Assembly (NCBI RefSeq): GCF_000002425.4
Contig: NC_037259.1
Span: 2,756,381-2,820,380, forward strand
Direction: 5' to 3'
Origin: Physcomitrium patens
Taxonomy: Eukaryota; Streptophyta; Bryopsida; Funariales; Funariaceae
DNA: 64,000 nt
Made by a program: the position numbers and the translations under genes. The notes beneath the pieces were generated by a model. The model had not been told where the DNA came from. It did no database searches and saw only the letters and a program-made list of their open reading frames with translations. Positions 1 to 64,000 of the stretch are shown piece by piece; the first letter of the stretch is position 1; every line of letters begins with the position of its first letter.

Positions 1-665
1 GAAAAACCCAAAATCAATTGGGCTCAGAGAATATCTAATTCTTCTGAGAAAGTTCTGTCCAGCGTGGTTGATTTCATGATCGGTGACAAGACTCATTTCT
101 CAGGGGTTTAAGTACAAAATAGAAACACCGTCGTAATTAATTAGGTTCAGAGACTGGAAAGATGACTGAGAATTTCAATCCTATTTACTGGAAGGTTTAT
201 CATTCTAATGAAGAGTACTAACGAAAAGATGTTCATGCATAATGCAGGGCACACCTAAAACGGCCAAATCATAGTGGTTTAAGATTCACACCACACACTT
301 CTGAATAAATACTTCAGTATTTAAATGTGATTATTTGAACTCCACTAAGGCACTAACCTAAACATATTACAGACGAGACTAAATCGCGTCACTTATCCGG
401 TCATAATGAGCCACACGAAAAACAAATCATCGTTCGCTAAATCTTTTGCTACTCACTAAACTAGGGCCAAAATGTGGCTGAAGATGCAATTGTAGCTCGG
501 GCTTGAATTGTGCTACCAAACAATGTATTATTGCAGTACCCGATTATGCCATCGTCTCTCAAATCTAACTCGCAATCGAGATACGAAAACCGCTACAAGC
601 AACAACAGCAGATCCAAATATCAATATAAATTGCAGTCACATCTTGCTGTTTCGAAAAAACTTAC

Positions 666-857
666 AAGGATGATGGCGGTAACAGACTCGCTGATATACT
701 GAAATTCCTCCATCAAGTGGCCCAGCACAATGCAAGCGCACAGCAAGGTCACGAACAATGAAATAGCGACCACGACCATATGGTCTTCTGAGCCATCTAA
801 CCCCGTCTTCGTCATAAGGTAGTTAAGAGATCTCACAGGGAGCGCCCCCACCTCCAT
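666..857 (-). CDS. NHX: Vacuolar Na+(K+)/H+ antiporter NHX1-type, first coding exon (partial gene)
   Basis: This minus-strand exon of 64 codons encodes the N-terminus of a class I (vacuolar) NHX cation/proton antiporter, which exchanges cytosolic Na+ or K+ for vacuolar H+. The diagnostic stretch is LFVTLLCACIVLGHL followed by ESVTAIIL; plant NHX1 proteins have the near-identical LFVALLCACIVLGHLLEE and NESITALLIG at the same place, in the first membrane segment. The exon begins at the ATG at 857 and ends at a GTAAGT donor (GT at 665-664) in phase 0, where the family continues with a glycine-rich GLGTG segment. No second exon with the LLPPIIFNAG motif is visible between 1 and 660, so intron 1 continues beyond the left edge. 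The family identity is a direct motif match; vacuolar location is inferred from the class. Confidence 0.88.
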
Positions 858-3180
858 GTTGCTTAGCTGCGTTTCAGGGCCTTCCGAATTTCGGTATCAA
901 AAGAAGATCCGTCCCAAAACGAAATGAAGGCCCCTTCAATTCAACACGTCCGATTCTCCTGCGTCGAAAATTTCTAATTAGTCGTTGACACCGACAAGAA
1001 AGTAGGGTTGAAAAAGATGAGGAATCGCCTGGACATACAAACACAATGATAGAGGAGGCTTGATTGTTTTCGGAATTACAAAGATGGAAGTGTAAACCGA
1101 CAAAAGACTCTGAGCTCCACGTATGCAGTGTAACCTCGTTTTCTTGATAAACCAGGCTGGGTTACAGAATAAAAACTGGTTCAGGTAATTCAATCAACCA
1201 AAGGCACTAGCGTCTGATACATTGGCATGTAAGAAACAACTCCCTACGCTATTAACCACCTTATGACCAGATCGAACAAGAGCAGACCTTCAACGACCTC
1301 ATTTGAAAACACTACAACACAACTTCTACTAGCTTGTGGCGACAGAATTCACCGATTACTGAAACTATCCTTTTTTAAACCTCCTGACAGTCTAATCTAA
1401 AGCTAGCACGTCAAATTCCCAAGGTAACGAATGAAACCCTGCTAAACTCGATAAACGAGCTAGCAGGTACTAAAACCACAACCAAAACTATCAAACTCTC
1501 GACCAAAAAAACTGAACCCTCACCTTCACAGACACGCAACCTCTCAACAGGCAAGCCCTAATTGCAGTATCGATGCCAAAAATTACCATCACACACCTCC
1601 AATTCATCACCAAAACCAACTCTACGTTGCGTTTCGGCGCAGCGGCCTTGATTCACACGATCGTTCACCTCGAATCCATTCACTCAGGACACACAAGAAT
1701 CCAATTACTCCATTTGATTTGGACGGAATAAATTCGAAAGTGCGCTAGACGAGTGTACCAAATTTCAAAACCTGTCGAACTGTGGGCCTATAACGAGTGT
1801 AACTAATTTCACACCCTTTCGAACTGTGTTCATGGGACGAAAGAAAACAGCTTTGACGCGATTCGGCCTCAGGTTTGCTCGAAACGTCCAGTGGACCACA
1901 ACCTCGGTCTCGCTACCTCACCCGCCTCCTATTCCGGCACACTAAAGCAGATTGGCCACCTTTTCGCAAGTTATTCATTCCTATCAAATCCCCGTTCACA
2001 CCTGCTGCTGCCACTGCCACTGCTCTTGCGAAGCTGTACACCTCCCTTCTTGGCCATGACTTTTTGCCCTCATCTATCATTCCTGTGACCATCAGTTACT
2101 TCTTAAGTATTTCGGTAAGTATTCTTCTCACACGAAAATTTACTTGTGAATTTCCTTCAACTTCTTTACATGTACATAAATTTACTTTTGTACTTATTTT
2201 TGTGTATACCTCTACCAGAGTATGTTTATATAAATTGTTTACATGAAATCCATCCTTCCTTGCAATGTAAATGTCGAGTCTCAGCATTGGTACGCGATGA
2301 CCTCGATGTGATTGAGTTATTTGAAAACATGACTAAGTTGCTGTTCAAAAGGAGAGTGTGAACACCTTCAGTTTATTCATGTACATGCTGCCTCGAAGCA
2401 CGAGTCACAGACGGATATGGAGACCAAAAGATGAGGAGCGGAAGGTCAGAATTGAGTGTAGTACCACTTGTCAATGTCTCATTATTACTCTGCTTTGGCT
2501 GCAGGGAATATTAGTGCGGGACAACGATAAAGCTGTGAACGGAGCAGGATGTGTCCTCAGACGATCTATCTCCTCAAAGATCGATGGACCATTCGGCAGT
2601 CCTGGCCTACAGCACTACTCTCGCTGGACTGTCCAGGGTCTCCCCAGCGTGGCCATGTGTGTGGCCTTGTGGTTGACCGTAGAATCTGCCGAACATTCTC
2701 AACCTCGCCGGACAATGCAACTAGGGCTGCGATCCACAGATACCGATTCTGAATAAACGCACAGGGAGAGAATAGTATACAGACAGAGAGAGAGAGAAGC
2801 TATTCGTGAGGTTTGCTAAAGCAGGACTGTGTGTGGTGTGTGCAATGCGGTGCGATGGTCAGTAGTAGCGGAATCCACTTGCGCTGCAACAAGGAGCTCT
2901 CTGTGTGTTTGTCGGAGGAGGAGGAGCTTTGTGTTCGTTACTGCGGGAAAGCTCCGCGACGAGTGTTGCGGGCTATGACGTCAGCGTTATTTCTAGACGG
3001 GGGAGCCGCTGACGTCGGCTTCTCAACTGCCGCTGGACGTCTCTCGGCGGCACGACCTGGTTATCAATTGGACAGGATGAATGACCCGCCTGTCCTGCTG
3101 GTAGCGGTGGATGAGATTTCAAAACTTCATCCTCGTTGCCTTCACAAACGTAGGGCTCACTTCCTCATCTGCAATTAATT
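858..3180 (-). promoter_or_regulatory. 5' UTR and promoter region of the NHX gene (GC-richer block)
   Basis: This block upstream of the NHX start has clearly higher GC than the AT-rich DNA that begins sharply near 3180. Read on the minus strand it carries a pyrimidine-rich run at about 2780-2805 (CTCTCT), as is common near plant transcription starts. It also holds two ACGT-core sites, TGACGTCA at 2976-2983 and TGACGTCG at 3010-3017, typical bZIP targets. Several short open frames on both strands (for example 2358-2756 and 2813-3178, plus) resemble no family I know. I read the block as promoter, leader and probably a leader intron; the exact transcription start is unknown. Confidence 0.5.
2976..3017. 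promoter_or_regulatory. Paired ACGT-core (bZIP-type) sites
   Basis: A perfect palindrome TGACGTCA (2976-2983) and a second TGACGTCG (3010-3017) lie 34 bp apart start to start. bZIP factors of the TGA and ABF classes bind such cores. They sit about 2.1 kb upstream of the NHX ATG, near the outer end of the GC-rich promoter block. NHX genes are commonly induced by salt and ABA, so the sites are plausible regulatory elements, but this is inference from sequence only. Confidence 0.35.
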
Positions 3181-3206
3181 TTTTTGAAGTTGTCATTATA
3201 AAGGGG

Positions 3207-3356
3207 AATTGTTAAAATGACCCAAGTATTTGTTAAATCAATCCAACCATGATATCATTGGTTTTTAACTAATGTGGATTTGGCAATGGAGAATTTTTTG
3301 GTGATGGTTAGGATGGGTGGGTCAATTTAGTAATTGCTTGGGTCAATTTAACAATT
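3207..3356. mobile_element. MITE-like foldback element, 150 bp
   Basis: The ends form a 20-bp terminal inverted repeat with one mismatch: AATTGTTAAAATGACCCAAG at 3207-3226 against the complement of 3337-3356. Weaker complementarity continues inward for roughly another 20-25 bp on each side. There is no coding capacity. Size and structure fit a miniature inverted-repeat transposable element or its relic. The target-site duplication is not clear, so the superfamily cannot be assigned. It lies exactly where the GC-rich NHX promoter gives way to AT-rich DNA. Confidence 0.6.
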
Positions 3357-3600
3357 TTCTAATAAAATCAAACATAATATTTGGGTTAACACAAAATAAA
3401 ATTTTGGAATATAATTTGAAATAAGAGAGAATGTAGTCGTTTCCATTGCTTGTAAATGACAACACGACTTTGGCCAAGATTTTAAGTTCAAAGTAAAATT
3501 TGTTCAATTTATCTGAATATTATGAGGAAGCATTTGGACAACAAACAAAACTATTTGGGGTGTAAACCTACTTTGAATGGAACTAAGAACAATTATTCTA

Positions 3601-3602
<2 letters not shown>

Positions 3603-3660
<58 letters not shown>
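3603..3660. repeat. Compound (AT)n(GT)n microsatellite
   Basis: About 30 bp of AT dinucleotides followed directly by about 25 bp of GT dinucleotides, then a short ATAC tail. A small open frame across it (3522-3728) is only a product of the repeat. Confidence 0.9.
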
Positions 3661-3667
<7 letters not shown>

Positions 3668-6600
3668 CATACATCACAATATAAATTTGATACAGTGTAA
3701 TGACATGCTGTTAATAGATACTAAATAGTGCATGGGCAAAGATTTCAAAGCATAAAAGCATTTCTTTGAACTTATAAAACATTTGATGGTGCATAAGAAA
3801 ACAAAAATATCAATTGTGAAAAGAACTAAGTTGCCTGATGGATCTTTCATACATATATTACATAATAATTCCTACAGAATGTATCAAACGACAGTATAAT
3901 AGATTTTAAAAAATACATCAATTTTTAATGTACTAGACTTAAGCCAAGTACAAAGTAGCATTTGTAAAGATTAAAAAATAGAGCAAATTCATGTGAAAAA
4001 ATTACAACATAGACATAGTGTATAGATTTTGTAAGTTAAAAACTACTGTTTTTTGAAATAAAAAACAAAATAAAAATATATCAACGATAGATAGATACAT
4101 ACATCAAATCAATAAATCTGTTTGTCTAAACAAATATTGCCATGAGGTGACCACAAAATAACTGAAGTTGGTAAATATTTTAAAATATTAAAATAATCAA
4201 ATATCTTGAATATAGATTATAAAAATAATAATTTATTATATACATGTTTATGCGTTTATACATTCTAAGATTTATAATAAGAATATATACATTTTCCAAG
4301 GTTTAAAGTTAATATAGATTTGAAATTTAACATTGGAAGTTAGTTATGAATTTAAGTGGGTTTTAAATTTATTATTTCATTCTAATTTGTACTTTTTGCG
4401 TATGTGTTGCATTATAGTAAAAATAAACATTTAGAATTTGGGATTATAGTTGCAAACTTTGAAATGAAAATAATGATTTATGCTGTAAATTGTTAATTAG
4501 ACTTTTAAACAGAGGTCACAATTAAGATTTGTGTTGAATTGTAATACTAATTTTGGCATGTGTTTCAAACAATTATTATGTATTTGTTTTCTTTCAGTTT
4601 GATAAATCGAGTGTATTTAAGTCAACTTGGTTGTGATTGATGGTGTGTGTATGTGTATATATTTACACACATCTGTAACAAATTCTCAAGCACCATATTA
4701 TTTATTTGTTAATTGGCAATGAGCTAGAAGCAATGGTTGCAAGTGTGCAATTAAATTGATACAAGATATTTCTCAAAAGTGTTAAAAAATAAAAATAAAT
4801 AAATAATAGTTCTATTTTTTGACATCACAACTTGTTTTTCTACAAGAATCTTCTACTGGACGATAATTTTGCAAAAAAATATTTTTTATTAATCTTCTAC
4901 AGAAGTTTTGGTACAAGGTGGTACCAAAAAATACTACTTTATTTATTTCATTTACTCTTCAAAAGAACATTTCCCATGGAAACATATAATCAAAATGACT
5001 ACTAAAGTTTCCTTATAAAACTTAATCAAATTATTCCCAGTCTATTCTATACTACACACAAAAAAAAAAAAAAAAAAAAAAAAAAACTAGCAACAACATT
5101 ACAGTCTTAAAATTTTTTATGAATATATGATAAATTCAAGAAGAACAGAACAAAACAAAACTCAAAAAACAAAAATTTATAATTCAAAACAAGACTGAAT
5201 TTAATTGACTTTGTCTGAAAAATGAATAATATTGGATCAATATCCTAAAAAGCAATAAAATTAGGTGAATCCAATTAACATGTTAACCAGAATGATAGAA
5301 TTTATTTATCGAATTAATTTCCAATTTGCAACTAGTGAATGCATACTAAAACTCATGACTTGATTTGCTTCAATCTTATCAGTTCCAATCACAAAAAAGA
5401 TAAGATAATTTTACATGGTACTCAGCACTGATATTTTAAATGGTGAGTTTATCTAAATTTGATCAATTAAAGCCTACTTAATTTGCAATACATTTTTATA
5501 CTGTTTTATAAAACGTTGTCTTGAGAATTCTCCGACATTCTATGGAAACTGTAATTTTTAATTATGCATTGATTTTTTAGAATTAATTGATAAAAAAAAT
5601 AAATAAATAAAGTGAATATCCCTATATATATATATATATACCACATCTATTCAACTACCCCTGCATATATTTGTAGTGTTTCTCATTTTTATTCTTATGC
5701 CTTAATAAAGTTTCTTGGATTACATTTCACTAACATATGATTAGACTCCCCAATAAAAAGAACTTCGACTTTATCTTCTTATTAAAATTAAGATAAAATT
5801 TTAAAAATTACACGTGAATTTAAATATTAATATTGTAATTGATTGAATTATTATAATTAAATTAAAATAGTAGTCGTTTGAATATAAAGAATAATAATGT
5901 CTCATAATATATCAAAAAAGACAATCCAGAAAATTTCCACTTTTACACCTTAGAAGTACACTTATGATATGTACAAAGAATATTTTATGAAATATTATTG
6001 AATGTGTATATTTTATCAAACTTGCATAAAATCTACATGGTAAAATTTTTTCCATCCAAAAGAAACCTCTACTCCCACATGTATTGAATATAATTGTATT
6101 TTTTTATGTTATGAAAATATTCTATTATGAAGTTAAACAATAAATTTGTCTAATAAAATTAAATCTTTGTTTTATCTTTTTGGATATAACCATTACTATA
6201 AATACCATATGATTATATTAAAATTTATGAATTGCATCAAATTAAAGACTAAAAGTGACATTTATTTAGCTTGATTTAAAATCTATGATAAGTCTGGTAA
6301 TGAAAGATTATCTTACTTTATAATGAATAAATTATCAGCATTATAGGGGGAAATCATTTTAATAATTATTCGAATTTCTTACAAATATTTCTTATGTTTT
6401 AAGCTTGAATACATTTTTTTTTTTTAAAAAAATATATAATGTTAAAACGTATGTTGATATATATAGATTATTCCTTTATTGTTCAAGATTCTGCTACTTA
6501 TACCATAAGTAGCAACCATCTTATCTTATTTTAAAAAACACAAAGATGTCTTTCCTCAAGTTTAATTTTTAAAGTTGCACTTTTCATAACATCAAACATT

Positions 6601-8008
6601 GCCATCAATCATCACATGTTATTCAATTCAATAAAAATTGGCATACTAATTGTTTATAAAAACATTTTTAGATTTGTCTTTATTATAGTTGGTATATATT
6701 CAGATGCAAATTTAAATTTGATTTTTATCTTTACTATTTCATGAAATGTTGAAAAATCACAATATTTTGATTTGATAAGATCAATAGAATATCAAATTTT
6801 TTAACTTTTAAATTTTAACATATCAAAATGTAACAAAATAAATTACCAAAGAATAAAAAATTGGATTGTATAAATAAAATCTACGAATTTTTAATACATT
6901 ATATATTTTAAAATCTTCTATGTAATAAATCTTATTTTTTAATTAATAAATAATCTTAATAATAATTTTATTTATATATGTAGAATATGATCCAATAAAA
7001 AATTACAAATTTAATATATATATATATATATAAACCAATCTATAATATTAAAATAAAAATTATATGTATTCCTTGAATAAGATGAAATATCAAGAATATT
7101 CCTATATTTTTAATAATAGCAATATTTAAGAGACATAGATTCATACAAATTAACATAACATAAATAAACAATGTAAAATTGTTGTTATTATTATTATTAT
7201 TATTATTATTACATTTTCAAGTAGTTCTACAGTTATATTTTTATTCATAGCTGCATAACGTCAAAAATAGACATCTAAGACCTGGTAAGAACAAAATTTC
7301 AAAAAAACATTGCAATGGCAAATTGACTACTTTTAAAATTTGATAGTGTCCATAACATAATGTGATTAGATTAATACCATTAGACATTCTTTACTAAGAC
7401 ATAGTAATCATGTGCGACTGTTATAGGATACAAAGTTATATTCATGTGTTGGTGCATAAATTGGAGATTCTTATAACTTTCTGATTTTTAAAATTTCATT
7501 AAAAAGGTTCTACTGTATTTGATTTTTTCTTCTATAGAAAAAGCTAAGTTTGATATATTTTTACAAGGAAAATCAGATTCTAGGTTTCTTAAGTATTCAT
7601 GAAGAATAACATCAAATTAAAATGTTAACATGCATAAATGCTACTAAATAGATTATATTTCTCATTTTTTAATTTTACAGAATTCAAGTTGTAAGCTTAT
7701 GTAGACTTCTATATCCTAGTTCTTATTGGAGTTTTCTATATCATTTGTGGTAGATAATTGGATTTATTTATTTTCGAAATAATCTACCAAATCCAGTAAA
7801 ATAATTCAAAACAAAAATATGAACATATATACTATGTTAAGTTGTTTATTGGTACGATGGTAGATTTCTTGGTCTTTAAAACCAAAATTGTTTTGAAGTG
7901 GATATTATAGGATTATTTATTTTGAATTTTTAGAATAAAAAATATTTCTTATTTTAAAAAATTATAAATAATACAATTTAGGAGCACATCAAATATATAT
8001 TTCAAATA

Positions 8009-8011
<3 letters not shown>

Positions 8012-8056
<45 letters not shown>
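8012..8056. repeat. (TA)n microsatellite
   Basis: A run of about 22 TA dinucleotides, followed 210 bp later by a second TA run (8268-8295) that ends in TAA triplets. Both lie in AT-rich DNA without genes. Confidence 0.9.
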
Positions 8057-8062
<6 letters not shown>

Positions 8063-8264
8063 AAATTTAAAGAAAATTAATAATTATATTTTATAATATT
8101 GACATGAAAATATTTTATAAATTTATTAAATAATCAATTTTATATTAAGTGAATATAAGTACAAATAATTTAAGATTATATGTGATATTACAAAATAATA
8201 TTTGTAGTAGAATATATAAATCTATATAAGTGTAGATAATAATAATTATATTTATTCTAAAAAA

Positions 8265-8309
<45 letters not shown>

Positions 8310-8743
8310 AAAAAGCTTAGTTAAAAGACAAAGAGATTTAAAAAAAATTATTAGCCAATTGATTGAGACAATAAAGTGTTTTTATTAGTAAAAAACAATT
8401 TCGATTTTTTATAATATGAAAATTTAATATTTCCTTTATATTATTTATTTTTCTAAATACAGCCATGATTTTTATTTTAAAAATTAATAAATCCAAAAAT
8501 AATATAGTAAATATATTTTATTCTAAAATTTTATAAATTTAGCTATTTAATTTGTTTAAGTAAAAATTTATTTTATGTTAAAACATTATGTATAAAATCT
8601 TTTTATAAGTTTTATAAAAAATTTCATATTTAATTCTTTGAATATAATTAATATTTTTTATCATTAAGATAATAAAAATTAAAATAAGATCATAAATTTA
8701 ATTTATTCAAAAATATATTTAACTTAGTTATTTAAATGGTTGT

Positions 8744-9256
8744 CAAGCACATGAATTCAAAACCATAGAAGTTTCAATTCACCCTTGTATTAGTCAAAAC
8801 AACTAGATATTCATTCAAAAATAGTATATTATTAAAATTAGAATGATTTCTATTAAAGATTAGAAAGTTAATTATTCTTGAAATAAGCCTAAAAAAAAGA
8901 AAAATATTCACAAGAGTGAAGAAGGCTTCACTCTTGTTTCCATTATTTAATTAGAAGCTACATAACAACATTCTATACAACCTTCAACATGTGTCCAACT
9001 TGTGAGATTCATGTCTAACTTATAAAAAAACTTTCTAACATATGTGCTACTTGGCCAACTTGTATCATAAGTTATCAATATGTGCCACATATAACTAACT
9101 TGTTGGCCAAGTTTCTAACCTATCAATCAACTACAAATATGTGTAAAGTTAAATTTGCATTTATGAAGATTTAAAGAAGCTTTTCCACAAGACATTATCA
9201 AATCTACTTCCATTTATCTTCTACCTAACATTTTTATTTAGTTAATTATATATATT
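8744..9256 (-). repeat. Gypsy LTR copy (minus orientation)
   Basis: One of about nine copies in this window of a 450-510 bp LTR. Read on the plus strand it starts near a degenerate AAGGACATGAATC-like end (GCACATGAATTC here), carries a near-palindrome with half CAAGAGTGAAG (8911-8936), and later the conserved GTTGGCCAAGTTTCTAACC segment. In the sense (minus) direction the order is U3, a TATATA-like box, the palindrome, then the rest. It is the best candidate for the 3' LTR of the minus-strand gypsy element at 8744-15189. Confidence 0.75.
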
Positions 9257-9749
9257 TTTGAATTACTCCTCATTTTAGGAATGTATTCTACAAAGAGCAA
9301 TAATTACATCTTGATTCTTAATTTTGATTTTAATGGATGCTATTGATAAAAAACATCAATTATCTTTGCTATATTTGAAAGTTTTTTTTATTAGCTATTA
9401 TATATATTTATTAATATCATATCCATATTTATATACAAGATATTACAACCAATTTTGGTAACACCTTGAATATAAGACTTCTTCAATCTTAAAGTCTTGA
9501 TGATTATCAATTTCTATAAGAAGAGATGGATTTATTTTTTTTTCTCAAATATCGACTATTTTGTATGACTCAAGGAGAGACCTAAGATGGATCTTCATAT
9601 AATTTTATAGATATAAATGATGTACAACTAAATTGGTATGTTGATAAATAAGATGTGATTAAAGTTTATAATAATCAAACTTGTCATAAAATTGACTAAT
9701 CTTGGTATTACCACAAAATTATTATACAATGATGTCAATGTAGAATTGA

Positions 9750-9783
<34 letters not shown>

Positions 9784-9848
9784 CCTATAATAAACATCTA
9801 TATTGATCTTTTGTTGTTCTTAAAATACCTTTAATTTTATCTTACTTA
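9257..9848. other. AT-rich spacer between two inverted LTR copies
   Basis: About 590 bp lying between a minus-oriented LTR copy (8744-9256) and a plus-oriented one (9849-10345). It includes a 32-bp poly-T run at 9752-9783. No coding sequence is visible. Confidence 0.6.
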
Positions 9849-10345
9849 TGTCATGGATATATATAATAACTTAAATAAGAAATATTATAAAAATATAAAT
9901 AAAAGTAGATTTGATAATATCTTAAAGAAAAGATTTATAGATACATATTTGACTTTATATGTGTTTGTAGTTGATTGATAAATTCAAAATTGGGCAAATA
10001 AGTTGGCCACATGTTGCACACATTGATAACTTATGATATAAGTTGGTTATATGGTACACATAGAAAAAAATTACTTTGCAAGTTAGACACGTATTGGAGG
10101 TCCTATTAAACTTTACTACATAGCTCTTAATTAGATAGTATATATGGAGACAAGAGTGAAGCTTTCTTCACTCTTGTCAATATTTCTTTTATTCATAGTC
10201 TTGTTTTAAAAGTGTCTAATCTTCTTGACGTTGATAAATATTTTAATTCTAATATATTATTATTTATGAGTAAAAAACTTTTTTTTTAATGATTTAAGAG
10301 TATATTAAGGATTTTATTCCATGTGATTCATGTCCTTAAGAAATT
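9849..10345 (+). repeat. Gypsy LTR copy (plus orientation)
   Basis: This LTR copy starts with TGTCATGGATATA, matching the TGTTATGGACATA start of the copy at 15189-14737. It contains a TATATGG box and the CAAGAGTGAAG palindrome (10151-10176), and ends at GATTCATGTCCTT. Its orientation is opposite to the surrounding minus-strand gypsy body, so it is a nested solo LTR or the remnant of another element. Confidence 0.75.
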
Positions 10346-13300
10346 GGTGCATATAAATCTAATAAACAATTTGCCAAATCTTCTACCACCAAATTATTAA
10401 TTTTTTAGAATTTTAAAGTATCAAGTTCTAAATAATAATCATAATTATCATTAAAAGGTATTTCTTAAGTATAAAAATATAAAATTTTGTTATAAAAAAA
10501 CTTTGTCAATGTTAAAAGAGTTGTCCAATCATCTTCATAGTAATTGATGATACATCTTAAATGCTCTTCAAAAACTTGATTCATTTTTTTTATTTGTCTA
10601 TAAATTTAAAAATCAAAAATGAAAAATATTTTTAAATCTACTTTCAATATCTTAAAAATAATTTTTCAAAATATTAATACAAATTAAATTCTTATATCTA
10701 ATATAATATTTCTTGGTTATCTTTAATAGGAAAAAATATTGTCAATGAAAATTTTAGATATTTTTTATTTTGTAATAGATTATATAAATAGTACAAAATT
10801 TATCATTTTGGTGAAATAATCTACTATCATAAATATTAAGTCATAAGAACTTGTAATTTAAAGATCTGTAATAAAATCTATAGAAACATAAGACTATAGT
10901 TTTTGGATATAAGTAATTGATATAAAAGTCCATAAGAGTAATAAGGAAGATTTTTTTTTTATATTTTGAAAAAATATTATATAATTTTACAAATTTTTTG
11001 ATTGCCTTTTATATTTAAAGCTATCAATTTGTTTTTGATTTGAGTTTTAAGGTCTTATTATATCCAAAATATTTTGCAGTTAAGAAGTTGTGATGAGCTT
11101 GAAAATCACATAATTATGCTTCACTTTTTGGAATATATAAGCATTCTTTGAATAGAATAGTTTATTCTTGAATTTTAATTTTATAATATTATAAAATTTA
11201 GATAGTTTATTTTTAATATCCAGAATAAATAGATTTTTAAATTGACTTGATTGAACTTACTTAAAAAAAAATTGAATCAATAGTCAATTAATTTTATTTC
11301 TTGTAAATAAAATTTCTTAACCTTCAAAGGGATTTTTAATTTTTGATGAAACATTCTATTTCTTTCTTTTGATGCAAGATAAGAACGCGCAGAAAGTGCA
11401 TTTAACAAATCTTGATGTTTTCGTACTCAATAAATGATCTTAAATACAAATCTTGATAAGAACTTACTCCAATAAGCTAAGAAATAAATTGAAGCATATA
11501 TTGATTTGAAATACTTAAGATTTTAGTAATTTATATACATAGTGATTAGATCAGAAGTATCTTCGAAATAATGGCATAATTCTTAAAATGTATCCACAAT
11601 AGCAATAAACTCTTTATAATAGATAGTATAGTTAACTTTGGCTATTAAAAATTTTATTAAATAAAAAGCTATTAGATGAAATTTACCATCTACTCCCATT
11701 TGTGAAAATATTACATATAAAGTAAAGTCCAGTATGTTTCTTCTTATACAAATTGCATTGGAAAAGTTAACACAATAAAAGTTTGATGTAGAAGTAAAAG
11801 TTATCTTTAAAGCTTCAAATATTCCTTTAATTTCTTTATTCTACTCAAATTTGTCTTTACAAGTCAAACATACAAGTAAAGCTACAACTTTAAAGAAGTT
11901 CTTAATAAAGATTCAATAATAATTAAAAAAAAAATTCTAAAATATTAGACATTTTTATTTATTTTTAAAATATTTTATTCCATGATAATTTGAATTTTTT
12001 TAGATCCACCAAAAGACCGTTTTTTGAAATCATGTATCTAAAGAAATCAACTTGAGTTATACAAAATGTAGACTTTTTTTTATCTTTATATATAGTATTA
12101 TAACTTTAACTTTTTGTAGTATATAAAAATTATGAATTTCATGTTATTTTATGTTTTTAGAGTAGATTTAAATATTTTCTAAATAAAGAAATTAAAATAA
12201 TCTAAAAATTCTCAAAAAACACGATTCATAAAATAATAAAAAGAAGCTAGTATATTTGTGACTTCAAAAGGCATGCCATTGTATTTGAAATGTCCATACC
12301 TGCTTTGAAATGTAGTCTTCTATTTTATCTCTTTCTATGATATATACTAGATTATATGGTCCTTATAGATTCATTTTTTTATAAATCTTAGTTTGATTCA
12401 ACTGATCAAGAAGTTCTAAAATTAAAGATAGAAGATACTTATTTTTGATAGTGATCTTGTTGATTTCTTGATAATCTACACACAACTATAGTAATCCATC
12501 TTTTATCTTTACAAATAAGATAAAAGCTTTTGCTAGAGATTTTGAATGGCATATAAAGTTTTTAGGTAGGTTCTTACTAATTTATTCTTTGACTTCAAAT
12601 AATTCATACCTTGATAAGTTATAGATTGGATCAAATGGCAGTTGAGTTCTTCCTTAAAAATTAATTGAATAATTATAAAGACAATACTTTTGAAGAATAT
12701 TTATATATATATTTTTTCAAAAACATCTTGATAAACTTGATATTAACTTAGAATATTACTTGAAGTCTTTTCACTATAAGAAATAAATATGGCATAAAAT
12801 AGAAAAAAATTGCTTTTTTTTTACAACATGCATAAAGGTTTTAATACCTATTAATAAAAATTTGAACTTATGACTTTTTACTTGCATAATAGAATTGTAG
12901 ATTATGCTATGAACTAAATTAAAGTTACAAGAGATCTATTTTATTTAAAAATTCTACTTGTCTAGCTATAATAAATCTAAAATAACTAAATTAGATGGAA
13001 ATTTAGTAATATTTATTATTACTAAGATATTATGTCCATTAATTGATAAATCTAAAGAAATAATTTTATAAGTAACATCTCTAAAAAAATAATGATAGAC
13101 TATCTATGACTTTTATTTGCATAAGCTTAGATTTTTTAAATAAAGTGATTTCTTCTTTTTTTGATAAAATCTTAATTTAAAAAAAAAAAAAAAAAAAATC
13201 AATTTTATAAGACTTTTATATCATTTAACTCTAAATAAATATCTTTTATTAAGCAAAGTAATGGATTTAAGGATAGAATTAGACCTTTATTAGTTATTGC

Positions 13301-14179
13301 ATAAGATTTAAGCTATACGATCCCTATTATAGCCAAACAAACTTATTTTTTGATATATTTTTCTCTTTAGTAATTATGATTCTTATTTTGTAATTGTATT
13401 GTGCTTTTAGAGAATATTGAGTAATATACTTAGGTTCTCTACAATATAAGTATAATCTTTTTTAACAATATTGAATCTTCTTTTGCTCAAGAAAAAAATT
13501 AAAATATACCATATTAATTAGCGTAGTTTTTAACCTTAATAAATGAGTTTTTTAAAACTTAAGAGTTGTTACCATGACTTGACTTGTATTTCTTAAACCA
13601 AATCTTTGTTCTTAGCATCTATCAAAAAGTCAATTATTGCATGCAATGACTTAAGTAATAAATTATTCTAATAAATTTACTTTTGATATTATTAAAAATA
13701 AATATTTGGTATTATCTTTCAATCTATGTTAAAATTGATTGATAAAGACTTTGTTATTCTAATCCATGTTCCAAGAAAGGTTTTGGAAATTATCAACATA
13801 TATAGTGGCTAAATATGATTCTTATTTAATAAATAGGAGTATAATCTTTGTTACTATTTCTTGATTATTTTTTTAAAATGTAGTTGTAAATACTTCTATG
13901 AATAAATTTAAATTATAAAAAAATTATAAATTCTTTTTTATTAAAGATAAAAATCAAAAAGAATAGTTTTAGATAGAAATATACATATAAATCTAACTTG
14001 AATAAATCCATTAAGGTATTGAGAAGGATTCAAACTTAGATAGTGCTTTATTTATTGTAAAAAATCCAAAAAGTTTTGATCTTTTTTATCAAAAAAGTTA
14101 TAATACTTATTTTGGCTTTTCTCACACTAATAGTAAGACTTCTTAGATTCAATTGTAAAGTTGATCTGATTGCGTCTTT

Positions 14180-14432
14180 CAACATGTTGTCATGTAGCTC
14201 CTACTTTAATAACATATATAGAAGTAAGAGTGAAGTCTTCTTTATTCTTGTTAATGCCTTTCTAGTCCTTAGTCTTATTTCAAGACTTTCTAATCTTCTC
14301 GTCTTTGGCAATAGCCATTTTAGTTTAATATTATATTAACTTTCAATGATTCTCTAATCTTTTCAAGAGACACAAGTCTGTATTAATATTTTTATTTTGT
14401 AAGATTCATGTCTTTGCTATAAGTTTAGCATC
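14180..14432 (+). repeat. Truncated gypsy LTR copy (plus orientation)
   Basis: It holds the inner and 3' part of the LTR: the degenerate palindrome at about 14222-14250, then the conserved CTTGTTTCAAGACT-like and AGCCATTTTAGTTTAATATTA-like segments, ending at GATTCATGTCTTTG. The 5' part is missing. It abuts gag-leader sequence of the minus-strand element and forms an inverted pair with the LTR at 14737-15189. Confidence 0.65.
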
Positions 14433-14736
14433 TATAATTTTTCTTATCATTTCTATAAAAAATGAATTTCACAAATTTATAAATCAAATTAGAGGAAGAT
14501 AATCTATAACTTCAAATATTAACTAAACATTTCTACAAAAAAAAAGATAGTATATTCTCATTAATGAAAGAATCAAGGTTATAAAATCAAAAATATAAAT
14601 TTAAAGATCAATAGTTTGTAATTTTTAAAGTACAATAAAGAAAATAGAGTGATCCACTCACTTGTAGAACAAAATAAGAATAATGAATTAACACTTTTAT
14701 CAAACTCTCAAGGACATGAATCACAAAAAATAATCT

Positions 14737-15189
14737 TTTTAATACACTCTTGGATCACTAAAAAAGAATAAATTGTTACTTAAAGATGGTATATTAATAA
14801 GCTAGAATGGCTATTGCTAAAGACAAGAAAACTAGAAACTTTTGAAACAAGACTAAAAACAAAAAAGGCATTGGCAAGAATGAAGAATGCTTCATTCTTG
14901 TATCCATATATATTATCTAACTAGGAGCTATATAGCAATATTCTATATTGAGATCTCAAACACATGTCTCACTTGCAAAATAAGTTTCTTACATGTACAC
15001 CACATGGTCAATATGTGACTAAATTATTGTCCAAGTTCTTAATCTTTTAATCAACTACAAATATATACAAAATTAATATTTGCATCTATAAAACTTCTAA
15101 ATTTTTTTACTACAAGATATTATCAACTCTACTAACATTTATCTTCTATCTAACATTTCTTATCTAAGTAATTAAGTATGTCCATAACA
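14737..15189 (-). repeat. Gypsy 5' LTR of element 1 (minus orientation)
   Basis: On the minus strand this LTR begins at 15189 with TGTTATGGACATA. It has the palindrome at 14900-14875, and ends near GATTCATGTCCTTGAG at about 14737. The sequence after it (14737-14430, minus) matches the leader that follows the 5' LTR of the other element (from about 34945), which identifies this copy as a 5' LTR. Confidence 0.75.
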
Positions 15190-15212
15190 TGTTCTTTTGG
15201 ACCTTTGAGACT

Positions 15213-15365
15213 TGTCTAACTTGCAAGAAATGTATTTTATTTGCAAGACAAGTTGTTAACATGTGCAACATGTGGCCAAGTTGTTGGCCAAGTTTCCAAC
15301 CTATCAATCAATTACAAATATGTATAAAATCAAATCTGCATCTATAAAACTACTTTGTAATATGC
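15213..15365 (-). repeat. Partial gypsy LTR fragment
   Basis: This second, partial copy of the U3 half directly follows the LTR at 14737-15189 and has the same orientation. It shares GTTGGCCAAGTTTCCAACC and ATCAATCAATTACAAATATG with the other copies. Confidence 0.6.
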
Positions 15366-16560
15366 CAATATTTTTAGTAGTTCACTCAAATTAAGAAATA
15401 TATAAAAAAATGAGATGTTAGAGTGTTTATGTATATAATTCTTAATCAATTTAAAACAAATTATGTAATATAGTGTATTTGTGCTAATATCTATGAACTC
15501 CATTATTAGCTTAAGCTTTAAAAAAAATTATAAATTTATTAAGTACATGTTATTGCACACTAATTACCATTTGAAATCAAATTTGAAACAAATGCACGTA
15601 GAGTTAGAACCTTGGATTGGAAGAAATTGTAATAAAATAAAAAATGATAAAAGAAGGATTGATCACATAAGTGTTAGAGCTAAACTACCAATACTTACCC
15701 CAATTTGTGCCAAATTTACCGAATTTATTTTGAAACACTTCTACTGATTAAAAACTCAGAAAAGTCTATATTTCGTTCCTATTATTAGTGTACATGTTCA
15801 TTTGTACTATCAAGTAATTTTGGTTTATTGAAAGATAGTCAATGGTGTTTGACATCACTCACATTAAGAAATATATATATAAAAAAAATATGATGTTATT
15901 TACTTAAATAGTACTTCTCACAACTTTATTCAAAACACAACAAAACTTTCAAATTGACAGTCTTACAATTGGTGGCAAAACCCTTAACTTTTCAAAGAAA
16001 CATTGTGTATTGAAACTCACCCACTTTATTATGCTTCATCTGAGAACATGGACCATTTTCCCAGGCCTCAATTCCAATCCATAATGTGTTTCCTATTGTG
16101 AATGTCGAAACAAACCACTAGGAACAAGGACCATCCTCCCACTTCTAAATACCAATTTTTTAATAACTCTTATTAATAAAGAGCAATTCTCCTTTTGATG
16201 GTGGAAACAAAAATTTGGTGGGCTACTAAATCGATGGTTCAAAAGTTGTTTAAAAAGGTCCAACTTTGGATGGAGCGACAATCAATGCACACAGCTTTGA
16301 ATTGGTAGGTGTGTGGTTTTTCAAAAGACTCATTAAAGAACAAATAAATAATTAAGTAAACAAATAACATTGTTGATGGATTCTGAAGTTGAGCGGCAAT
16401 GAAAAGGGGCCAAGTCAGATTAGCCCTGAGCTGCCGAAGCAAGAGGCAGCCAAGCAAGGGGAGAAGAATTGTGATAATAAAAACAACAACAACTACATCA
16501 ACAACAACAATAATAATAATGATAATGGGGATATGAAGGAAGTAAAATGAAAAAGGTTGG
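15366..16560. other. Intergenic DNA, no gene recognised
   Basis: AT-rich sequence grading into the promoter side of the next gene. An open frame at 15481-15747 (88 codons) and minus-strand frames near 16093-16457 match nothing I know. Short CAA/AAT triplet repeats lie at about 16480-16530. Confidence 0.55.
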
Positions 16561-17798
16561 AAGCTTTTGCTTTCCGGAGAAGCGGCGTTAGCGTTTTGGT
16601 TTTTTCCGCGGCTTTTTAATCTCGGAGGAGAATTGAAGTGGTCTGAACAACAACAAGAGCGTGGTCAAGCGGGCGGGCGGGCGAACGAGCCCACGCGGGG
16701 GTTGGGATGGGTTGAGTTGTGGCGATGGAGGGAAATGGAGCGACAACGATGGCGTGGGGATTGCGGATTCTGCTCCCAGCACAGTGGTGCTGCAACGAAT
16801 TGCCCTGAATTTTTGTACAATTCTTTACCCGTTTAAAATTCGGGAGAGGGGCTGCTGAATCGGAGACTGCAGTAATAGAAAATCTCAGTCGAGAAGCGGC
16901 CGGGCAAGTCGGGGTCTGCGCGGACGCCAGGAGCGCAAAGCAGTTGGCGGCCTAAAAACAGTGTCCCGACAATTGCAAGACGAATACATTTGTGCTGTCT
17001 TCCTGGAATCCCACCCGAGGCCCATCGCTTTCCCTCCGTCGCATCCGGAACGCCGTTGCGAGCGACGGAGAGCGAGGCAATGCGAGGGCCGGGAGCTGGG
17101 GGGGCTGGACTGGTGGTTAGTCTGTTTAGATGCGTCGGATCGAACGCCGTGAGAGGTTCAATCGCGGGCACCGAAAGAGACAAAGAGCGCGTGATGTGAT
17201 CAGGTGGATCAGGTTGCATCGGATCAAGTGGATCAGGGACCCTGTGAAAGGTTGGAGCTTTGCGACTTGCACTTGAGCGAGCGCCGCAGGGGGAGAGATC
17301 GGTCATGTGGGTCGTGGAGGTTGTGGGATGTTCAGGTTGATGATGGTTTCTTTGTGAAGTCTTTCGGAGCGCAGGTTTAGCGGTGACACGGATCGGAGAC
17401 GGGGAAGGAGAAGAAGAAGAAGATCAAGAAGATGTTAGGTCCTTGCAGAGCTGGACGTCAGGATTTGGTTTATTCCTCGTTTATAGGGGATTGCATTCAC
17501 AGATGATTTTTTGGAACGCAGCTTGTTATATGATTCGAAGCGGTTTTGAAGTGGAATATGGTTGGGGAGCACTCTGAAAGGGGGTTGTAACTGCGAACGT
17601 GCGGGAAGGGTTCAGGGTTTTGGGGGATCAGCGGGAAGGGTGGCTATATGATCATCAGACTTGGAAGGATACCTGAGTAGAGTCGACGGAAGATCACAGA
17701 GGAGGTGGGGGACAAGTAGCGAAGGTAGATATTTGTGGCAGGGTTTATGAATTAGGTTGAGGAAATCGAGTTTGCGGGGATGCTGATGATCTAGGATC
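16561..17798 (+). promoter_or_regulatory. Promoter and long 5' leader of the TWD40-1/NPH3 fusion gene
   Basis: A GC-rich block of about 1.2 kb precedes the fusion gene's first ATG. An in-frame TGA lies 12 nt upstream of that ATG (17799), which supports it as the first codon of the long frame. Several overlapping short frames on both strands (for example 16833-17306, minus) have no family resemblance and are typical of GC-rich leaders. The transcription start is not identifiable by eye. Confidence 0.5.
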
Positions 17799-20700
17799 AT
17801 GGTCGCGAAGCCTATGTCGCTGTTGTCGAAGAGTGTTGGCCATGGAGATCGGGTGGTGCCCAGCAGGGACAGGGACGGTAGTGTTAGCAACGGCGGCACC
17901 CGAGCGTCGTCGGTGAAGAAGACGCGTTCGCTTAAAGCTCGCAGTCCGGAGCGAGGGGAAGTAGAGCGAGTCTCGGGAAATGTGAGTAGCACCCCTACCC
18001 CGAGAATCCGGAGCGTAGCCCGTCACATTACCTTGGAACATCAGCAGCTGAATCGTTCGAGGGATGCGGATACAGGGGTGAATGGGTGTCGCCACCCTAC
18101 GTTGGAACATCCGCAGTTGACTCGCTCAAGGGATGCAGAAGCAGGCGTGAAATTTGAGGGCCGCCACATCGCTTCGGACCATCAACAGCATAGTCGGAAC
18201 TCAAAAGACGTAAACTCTACAGGGGGGAAATTTGAGGGTCGGCATACTGCCTCTGAATATCAGCAGCCTAGCCGGAATTCTAGAGAGTCCGTGGATTCAG
18301 GCGGGAGTAAGTTTGAGGGTCGTCACACTTCTTCGGATCATCAGCCGCCTAGTCGCAACTCTAGAGAATCTAACGGTTCAGGTGGGGGTAAATTTGAGGG
18401 TCGGCATGCTGCTTCTGATCATCAGCCGCAGAGTCGCAACTCTAGAGAAACTGGCGATTCAGCGGCGGGTGGACTTGAGGGGCGCCATGTGCCTTCTGGA
18501 CACCATCAATCCAGTCGGAACTCGAAAGATGTGGATTCAGCAGGAGAGAAACCTGAGCTCGACGACTCGATGCCGACTGCCGCGAACAGGCCCTGGGAAA
18601 ACGGAGTGCATCACCCCAGCCTGAATTCGCCGATGATGTTGAGTCTCGGTGGGGGTGTGCAGATGAAGTGGACGGCGACACAGCACCTGGACCTGCAGTC
18701 GGCTTTGCGGTCCGGTTCCCCAGCTGCTCACCCTCATTGCGCGACGTTCCATCCAACCCTGCCGTTGATTGCCGTGGCTGTGGGTAGAAATATCGTCGGT
18801 AAGGTTTATTTTTCTTTTAAGCTCTTTACACCAGGCGCAACTTTACTAAGGCGGCTGGTCACATCATGAACTTGAGGGAGGGGAGGGGATCTGGAGTTTG
18901 TGTGCTCTCTTAACAGAGATGTGAGTTTTTCACGTTGCATTTGTTCAGCTGGTATTGAAACTACGTTCAGCCCGTAACGCGTATTTTTAGTACTCTTGAA
19001 CTTCACGTTCTTACAAATTCTCTGGTATAACCGAGTACGCTAACAGCACCATCTGATAGATGAAAGAATGGATACTAATTTTACGAGTGAGACGAGAGCC
19101 CCATGATATTGCAATCAGAGAATGTCACTTACTCTAGTTACCTTCTGATACCGGAGATTTGCAGTGTGCTGTGGCTCCGCTCATCCTTAGATTTATTATG
19201 GGACTTAGGAAAGTACGGCGTTCAGACTGGTCCATATGTTAGCTATCCCCGTCGATTCGTGTAGTTAAAAATCATTCTGCGCGTGTGCGTATGAATGTGA
19301 GTCTGCTGCATCACGCTGAGATGCGCATGGGCCGTGAGCTTCACTCTCTCTCCTTGGCTCTCCAGGAAAGCCATGCGTCGTTTGAATCGTGGAAGCGAGG
19401 CCTAGTGTAAATCTCTCTTTGAAGTTTTAGATGATAGTTTTTCACTTACAAAAGTTTTAGTTTTTCTGTCGTGCAGATGGTTAGCCGGTATTAATCTATT
19501 CTCTTTGCACACACATATCATTTTCTTTAATAGAATATTAGTCGTTTCTATTCCTTGGAGATGCTAATATAAGTTGGAAAACGATGTTTCGTGCTATGCA
19601 GAGTTCGATGCATTGACAGGGAGTAAGCTTTTGAGCATGGACATTGGAGCAACGGTGGTGCGCATGGCTTACAGTCCCGCTGGAGGTCATGTCATTGTTG
19701 CTGTGCTTGAGGTGAGATAAAAGCGTTCATGGAAAGTTTACATGCCCTCCTCAAGGCTTGCTACTGGCTGTTGTAATGCTTTCTTCAGAATCTAGTTTAT
19801 ACGGTATTTAACTTATTACCAAATCCAATGCTTGAATTGTCTTCTGAAAGACGCTTTGGCGAAATTGCTTTGTCCCGGTGTAGGATTGGACTATCAGGTC
19901 GTGGGATCTGGACACAGAGCAAACACATATACTCTATTCTCCAGCAGATAGGAAGTCTGATAACGCAAACGGAGGCAGTATTGAAGTTCACATAGCACTT
20001 ACACCTCTCAAATCTTGGATTTTTTTTGTTGCTCATCGCCGACTGAGTGTCAATGGTAGGGTTATCCGTGCTCTACAACTGTCATGTTTTCAGTCATTGT
20101 GTCTGTAGAAATGTAAATGGCAGTTGGGATTTTTTGCTACGATCTCATTTCTTCGTTTATGTTGTTTGAAACAGTTGTTGGCACAGACGTTGAGAACGCG
20201 AAGTCTGCTAGTAAAGTAAAGATGGACTTAAAGAGGCCTATAGCCCAACTGGCATGCCACCCTCGGCATCCAGTATTGGTACTGTTCTTTTTCTTGCCGA
20301 CCTGGCACTTTTCAAGTTCAATTTGTAAATCAACCAGAGGCTTCTCAACGGCGTGCTTATATGTTCCTAGTACGCGTTGCTCGCGATTATTCTGCACTAC
20401 TAATCCTTTGGCTGTTTGCATTTCAGTACGTGGCATACTCGGACGGGATAGTACGAGCTTACCACATTCAGAACTTCGCTGTCTTGTATACCTTGCAAAG
20501 TGAGTTTAGACAACTCTGCTGCACGTCTTTCAACTACCTCATTTGCTTGTCCTCTGAAACAGACCTAAACGTCTGCTGTGTGTAGTTTATTTGAAGTTTT
20601 TCTATCCGGGCATGCGTAAGTCGTTTTGTGCTTTTGTTTTCTTTGGGTGGTCACGTTGTGGCATATTTCGATACGGATTGTGTTATCATTCATGCGCGGT

Positions 20701-23700
20701 TCTTTGACATCGTCTTGAGTTCCTTTGCTGGTGATGCAGTCGATCCTGCTGTGAAGTTATTAGGAGCTGGAGCGTTTGCCTTCCATCCAACTTTAGAGTG
20801 GATGTTTGTCGGTGACCGAAGTGGAACTCTTTTGGCGTGGGATGTTTCAGTCCCAAGTCGACCAAGTCTGATTGGCATGTAAGAAAGCCCTGAGGTTGTA
20901 AACCTCCTAATCTGCGAGCCGTTCTGTTCTAGTGGGTTGTAATTCTGTCTTTGAACACAATTAGTAATGTTTGGCTCTTAGAAATGCTTGGAAGCTTGAG
21001 GATCGTGTACTCTCTAAGTTATCTTGGCATTCGACAGCATCTCCACTGGCACAAGTCCGATCGTTTCAGTCTGCTGGCTCGCAATGCTCAACATGGTCGT
21101 TACACTCAATAAGGAAGGATCAGTTCAAGCCTGGCGGACTCGTGTAGCCCCTGATCCAAATAAACCCCATATGCGTGCCAACTTTCTGGAATCTGCAGGT
21201 AATTTCCATGCATGTTGGTTGAGGAATCAGGACCGCCAGTTTATGCAGTGCATCTTAAAGTGTTTTAGAGTCGGCGTGCTTTACACTAAGATTTGATTAC
21301 ATGCATTAACATCTTGGTTGAGTTTGATCCAGGAGTAGACCCTTTGGATATTACCACAATCCTGAGCCAGAATGGCGGGGGCACTCTGCACCCACTTCCG
21401 AGGATTATCGACCTTCTGGTTCATCCGAAGTTCAATCTGACATCACTACTTTTTGCGGTAAGTTGAACTTCAGTCCTTATTGAAGAAGTTGCTGATTTAG
21501 ACGAGTATATCAGTGGACACTACTACATCTTTAAAGAGAGCTGACTCAGTGGGTGCTGTATGCAGAATGCATCAGCTAGTCCTGAGGACACTAGGAGAAG
21601 AGGAGGTGATCGTGCGTCTCGCGATTCGAGAAAACAGCTGATTACGGTGCTTCAGGCGGCTCCAGCGTCGATGATCTGCGTGTGCAGGCTTGCTTCCACA
21701 GAGCTTCAGAGCAATCTGTTGGTGGAGGTGTCCGACTCCCGATTTCATCTCCACAAGGTGATTGTGATTGTGATATAGCTATTCTCATATAGATTCCTTG
21801 AATGAATATCGTCGTCTTTGAGAAAGAATGCTACTGAACTGCTTGAATCTAGCTACTTCGCTCCAGGGCTTTAAAATTTGTATTATTTGTTTGCCTCTCC
21901 GGCAGTTTCCCCTTCTTTCTCGTAGCGGACGACTCAATCGCTTGGTCTTCGAGTCAAGAGACACAAACAAAGACCACATCAAGCTCCCTCAAATGCCAGG
22001 TGGTGCGGAAGCCTTTGAGCTCTGTGTGAAATTCTGCTACGGCATGCCGTTGGAGTTGACCCCACAAAATGTGGCCACGCTTCGGTGCGCAGCCGAGTAC
22101 CTGGAGATGACGGACAGTTTAGAAGATAGAAATCTCGTCTCCAAGACGGAGCACTATCTGAGCTTCGTCATTTTACCATCGTGGAAGGACTCCATTACAG
22201 TATTGCAGTCATGTCAGAGACTACTTCCATGGGCCGAGGAAACGCAAATTGTGAGAAGGACTAGTGAGAGTGTAGCATGGAAGGCTTACACTGATCAGCA
22301 TGGAATCAAGTGGTCGTTCACTAGTACTTCGAATGTGCCGACGACGACGCAGCACATTCCTCATGATTGGTGGGTAGAGGACGTGATCCAGCTGAATTTT
22401 GATGCATTCAAGAAGGTCATGACCGCCGTGACAGCCAAAGGCATGGCGTACACGCTGGTGGGCTCGGCCATAGCTCAATACGGCACACGGTGGATTCCTG
22501 GAGTTGAAAAGAAGATTCGGAAGCATCACCAAGAGCCGAACAGGGAAATTCCAGGATCTTACTTGACCGGTAAAGAGATCGTTCTTCGTGACGCACCGAA
22601 TCATGTCCAGAGCCTGAATCAAGACGAAAATAGAGAGTTGGTGGAAGGTGTGGCAGCCATGTTGCCGCCACAGCAGGACGGTGTTTCCTGTAGCTTCTTG
22701 TTGAGGCTGCTGCGGGCGGCATGCGTGTTTGGTGCTAGCGCTTCTTGCCGGGAAGAGCTGGAGAGGCGAGTGGGTTTGCAGCTGGAGCATGCATCACTTA
22801 GCGATCTTCTCATCCCTTCTTCGCATCCTGCAAGTCAGACGATGTATGATCTCGATGTTATTCAACGCATTCTCGAGCACTTCTTGCTCAAGGTTAGTTG
22901 TCTTCCTCGCATCTTGAATCCTAACCTGCACGCATGTGGTTAAAGGCTTCCCATCAAGTTGTCGTCTTCATCCTATCATGTTCTTGTACTTCAGGATCAA
23001 ACTGGTATGGCTAGTCCTACAATGAGTGTGAAGAATGACAAGCAACTCCACGTTTTCGAGAACGGCGTCAGTAAACCACCGACAACCCCGACTATGAGCA
23101 AAAGCAAAGTCGCTAAGCTCATGGACGCATACCTCGCCGAAGTCGCCAGGGACTCGAATCTTCCGCTGGCGAGATTCCAAAACTTTGCGGAGGCAGTGCC
23201 TCAGTTTTCGCGGGCAACGGATGATGGATTGTACAGAGCTGTCGATACATACCTTAAGGCATGTCCTATTTCGACCTATTTCTATTGCACTATCTCTACT
23301 GCTCTAATGGAAAACCGTTTCTTCGTTACCAACCTTGCTGACCACAGTGACCTTAACGTCACAGCATCGTCTGTGAACAGATGGTGCTTGCTTAGAGTTA
23401 CGGTCTAAAAGAAGACAGGTGCGCTGTCTATTAATCACTACCTATTCCATGGCTGCACAGGCACATCCTACCATGACAGAGCACGAGCGCAAGAAACTGT
23501 GTCGTGTAATGGATTGTCAGCGACTCTCCCTGGAAGCGTGTCTGCACGCTGCACAGAACGAGCGTCTTCCTCTTCGCGTTGTCGTTCAGGTATATAAACC
23601 TTAAGCATTGCGCTCTAGTCAAAATTGTTTGCAAATTGCTGCATTGTCTCCCTTTCAACACTGTTCAGATAAAGCTAAGTGACTCCCTCTCTCTCCCCTT

Positions 23701-24423
23701 TGGTTTTTTTCTTGATGTGGCCTCGCAGGTATTGTTTAGTGAGCAAGTTAAGCTTCGTAATGCAATCACAGGGCACTCTTCCAAGAAGGCATTGCGCGAC
23801 AACCACCAGGTGGAGAACGGCAGCGCGCATGCTTCTGTCCAGGATTCTCAGGTCGGAAGCCAAAGTATTGTTTCTAGACCAGATGACTCAGACGCCACTG
23901 ACGGGCTCTCTCTTCACGAGAGCTGGCTAGCCGCACGGCAGGACATCAAGTACCTTAAACAAGATATGGAGAGAATGAAGGCCAAATACGCCGATCTTGA
24001 ACATGATTACATGACCCAACAGGTGTGCACTATATATCTGTCTCCAAATCAGCAGAGTACATCGATCATTTGTCTTACTAGTCATGCACTAATGCCTTCT
24101 GTGAGCTTTACTGACTGTTGCTGGAACGTGTGTAGGTTGAAAAGAAAGCAAAACCGAAACCGAACTCCTCTTCAGCATGGACGTCAGGGTGGAAGAAGAT
24201 GAGCAGCACTTTGAAGCGTCCCAGCTTATTTCACTCTTCAAAACAAGATTTCGAGTACAATCACAAGGACGACGCTTCCATCGCGCCCACCAATCCCGAA
24301 TCTGGCGACGGCGCACACGATCACTCTTTCACTCCCAGAGTTACCACTGCCGATCAGCGCAGGAGGTCACATTCAGTGACCTCGATAGCATCAGTTCAAA
24401 GATGGAGAAATTCCATCTCATAA
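17799..24423 (+). CDS. NPH3: TWD40-1 beta-propeller fused to a BTB-NPH3 phototropin-signalling adaptor (14 exons, 1345 aa)
   Basis: Exons: 17799-18798, 19602-19711, 19884-20055, 20175-20278, 20427-20499, 20740-20878, 21038-21198, 21333-21457, 21566-21757, 21906-22892, 22995-23258, 23461-23589, 23729-24022, 24136-24423. All phases match and no stop interrupts the frame. Residues 1-288 are a disordered repeat-rich extension. Residues 289-663 match the N-terminus of plant TWD40-1/TTRAY1 ([34 protein letters not shown]), the first beta-propeller of this TPLATE/TSET endocytic subunit. From about residue 664 the protein is NPH3-like: BTB core [33 protein letters not shown], the YLKAHP segment, [18 protein letters not shown], a coiled coil, and the terminal RWRNSIS shared with NPH3 and RPT2. 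NPH3 proteins adapt CUL3 ligases in phototropin signalling. The join lies inside exon 9. One intron is GC-AG. Transcription is inferred, not shown. Confidence 0.85.
18021..18549 (+). repeat. Seven-unit coding tandem repeat in the fusion protein's N-terminal extension
   Basis: Residues about 75-250 contain seven units of 23-27 residues (about 80 nt). The best-conserved units have the form KFEGRH-x-x-SDHQ-x-x-SRNSRE followed by a Ser/Gly-rich spacer. The outer units are more diverged ([17 protein letters not shown] at the start, [15 protein letters not shown] at the end). The repeats are rich in Ser, Arg, His and Gly and probably disordered. I do not recognise the motif. It precedes the methionine (18663, residue 289) that corresponds to the normal start of TWD40-1. 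Confidence 0.85.
18663..21670 (+). other. TWD40-1 (TTRAY1)-derived segment of the fusion gene
   Basis: Residues 289-663 align in order with the start of Arabidopsis TWD40-1. Matches run from [11 protein letters not shown] through [59 protein letters not shown] and TTILSQ-GG to [10 protein letters not shown]. The length, about 375 residues, covers one beta-propeller. TWD40-1 normally continues with a second propeller and an alpha-solenoid; none of that is present here, because the frame turns into NPH3 sequence. The assignment rests on remembered family sequence. Confidence 0.85.
21671..24423 (+). other. BTB-NPH3 segment of the fusion gene
   Basis: Residues 664-1345 (about 680) are close to the usual length of an NPH3/RPT2 protein. 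The BTB fold starts at about 21680; the usual intron after FHLHK is present at 21757. The NPH3 domain follows, including the [15 protein letters not shown] segment with its conserved tyrosine. Then come a coiled coil ([19 protein letters not shown]) and the [12 protein letters not shown] segment. The last residues, RWRNSIS, are the place where 14-3-3 proteins bind phosphorylated Arabidopsis NPH3. Only the short variable N-terminus of a normal NPH3 protein is missing, replaced by the TWD40-1 part. Confidence 0.9.
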
Positions 24424-25310
24424 CACCGGTACCGTCCGCGTGCTTCTTCTGCACGGAGCTAGTGGCCTTGCTGGTTGATTGGCTTGACTGCTCAGAAAAT
24501 CAATTGGATTCGAGTGCTCAGGTGTAAATTACAATCTTGTCTAAACACAGCAACAACACTGACGGCAAGACGTCGGGCAGGGGGCTACGATACGATTGTC
24601 CGCAGCTGCTCCGTTCATAGAGCTGCAACAAACCAAAAAGTTCCGGTAGATTTAATGGGGTTGTGGATCGGGTGATTAAACTGTAAATTATTTACAAGGG
24701 CTGTCTGCCTTCTGTAGAGAAGGAATTGGATCGAATTTTTAGGACAAGAAAGAGCAGCGGCATGTGGTCGTGACTTGCTATGTACTCACCCCGAGATTGT
24801 GCTCGTCACTCTTTGTATGCATTGGCATTAGTAAAGACATCTAAACAGTTTCAGTGGGATTTCGCTTGTGACTTCACGGCGAAGGGGAACGTGCGCAGAC
24901 AACTTGTCCTAAGTAGGCAGGCACGCATCACCCAGAGCTTAATGAATACTGGTGTGTGCTTACGACGTCCCGCCGCCTCGCATTCAATACTCGTTTATCC
25001 TTCCTCCCTCGCCACATCAATTGCCGCTACTGCAGCGTCTGGTCTCCCCGCCGTAGCTGCCGATGAATCACAACGTGAATCACCTCACATCCTCTGTCAG
25101 AAGGCACATAATCTGAGTTACCAACCCGTCAGTCGACGATCAGACCCACACTTCCGAGAGAACCAACGCCGATCTATCCAGATCGCTTCGAAGTCGGAGG
25201 CAGCGTCTTTGGATGATTTCTGGTGTCGTCGGTGTGGGAAAGAGGCCGACGTACATCCAGATTGTGTACATCAAGTGAACTCAAACCCAGTGGATCTCCA
25301 ACTCTAATTA
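24424..25310 (+). other. Probable 3' UTR of the fusion gene
   Basis: GC-rich sequence continues for about 890 bp after the stop codon and then drops abruptly into AT-rich DNA near 25310. A 175-codon frame at 24780-25307 lies entirely inside it and shows no family resemblance. I read the block as 3' UTR, with a polyadenylation site unresolved. Confidence 0.45.
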
Positions 25311-27060
25311 GTACCCAACTAATTTCTTCGTATCAATTTATGTTTCAAAACTCTAGTATGATTTTAAACTCTTTACTCAGTTCCAAAAAATGCACAATGT
25401 TTGAGTGTATTCTACTGCCATCAAATCCTGAATGAATGTTCAAATGTTGCGTGATGGTGAAATACTTCTGTCCTTCAGAAATTTGATTGACGTTCGGGGC
25501 CAGAACACCTATTGCAAACTCTAAAATTTGAGGGTTAAAGTAACTGTTCCAATGTTTCTTTTTGAATTTCTTTATTTTTGGATTAAAATTGATACTATGT
25601 TCTTGTCATTATACAAATACAATATTGTTTATAAGTTTGTCGCATTGCATTATAAAATCAATCGCAACAATGTGATTATCTTAATCACATTTGATTTCAG
25701 AGATTTATAATATAATTTTATTTGATAAAGCCATTGTAGTAACCAATAAATGTAAAAATAGTTATATGCCACAAAATAACCTCTCAGTATACTTTTGCTT
25801 TTATAGTTTTGAGGATTATGATACAACACAGATAGTTAAAGTTTTTTTCAATCTTTCATATTAAACTAAAAATAAAACAAATCAAAATTTACTTCTGTAT
25901 TTAGAATCTTCAAAGTTTTATTTGAATGAGAATGATTTTTTTAGTATTTAGTTTGTTCATCAACACAACTTTGAAACTTAAATCAGTGTTTTAGAGCAAT
26001 AAAAATCAAGGTTAAGAATAAAAAAAATACTTGTGTTTTAATTATATTTGTTGTAGATTTACAACAAATCAAAGCTGGAAGAGTTTTCTTAAACCTATTG
26101 AACATTTTATTGTTCAATATAAAATCCTAATACGTTTCTAGAAGTCATTTGAAATCCTCTATGGTGTTCCAAAAGTTTGTAGTGATCTTCAGCAAATCAA
26201 TTCATAAATTTTAAAAACCTTTTGTAAAAGTTTCAATAAAATCTAGTTGATATAGCATAAACAAGAGCATAGCTAGAAAACCTTAGTTCTACCGAAACAA
26301 ACTCTGGAGCTAACCATGTGTTTGAATCTTTTAAATATTGCTTATAAAATATAAAACAATCTCATCAAGGTGGAGTTGTTATTGAGTTATTTTTATATCT
26401 ATAATTAAAAAAAAATGTAAACATACATATGTAATTGTAAGAAAAAAGTATCATTTTGGTTTAAAGTAATGATAATTGTTTTTCAATCTGTAATATTCAT
26501 CAATATCAATAATGATATATTTCAGAATAAAAATATTTAATATGGATAGAGTATATACCACAATGATTGTATTGGTGTTGTTTCATTTTGTAGCTCAAGT
26601 GTACTTAAATCAAATAAAATTAATCTCATGTTTTCAAACCTGCATAAAAGTTAACATGATGTATCTTGAGTCTCTAATAATCTCTTTGTGAAAAATCAAA
26701 TAAATGGTTAGAGAATACATGTTTTTCAAACTACAAACATCAACCACACGATAAAAACATGGAACCAATTTTTTTTAAGTAAATTTATTAATTCAACCTC
26801 AATAAATAACTTCAAAGACGTGTAGAATGTGATAAATCTGACCCTACATGTCCAAACCTTGGAAATCACCACAACATGGATTTTAATTTTGTAAAGTATT
26901 TTCTAAATAATAATGTAAAAGGAAACGAAAATAAGAATATCATGATTTGAATTCTTGGTACGAAAATCCTAACAAACAAATAATAAAAATAAAAAAATGA
27001 GTACATAATTTTCCCAACTATCACAATAAAACCAATGTAGGGTAGAGCTAGTCTAGTTTG
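25311..27060. other. AT-rich intergenic spacer
   Basis: About 1.75 kb between the fusion gene and OLA1. It is AT-rich with no recognisable gene, transposon domain or long repeat. Confidence 0.65.
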
Positions 27061-27305
27061 CCTTGGGCAAGAATCGAAATCAGCTACGGCCAGAATGTTC
27101 AACTGTACCCCAAAGCCGTGGGACCCTATGACCGCGAGGCAACGTTAGGGCTGGGATTAGGGCTTGGGGATGTGCCTGCGTCCCCTTTCGCAGTGCCCTC
27201 ACTCGCACCTCGTTATTGTCTCTAATGCCCCAAAGGCTCCTTTGCAGAGACGGACGCACTAGTCTGGACTCTCCACATTGTTGTGCTCTTCTCTAGCTTG
27301 AAGCC
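27061..27305 (+). promoter_or_regulatory. Core promoter and 5' UTR of OLA1
   Basis: GC rises abruptly at about 27100. Two TTAGGGCT/ATTAGGGCT motifs occur within about 30 bp near 27145-27170; they resemble the telo-box/AGGGTTT class found in promoters of plant translation-related genes. A pyrimidine-rich leader follows up to the ATG at 27306. The transcription start is not determinable. Confidence 0.4.
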
Positions 27306-30300
27306 ATGCCGCCCAAGGCTGCTAAGGGCAAGGAGGCTCCGGCCGAACGCCCCATCCTTGGTCGCTTCTCCTCCCACTTGAAGATTGGTATTGTAGGTCC
27401 TCAAACATTAACGGCACTTTTACTCGTGCTCCGTGTGTATTTGCATCGTTTGATTTTGTAAGTGTAGTCGAGTCGCTGTGTTGCAAGTTTTTTTTGTTTT
27501 GGTCGCTGGGCTTGGGGCAGATTGTTTCGAATTCTGGTTCAGTGTGCTGCAGCCACTCAGCTGCGGTGTGTATTTATTTATTTATTTATTATTTTATTTT
27601 CGCTTGTTTGATCCTTATTGCAGCACAATTCGGCTGTATTAGGAAAGCAGTATTGATCAGTAGAGTATTTCTCTGTTCCCAGGAAGTATTTTTTTTGTCG
27701 TTCCTCACTAAACTTGGCTCTCTTTTGCTTCACATTGTGATTAGAGTCAGAGTTGATGTCTGAGTTCCTTCCCTTAGATAATTGAAGCCGGTTTGTTTTT
27801 TTACCTCACTTTTTGTGTGACTCTGGTCTCTTAGTGGCAGGCATCTTCATCTGGACTGATCACGGTCATTGAATTCGCTAAATTGATAAAGTTATTAACC
27901 CGATTTTAATTTTCTCTTTGCATTTCGTCTTTGTTTCGTATCTTGTTTTCATCATTACATTGCGTGATTGATTTGCAGGTTGGACTCCCCAATGTTGGAA
28001 AATCCACTTTGTTCAACACTCTCACGAAACTTGCCATCCCTGCGATGAATTTTCCTTTCTGTACAATTGAGCCCAATGAAGCACGCGTTTACGTACCTGA
28101 TGAGAGGTTCGATTGGCTCTGCCAGCTGTTCAAACCGAAAAGCGAGGTTATTTACGACATCCTCACCTTTGAATTACGAGCACTCTTGCCTTGCCCCTTG
28201 AATTTTAGTAGGTAGTAACCTTGTTTCATGTTGCCCGACGTTCTTGACGTCATTAACATTCTTTAGCTGTTCTTTCGTAACTCCTGTATTACGGAAGGGC
28301 GCGTTCTTTTAAGAACCTCATGCTGCAGAAATATTCACTTCGTAGTCTCTGTGCAAGATAGCAAACGATCATCCTATTCTTGATGCATACTAAAGAAAGA
28401 ATATTTGAATGGTGAACCAGGTGGCCGCTTTTCTTGAGATTAACGACATCGCTGGTTTAGTTCGCGGTGCGAACGAAGGGCAGGGTCTGGGCAATGCCTT
28501 TTTGTCACATATTCGAGCGGTGGATGGCATCTTTCATGTCTTGAGTAAGTTTTATTAAAAGTCTGACCAACCATAAATATGCAATATCTGTATTATCTAC
28601 TTTGGTTGTTTGTCATACCATGGCATGAAGCAATTGGCTGATTGTTTCATTCAAAGAGTAATCCTCTTTGGATTCCGACGGGTTTTAAACTAAAAGAAAT
28701 TATGTTTCTGCAGGGGCTTTTGATGATCCAGAGGTCACACATGTTGAGGATTCAGTTGACCCCGTTAGAGATCTGGAAATCATTTCTCAAGAATTGCGTT
28801 TAAAGGTAACCTCTTTGCATCTACCTCGGTTAGGATAATGCGGATTTCGCAGAAGTTTATATTCTACATCAAGCTTTACCCTGCATAGCTTCTGCTGTAA
28901 TTTGGCTTCTACGTATGCCCATGGATGAGTTTTTGTTGAATGAGTAATTTATATTCATTCTACATTCCATTGATCTCCTCTAAATGAGATGAAATACTCT
29001 CCGCTTTGTTGCAGGACATTGAATTCATGGAGAAGAAAATTGACGACTGTGAAAAAGTCTTGAAGCGCAGCAATGCTAAGGAAGCGAAAATGGAATTGGA
29101 ATGCTGTCAAAAGGTCCGTTATCTTCTGAAGAGACCTTAGAGAGTTCTTTAGGTTTTTGTTAGAAAATTAATTAATTTATTAATTAATTTCCTCCACTTA
29201 CAAGCTGTGCTTGCACATTTTTGAAACATATGTTTATACAGGTTTTTTTTTTTTAAGACTTCCTCTTCTCGCTCCTGCTCTGTTTTTAGATTAAGAAGTT
29301 CGCACTTAATTTAAAATAGACGTAGTTATCTGTGACCAATTTTTGTGACTGGTAAGAACAGGTCTACGACTGGTTGAAACAAGAAAAGGATGTCAGACTT
29401 GGTGACTGGAAAACTGCCGAAATTGAGATTCTGAATACATTCCAGTTGCTGTCTGCAAAACCAGTGGTATATCTGGTAAGTACATAATTTTTAAACTTGA
29501 CTTAGTATGGATGTTTTCTAACATAGGTTCATGGAAATAGTCACAATCTATTGTGAATACTTAGGTCTACTACAGTCTGCTACTCTGTTTAAAAGCTAGG
29601 TTGTGCTTTCCCCTAGAGCTCTGTTGAGTATTTACAAAAGTCCCAATATCGGCCTTAATCATGTGTTTGCAAGGACACTTTTATTTTTGGCGTATAGTGA
29701 AATGGTTGCGTCCTTGTCCTTCGAAACCGAGCATGCCTTTTCTAAGACTGGCTGTTCCACTCTAGCTTGAAATTTAGTTCTTTGTTAGTATCACTTCTAA
29801 TATCAGACTTGAAGCTGACCTCTGCAGATCAACATGACGGAGAAGGATTACCAACGGAAGAAAAACAAGTGGCTAGCTAAGATTCATGCTTGGTAATATC
29901 TATGTGATGAGCTTACTATGCTTCATTACTATGAATTATCTTGTCTATTCCGTGAATGTTGCTACTTTGCCTTCAATTTTCCACATTCACTTGGCATGAT
30001 ATTTGTTAATTTCTGCTGGCCTGCTGAATATTACTTGTTTTGTATGTGGCTTCGTATCCATTCAGTTCTCTGTAATATTATGTAGCAGAATTGGTGGAGT
30101 AAATAATAACTATGCAAGATTTTCGGTTGGGCTGGTTTTCCAGGGTACAGGAACATGGAGGTGGTGTCTTAATTCCATTTAGCGGTGTGTTAGAACAAAA
30201 ACTAGCAGACATGCCTGCAGATGAAGCTGCAGTATACTGCAAGGAGAATGATCTCGTCAGGTGTGTACTGAAAATTCTAACTTGAGTGTCGGGTTGTGTT

Positions 30301-31270
30301 ACTAATTTCATTATTACTCTATGATCTACATATACCAGACACTATGGCCTGCTCTATCCTACCACCGCTCTTGATGCTTTAATATCGGTGATGTGATACG
30401 TAAGGTGTTTTCGGGAAGCCAAGGACATGCGATGATGTCTGTAGTTATTGACATCACTAAGGTCCCACTGTGTACAGTGCATTGCCCAAAATTATCAAGA
30501 CAGGTTTCGCTGCCATCAATTTAATTTATTTCTTCACAGCTGGTCCTGATGAGGTATGCATTTTGTAACCGACCACCGCTCTGATGGTTACATTGTAGAG
30601 TCTTGTTAGCGTGCAAGTTAAGGGTCTGATATTCACTTTCCCCATTTGTGAAAATAGTAGCATTTGTTTTTTTTTTTGTTAATGTTTCCGTCAAATTGTT
30701 ATTATGACTTACTGTTCTGCCGTTTTCCCATACCAGGTGAAGTGTTGGCAGATTCGGAAACAGTCGAAGGCTCCGCAAGCAGCTGGTGCTATACACACAG
30801 ATTTTGAAAGGGGTTTCATCTGTGCAGAGGTACGAAGTCGTAACCAGCATACCCCTTTCGTTTTCTCCCAAGATTTGTAGATGATAATTAACGAGCTATC
30901 TTCTTATTTTACAGGTCATGAAGTTTGACGACTTGAAGGAGCTCGGAAGTGAGTCAGCGGTGAAGGTGAGGGATTACTGAATATTGGTCCAGGAATATGG
31001 TCTCTCGCCGTAATCGTTTGCGATCGGAGTTTCTAAATTAAAACTCATCTCAAACTGTTTTCAATTATGATGTGTTCTCGGTTGTCCACATGAATATCTA
31101 ATCCAACCGTAACATTGCTATCGTAGTGGTCCAGCGAAGGGTTTTCATATGCTTGCTTATTCTTTCTACAGGCTGCTGGAAAGTATAAACAAGAAGGCAA
31201 GAACTACGTGGTTCAAGATGGAGACATCATTTTCTTCAAGTTTAATGTGACTGCCTCGGGAAAGAAATAG
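27306..31270 (+). CDS. OLA1: Obg-like ATPase 1 (YchF-type P-loop NTPase), 12 exons, 394 aa
   Basis: Exons: 27306-27392, 27979-28146, 28421-28544, 28714-28805, 29015-29113, 29362-29475, 29828-29892, 30144-30260, 30478-30553, 30737-30829, 30915-30965, 31172-31270. The product has 394 residues, the same as rice YchF1, and aligns end to end. Domains: P-loop GLPNVGKST (about residues 31-39); switch region with [17 protein letters not shown] in place of the GTPase NKxD motif, which explains the preference for ATP; a helical coiled insert; and a C-terminal TGS domain ([18 protein letters not shown] to [11 protein letters not shown]). YchF/OLA1 proteins are cytosolic, bind ribosomes and the proteasome, and affect translation and stress responses. 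Every intron is GT-AG and phases are kept; the exon-2 donor (GTTATT) is weak. The gene appears intact. Confidence 0.97.
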
Positions 31271-32479
31271 GTCTGCAGGGTTGCCTTCCGTCTTAGCTTT
31301 TCTGACCGTAATAACCTTGGCGTATTAGTAGCACAATCTTTGGGATACTAGGTCTTGTATGAAGTACGTATGCAAGACATACGGCTATCCACTGTATCGT
31401 TTGTTATGAAGTGGATAGCTGTAGTTTTAGCCTTTGAAGAGTATTTCACAAAAAAATTCGTTTTTGTGGTCTCACCTTTAACTTACAAGCTTCTCAGATT
31501 GGAACCTTATTATCCAAGTTTGCTCTAAATTCAGTCAAATGAGTTGCAATGTTTTCTTTCCTTTTAATGTAAGTTTTCACACAGTGAAAACGACCTCCAC
31601 AATCTACGATGCTAGTTTCCTAATTACTACACATCAGATTGTCCATAACCAACGAAAGCGACGAAATCGGATTCGTTTGTTGAACTAATGCCAAAATTGT
31701 CCTTTTATTATAATCCAGTGAAACAAGTTCCGACTGGGTGAATGAACAAATTTTGGTCTTTGCTGTCTACGTTGTTCCTTGGTTGTATTTTATGAGGGTT
31801 GCTACTCCATAAACAACAACGATTGACCCACACTTCTAAATGTAACATTGTTTTCTTGTTCTTGAACAGTGCATATTTGAACTTCCTTGACATAAGTTTT
31901 GACCACGATAATACAAGTGTAGAAACACAATTTTGGCAGAAAATATATCAGAAGTTTTGAACTTACAGTATTGAATTCTATTGAAACAAATTGGTCTGAA
32001 ATGGTAAGTGAACTTCAACGTAGTAAAACAAATTAATCAAGTAACAATGGTAGTCATAAAAAATTTCATTCAAAAAAATACATGCGCAGCATTCTAGTTG
32101 ATAATGATAAAATATAACTACTTTTCCAAAAATTTGAAGATTTTCTCTTGTTTGTAAGAAAGTTAAAAAAAAAATGTGTTGTCAAAGAATCAAAGTTTAT
32201 TGATAACCTAGCAAAACTTGGTACTTTAGGGCTTTTTAGCATAAGTTCAACAAGAAGAACCTTTTAGTGCTAAATCATTAATATTCACCACTAAGATTTA
32301 TTTAGGGACACTTGTCATACTGGGCAACACAATGGCTTAACATATTACATCATTTATATGATAATATTACCAACTTCATGTAGCTATTGGGCCACTGATT
32401 GTGATATGATATTATAGAATGTATAGATACCATTTGAATACATATAGTTTAATGCAAGTAAGAATATAGGTTTTAAAGA

Positions 32480-32521
<42 letters not shown>

Positions 32522-33587
32522 ATTGTTTTGAAAAACTCTAATATTCAGAAGTAGTTTTTATATACAGATTTATGTCTATATATATATATATATATATATA
32601 TAAATGTTTATCATTGTTTTAAAAGTATTTATATCTAAAAAATTTAATTATATTTTATTAGTATTTTTAGAATAGCCTATCTAATTTTAATAGAGTGCAA
32701 TTTTTAGGAATCAATGTTTTTATCTTAAAATAAAACAAAATAAAGCAAGTTTTGCAAAAATATATATATATATATATATATATTTTTTGAAAATCTATTT
32801 TAATATGCTATTTTTTCTATAATAATTTAAAGACAATTTTAATTGCCTATTAAATTTTAGATAATTTAAAAGATATGAACACAAACTTACTTTATTTATA
32901 CTGTAAGATAAAAGTATATTGCTATAATGTCAAATAATACTTGTCTATATAGATTATGCTATATAAAATTCTAATTAGAGCCATCAATTAATCTTTTCTA
33001 ATTTTTTTTAAACTATTAGGTAGTCTATTTAGTCTAGTTAGTAATAGTAATAGTTGTAGAGGTAGTAGTTGTTTGTTTGTTTGTTTGTTTGTTTGTTTGT
33101 TTTTTTATGTTTTTTTTCCATCATTTTTATTGATTAATATATAAGCACCAAAGTTTTTATTTTAATCTTTACTATTGAAGATAAATGCTAAAAATAAGAT
33201 TTTTTTTTAAAATTTTATTATTCTAAAAATCATTTATTGCAACTTTGTATCTATTATTTGATATAAAAATTATTTAAAATTCATAAAAAATATCATATGT
33301 ATATCTCTCAAACATGCCTAAATATCAAGAATATCCATACATTTTTATTAATAGTATATATATATATATATCCTCCATATTGATAAAGTATTAAAAATCT
33401 GACAATTCTATTAATATTTTTGTCTTCATATAGATCCAAATAGTAGCTTTTATAATTTAGTATATTAGAAAAGGAAAGTGATTCCATATGATGTATATTC
33501 TTGGATAGATTGACAAAAAAATGAGATTGCAATAATTACTCAATAATGTAGAACATCTAACTCTCTTCCTCATAGTATTCCGTTCTC
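31271..33587. other. OLA1 3' region and AT-rich spacer
   Basis: The first few hundred bases are probably OLA1 3' UTR. They are followed by AT-rich DNA with TA microsatellites at about 32484-32518, 32578-32601 and 32760-32783 and a TTTG repeat at 33072-33103. A short hairpin with stem GTTTTCAC lies at about 31573. I see no further gene before the ABA receptor pseudogene. Confidence 0.6.
33072..33103. repeat. (TTTG)n microsatellite
   Basis: About eight tandem GTTT units in AT-rich intergenic DNA. Confidence 0.9.
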
Positions 33588-34067
33588 TTAAATATTGCAT
33601 CTCAAGATTGTATCCACAAATATATGCATCTCTTCTTTGATATTACTATTTAAAATATCTATATCATAAGACTTTAACATTGAAGTTCTTATGTGCCCTT
33701 GAATCTCATATTTGTGCAAAGAAGTCACAAACCAATAATTTTGCAATATATGGCTTGTTTCCAAGACCTTGAATTTGATAATATGCTCCCCATTGTCTAG
33801 AATTTCCAACCTCTCAATGTTAGATGTGGTGGAAATGCTAGAAAGTAATTGCACATCTTGAATGCTTCCTACTATATTGTCGCTTTCAATAATATCACAC
33901 CTCTAAATGAATTGCTTGTACACTTGCAGCTCATCAAATCTCCTCACAACCAACCACACAATGTATACATATATCTTAAAATGCTGTAATAAAATAGAGT
34001 TGCATTGGTACAAAAACAACTCATGCTTGTGGAACCAACATATCAAATTTTATTATCCTTCCAACAT
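33588..34067 (-). pseudogene. PYR/PYL/RCAR abscisic-acid receptor pseudogene (intronless)
   Basis: The minus strand keeps one 160-codon frame from an ATG at 34067 to a TGA/TAA-type end at 33588, broken by three stops (codons 5 and 6, and a TAG about 20 residues after the VRRFD motif). The order of motifs is that of ABA receptors: HELFLYQC, VWLVVRRFDELQVYKQFI, IERLEILDN, NYWFVTSLHKYE, RTSMLKSYDIDI and FVDTILRCNI; functional proteins have VWSVVRRFD, TERLDILDD, NYKSVTTVH, VLESYVVDVPEGN and FVDTIVRLN. The ligand gate SGLPA has become SSIST and the latch HRL has become HIL, so hormone binding would be lost even without the stops. It is most likely a decayed gene duplicate. Both the stops and the changes include C-to-T or G-to-A type events. 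Confidence 0.88.
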
Positions 34068-34417
34068 AGATTAAAAATCTAGTCACCCTTGTTTCTACTA
34101 CATCATTGTATATATTCAAGAGCTCATGCTATAATCAAACACAACTCCATTCTCCGCAAATCATATCCTCATACCAACCACTACAACTTCAATAACACAG
34201 TGATTTCCTAAATTATAAGTCTTTTCTTAAAAGTGTTAAATAGCAATTGAATCTTTTGCATATTTATCTTCAAACCAAATAACAAACAATAATTCTTTAC
34301 ACAAGATATACAATGCCAACTATACTCAACACCTAAGCTTGCAAAAAGAGACTCATGTAGAAGAGACAAAGACAATAAACAAGGAGAAGGAGGAAGCGAG
34401 GTATGGAGAAGTGCACC

Positions 34418-34945
34418 TATCACGGACATACATATTTACCTAGATAAGAAGTACTAGGTAGAATGTAAATATAAGTAGTTTTGATATTGTCTTAAGGCAA
34501 AGCTTTTTAGAAGCTTCATAGATACATATTTGACTAAATATATGCTTATAGTTGATTGGTAGGTTAGAAACTTGGCCAATAAGTTAGTCATATATCATAT
34601 GTATGGATAGCTTGTGATACAAGCTTATGATGTGGTTTCATATTAGAAACTTGCCTTGTAAGTTAAGACATATTTCTTACAAATTGGACAAGTATTGGAT
34701 GTCTTATAGAATATTTTCATATAGCTTTTAGTTAGATAGTATATATAGAAGCTAGAGTGAAGCCTTCTTCATTCTTATCTATACCTTTTTAGTTGTTAGT
34801 CTTGTTTCAAGACTTTTTAATCTTCTTGTTTTTAGCCATAGCCATTTTAGTTTAATATTATATCATCTTTGAGTGATTTTTCAGACTTTTTGAATAATAT
34901 AAGATTATATTGATCTTTTATTTCTTTGAGATTTATATCCTTGAT
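34418..34945 (+). repeat. Gypsy 5' LTR of element 2 (plus orientation)
   Basis: The LTR starts near 34418 (degenerate TGTTATGGACATA) and carries the TATATAGA box and the degenerate palindrome at 34752-34777. It ends near ATTTATATCCTTGA at about 34945. About 185 bp downstream, TGGTATTAGA at 35129-35138 resembles a decayed initiator-Met primer-binding motif (TGGTATCAGA). Five other LTR copies end at the ...CATGTCCTT boundary, so the LTR itself probably ends near 34945. Confidence 0.75.
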
Positions 34946-36060
34946 AATTTGATATAAGTATTAACTCATTGTTATTGTTTTGTTTTTAGAAGTGAATAGA
35001 TTATTTCACTTCTATTATTATATTTTTAAGGTTACAAATTATCTATCTTTAAACTAATATTTAGTTTTTTAATACTAGTTTTTTTTGTTAAAAGGAGAAG
35101 ATTATTTTCTTTTGTAGAAATTTTCATTTGGTATTAGATGTTATAGATTACTTCATTTTAATTTGACTTGTAGTTTTGTTTGAATTTTTTATAGAAGGAA
35201 AAATTATAAATGTTATTCTTGGTAGAAATGAGAATAGATTTGCAACTATTATAAATCTTTATGAGCTTGTTAATGCTCTTAGGATGAAAAATTCACACAT
35301 TTTCAATATAAATCATAGAAGTACTATTTCTATCCTTATAAAAGAAGTCAATAATGAAGTTCAAAGAATATGCCAAGAAGTTATGCAATTGAGAGAAGCA
35401 AGTAAATTAAGTTTATAATCAAATTTGAAAAGCTTTGCTATTAGAAGTATGAAGAAAACAAGGATAAGTATGTCACAGAAGTTTGATAGAATAAGATTAA
35501 AGCTTTGAATATTTCTACCACAAGTAAAGTTCTATTTAAGGTTGCATCCTTCTCAATATTTTGATGGATTTACTCAAGTAGGATTTATAAGTGCACTTCT
35601 ATCTAGGAATGTTCTTTCTAGATTGGTACCTTTTATAGAAAAAGATTCACAACTATTTTATAATTTGAATTCATTCTTTGAAATATTTATGGCCACATTT
35701 GGAAAAAGTGACTTATAAAAGGTAGTAGAGACAAAATTTTTATCTTTATAATAAAAATCACGTTCAACTACCATATATGTTAGTAAATTCTAAAATCTTA
35801 CTCGCAACTTGAATTGGAATAATAAAGTCTTTATCAATTAATTTTGATATAGGTTGAAAGATTATACTAAGTATTTATTGTTGACAATGCTCAGAGTAGA
35901 CTCATTAAAGCAATATATTGCTCAAGCCATTGCATGAGACAATCAATTCTTTAAATGATGTCAAGAACAAAGATTTGGTTAGAGAGGTATGAGTCAAATC
36001 ATGGTTACACCTTCTAAGTTTTTGAAAGATTATCCATCTTAGCCAAAGTCTATATGTGAG

Positions 36061-37292
36061 CTAAATTAAACCTTCACTAGAGAGAAGTTTATTCTAAAAC
36101 TAGTGAATTAGCTATGTGAATTTTAGAAGTTATAGCTATTACTTAAATCCTAATAAATTCACTCTCTAATCTTCTTAAAAACCTCCATAATCAAGCTCAA
36201 TTTCAAATATTAATTCATATTTATAATAATAATTCTATTACAAAATACATATCTAAAAATTCCTTCTCTTAATTGAGAAGAAATTAGAATCACTAATACA
36301 AAACCATACCTACTCATGGTAGGAAATCTAATACCTTTGGAAAAAATTCAACACACAATTCCAATGAGATAGATATTAGAACTCATGTAATATAAATTGG
36401 CATTGAATTTGAAAGAAGCCATGATTACTAAGATCTGCTTGAGAGGTAAGCACAAGATTATTCTTGATAGAGGCTTGATATAGATGGAAAGAACTATTTT
36501 CATTACTAATATGGTCACAAACTCAAGAATTGTATTGCTTCTCTACTAACACTATAAAGAAAAAATTAGGTTGATGCTAAACTAGTAGTGCTATACAATT
36601 ACTAAAATGAAGGACAAAAGTGACTAGATCATGTGAAAGACAATTCACAAATAATACAAGGACATCACCTCTACGAGATGAAGAAAAAAAAATTACTATT
36701 GCCACTTGACACCAATAACTCCTTCTTTTGCACAACACTATATAATTGATGCATAATTAATGCATCGATGAAGACAAAAAAAACTAGACAATAGAAAAAA
36801 TACACTAGACCTGCTTAATTCTTAAAAACTTGGAGATCTATATCATAGGAAAAATCAAGAAGAAGAAAAAAAAAACATCAATAAGCTGGCTTGATCATTG
36901 GCTTTTGAAAATATAATGCAATTTCAATACCTAATATGTCATAGTAGATTTGTTGCCACCTCCTTGTGCCAAGAAAACTCAAGCCATTGCCATACCATAG
37001 TTGGCTCTTCTTGCTTTATATTAATCAAAAAAAATAATAAGGATTGTACTACAATACTTAAGCAAAACAAAAAAAAAAAAAAAAAAAAAAAAACTAAAAT
37101 CTGAGCCATGCTTCCATTGCATATACTCATAGAAAAAAAAAAAATACACAAAGAGAGGAAAAAATGTTGTAGTCAAAGCCGGATCCTTTACACAAAAATT
37201 AGAGCAAAAAAGAAGGAAGGGAATTAAAGGCGATCTAGACCCTCATTAATAAAGAAGCTTCCAGGGTTTAAAGGTAACTTCTCATCTTTTCT

Positions 37293-37326
<34 letters not shown>

Positions 37327-37600
37327 CTATTTTTTTTTTCTCTCCTTCATTTTTTTCTTCTATTTTTTATTTCTTTTTTAATTGATCAGATCAAGTTTAT
37401 ATTTAGTTTCTAGTTCAATTAATTTTTTAATGACAAAAAATACTATAAAAAATCATAAATCTATATAAAGTATATTAAGAAGAAATTATTTATTTAAAAA
37501 TTTTATTTAAAAAAAATCTAATTGAAGATCCTTTTGTTTACTAACATCCTATTTAATTCAAAAATATTACACTAATTTACTAAAATAATGACTTAAAGTA
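36061..37600. other. Probable nested insertion inside gag of gypsy element 2
   Basis: The gag capsid ends near 36060, but the nucleocapsid zinc-knuckle relic appears only at about 37720. The DNA between contains poly-A (37066-37092), poly-T (37298-37326) and purine-rich stretches with no gypsy similarity that I can see. It is probably another, unidentified insertion. Confidence 0.4.
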
Positions 37601-40600
37601 CAATATGTATATGTTTTGCACTAAAATGCATCAGTGAGTCAATTCTATAATTCACACTATACAAATTGATATAGTAGTTTTTAATCTCTTATTGGGCAAA
37701 AAAAGACTTAACTTTGTGAAGAAGGTTTGTACCTATATTATGGAGAATTAAAGCATATTATTCAACATTATCCAAAGAAGCAATATAATTACAAAATCAG
37801 GAGGATAGTTACAAAAGAAGACAATGTATTAAAAAATGTGTTTCTTTAGCTACAATATGAACTATGTGATTGGAATCTTGTATAATACCTATTAAAGGTT
37901 CTATTCTTTCTTTAGATTCATTACCTTGTTTTATAATAAAAGTTTATTTGAGACCAAAAAATCATAAAATCTTTTGTTTATTAGATTCAAGAGCCTTAGC
38001 ATATTTTATAAACAAAGATTTTATAAAAAATAAGAAATATTCTTAGTCAAGAAAATCAAATTTGTGCATGTAAAATTCATAGATAGTTTTTTTTATTATT
38101 CTTTGGAGATTTTATCTATAAAATAATTCTTTTAAATGTAGCAATTAAAGTTTATAATAACATAGTAATATTTAATATCATTAAATCTTCTTTCAACTTA
38201 ATTATTTTAGGATTATTGTGATTAGAAAAATATAACCCTCAAATAGATTAGATTTCTTATAACCTTGATTTTTTTTTTAGTTTAGTTTAAGATTCTATTA
38301 GTCAAGTAGGAATTCATAAGTTTAATACAACCTAATATTTATTGGTAGGTGTAAGAGCTTTTATGCATGTAGCAAAAGAAGGATCAACTTTTGTTATATA
38401 TGCCACACCTATTTTTAATGGAAAAAAAATTTAAGACTATTAAAATAATTTTAAGAAGAAGAATATCAATATTCTTCTAAAACATCATTTATATGATTGT
38501 TCCATCGATCTTTAAGAAAAAACTCAACCACCATTTGGACCAATCTATAACTTATAGTAGAACAAGTTGGTTGCATCTAAAGAATTCATTGATAAGAACT
38601 TGGCTATAAACTTCATACATTATTTTAAATCTCCAATCCGAGCTCCTATCTTATTTGTAAAGAAAAAAAATGGATTGTTAAAGATATATGTAGACTATCA
38701 TAGATTCAACAAGATTATTATCAAGAATACATATTTTTTATTTTTGATTTCAAAACTTCTTGATCAATTCAATGAAATAAAGATCTATATAAAAATAGAT
38801 CTATAAAGAGCATATAACTTGATATGCATCAAAGAAGGATAATACCATATTTTAAACAAGGTATGGATATTTCAAATATAATATCATGCCTTTTGAATTT
38901 ACAAATACACCAATTACTTTTTAACATTTAATAGATAATATCTTTTTTGAGTTTCTTAATGATTTTATCATTTGTTATTTAGATGATATTTTAATTTACT
39001 TTAAGAACATAAAAAGTATAAAATTTATATTTATTATGTATTACAAAATTATAAGATATAAGATTATATACCAATATAAAAAAGCATATAGTTCATATTA
39101 CTTAAATTAACTTTTTAGAATACATTATTTTAAATGATGGTCTTATGATGGATTTTTAAAAAGTCCAAATTATCATAGATTGGAAGATTCCAAAAGCAAT
39201 CAAAGATGTATAATATTTTCTGGAATTTTTCAATTATTATCAGATTTTTATCAATTTTTTTTTTTAAGTTGCGGCTCCTCTTATACATTTAACATGTAAA
39301 GACAAATTTGAGTGGAATGAAGAAGCTGAAGCATCTTTTGAAGTCTTAAAAATTTTATTTATTTTTACACCAATCTTGTATTGTGTCAACTTTTCAAAGG
39401 CCTTCTTCATAAAAACAAACACATTGGACTTTGCTATGGATGCAATATTGTCAAAAATGAGAGTAAATAATAAGTTCCACCAAATAGCTTTCTAGAAATT
39501 TATGAAATTTTTAATACTTAAGATTAATTATGAGATCTATAACAAAAAATTTCTTGCAAGTGTGGATTTATTTTAAGAATGACATCATTATTTAGATGGT
39601 ACTTCTAGTTTAGTCACTATATATATGGAAGACTAAACCTTGAATATTTTATAGAAGCATATATTTTGAATTATCTCCAAGTTTGTTGTAACATGTCTTT
39701 ATAAAGATTTGATTTGTCAAATATCTTTTCTAGACATTTGTATCTTGTATCCAAAGAAGATACAACTTTTGATCAACCAAAAATGATTCTCTTGAAGCCA
39801 AAATATTTTTATCTTTGAGTAATGAAATCAATATTGATTGTTGATTCAACTTTTTTTAGGCAAGTTTAATTGAATATGTCTTTTGATCTTCTTATTTATG
39901 ATATTAAAAATAATTCTTTTAAGTCTTATAATACTTCTAAATTAGAGTTTAAGAATAATCTATTCTATTTTAAAGAATGATTATATATTCCAATAGGCAA
40001 AGCATGGTTAATTATTCTTCAAGCTCATCATGACTTTTAAATAGTCACACATTTTGGATACAATTAGAATTTAGAATTAATATCCAAAGATTTTTGGTGG
40101 CTTCAAATATAGAAGGTAGTTAAAGACTTTGTATAATCATGTGACTTTTATTTAAGATTAAAAATTCTTCATCATCAATCTTATGGATTTTTTTAATGAT
40201 TAATTATTTCAGAACAACTACAATCTATTTTTTTCTATAAATTTTATCATAGATCTTTTAGTCTCAGATTCATATGATTGTATATTTATAATAATAGATT
40301 TTTTTTTATTAAAATGGCACATTTTATATCATATAAAAAACCTATTACAAGTAAAATGAGAATTAAGTTTTTTATTGATAACAACTATCACTATCATGGA
40401 ATGCCCAAGGATATTATATCAAATAGAAAGACTCAATTTGTATCAAGATTTTAGAAAATTCTTTTTAAAATTTTGAAGGTAGATATAATGTTAAATTTTA
40501 TTTTTTATTTTCAAATCAATGAAAAAATGAAGCATATAAATCAAGTTTTGGAGCAATATTTGAAATGTACCAACAATTATCAACAATATGATTAAACAAT

Positions 40601-41089
40601 TATTTTACCACTGACAAAGTTTGTTTATAATAACATAGTACTTTCTTTTTTACAACAAATATCTTTTTTTTATTAATTATGGTTATCATCCATGACTTGA
40701 TGCTTTGAAATTTGTAAAAGTTGATAATTCTAATGTGAAAGATTTGACAAATTACTTATTTGAGCTACATACAACAATCAAAATATAACTAAAAGAAGTT
40801 TAAGAATGATAAAAGACTAATACAGATGCCTATTACTAAGAGCAATGTCAATTCTATATTGGCAATAAAGTATGATTATTTTGTTGAAATATCAAAATTA
40901 GTTGCTTTTGAGACAAGTTGGATTATTGTAGGCTTAGACCATTTTTTTTATATGTAAATAAATCAATCATGTTGCTTATCAATCACATGTATTAAATTTA
41001 TGAAGATCTATCTTATATTCTATATGTTTCTTTTTAAATCGTATAAGATAATATGTATGTCAAGAAGAAGACAAATACTACATCTTATC

Positions 41090-41595
41090 AAAGACATAAA
41101 TCTCAAAGAACTATACAGTCAATATACTCTTGTGTTTTTCTAAAAGACTAGAAAATTACTCAAAGATGATATAATATTAAACTAGAATGGCTATTATCAA
41201 AGATTAGAAGATTAAAAAGTCTTGAAATAAGATTAAATATTAAAAATGTATTGATAAGAGTGAAGAAGGCTTCACTCTTGTCTCCATATATACTATCAAA
41301 GTAGGAGCTACGTGGTAATGTTGTATAGGATTTTTAACAAGTATTAATTTTATTAGATACATATCTTAACTTGCAAGGTAAGTTTCTATATGTATGCCAT
41401 ATAATTAGCTTATTCCACAAGTTATTAATATGTGGGATATATGATTAATTTATTGACCAAGTTTCTAATCTATCAATCAACTATAAATATGTGTAAAGTC
41501 AAAATTACAAATATGAAGCTTCTAAGAAGCTTCTTTAGAAAATATTATGAAATTAATAAATATTTACTTATTTCTATCTAAATATATAAATAATT
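41090..41595 (-). repeat. Gypsy LTR copy (minus orientation)
   Basis: On the plus strand this copy starts at CAAAGACATAAATC, with the palindrome at 41254-41280 and the GACCAAGTTTCTAATCTATCAATCAAC segment near 41450. It faces opposite to the gypsy body it follows, so it is not that element's own 3' LTR. Confidence 0.75.
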
Positions 41596-41754
41596 ATTAA
41601 AATAAATATATATGCATATTTTAAATAAATTTTAAATTTTAAATAAATTTTAAATAAATTCTTAATAAATCCTATGAAAAATTGAAACTTCCATAACTAA
41701 TAATTGAATCATTGATTTTAATTCAAATTTTGCATATCTCTTAATAACTAAGTT

Positions 41755-42301
41755 CAAAGACATGAATCTTGAAGAAAAAAAATCCTCAATACATTCTTGT
41801 ATTATTGAAAGGAATTAGAAAGTCACTGAAAGATGATATAATATTAAACTAGAATGACTATTGCTGAAAACAAGAAGACTAAGAAGTCTTGAAACAAGAC
41901 TAAGGACTAGAAAGATATTGACAAGAATGAAAAAGGCTTCATTCTTGCCTCTATATATATTCTCTAACTAGGAGTTATATGGTAATATTCTATAGGATCT
42001 CTAACATGTGTTGACTTTGCTAGCCACATATCTTAACTTATAGGATAAGTTATCTATGTATGGGCTACATAGTTAGCTTATTTTACAAACAACTATATAG
42101 AATTAATTTGTTCTATAAGCTACCAATACATGGTTAACTTGTTGGCTAAGTTTTTAACCTACAAACACATCTAAGATTAAAACCACATCTATAAAGCTTT
42201 TAAAAAGTTTGTGTACAAGACTTTATGAAATTAATCTATATTTATCTTTTTCTACCTAATTATATAAGTAATTATTGGAATAAATGTATATGTCCGTGGC
42301 A
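41755..42301 (-). repeat. Gypsy LTR copy (minus orientation)
   Basis: A second minus-facing LTR, in tandem with the one before it. It starts at CAAAGACATGAATC, has the palindrome at 41922-41947, and ends at TATGTCCGTGGCA (42301), equivalent to TATGTCCATAACA in other copies. Confidence 0.75.
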
Positions 42302-43224
42302 CTAAATTGGCAACAAGCACAAATACTTTTAAGAAGATCAAACATACCAAATAAAAGATAAATCCTAAAATCTGCTCAGATATTAGTAGGCTTCTTTTTC
42401 TAATCTTGATGCCAATCTTTTCAAGCCAAAATTTCTTAATTCTATTATTAAATACCTCTTAAAATTCACATATATTTTAAAAATCAAGTCTACTAATCAA
42501 CATATATATTTTTTCATTATTTTATCTATTAGGATTTTATATCATGATAATATATATAATATTAGTGCATGTATATGAAAGCTTGTTAAAAATCTTAAAA
42601 ATATAATAAAAAAATTTAATGATTTTTATTGACAATATTTATCAAAATTAAATTAAATAATAATAAATCTTTGCTATAAAAAAATAAGATCTAAAGAATA
42701 TTATATTCTACTTTCTATCTTTGTTTGTAATTTTTGTATATTTGTTGTACTAAGAAGATGAAAAATTAATAGCTAGCAGATTCAACTCAAGAGCTCTTAT
42801 TTTCTCACTTACCAAATAAGACATTATGATTGTTATATTCTTTAAGATAACATAATAGAGATGAAGATCCTCAAAAATGACATATTTTTTTCAAATAAAT
42901 GGTAAGATACAATGCATTAGATATTACAATCTTAAAAGAAAATTTCAATATTTGGTGATTTTATTGGAGATAAGAATAACTCTTGATAGTATTTCAAATG
43001 TTTTAATTGAAAGGAGTTACAAAGGCTTCAAAAATGATTAAATAATAAGGTGATTTTTTTACCTTAGTATAAAATATTATTGATGGCTGAGAGGACTTAT
43101 TAAGTACCTTTAAAATAAATAAAGAATTGAATTTATAGAAAACATAATTTTTTGTATTTTTAGACTTCAATATATGATGACCGCACTTCATGGAATTTGT
43201 CTCTAAAAAATGGAGGTAATGTCA
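42302..43224. other. AT-rich DNA between LTR copies
   Basis: About 920 bp of AT-rich sequence enclosed by LTR copies of opposite orientation. I recognise no coding domain; a 62-codon minus frame at 43003-43191 has no resemblance. Confidence 0.5.
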
Positions 43225-43290
43225 AAGATTTTTATCTAAATAAATATGACATTACCTCATTACAATCTCTATTTATTTAGATAAAAAATA
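43213..43290. repeat. Nested perfect inverted repeats at an LTR-LTR junction
   Basis: GAGGTAATGTC (about 43213) is mirrored by GACATTACCTC (about 43248), and TTTTTATCTAAATAAAT (about 43230) by ATTTATTTAGATAAAAA (about 43270). The second pair corresponds to the outer end of the gypsy LTR (CTTATCTAAGTAATTAAG type), so this is a tail-to-tail junction between a truncated minus-facing LTR end and the plus-facing LTR that follows. Confidence 0.65.
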
Positions 43291-43745
43291 TTAGATAGAA
43301 GATAAATATAAGTAGATTTGATATTATTTTGTGGCAAATCTTCTTAGAAGCTTCATAGATATATATTCTAATAGTTGATTAATAGGTTAAAAACTTGGCC
43401 AATAAATTAGCAATATATTACTCATATAGATAGCTTGTAGTACAAGTTAAGAATATGGCATGCATATAAGAAACTTGCCTTGTAAGATAAGACACATGTC
43501 TTACAAATTGGATACATATTGGATGTCTTATAGTATATATGGAGGTAAAACTAAAATCTTCTTCATTGCTGTCAATGCTTTTCTAGTTTTTAGTCTTATT
43601 TCATGACTTTCTAGTCTTCTTGTCTTTAGTAATAGCCATTCTACTTTAATATCATATCATCTTTGAATGATTTTTTAATTTTTTGAGTAACATAAGAATA
43701 TATTGAACTTTTAGTTTTTAAGATTCATATCCTTAATAATGATTG
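43270..43745 (+). repeat. Gypsy LTR copy (plus orientation), candidate 3' LTR of element 2
   Basis: It carries the U3 segment with AACTTGGCCAATAAATTAGC, a TATATATGGAGG box, a decayed palindrome near 43549-43575, and the CTAGTCTTCTTGTCTTTAG segment. It ends at GATTCATATCCTTAATA. Same orientation as the 5' LTR at 34418-34945. Confidence 0.7.
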
Positions 43746-44199
43746 CAAATAGAAGTAGAAATTTTTACTATATCCTCACCATTGCTATCTCCTCTATGAA
43801 TCTATGCCTTCCTTCTTTTGTTTGTTTTCTTTATTTATCTATCTTCTTGCCTATCTCTAATATTATATAAAAATTATTTATTTTTGATTGCATGTAGATT
43901 CTCAAATGTTTTAATTGATATTTTTCTTAAAATTTATCCAATAAAAATATTTAGTATTTCAACTAGTAGTAATCAAGTTTTTTCAAATATTACTAAAAAA
44001 AATATTTAAAATATTTAATATATCTAAAAAAAATTCTTTAGTTTTGATGTCTAATTTAATAATTTATTTTATTTTATTTTTAGTTTTAAAATTTTCTTTT
44101 CCTATTTTTTATATTTTTCTTATTTAGAGTGTATTTCTCATAAAATAATAATAAATTATTATACAAAAAAATTAATAGAGATAATTAGCACATATAAGA

Positions 44200-45000
44200 T
44201 GTTTTTTAGATTATTCTTTATGATAAGAGTTTATTGAATATTATTTGTAAAAAGTACAAGAAACCTACTTGGTTATCCTTAGATTATGTAGAATTAGAAA
44301 AATGAGAAGATACAAATAAGAGGGAATTATTTATATTTTATCTCATCTTACAAGGATTAAATTTTTTACTATATATAAGGTAAAAAATACTTTAAGCTTA
44401 ATATACTTGATTTTCAAATTTTAGATTATGCAAGTGAGTAAAGGTAATAACACTATCATGCATATGAACAAGCTATAGAAGATGGTTGAGCAATTTTTTC
44501 AAATTAATAAGAATATTTTTGATACATACTTTATAATAAGATTATTAAGAAGTCTTCTTATATCATATTGTATATTAGTAGTAACATTGAAAATAAGACC
44601 TCTCATAGAATTGTCATTTAAAATTGTCACAACTTAATTATAACAAAGATATTTGTTAGAAGAACAATTAATTCAATAGGTGATCTTTACTCATGATACA
44701 ACCAATTTCAATTTGTATTACAAAGTAGAGATTTAATTACAATAAAAACTCTATTGAATTTTATAAAAATTATAATAATATTTGAAGGGTCTACTAATTT
44801 AGTAGTTCATATGATTAATATGAGTAAAGTATTTAGAGATTTATATATAAAAAAGATTGTTATTCTTAAAAGATGTGAAAAAGACAAAGAAAAAAATATC
44901 GGATTAAAAAAGGTATCATGGATTTATTCCAAATTATATTATGGATTATAAAAAGATTTTATTCAAGTTAAAAGAGGTATATTTAAATTTTTAAGTACAA
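44200..45000 (+). mobile_element. Copia gag relic
   Basis: The plus strand shows traces of a copia-type Gag (UBN2-like) protein: a WLSLDYVELEK segment near 44270 and NTIMHMNKL followed by MVEQFFQINKNIFDTYFI and LLRSLLISY near 44440-44570. Intact copia Gag proteins have an equivalent 'SLP-x-SY' segment. An open frame at 44754-44951 may belong to it. No pol sequence follows; the remainder to 45881 is featureless AT-rich DNA. Confidence 0.5.
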
Positions 45001-45881
45001 AGTCTATGTTTGGAATAAAATAATATTATTCTTCTTAAACACATATGTAGGTCATGTTAACACAATCCAAGTATTGTAAAGATAAATATTATTAAAAAAA
45101 AATGAAAGAATGTACAAACACAATAGAAGTCAAAAGATTTTTAGAAACATAAATTGTTTATCATATATGGATACCACATTTTGTACAAGTAGCAAATCTA
45201 TTATATGAATTGTTGAAAAAAAACCAAAAATTTTAATGAAAAAAAAAAACAAAGTAAAGCTATGAAAAAATTAAAGTTCTTTTTGTACCTCCAACTTTGA
45301 AGAAAGCAAATTATGAGTATAAAAGGCTTGTAAATTGATTATAATTTGATAAATATTTCTTTAAGATTTGATTGAATTTTTTTCCAATTAAATTAGATGC
45401 TATTTAAAATTTTAATCAAAATTTAGTTAAAAATTAGTTAGAATTTATTTTGGATTTAGTTTAAAATATTTTGAATTTGAATATCTTTAGTAATATATAA
45501 GACTTTTTATTTAACCATTATGCAATGATCTATATTCATAAAATAAAGAGTTTAAATAAAAATAATTGAAATAAATAAATTAATCATGCATGATTTATAT
45601 ACTTCAAAAATGATTATTATTTTTATTATTTGTTATTGTAAATAGTTTAAAATACCTAATATTTTAATAATGATTTTAAAATAAAAATTAAGAAGAATTT
45701 TAAATCCAATTCTTCTATTATTGTTCTATTTTTAATACAATATTATCACCTATACCATGCTAATAAACTTTTGTATCAATGTTACAATACTAAAATTATA
45801 TTAAATCCTAAGTTACTAAAAAAAGAGAGGATCTCTTATGTATTATCTCTAAATTAATACATCTATTCAAATCTATGATGT

Positions 45882-48179
45882 CTAAGATGTCAATGCATTA
45901 AAGGTATCATCTTCAATCTTCATCTTTGTACAACCTTTAAGTGATAATCCTTGCAAAGATGAGAGATGCTTCAATTCCATGGGCATGTCTTCCAAATTCT
46001 TACACCCATCAAACCACAATCTCTTCAAGTTTATCATATCATCAAATGTAGCATGAATCTTCTTCAAAATAGTACAATCTTTAAAAAATATATTCTCTGA
46101 AGATATAAGATTTGTAAATTCATTGTATGAAGTCTCTACTTGATTACAACCACTTAAATCCAAGTATGTCAAAGATGATAATGTACCAAAAGTATCATAT
46201 TCAATCTTCATCTTTTTGCAACTTTTAAATGATAATATTTGCAAAGATAAGAGATAGTTCAATCCCATAGGCATGTCTTCCAAATTCTCACACCCTTCAA
46301 ATGATAATAGCTTTAAGTTTGTCATACTATCAAACTTGGCATCAATCTTCTTCAAATTGGTACAATCTTCAAAAAATAAATTCTCTAAAGATATAAGTTT
46401 TGCAAATTTATTATGTATAGTCTCTACTTGAACACAATCACTCAAATCTAAGTATGTCAAAGATGTTAATATACCAAAGATATCACCTTCAATCTTCATC
46501 TTTGTACAACCTCTAAGTGATAATACTTGCAAAGATAAGAGATAGTTTAATCTTATAGGCATGGCTTCTAAATTCTCACATCTTTTAAATGACAATCTCT
46601 TCAAGTTTGTCATTCCACCAAATGTGGCATCAATCTTCTTTAAATTGGTACAATCTTCAAAAAACAAATTTTCTAAAGATATAAGATTTGCAAATTCATT
46701 GTATATAGTCTCTACTTGAATACAACCACTCAAATCCAAGTATGTTAAAGATGACAATGTACCAAAGGTATCATTTTTAATGTTCATCTTTTTGCAATCT
46801 TTAAATGATAATACTTGCAAAGATAAGAGAAAGTTCAATCCCATAAGCATGTCTTCCAAATTCTCACACCCTTCAAATGACAATAGCTTTAAGTTTGTCA
46901 TACTATTAAACTTGGTATTAATCTTCTTTAAAATAGTACAATCTTTAAAAATGATATTTCCAAGAGATATAAGATTTATAAATCTATAGTCTATTGTCTC
47001 CACTTTAACACAATCACTCATATTCAAGAACGTTAAAGATGTTAATACTTCAAAGGTATCACCTTCAATCTTCATCTTTGTACAACCTTCAAGTGATAAT
47101 CCTTATAAAGATGAGAGATGGTTTAATCCCATAGGTATGTCTTCTAAATTCTCACATCCATCAAAGCACAATCTCTTCATATTTGTCATACCACCAAAAC
47201 TAGCATGAATCTCTTTCAAATTAGTACAATTTGCAAAATACAATATCTCAAGAGATACAAGCTTACCAAATTCGTTGTCTATTTTTTCCAATTTAACACA
47301 ACCGCTCAAATCTAAGTGTGTCAAAGATGTCAATGCATTAAAGGTATCACCTTTAATCATTAACTTTGTACAATCTTCAAATGATAATCTTTGCAAAGAT
47401 GAGAGATGCTTCAATCCCATAGGTATTTCTTCCAAATTCTCACATCCTTCAAACCACAATAGCTTCAAGTTTGTCATATCATCAAACGTAGTATGAATAT
47501 GCTTCAAATTGATACAATCTTTAAAACATAATATCTCAAGAGATACAAGATAGTCAAATAGTTTATCTACTTTTTGTAAATTAAAGCAATTTGTCAAGTC
47601 TATTGAGATTAAAGAAGATCCTTTGTGCACTTCATCACCTATTTTGTCCATATCCTTACAAAGTTGTAAATTCAAATACCTCAATATTTTTATGATAGAA
47701 AGTATGTTTGTTACATTCTTTAGTTTCAAACATCCTTCAAAATTAAGATTATCTAAAACCATATTTTGTCCATTATAAATGTTCAAGTTTTCAAGTTGAG
47801 AACAATATTTTAGACTCATAGTTTTTAAAAACTTCATACTTGATGCATCAATTGAAAATGATGTTAGACTTGTCAAGCCAATTATCTCCAATATAACAAG
47901 ATTTTTCATATATTTTTGGTGAATAAGATATAAATTAATTTCAATGTTATATTTTAATATTGTATTTTCTAATCCAAAAAAATAGAGTTTTAACCACTTT
48001 AATTGATTGGATTGTTCTATAATTGAAGTTAACATGTTTGTATTTGTACATGCCATAAAACTCAATAAACAAAGATGAGATAATTTAATCTTCATACCAC
48101 CATATGGTTTCAAATGACTTTGATAATTTGTAAAACAAATGCCTCTTATATATAAATCATCTTGTATAACAAAATACAT
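45882..48179 (-). other. LRR region of the PNL locus with a 96-residue higher-order repeat
   Basis: The leucine-rich repeats are about 24 residues each, and blocks of four are repeated as a 96-residue (288-bp) unit. Marker MTN-K-L at the start of each unit occurs six times (MTNLKLLWF, MTNMKRLCF, MTNLKLLSF, MTNLKRLSF, MTNLKLLSF, MINLKRLWF). On the plus strand, CTTCAATCTTCATCTTT-like markers recur every 288 bp from about 45917 to 47355. One TAA (47105-47103) interrupts the frame. Confidence 0.88.
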
Positions 48180-48310
48180 TCTTTACATTAAAACTTGTAA
48201 TATTTATTATTTACATCTAATTTTGTTTTAACGAATATAAATTTAAGATATTAGATTTTAATAAATACTATACATCTCAAATTAATGCCTTAATAAGTTT
48301 GAAGTCATAC

Positions 48311-49417
48311 CTTTGATTCAAAATTGGCAAATAATGTACAATTCTCATTCCATTTTCGAACATCCTTGAATTCTTCTCTAGAAATCTTACGACCCATGTC
48401 TTGTAACAAGTCATGAATGGTTATCATTCTAAATTTGTCTACTTTGATAAATGACTTATCTTTTAAAGATGTGATTATTTTTTCACAGTTTTCAAACTCA
48501 TATTCATAAAATTGGAAAAATGTATCTTGATTAATGTCCTCAATCCATACATCTTTACTAAAAAAACATGTTAAATCCAAAAATATTATCTTTTCTTCAT
48601 CTCTAAGGTCATCAAAACTAGGCCTTATCATTGCCAAAAGATCTTTATTATCCAAATATGTACTAGCTCTTTTTAATCTTTGCAAAGCCTGCTCCCACAC
48701 ACGAAGTCTTGTTTGTCCTTTTAAAGAAGAATCAACAATTTCTAAATTCAAAGGATATCCAGCACAAGCATTGATTACTTCTTTAGAAAATTCATATAAA
48801 TGTGGCATATAGAAGGGTCCATCCTTAAAAGCATGCTTAAAAAATATTTCCATACTTGAACTCTCATTAAGTAAACTTAATTCTATTTTGCTTGATTCAC
48901 TTAAAAATTTTTTCAATATATTCCATTCATGACTCGTGACTATAAATTTACTTTTTCTTACACTTATCATTGTAATATCCACTACTTTTTTCATATCTTC
49001 ATGATTTAAAACATCATCAAAGATGATAAGAAGTCTTTTTTGTTGAAGTTTTTCAATTAATAATTGTTTACCTTCTTCAAGATTCATGGCTTTGATTTTG
49101 TTGTCTCAAACTTGTAAAGTTGTATTTAACTTTGTTAAATAATCATTTTTTAGATTCCAAAGGATTGTACCTTGTAAAAAAGTTGTGTTACTAAAAAAAG
49201 TTTTTTTTATATTATTGTTTTCATTTGACAAAAACATTGTTTTGTTTCATCATTTTTTCTCAATGTGTTCTTTAAAAGCCTTCACCAATGTAGATTTACC
49301 TATGCCAGCCATACCAACTATACCTACCATGTTGTTTTTAAGAAGTAGCTTCTTCAATTCCAAAAACTTTAATTGAAGACTTGAATATTTATTTTTCTTT
49401 TTTAAATACTTGTCAAT
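48311..49417 (-). other. NB-ARC exon of the PNL locus
   Basis: It shows the NLR nucleotide-binding switch: P-loop GMAGIGKST, kinase-2 LLIIFDDV, an RNBS-B-like KFIVTSHEW, GYPL in place of GLPL, an RNBS-D-like IFLDLTCFF, and an MHD-like IHDLLQDMG. Three in-frame TGA codons separate the P-loop from kinase-2. If they are decayed CGA codons, all come from single C-to-T changes. Confidence 0.85.
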
Positions 49418-49556
49418 CTGCACATAAATACAAAAATGTAAATAATAATTTCTTATATTACTAAGAAATATATTTCCTAATAATTTTATTATTTTAATCA
49501 TATTATATATATTTTTGATAATTTAAAATTTAAAAAACTAATTGTATATAACTAAC

Positions 49557-51212
49557 ATTACAATTGCTTATTTCTAAATCTTTACAAAGGTCATGAACAC
49601 TTACATTTGAATCATAAATATATGGTGTATCATTAGATATATTTATATACTCATTACTCATTTCATTATTACTTATGCATCTATGTTTAGGCAACTTATA
49701 AATATTTATGATCCAATCTTGTAAATGTCGCACAAGATTCTTTCCAATTGATATATTGGAATTGAATATCATCTTTTCATTCTTTATAAGTTCATCTTCA
49801 AGAAAATATTTCTTCACTTCCATCAAGCTCTTCACAATTTCTAGAAATGAAGGTCTTTTTGAAGGATATCTTATATCTAAACATTCTTTAATCATTAATT
49901 GAAGTCTATGATCAAATTTGCATAAGCTTTTTAATCTCTTCTTTACATAAATAGAAGAGTCTCTATAGTCCCATTTGTTTGCAACACTTGTCAAAATATC
50001 ACAACAAAGAATTCCAAAACTAAAAACGTCCGCTTTGAATGAATTAACTTGGTTTATAGGATATCTTACTTTAGGAGCAATGTAATGAGGTATTCCATAT
50101 ATTCCTTGATTTGTTGGTCTTTCATCACCATTTACTTCCACTTTAGATATTCCAAAATCTATCAATTTTACATGTATGAAACTATTTTTTTTTATTTTGT
50201 CCATATCAAAATTCACAATTACAACATTTTGAGGCTTTAAACCATGATGAGCCATCTTCATGTCATGAAGGTAAAGCATTGCATTAGCAATTTGAATCAT
50301 TACATCAATTTTGTGTAGAAAAGACATCTTCAAAGATTGATTGTCACATAATAATTTAAACAAGCTCATATCACCTTTTTCCATACCAATTATAATTTCT
50401 CCTCTGTGGTTTGAATTAACTTTAATGGCACAATAAAACACCTTAATAATATTTGGATGATTCAAACATGATAAAATATGTGCTTCTTTTTCAAGTCTAA
50501 CTTTTGCTTCAACACTTCCAAATGTAATAATCTTTGTAATACTTTCAAAGTCCAACCATGTTGTCACATATACTACCACTCCCATACTTTCATACAACTT
50601 TTCTTTATAATTTGGTTCAGCAAAATTTGTAGGAAAAGACATAAACTCTTCTGCTCCGCATTCAAACTTTTGAATGCAAGATTGCCATTCTAGTATATAG
50701 TTGATCAATTTGAAAGTACTTGAATCATTAGGTACACTATCAACCATATTTTTTAACTTTTGAAATAATAATCTTTCATCATCTGCAACATCTTTTAAAC
50801 CACATGGTTCAAATTTGTTACATCCATTAACCTCCAACTTTTGACATAATCCTCTTTTGAAAACAACTTCATAAATCATATTGTAAAACCATTGCAATTC
50901 CAAGAGCAATTCCCTAAATGTCTCTTGACTACATCTTTGCATCAATATCACTTTCTTCCAATTTTTTGAACAATTTTTTATCAGCCACTTTACTTTCACA
51001 ATAATTTGAGAGAAGTCCTCCAATATTGGTTGCAATGTGTGCACATGTACTCCAACTATAGCTTCAACTCCTTGCAAGCCTTTTTTAAAGTTTTCTACTA
51101 AATTCTTGCATTGATTTTTATGAAATTGTTCATCTCCCATTATCTCAATATCATTGAGCTCCAATTCCATAGCCTTTATTATTGTTGGCATCTCCATGTC
51201 TTTCATTTCCAT
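49557..51212 (-). other. Kinase exon of the PNL locus (probable pseudokinase)
   Basis: 552 uninterrupted codons. The first 220 or so residues are a helical N-terminal region as found before the kinase in moss PNL proteins. Kinase landmarks: HPNIIKVFY after the alpha-C helix, the catalytic loop at about residue 320 reading HHGLKPQN where active kinases have HRDLKxxN, an intact DFG at about 351, and APK where APE is expected at about 378. Loss of the catalytic aspartate argues against phosphotransfer. An acceptor-like CTATGTAG just upstream of the ATG suggests a non-coding first exon further right. Confidence 0.85.
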
Positions 51213-52690
51213 TCCCCTACATAGGCATCACACAATTTCTCATGAATTAACTTTGTTCTTATGAAATTCAAAATACTTACAACATAAGATGTTTTTTTAT
51301 TTGATCCATAACTATTATCAAAGCTAAATGGTAGAATGCGAAATACATAACTTAAGGATTAACCATTGTCTTTTGATCAATCTTAGAACATTGCATTTCA
51401 CTAAATATATAACATTTAACTATTTTTTTAAAAAATAGTTTAGAAAATCTACCATATTCTATTAAACTAAAACTACAACTTAAATTATTGATTATATGTC
51501 ATACATATAAATAACCAAGTTATTTTTAAACAACTCAAAATTCAAATAAACATGTTAAAATAATAAAAGTAAAAATAAAAAATTGCTTGAACACATTACA
51601 GAATATCTACGATCTTCTCCATACCCTAATATCTACAATCAAAGTTTAAAGAACTTCGACAACATAAAAAATAGCTCCAATCCAAAAATTGAGTTTTGGG
51701 AATTGCACCTCCTCCGAAGTAAGTTAGGTGATCCGAAATGCCACTCAATGCAGCACTTGTTACTTGAATCGTTGCCAGAAATTTGACTTCTCTCCGATTT
51801 CGATGATCGGAAGCTAACATCAAACTGCTCCTGTCTAAAAAAAACTCCACCCCAAAATCCAAGAGACAGATCAGAGAAAATCGGGAGGCCCTCCAACAAT
51901 GAACGGACCCACAGCCGATGGCGTACTGTAACTGTATCAGGCACTTGTACCAGGCTCAGAAGGCAGCAAACCTCACGCTGTTATTCAGATACCCGAATCA
52001 CAATATTCAACATGTGCTGTGAGTGGCTTCAACGCTGATCCAACGAGTGCGTCCGAAGTACGACTACATTGCGTGTCGGGGCTTCGGAAAAACACCAGAA
52101 CCACCGCCACCGCTCCTGACTAGAGCTCAAAAACTTCCTGGCCCACTGCTCAGTTCTTGCCAACCCACCTGCTCAATCTTGTGATGTACCCGTCTACGCT
52201 AATCTTGCGTCAGCAAAAAACACCGACAATATTCAGAGGGGGCTCCGCTCTCCTCTAGTTGCTGGCTCTGCTCCTTCTCTCCGCCTCCCCACGAGAAACC
52301 CTCCTGGCAAATAAGCTCTCTCGTGCCGCTGCTGTGCTTGTCTATGCCCCCTGCAGAGGAGCTTCACGCCGTATCATCCATATCATATACTGTGCCTTCA
52401 TCGTCGTAGTGGCAGTCATCCTCTGCTTCTGACAGGAGATGTTACTCGATTCGTCCTCCAGCACAGCCCGATCTCATAAATAACTTCGACATCGTGGCCA
52501 TCATGCCCTTTCCTGACATGTCTAAAAATGTACCCGGGGTTCAGGGATCTCCGCAATCTCCCGACGCTCATACCCCCCCCCCCCTTTTCCTTTTTTAACT
52601 TTTGCAGACTGACTTTTAGATTTCTGAATACACATGTGTCATGTATTCTACGTTTTTATGAACTAAAGCAAAAGCTCGTATAAAAATTAC
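51213..52690 (-). promoter_or_regulatory. GC-rich island upstream of the PNL locus
   Basis: From about 51600 to 52690 the DNA is markedly GC-richer than on either side and ends at a poly-C run (52573-52584). Short frames on both strands (for example 51944-51639 minus) match nothing I know. By position it is the promoter and leader of the minus-strand receptor gene, or the remnant of another gene. No core promoter element is clear. Confidence 0.4.
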
Positions 52691-52993
52691 CTCCCGTCAA
52701 ATGAGCCCCTTGGAGCTGCTGCCACAACTCTACGAATAGTGCGTGAAATTAATAGGTATATTGAAAGTCATGTATCTAAGTGTTGTGTATAAAGTGGTTG
52801 TTATAAATACAACATAAACACTTTCATATTATTTAAGGAATATTGTACCCAAATTCTTAAAAATGTATCTTTAATTCATTCTAAATGTAAACCTGCTTAT
52901 TAAATTTTTTTAAAAAAATGCTAAGTATGTTTTTGCAATGTTCAGTGTTTTATTTTAAGAACTTTTTATTTTAATAAAAACATGTGCTTTATG

Positions 52994-53031
<38 letters not shown>

Positions 53032-53866
53032 TACATTTTCATACAAAGCATTTAAATACACATATATATAATAGATAAAAAATCTTAAATTATTTAATAA
53101 TATGATATTGCAATAGTGTCAAAACTCATTTGTTTTTATTATTTTATTTTATTTATTTTTATATAGGTTGGTAGTATGTGATTATCAAACCGTCTAAATT
53201 CTATATCAACCTATCTACTCTTCTTTCTAAGAACATTTTTGTGAATTTATTCAATCATTTCTTCAATATATCTTAATAGGTTTCAAAATTAATAATTTTA
53301 TCTTGCTTAATATAAAGAAGAAAATTTAAGCCTACCAACAAAGGTCTTAATATAGAATTTTCCTACTTCATTTCATCTTTAAAAAAAATAAATTTTAAAC
53401 AATGTAATAAAAGACTAAATCCTAGTTGCTGGTTCTAATTTTTTGCATTACTTATATATTATAGTATTTTATTAAAAGAGAAACATATAAGTACAATATA
53501 CCACATATGACTATAAAAAAATCACATTAATAATAAAGCATTTTAAAATCCATTATATAAGTTTGAAATTTAGTGTTTCTTTTTCAACAAATCACATTAA
53601 ATCACATTAGACTTGTTTTTTTCAACATATAAACACAAAAGTTTATCAAAACTTTTTTTAGATTAAAATATAAAAATTTATTTTTTATATACATAATATC
53701 AAACATGCTTAAGAAGAAAAAAGAGATTTCTAAAATATTTTCAATTTTTGGTCTAACCAGCTAATTATACTTAATTTTAATATTTTTTAAGTAGTTGTTT
53801 GGAGGTCCAAATAATTTTAAAAAATAAAAAGATTAAATTTTATAAAAGTCAAATGAATTTTGTGAA

Positions 53867-53868
<2 letters not shown>

Positions 53869-53940
<72 letters not shown>
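53869..53940. repeat. Compound (TA)n(TC)n(TA)n microsatellite
   Basis: TA dinucleotides, eight or so TC units, then TA again, about 70 bp in all. Confidence 0.9.
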
Positions 53941-53941
<1 letters not shown>

Positions 53942-54598
53942 AACATTATTTTCAATTCTTTCGGTACAATAACTTTGGTAATATACTATCTCAACAATAC
54001 AAGAGTGAAATTTTAAATCATTTAATTTTAAAAAAAAATCCATATCTGTAAACATATTTAATCTTTATTTTAATTAAACTAGTTAACATTTTAATTTATG
54101 TAAATAATAAATATTATAATTTGAATTTAAAAAATCTTACATTTTTACATTAATTATATATATAGTTACAAAGATGGCCAAAAGAAGTAATTAAAAGTCA
54201 TAAGCTAGTAAAATTAACTTTGGTAACAATGCAATTGGATGAAAAAAGTGCCTCATATAGTGCAACTAAATTTTAAGGTAGCTTGTGGTAGCATAAGCAA
54301 AAACCATGGTGGCATACAGTAGATAGCAAGGTATAGTGGCAATAGTTCAAATTAAAGTGGCAATAGCTTAAGATATACTATAATTTTAATCATTATTTTT
54401 TTAAATGAGATTATTTTGGTTTTTTATATATTTAATCTTAATTTTGAATATCTTTATTTTAATTTTTTAATTCTTTTAATTTTTAGTATTTGAAAAATCA
54501 AGAATAATTTATTTTTGACTTCTAAATAATATTAAAGTTTTAAAATATTTTACAAACTTCTTAATAATTTTTAAAACTATTAATTTTTTAAAATTTTA

Positions 54599-54608
54599 CA
54601 CACACACT

Positions 54609-54662
<54 letters not shown>
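54599..54662. repeat. Compound (CA)n(TA)n microsatellite
   Basis: About 38 bp of CA units (one interruption) followed by about 26 bp of TA units. Confidence 0.9.
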
Positions 54663-54666
<4 letters not shown>

Positions 54667-54835
54667 ATTAGACCAATTAAACACTTCAAGTTTCTATGTA
54701 TGACCTTTATATAATTATATTTTAAATTTTTCTTTGTAAAAAAATGATTGCATTAAAAAATATAAAGAGTCAAAAGCTTTAAGAATAATAACATTCAAGG
54801 AAGAAATCACTGAGAATAAGAATAATATCTACCTT

Positions 54836-54870
<35 letters not shown>

Positions 54871-55040
54871 TATATACATACATACATATAAAACTTGCGA
54901 GGTATAAGCACTTGGTTTATATTTCTATTATTTTTTCATTTGAAATTTCAGAAAAAGCTTCTTGAAAAGCATTCTATCAAGACTTTTCAACTAAACTATT
55001 AGAAATTTTTCTGATAGTTATTAAGCAATACCACCTCCAG

Positions 55041-55165
55041 NNNNNNNNNNNNNNNNNNNNNNNNNNNNNNNNNNNNNNNNNNNNNNNNNNNNNNNNNNNN
55101 NNNNNNNNNNNNNNNNNNNNNNNNNNNNNNNNNNNNNNNNNNNNNNNNNNNNNNNNNNNNNNNNN
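55041..55165. other. Assembly gap (125 N)
   Basis: A run of 125 unknown bases. The frame that appears to cross it (54977-55192, minus) is an artefact. Confidence 1.
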
Positions 55166-56549
55166 ATTATAGAAATTGTTGTAAGCAAACAAGAATGTGA
55201 AACACTAAAAAGCTAATTTATAACCATATTCAAAAGATTTTTTAAATTAAAGAGAGATAAAAAGAAAAAAAGAAAAAAAGAAAACTGGATATTAACATCT
55301 AATCTTTTATAATATTATTTATTTATTTATTTTAATGCATGCATGCCTAATAATCTAAAAATATTGTAACTTGTATAATTAATTTTTATTCTTAAGTCAA
55401 AATTAAAATAATATGGTTTAAAATCATAAAGTTTAAAACCAATAATTTGAAAGAAAAATTTAATAACTGTTTTAGTAAGACATATTAAATATAATATTCA
55501 GTCATAATTACATATTAGATGATGTCAAAAATAATCATATTTAAGATAAATTTTTTAATATGATTTTTTTTAATTCTATAATAATTTAATATTGTGATAA
55601 TTTTTAAGCCTGATAATTTGCAATAAAAGATTATTAAAGAAAAAAATTGTTATAAAAACATCTCTAGATGGTCTTTTTAAAGTTTAAGTGAAACATTGAT
55701 TTATCATTTAGTTTTTGAAGAACTTTATTAATGAAAAAAATTATTTAAATTCTAATTTTTTTAAATAATAAAATATTTCAAAAAATAAATCTAAATTAAA
55801 AAAATGTTTAATTTTTAAATTTAAAATAAATTAAATTAAAAAATAGATATCTAAAAAAAACCAGTCTTAAAGCATTATCTTCTCAATATAAGATTTTAAA
55901 CCAAGTTTAGAAGAATGAATGATTTAATTTTAATAATTACACGATATTTTATGATTAAAAAGACTAAAGACATAAAACAACCAAACTATACAGTAAGTTA
56001 ATTGACCTTTATACAAGTTGTTAGTCCGACTTCTATGACTTTTGTTTTTAGTCTAAATTAGGTAATCTTTATAAAATTTTAATAATAGTAATTCTTAATT
56101 AAATAAATTATTTAAATAAAATAAGTATATATATATATATATATATATATTTGTGTAGATATATTTTTATTATGAAGATCAAAAATCTTATAATTTTTGT
56201 ATTATAAATAATATTTCATTTGTATCAAAAAAAATATAGATTTGTTAATTTTATTTTTCTAAGGCCTTTTATATATTTTATTTTAATTTATTTTTAGCAC
56301 TTTTTTATAGGTTATTTTTTTTTATATATATATTTTCAAAATTAATGCTTTATGGTATAATATTTTAAATAAAATTAATAGCATTACAATTCAATATTTT
56401 CTAACATCAAGAGGATTTTAGCAAAGATTTCTAGTATAATAATAATTTTTTAATTTAATTTAAAAGGTGCAAAAGTACAAGTTAAAAAAAAAAAAAAAAA
56501 AAAAAAAACTATAATATTAAGAATACTTTTGCCTTAAAGAATTTATAGC
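55166..56549. other. AT-rich DNA, no gene recognised
   Basis: Featureless AT-rich sequence with a TA run at about 56125-56150 and poly-A at about 56485-56508. Confidence 0.6.
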
Positions 56550-57680
56550 ATTTGGTCACAAGTTGATATTGCAAAAAGAATCTCATAATAAAAATATAAG
56601 ATCAACGTCTGAGGCAATATTGGCACAAATCAACAAAACTAAGTCATATTCTTAAACTCATAATTATGGAATTCTTCACAAAATCACAAGAAAGATGCCA
56701 AATATAAGTATTGTGACAAGTAAGGTAACTCTAAAAGAGAGAATTGTACCAAAGAGAAGGAAAAGAAGTTATAGAAGTTGAAAAAGATTAAGAAAAGAAA
56801 GTAGGCTAATAAAAGAGATAAGAATGATTAAAAGAAGAAGGATGAATCTTTTTTTGTAGATGCATTCTATACTACTATGAGTGTTAAAAAATGGTTCATT
56901 AATTTTGGTGCTTCACAACACATGATAAAAATTTTGAGTTGATTTTTGAGTTATAAAAATCTACTACTATTTCCTAAAATTTATTTAGATAATGATAGTA
57001 GACTTGCCATTAAAAAGAAAATATATTATATCTTTCTAATTTCTAAAACATATTTAAAAAGATATACTTGACATATTGCATATTGAAGAATAAGCCAAGA
57101 ATTGTTTTTTTTGTTAAAAAATCATAGACCAAGATTATGAAAGTCAATTTTATGGCTTAAATATGTCTAATAAATTAAGATCGTACTATCATCAAAGATA
57201 TTAGACTTTGAAGCTTCTATAAGTTGTTATGTTCTTTAAACAAAGATAAGAAGACTTTTTTTTGTTATAGAGACAAAAAAAAACTTTAAACAACGCCAAT
57301 CTCTTTCAACAACATGGTCATCTTGGTATTTTAAACTTAAAAAAATTACAAGCATGTGACATGGTTACTCATCTAAACTTAGGTAAGGATAAAGAATTAG
57401 AATTTTATTTTTTATAAATATATCATTTGAAAAATTTTAACATCTTTTTAAGAGAAGATGATACTTGTACAATCAAAATCTTAGAATTGATACATTTTAA
57501 TGTTAATGTTTTTATAAATCAATATTTAATTAAGAGACAAAATACTTTTATTTTTGATTTTTTGAAGAAACAAATTGAATATGTCATGAACCAAAAGTCC
57601 TAGTCTATGATAAATTAAAGATTTTGTAAAGTTAAAATGGGCTTGGATATTAAAAAATTATACAATAACAATAGTGGTGA

Positions 57681-57755
<75 letters not shown>

Positions 57756-58770
57756 GCTTTTAAGTATTATTATAAGAACTACAATATTAAAAGATAATCT
57801 TTAGAATCTCATATATCTTAATAGAATAGAATAGCAAAATGCAACATCAATTATTATTTAACAGTGCAAGATATATAGATATAAGCTTGGATACTTAGAT
57901 AATGTGTGGCTTTAAACTTAACTCTAATCTAATATCTACCTCTTCCTTCACCTATGATGATAAGTACACAAGCACACATATTCACAAAATAATAAGTGAT
58001 TGATGAATAAATATTAGTTTGGATTCTTTTTAGGTCTTTTATAACTTTAATATGTATGGTAGCTAATTTTTAAATAATTATTGATAAATTAGTTTCTATA
58101 ATTAATGCTATAGAAAGAAATGATACTCAGAAGTGAAACCTAGTAATAGATTTATAGTTTTAAAGTTTTATTAAGAATAAGACTTAGAATTTAAAATCTT
58201 TATCAATAAATAAAAAATCAATTAGTTGTAAATAAAAGTTTTAAGATCAAATAAAATATAGATGGTTTAATAGAACATTTTAAAGCAAGAATAGTTGCAA
58301 AGTTTTGTATGCAAAAAGAAGGTATTGGTTACAATCAAATTTTTGTTCTAGTAGCAATAATGATTTTGATTTTTATACTTCTTGTACTAATTTTAATTAA
58401 AGATTTAGAAGTTCATCAAATAGATGTAAAGGTATTTTTTTTGAATAGAGCCTTTGAAGAAGAAATTTTTACATACCAACTTTAAAGCTATGTCTTTGAA
58501 GGTGAATAATGTTTGATTTGTAAATTTTGAAAAAAATATATATATGGACTAAAACAATCTCCAAAGACATTGTGTAAGAAGATAAATGAGTACTTTGTTT
58601 TAAAAAAATTGAAGTAAAGCCATGCAAATCAAAATATTTATCGTCAAATACATAAGAATAGATTAATTATAATTACATTCTATATAGATGACTTAATATA
58701 GTTTGTAATAACAAAAGAATCTTTTTAAAGATAAAGAGTCACTTAATAACAAGATTTGACATAAAGAATT
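56550..58770 (+). mobile_element. Ty1/copia pol relic
   Basis: Plus-strand copia domains occur in the expected order, all degraded: a CKYCDK zinc-knuckle trace (about 56700), the protease motif KKWFINFGASQHMI (about 56890; intact D-S-G is now N-F-G), a GAG-pre-integrase segment HLGILNLKKLQACDMVTHLNL (about 57320), integrase with an NNNSGEY relic of the DNGGEY motif (about 57670) interrupted by a long TA repeat (57683-57749), and reverse transcriptase traces such as EVHQIDVK-FFLN and EEEIF (about 58405-58470). The copy stops after an IDDLI relic near 58690. No LTRs were recognised. Confidence 0.75.
57683..57749. repeat. (TA)n microsatellite inside a copia integrase
   Basis: About 65 bp of nearly pure TA dinucleotides expanded exactly at the decayed GGEY coding position of the copia integrase. 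Confidence 0.9.
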
Positions 58771-61700
58771 TGGTGAAAAACTACCATATTTTAGCCATGT
58801 AAATTATAAGAGATTGATAAAATCTTATAATTTTTCTTTATTAATAAATATAATTAAATAATATACTTAAAATATTCAGAATAAAAAAATTCAAAACTTT
58901 GGTTATATATCTCAGAATTTTTTATAACATTAGTTTAGTTTTTTTAGTTTAATATATATAATAATAGGGATAAAATTTTAAAATTTTAGCTATATATATT
59001 TTAATTTTATATTTAGGATGGTAAAATTAATTAATTTTTTTATAAGACTCAAGACATAATTTCAAATATTTTGGCTTAAGATCTAACTTGTACGAAGTAT
59101 TGAAAATTTAAGAAGATAATAAAAATCATAAAATTAGATTAGTCTAATATGCTATTAAATAGGAATAATGATAGAGTATTTTCTTACATGGTTAATTTCT
59201 ATTAGATATTATGTAGATGGTTAATAGCTAGTTGTATATAATAAGTGGTAGTCAATATACATTCAAATCGTTATTGTAGCCATTATAGCCATTATAGCCA
59301 TTATAGTAGTTATAGCCTTCATTATTGTTATAGCAATTATATGGACAAATTAGGCAAATATCTACTTATTAATAGTTAAACTAATTATTAGTATGTTTGC
59401 ACTAAAGAGTCTATTTTTATTGGACTATGGATTTATATTATGTAAAAGCTCAAAAGAAAGATTTATTTTTAAAAAAAAGTTTTTCAAAATCCTTGTTCAT
59501 TAGACAATGAACTTTTTGTATTTTGTTTATTAAAATTCTATTCTAACAATATAATTTCTTATATTTTCTTGCATAAATTTTTTTCACTTAAATATTGTTA
59601 TATTTTTATATTTAATAATATTTTTTGATTAGATATGTCAATTATAGATATATTTTTTTGTTATATATTTAACTTTAAGTATTGAACTAAATTTAAATAA
59701 TATTTTTAATTATATCTGTTTTATTATTTTAAGTCTAAATTTCTAAAGAAATTAAATTTTGGATGCCACGAATTGCTTGAATAAGATTTTTTTATTCCTA
59801 AAAAACTTATATGTACTTTTTATTATATGAATGTCTAAAAGGCTTATTTAAACTTTTAATTTCAAAAACTTTATTAATTTAAATGTTTCAATCTACCTTT
59901 TTTTCATCTGTAAAATAATTCTTGGCTAATTCTTAAATATCTCTTATTAATATATTTTTTTAAATTGATTCTAATTTTTTATTCCAAATCCTTGTGGTGA
60001 TATTAAAGTTTTTGTTTTTGAATCTTTTAATGAATAGATCTTTATTTTATAAAAAAAATATTTTTAAAAAATATATATTTAAAAATAATGAATATTGATA
60101 ATTTAAAAATTTAAATAAAAAATTAGTGGATATATTAGATAAATTTAGATTTTTAGCTATAAAAAAAACTAGTACCACTACAATAGCTTTATTATTCTAT
60201 GCTCCTTCAAACAACTACGTTTTCTGATTTTTTTGTTCTTTTTCTCTACCAAACCTTTGAATTTTTTTAATCCATATTCAAAAAGCCACATATTACACAA
60301 TCAGTATGAATAGACTTATCATGAGGATAATATTGGGTTACTTTAAAGAATGTCTCCATTAAAATTTTAAAAATCTTTATATAGCCAAAGAAGCATACAA
60401 AATTTAACATTGTTTAAATAAAATTTCTTAAATATATTTTCTGGTAGCCATTAATTTAGTATAAATTTAGCTATTGATATTCCGGTCTAATATTAATGAG
60501 ACTGTAACTAACTCCACTTATTTGTAAATTTTTATAATAATTTAATCAACTTATATTGACCATTTTTATTTGAGTAAAAACATAACTTTATTTCTAGCCA
60601 AGCATCACAAAATAATAATAATAATATTAGAAATAAATAAATGATAATATATGTTCTATGTCCATAAATAAAATCATTCAACGTCAAAAATAGGGGTTTT
60701 TTGAGCTTTTAAAATTATAAAAATACATATTTTTCTATATATTAAATAATGTCGAAATTCATACAATTAAGAAATAATTTTTAAATATTTTTTTTTCTAT
60801 TTAAGGTTTGTTCTATTGCATATATCCTGACATTAAAAAATAATTATTCTTTTAACATCAGAAGATATGTATTTATTTATTTATTATTTGGATTAGCTTA
60901 ATATATTTTCTTATATTGAGTCAATCTTAGTCTTATGACCTACTAATTCTCAAACTGGTTCTCCCATATATACAATAAAAAAATGAGTAGAATTTTTGAA
61001 TTGGTTGTTAATCACTAAATCATTACACATAAAACAAATTGGTTCAATATTAAAGTTGGTCAAGTTTTAGGCCATGTTACAAAATTTCTACAAACTCTGA
61101 AATTTTTGGCACTTCTTTGTCAATAAGGCAAGAAATTTATAATAAGTCCATGGAAATCGGAATCTGAAGTTCTCCAACAAGATAAAAATTGCAATTAACC
61201 TTGCTAAGATTCCTCTTAACAATGAAAGTTCTAGTGAAACTTTATTTGCGTGTGACTTCCATTGTGAGTGAGTGTGACATACAACATGAGCAAACAATGA
61301 ACTTTGCATATTCATAAGCTCTTGGATTACAAAAAAGACACTAGAATTCACCACTTTTTTTGATAGAAAAATATGGTATAAAAACTTATATGTTTCTTGC
61401 CCTAGAACTGCAAGCTTTAGAACTTACAAACTTTATCACATGTTGGGTGTAAAATAATTGTATCCATCGCCGTGGGTGCCCTACCTTCACTGGAGCTGAT
61501 GGTTGTGAGATGATTGATCTCATGATTGCAAAAAGAAAACATGTCAATGATCCTTGGTTTGAATGAAGTTGCAATTTCGATTGTAAACTAGCTTTGTTGC
61601 CATTAAGCTTACTTCCATTCTTTTACCAGAACCTGTAGTACCTAAATATTGACTTTATTATGTGTGAATATGTCAATCTATTCAATGAATACTGCTATTT

Positions 61701-61794
61701 GTTTGGATTTCTAATCGATGCTCTAATATATAAGCATTCAATTCCTTAGCTTATATTTAAGCTACAAGAGGAAATTTCTTCCCTCAATTCAATG
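58771..61794. other. AT-rich DNA, no gene recognised
   Basis: No recognisable coding domain. A short 9-bp tandem repeat (ATTATAGCC, four or so copies, at about 59274-59330) is visible. Minus frames at 61088-61354 and 61386-61574 lie in slightly GC-richer sequence but match nothing I know. Confidence 0.55.
59274..59330. repeat. Short tandem repeat (ATTATAGCC)n
   Basis: Roughly four to five imperfect copies of a 9-bp unit in AT-rich DNA. Confidence 0.7.
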
Positions 61795-62066
61795 TGTTGA
61801 GAATGTTTAGAAAGACATAAGAGTAGTAGTAAGTAATACACACATATAAGAGTAGTAGTAAGTCATACATACAAGAAGGTTTCTAAAAAAAGAGAGCTTC
61901 TCACATTAAAAATCTATTGATCTGGTTGTGACTTGTATACAAGAAGAGAAAGGAGAGAGGATAAATAATTCTTCTCCACTAGTCTCTAAATATTATAGCT
62001 ATGGTATTTAATGTAGCCTACAATAAATATTATGGAGAGCGCCAGCTACATTTAATACTCTCAAGA
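61795..62066 (-). repeat. Copia 3' LTR (272 bp)
   Basis: On the minus strand the LTR starts at about 62066 just after a polypurine tract (GCGAGGGGAG) with TCTTGAGAG (expected TGTTGAGAG) and ends at TCTCAACA (61795), giving a short inverted terminal repeat. It contains a directly repeated TAAGAGTAGTAGTAAGT-like unit (about 61818-61865). Confidence 0.7.
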
Positions 62067-64000
62067 CTCCCCTCGCTCAACATAATATTTACATAATATA
62101 AATTTTTTATAGAATTATGATCTATACTTTTTTGTGATCTTACAAGATCAACAATTGTTGCCTTAATAAAATCTTATCTAGGAAAACCTTATTGTATTTA
62201 AGGACAAAACCATAGATGAAAGAAAAAGAGTACAACATCATTTTCTTTAATTATTTAAAGATCTCATTAACTTTCTTATTCAAGAAAATCAAGTCGTTGC
62301 ATACTAATGCCATAAGTAAATCGATGATGGTTGCATAATGGGAGAGATCAGCAAGGTTATTTACAGATTCAATTTTCTTAATTATAAGTGCTTGATCAAT
62401 AATCAAGTCATGGGTATAATTAAAATACTTTGGATCAATATGTTTTGTCTTGTCACATTTAATAAAACCAACTTGCATTTGCGCAATACAAGTATTATTA
62501 TCTTCATGCAAGATAGTTGGAGAATTATCATATGAAAATCCACAGGTTGTTTGAATGAATTTATTAATTGATTGTAACCAAATACATTCTCGAGATGCTT
62601 CATGTAAGGCAATAATTTCTGTATGGTTGGATGAAGTTACAATTATTATTTGTTTCACTGATTTTCATGATATTACAACTCCATGTCTTAAAAATACATA
62701 TTCTATTTGAGATTTAGTTGTTGTAGTATCAGATTTATATCTTGCATCACAATATCCAATCAATTTTGGATCTGTAGATTGTATATAGTATAATTTCAAG
62801 TCTTCAGTACCTTTTAAATAATGTAATAAATATTTGATGCCATTCCAATGTTGTGGCATTGGACGTGCACTATATCTTGCAAGAATACTAACTGCAAATG
62901 TAATATTTGATCTTGTAGATGTAGTTAAATATAAAAGTGCTCCAACCGCTGCAAGATATGGATATTGATCTCCCACTAGGTTAAGATCATCAACATATAC
63001 AGCGATGATTACAAAACCAATTTTATCTCGTTTGATAAACAAAGAAAGAATTAGTGGATCACTTACAAACTTATTTGTAATTAAATAATCTTAAAGACAT
63101 TGATACCACATGCGTCCAGATTATTTTAAACCATACAAGGCCTTATATAATTTAATACCACAATATTATCTTGGAGTGGGTCCATTTGAAATTCCTATTT
63201 TTAAGCCAAGTGGAACTTTCATATAAATATTTGCATCAAGAGAATCATATAGATATGTAGTTATTACATCCATCAAATGCATCTTAAAGGTGGCATGAAC
63301 TGTCATTCCAATAATATATCAAAATGTAATTGAATCCATGATTAGAGAATATGTGGATTCATAATCAATGCCAAATCGTTGAGTAAATCCTTGAACAATA
63401 AGACGAGCTTTACAGCGAATTATTTGACCTTGAGCATCTCGCTTACATATTAATACCATCTTATATTCCATAGGGCAAGATGTAAGAGTATCTACAAATA
63501 GACCAAAGACTTTCCTCTTATGCTAAGAGGCATACTCCTCCTCAATAGCAGTTTTCCATTTTGATCAATCAAAGAGACTAATTGCCTCTTCGATAGTTTG
63601 AGGTTCAGGATCGCCTTTCTTGTAAGAAAGGGCTTCTGTAATCATACATGCAAATTATTCGTCTACCAGAATAGATGGTCTGTGCCAAATATCATCCGTA
63701 GCACAATATAAAATAGATAATTCTTTACTCAACTTGTTCTTATTCCTTCCAATTCTAAGATTGTTTTTCACAAGAATTGAATGTATATTATACTTGGATA
63801 TATCATCATGAATTGGTAGTCCCGCAAGATGAGTGGTAATTTCTTGAAAAATAATACCATGATTATTTAATATTATAGCTTTCTTCTTATGTAGTTGCTT
63901 ATCTGGTCCATGAGTTCTTTTAGTTGTTGTTGTTATAACTTGAGGTATTAAAATCAATGGCACTACAATCTGAGTAAGTGCATTCTGAGCCTCATTAATA
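61795..64000 (-). mobile_element. Ty1/copia retrotransposon, 3' half, running off the right edge
   Basis: The minus strand encodes, from right to left: the integrase-RT linker (63963-63655, open), reverse transcriptase (LIVQGFTQRFGIDYES, KALYGLK and GRMWYQCL traces), FAIIAVYVDDL-type YVDD motif as VIIAVYVDDLNLVG (63042-62950), then directly DQYPYLAAVGALLYL, and RNase H (62658-62251; SSNHTEIIALHEASRECIWL, ILHEDNN, TKHIDPK). Between the YVDD motif and PYLAAVGAL about 100 residues found in intact copia proteins are missing. Long open stretches show it is much younger than the other elements here, but stops and the deletion make it inactive. The 3' LTR is 61795-62066. Confidence 0.88.

Follow-up and report, generated by a model that had tools for sequence, protein, structure and literature searches.

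We have analyzed a chimeric gene in a 64,000-nucleotide window of the Physcomitrium patens genome, the whole stretch of DNA to which the positions below refer. The gene lies at 17799-24423 on the forward strand, a locus designated C7. Splice modelling gives 14 exons that join in phase and end in a single terminal stop, for a product of 1345 amino acids; an earlier note on this DNA had claimed such a stop-free join, and it is borne out. Twelve of the 13 introns are GT-AG, and intron 11 (23259..23460, +) is GC-AG, as it is in the splice model of the second copy described below. The translation is identical to P0001, a P. patens protein of 1345 aa deposited as uncharacterised and recovered by a database search that scored 7990 candidates and listed 57 matches. 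The database cluster of P0001 includes the source 'lgn', which would correspond to uninterrupted transcript contigs.

The first 282 codons, all in exon 1 (17799..18644, +), form an N-terminal region derived from NPH3. It matches the N-terminus of an unfused Ceratodon NPH3 protein, P0003, at 46% over 132 aa (E 1.8e-20), a match that includes ENGV.HPSL.SPMMLS; Ceratodon is the one species in which this tail was found in unfused form. The earlier note assigned exons 1-9 to the N-terminus of TWD40-1, which is wrong for these 282 codons. Thus the WD40 propeller that follows is nested within an NPH3 gene and does not head a TWD40-1 gene. Within the tail lies an 81-bp (27-codon) tandem repeat of 3.3 copies (18222..18488, +; Tandem Repeats Finder). 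The tail is probably disordered; its counterpart in a structure model of the second copy has a pLDDT of about 30. Between SPMMLS, as found in the Ceratodon protein, and the former TWD40-1 start codon are six codons, LGGGVQ (18645..18662, +), which are possibly a piece of the TWD40-1 5' UTR that is now translated.

The rest of exon 1 and exons 2-9 (18663..21655, +) encode 370 codons of a first beta-propeller, interrupted by eight introns. We take the donor to be TWD40-1, the TTRAY-type scaffold subunit of the TPLATE complex/TSET. Database names for this family are 'Transducin/WD40 repeat-like' or uncharacterised, and the Pfam matches of P0017 to COPI_C (24.0 bits, cut-off 25) and to the COPA/B second propeller (16.8 bits, cut-off 57) both fall below cut-off, as would suit a TTRAY. 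No PDB sequence relatives that might name the donor were found at E 0.01, and naming it by Foldseek was abandoned, as the matches were generic WD40 propellers, among them alpha-COP 4j8b, that did not discriminate. An intact full-length TWD40-1 elsewhere in the genome, which the earlier note had suggested seeking, was found once, on C3. The propeller shares 78.7% amino acid identity with it over 366 codons, and all eight introns are identical in position and phase (1,0,1,0,1,2,1,0). The captured segment is therefore genomic DNA, and capture by retroposition or from an mRNA was rejected.

In a genome search, neither fusion copy showed any TWD40-1 sequence past exon 9 and the first propeller: of the 1578 residues of Ceratodon TWD40-1, none after 303 is matched there, apart from about 30 more contributed by exon 9, and the remainder matches only C3. 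The fusions thus lack the second propeller and alpha-solenoid of TWD40-1/TTRAY, leaving out about 1200 residues and the COPI-alpha-like C-terminus. A TWD40-1 gene with a 3' NPH3 extension was rejected as a description, since the N-terminal tail belongs to NPH3 and the later TWD40-1 exons match C3 only. Most columns that are near-invariant in unfused TWD40-1 are retained in the fusions (95/108 at C7 and 91/108 at C11, the second copy). Nine changes at such columns are common to both; six of these columns are changed in the C3 gene too, and three changes are peculiar to the fusions (residues 386, 435 and 654) and could mean altered binding by the propeller.

The switch from TWD40-1 to NPH3 takes place in exon 9 (21566-21757). 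The earlier note had located it correctly in this exon, with limits that have to be moved: RKQLITVLQ occupies 21629-21655, the NPH3-derived BTB exon begins at 21688, and 21671-21687 lies between the two parents. AAPAS (21656..21670, +), aligned with C3 exon 9, is probably what remains of the 3' end of TWD40-1 exon 9 and stops a few bases before the donor site of the intact gene; the stretch is short and only partly alike, so the break is approximate. The 17 bases that follow, ATGATCTGCGTGTGCAG (21671..21687, +), encode MICVC and the AG of the next codon, and are probably the relic 3' end of an ancestral NPH3 intron now read as protein. The base after them stands where other P. patens NPH3 loci have a phase-2 intron splitting a Trp codon (TG|G). 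Ten non-fusion NPH3 loci were modelled on both strands for a pre-BTB intron, and seven of them have the TG|G intron; it is absent in L053 and L054 and ambiguous in L055. Among five further loci, L004 has a phase-2 intron there but outside the Trp codon, L005 has an intron elsewhere, and L001, L002 and L003 have none before the BTB domain at that position. By our reading, moss ORF P0223 appears to have the same AG|G.

The rest of exon 9 and exons 10-14 with the stop (21688..24423, +) encode the BTB domain, the NPH3 domain and the C-terminal region. The Pfam NPH3 profile (PF03000) is matched over its full length (1-258) by residues 846-1136 with 310 bits against a cut-off of 27, and the BTB profile, N-terminal to it, by residues 675-763 with 29.9 bits against 20.5. 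These scores, like the identity of the propeller to C3, greatly exceed what chance would give. This part is 83% identical to P0003, and its HLHK|FPLL phase-0 intron is that of other P. patens NPH3 genes. A 13-residue counterpart of the amphipathic helix of Arabidopsis NPH3, recognised by sequence and hydrophobic moment, lies at 24184..24222 (+); its moment is 0.58, compared with 0.48-0.49 in two angiosperm NPH3s, and all three have a net charge of +4. In Arabidopsis this helix binds membrane, according to the available text of PMC8531446. The C-terminal RWRNSIS (24400..24420, +), an RxS motif that ends both fusion models, corresponds to the stretch around S744 of Arabidopsis NPH3, the phot1/14-3-3 site described in the accessible parts of PMC8531357 and PMC8531446.

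The fused gene is present twice. The C11 copy, modelled with the C7 protein, is likewise an open frame of 14 exons, with both junctions and all 13 introns at the same places. The deposited protein P0002, truncated at its C-terminus in the deposit, agrees with this model at 1087/1089 residues; its structure model shows the propeller at 289-560, a low-confidence linker after it, and a helical BTB/NPH3 body. Since both junctions, all intron positions and the open frame recur at C11, the C7 fusion is no assembly chimera, the outcome that the earlier note had named as fatal to its claim; its proposal of a genuine in-frame TWD40-1/NPH3 gene is instead supported. Synteny between the two loci consists of one good colinear stretch upstream (window 630-875), in which no Pfam family was found, and only weak ones downstream (51.9-52.2 kb).

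Ks between the two copies is 0.7-0.85. For exon 10 (NG86) the fusion pair gives 0.81 against 0.72-0.96 for four other NPH3 pairs, and older NPH3 pairs give 1.29-1.57, these pairs having been chosen by similarity and not by synteny. Between the propellers and the C3 gene Ks is 0.85 and 1.06. The dN/dS of C7 against C11 is 0.11-0.14 in the propeller, 0.11-0.17 from the BTB domain to the C-terminus, and 0.28-0.31 in the N-terminal tail. Both copies are open and constrained. The fusion has thus undergone a duplication after which selection maintained both copies, and is therefore a real and lasting invention.

The nearest unfused relative in the NPH3/NRL family is Ceratodon P0003, which has the same N-terminus and BTB-NPH3 body but, where the fusions carry the propeller, about 400 residues of low-complexity appearance. 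The fusions group with P0003 and P0213 at 100/100 among NPH3 proteins (33-row tree). Across the main BTB-NPH3 exon P0003 shares 87% with C7, 81% with C11 and 54% with the next locus, and other P. patens loci reach 56-69% in short C-terminal stretches only; in this search, with 39 of 113 candidates scored, no unfused ortholog of the fusion's NPH3 lineage was found in the P. patens genome. The 253 proteins compared are the matches listed, two of the searches having listed 120 of 494 and 120 of 1180. Among these listed matches, 178 proteins match the NPH3 half and only P0001 and P0002 carry the propeller, so that the combined architecture is seen in one species and in these two P. patens proteins. 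In a 17-row tree the 370-aa propeller falls together with moss TWD40-1 with support of 99/97; this tree does not separate the fusion, C3 and Ceratodon sequences. Dating by this tree was therefore dropped, and dating rests on Ks and the unfused Ceratodon locus.

A genomic segment of TWD40-1 that starts just before the ATG and extends through exon 9 thus lies between a tail and a BTB-NPH3 body that in Ceratodon form one NPH3 protein. Because other NPH3 proteins have no propeller, it was probably gained, and this before the C7/C11 duplication; since the tail is seen in one unfused species only, it may instead have been lost in Ceratodon. The insert would have taken the place of the last part of NPH3 exon 1 and of the next intron except for its final 17 bases, which would now encode MICVC. 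We consider it likely (probability roughly 0.7) that the product is a membrane-associated NPH3-type adaptor that has gained a WD40 binding platform in the form of this captured propeller. With the BTB and NPH3 domains, the membrane-helix counterpart, the terminal RWRNSIS and the HLHK|FPLL intron of its family, the protein would still act as an NPH3-type adaptor, with the BTB domain recruiting CUL3, the amphipathic helix anchoring it at the plasma membrane, and the C-terminal RxS site being phosphorylated by phototropin and then bound by 14-3-3. It differs from that family in the 370-residue TWD40-1-type propeller between tail and BTB, which, on a flexible linker, would offer a platform for a new partner or substrate, most simply one that the first propeller of TWD40-1 itself binds. 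A general class to compare it with is that of the WD40 substrate receptors of cullin ligases; the likeness lies in a propeller binding platform beside a cullin-adaptor module, and the difference in the BTB-NPH3 plant adaptor and in a propeller taken from a vesicle-coat protein.

Without the second propeller and the remainder of TWD40-1, the fusion is unlikely to serve as a full coat subunit. It is possible that it couples NPH3 to endocytosis. A specific form of this, in which the propeller tethers the adaptor to TPLATE/TSET sites or competes with intact TWD40-1 and so joins phototropin ubiquitination to internalisation, develops the suggestion of the earlier note that the fusion puts NPH3 on the endocytic machinery or is a decoy, and is unlikely. 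It draws on the near-invariant columns retained in both copies and on the available text of two papers, by which phot1 is ubiquitinated in Arabidopsis with NPH3 as the CUL3 substrate adaptor (PMC7242014) and the TPC is an endocytic adaptor complex with TWD40-1 among its subunits (PMC8144573). Against it, the second propeller and alpha-solenoid missing from the fusions belong to the scaffold architecture of TSET (PMC4031984), and in Arabidopsis it is 14-3-3 that releases NPH3 from the membrane, a mechanism which the authors contrast with phot1 vesicle trafficking in the accessible text of PMC8531446; primary signalling, moreover, does not need phot1 internalisation, according to the sections seen of a review (PMC7242014). 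A bolder version is rather improbable: that one moss NPH3 lineage survives in P. patens solely in copies permanently joined to a coat propeller, one protein performing phototropin ubiquitination and delivering the receptor or other cargo to TPLATE sites, released or engaged by light through 14-3-3.

It is quite unlikely that the propeller is mere spacer or ballast, tolerated but without a binding role, the NPH3 half alone being of consequence. The low-complexity-like stretch that occupies its place in P0003 and the low-confidence linker after it suggest that the host protein may tolerate bulk; however, the propeller's dN/dS is as low as in the BTB/NPH3 part and much lower than in the tail. Folding by itself could impose part of this low value. 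Two genes read as one, with transcripts starting upstream of the propeller and again just upstream of the BTB exon, are very improbable: an in-frame ATG does stand at the junction in both copies (21671 at C7), but neither a stop nor any other end terminates the TWD40 half by itself, the junction lies within a single exon that is open in both copies, no half-only product of the locus occurs among the 120 of 1180 matches listed in a search for proteins of 275-875 aa, and the full-length protein is present in databases. An artefact of assembly or annotation has nothing found in its favour and is ruled out, with practical certainty, by the deposited protein identical to the C7 translation and by the diverged C11 copy, which shows the same junctions on a different chromosome-size contig, so that both loci would have to be misassembled alike.

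The earlier note knew of no such fusion in described genes. Searches on the fusion, its families and NPH3 in Physcomitrella/Physcomitrium likewise found no report among the titles and abstract starts of the matches listed, although the protein itself was already deposited. The accessible parts of PMC4867686 and PMC3310802 contain no mention of it, and PMC4054894, in the portion available, gives 26 annotated NPH3 genes, seven with light-regulated splicing, without naming the fusion gene.

The locus presents a clean, datable capture of a coat-protein propeller by a signalling adaptor, with both parents and both junctions still visible and, probably, the intron stretch that was turned into protein. 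Precise gene editing is routine in P. patens, and since an intact TWD40-1 is kept separately, the propeller could be edited out of C7 and C11 while the coat gene stays as it is. We know of no ligand for the first propeller of TWD40-1. If the captured propeller has kept the binding partner of the original, the fusion would offer a way to find out what that first propeller binds, and a direct means of testing whether endocytosis is coupled to NPH3-driven ubiquitination.

The fusion gene in the window contig (C7) has 14 exons on the forward strand in our splice model, at window positions 17799-18798, 19602-19711, 19884-20055, 20175-20278 and 20427-20499 (exons 1-5), 20740-20878, 21038-21198, 21333-21457 and 21566-21757 (exons 6-9), and 21906-22892, 22995-23258, 23461-23589, 23729-24022 and 24136-24423 (exons 10-14). 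Joined in phase, they give 1345 codons and a stop; 12 introns are GT-AG and intron 11 (23259-23460) is GC-AG. The model is identical to the deposited Physcomitrium patens protein P0001 (1345 aa, uncharacterised or NPH3-domain). Pfam places the NPH3 domain at residues 846-1136 (310 bits) and the BTB domain at residues 675-763 (29.9 bits), and propeller models match weakly, below cut-off, inside about 316-569. The N-terminal tail contains an 81-bp tandem repeat (18222-18488) whose units encode KFEGRH..SDHQ..SRNSRES. A second fusion lies on the minus strand of C11 (14,809,093-14,815,390 including the stop; splice model guided by the C7 protein), with 14 exons and 1311 codons in a stop-free frame. 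The two copies have 13 intron positions and phases in common, and the GC-AG intron 11 is conserved in both. The C11 model agrees with deposited P0002 (1116 aa) at 1087 of 1089 residues, after which P0002 stops early, apparently because its gene model reads through intron 11. The in-frame chimera of TWD40-1 and NPH3 proposed in the earlier note is thus borne out by the open frame, the identical deposited protein and the second copy.

The earlier note had assigned exons 1-9 to TWD40-1. This holds for the propeller part but not for codons 1-282 of exon 1, which match the NPH3 tail of P0003, a Ceratodon purpureus NPH3 protein (1194 aa) that lacks the propeller and carries the motif ENGVLHPSLHSPMMLS. 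The fusion N-terminus is nearly the same as the start of P0003, and the counterpart of ENGVLHPSLHSPMMLS stops at fusion codon 282, six codons ahead of the TWD40-1 start methionine. Beyond this motif P0003 has about 400 low-complexity-looking residues and then the BTB domain; P. patens has the propeller there. The first propeller of TWD40-1 is therefore nested inside an NPH3 gene. A 33-row NPH3 tree unites both fusions with P0003 and the 'lgn' protein P0213 in one clade (support 100/100); relatives of the lineage in this tree include P0223 (444 aa, JGI source), P0226, P0228 and P0213. Among the 39 of 113 P. patens candidates scored against P0003, the main BTB-NPH3 exon matches at 87% in C7, 81% in C11 and 54% at the next locus, and other loci reach 56-69% in short C-terminal stretches only. 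Given this drop to 54%, no unfused ortholog of the lineage was found among these candidates; the genome retains other NPH3 lineages and an intact TWD40-1. The NPH3-type tail without a propeller was seen in only one unfused species, Ceratodon, and loss of the propeller there would be the alternative to its gain in the P. patens lineage. Gain is favoured by parsimony, as other NPH3 proteins lack the propeller, and by Ks.

All eight propeller introns coincide in position and phase with those of the TWD40-1 locus on C3, and therefore genomic DNA was moved. The 3' junction reads CTT CAG GCG GCT CCA GCG TCG | ATG ATC TGC GTG TGC AG|G CTT GCT TCC ACA GAG, and alignment shows a likeness to the last bases of TWD40-1 exon 9 up to about GCGTCG. 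In seven of ten other modelled P. patens NPH3 loci, a phase-2 intron in a Trp codon (TG|G) lies exactly before the BTB domain and ends in AG|G; two loci lack this intron and one is ambiguous. In our own reading, the same AG|G, followed by TTT GTA GCC ACG GAG, emerges when P0223, a moss ORF of a different source, is decoded in a shifted frame. The fusion retains this AG|G in place, and the preceding bases, translated as MICVC, would be a relic of the intron end that is now coding. In a single replacement, the last part of NPH3 exon 1 and almost the whole of intron 1 would have given way to TWD40-1 sequence running from just 5' of the TWD40-1 ATG through exon 9. We infer this one-replacement history as the simplest, because the propeller introns are kept and the TWD40-1 exon 9 end and the NPH3 AG|G meet at the junction. 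Preceding the former TWD40-1 start codon is LGGGVQ (18645-18662), which may be a piece of TWD40-1 5' UTR turned coding; the C3 alignment is too short for proof.

Propeller matches in the P. patens genome are on C7, C11 and C3. The intact full-length TWD40-1 sought elsewhere is present on C3 (about 1.6 k codons, 25 exons; splice model), and its first 770 residues are identical to deposited P0005. In the genome search no C7 or C11 match extended past residue 303 of Ceratodon TWD40-1, to which exon 9 adds about 30; the remainder matches C3 only. The donor family, which we take to be TWD40-1, has the database name 'Transducin/WD40 repeat-like'. Its Ceratodon member has COPI-alpha C-terminal and COPA/B second-propeller matches, both below cut-off, which would be in line with a TSET scaffold, described as two propellers and an alpha-solenoid (PMC4031984).

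Ks between C7 and C11 is 0.81 (NG86) or 0.61 (YN00) for exon 10, 0.71 for the propeller and 0.84 from BTB to the C-terminus. For four further P. patens NPH3 pairs, chosen by similarity and not by synteny, the values are 0.72, 0.77, 0.87 and 0.96, and an older layer gives 1.29-1.57 (five comparisons); the NPH3 loci L003-L004 give 1.03 and L051-L047 are saturated. C7 and C11 are colinear over one upstream stretch and weakly so downstream. Two rounds of whole-genome duplication are described for P. patens (PMC13120521). It was probably the younger round that duplicated the fusion, because the Ks of the two copies is like that of the younger NPH3 pairs and colinear stretches are present. Propeller Ks to C3 (C7 0.85, C11 1.06) falls between the two layers; therefore either capture dates to that interval, or the fusion drew on a TWD40-1 duplicate equally old. 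In the propeller tree the fusions group with moss TWD40-1 (99/97), with their order relative to Ceratodon not separated.

With NG86 and YN00 respectively, dN/dS between C7 and C11 comes to 0.112 and 0.144 in the propeller, 0.111 and 0.165 from BTB to the C-terminus, and 0.275 and 0.313 in the N-terminal tail. Among 59 unfused TWD40-1 homologues, a set without C3 and Ceratodon, 108 columns are at least 98% conserved; C7 retains 95 of them, C11 91 and C3 99, and Ceratodon TWD40-1 (P0017, without the first exon) has 7 changed. Both fusions differ at nine of these columns. C3 differs as well at six, leaving residues 386, 435 and 654 changed in the fusions only. An AlphaFold model of P0002 (45 sequences; mean pLDDT 62.9, pTM 0.53) starts with a tail of very low confidence, followed by a propeller at 289-560 (pLDDT 56-86 by block). 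A linker of low confidence leads to the BTB domain and a helical NPH3 body (pLDDT mostly 70-96). Foldseek matches are general WD40 propellers, alpha-COP among them.

Elsewhere in the window, consecutive open frames on the reverse strand (45885-51227) match in Pfam a protein kinase at 49533-51227, NB-ARC with a Roq1-like winged helix at 48308-49105, and LRRs at 45885-48182, possibly one kinase-NLR immune-receptor gene. Stretches 9000-15000 and 34500-43500 are repetitive, with several C11-region matches in both orientations, and are probably transposable elements; 62668-63090 has a weak, below-cut-off RVT_2 reverse transcriptase match.

The full-length fusion has a database cluster of 52 contigs, with 'lgn' among the sources. 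The 'lgn' contigs appear to be spliced transcripts, for two reasons. Other 'lgn' proteins lie on mRNA-sized contigs, such as one of 1674 aa on a contig of 6314 bases. P0005, likewise from 'lgn' (781 aa, contig of 2728 bases), matches intact P. patens TWD40-1 at 770 of 770 residues and is continuous across exons separated by genomic introns. No half-only product of the fusion locus was seen among the best 120 of 1180 protein matches listed. A coat-protein propeller in an NPH3 adaptor occurs in two of 253 proteins fetched from the matches listed, both from P. patens. Among the titles and abstract openings listed in literature searches on the fusion, its families and NPH3 in Physcomitrella/Physcomitrium, none described this architecture. 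Signalling genes that captured a domain have been described before, and the fusion sequence was already deposited; the combination of a coat-protein propeller with an NPH3 adaptor appears to be a new form of such capture.

At the sequence level, the amphipathic-helix counterpart and the terminal RWRNSIS are conserved in both copies. In Arabidopsis NPH3 this helix is described as necessary for attachment to acidic phospholipids and to the plasma membrane, and phot1 as phosphorylating S744, the third-last residue, leading to 14-3-3 binding and release from the membrane (PMC8531357, PMC8531446); NPH3 is also described as the CUL3 substrate adaptor in phot1 ubiquitination (PMC7242014). Incorporation of the fusion as a TPC subunit is unlikely, because the rest of the TWD40-1 scaffold is missing; it is possible that the fusion tethers to, or competes at, TPC. 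We infer that the fusion stays an NPH3-type adaptor with the propeller as an added binding platform, whose first candidate partner would be a ligand of TWD40-1's first propeller.
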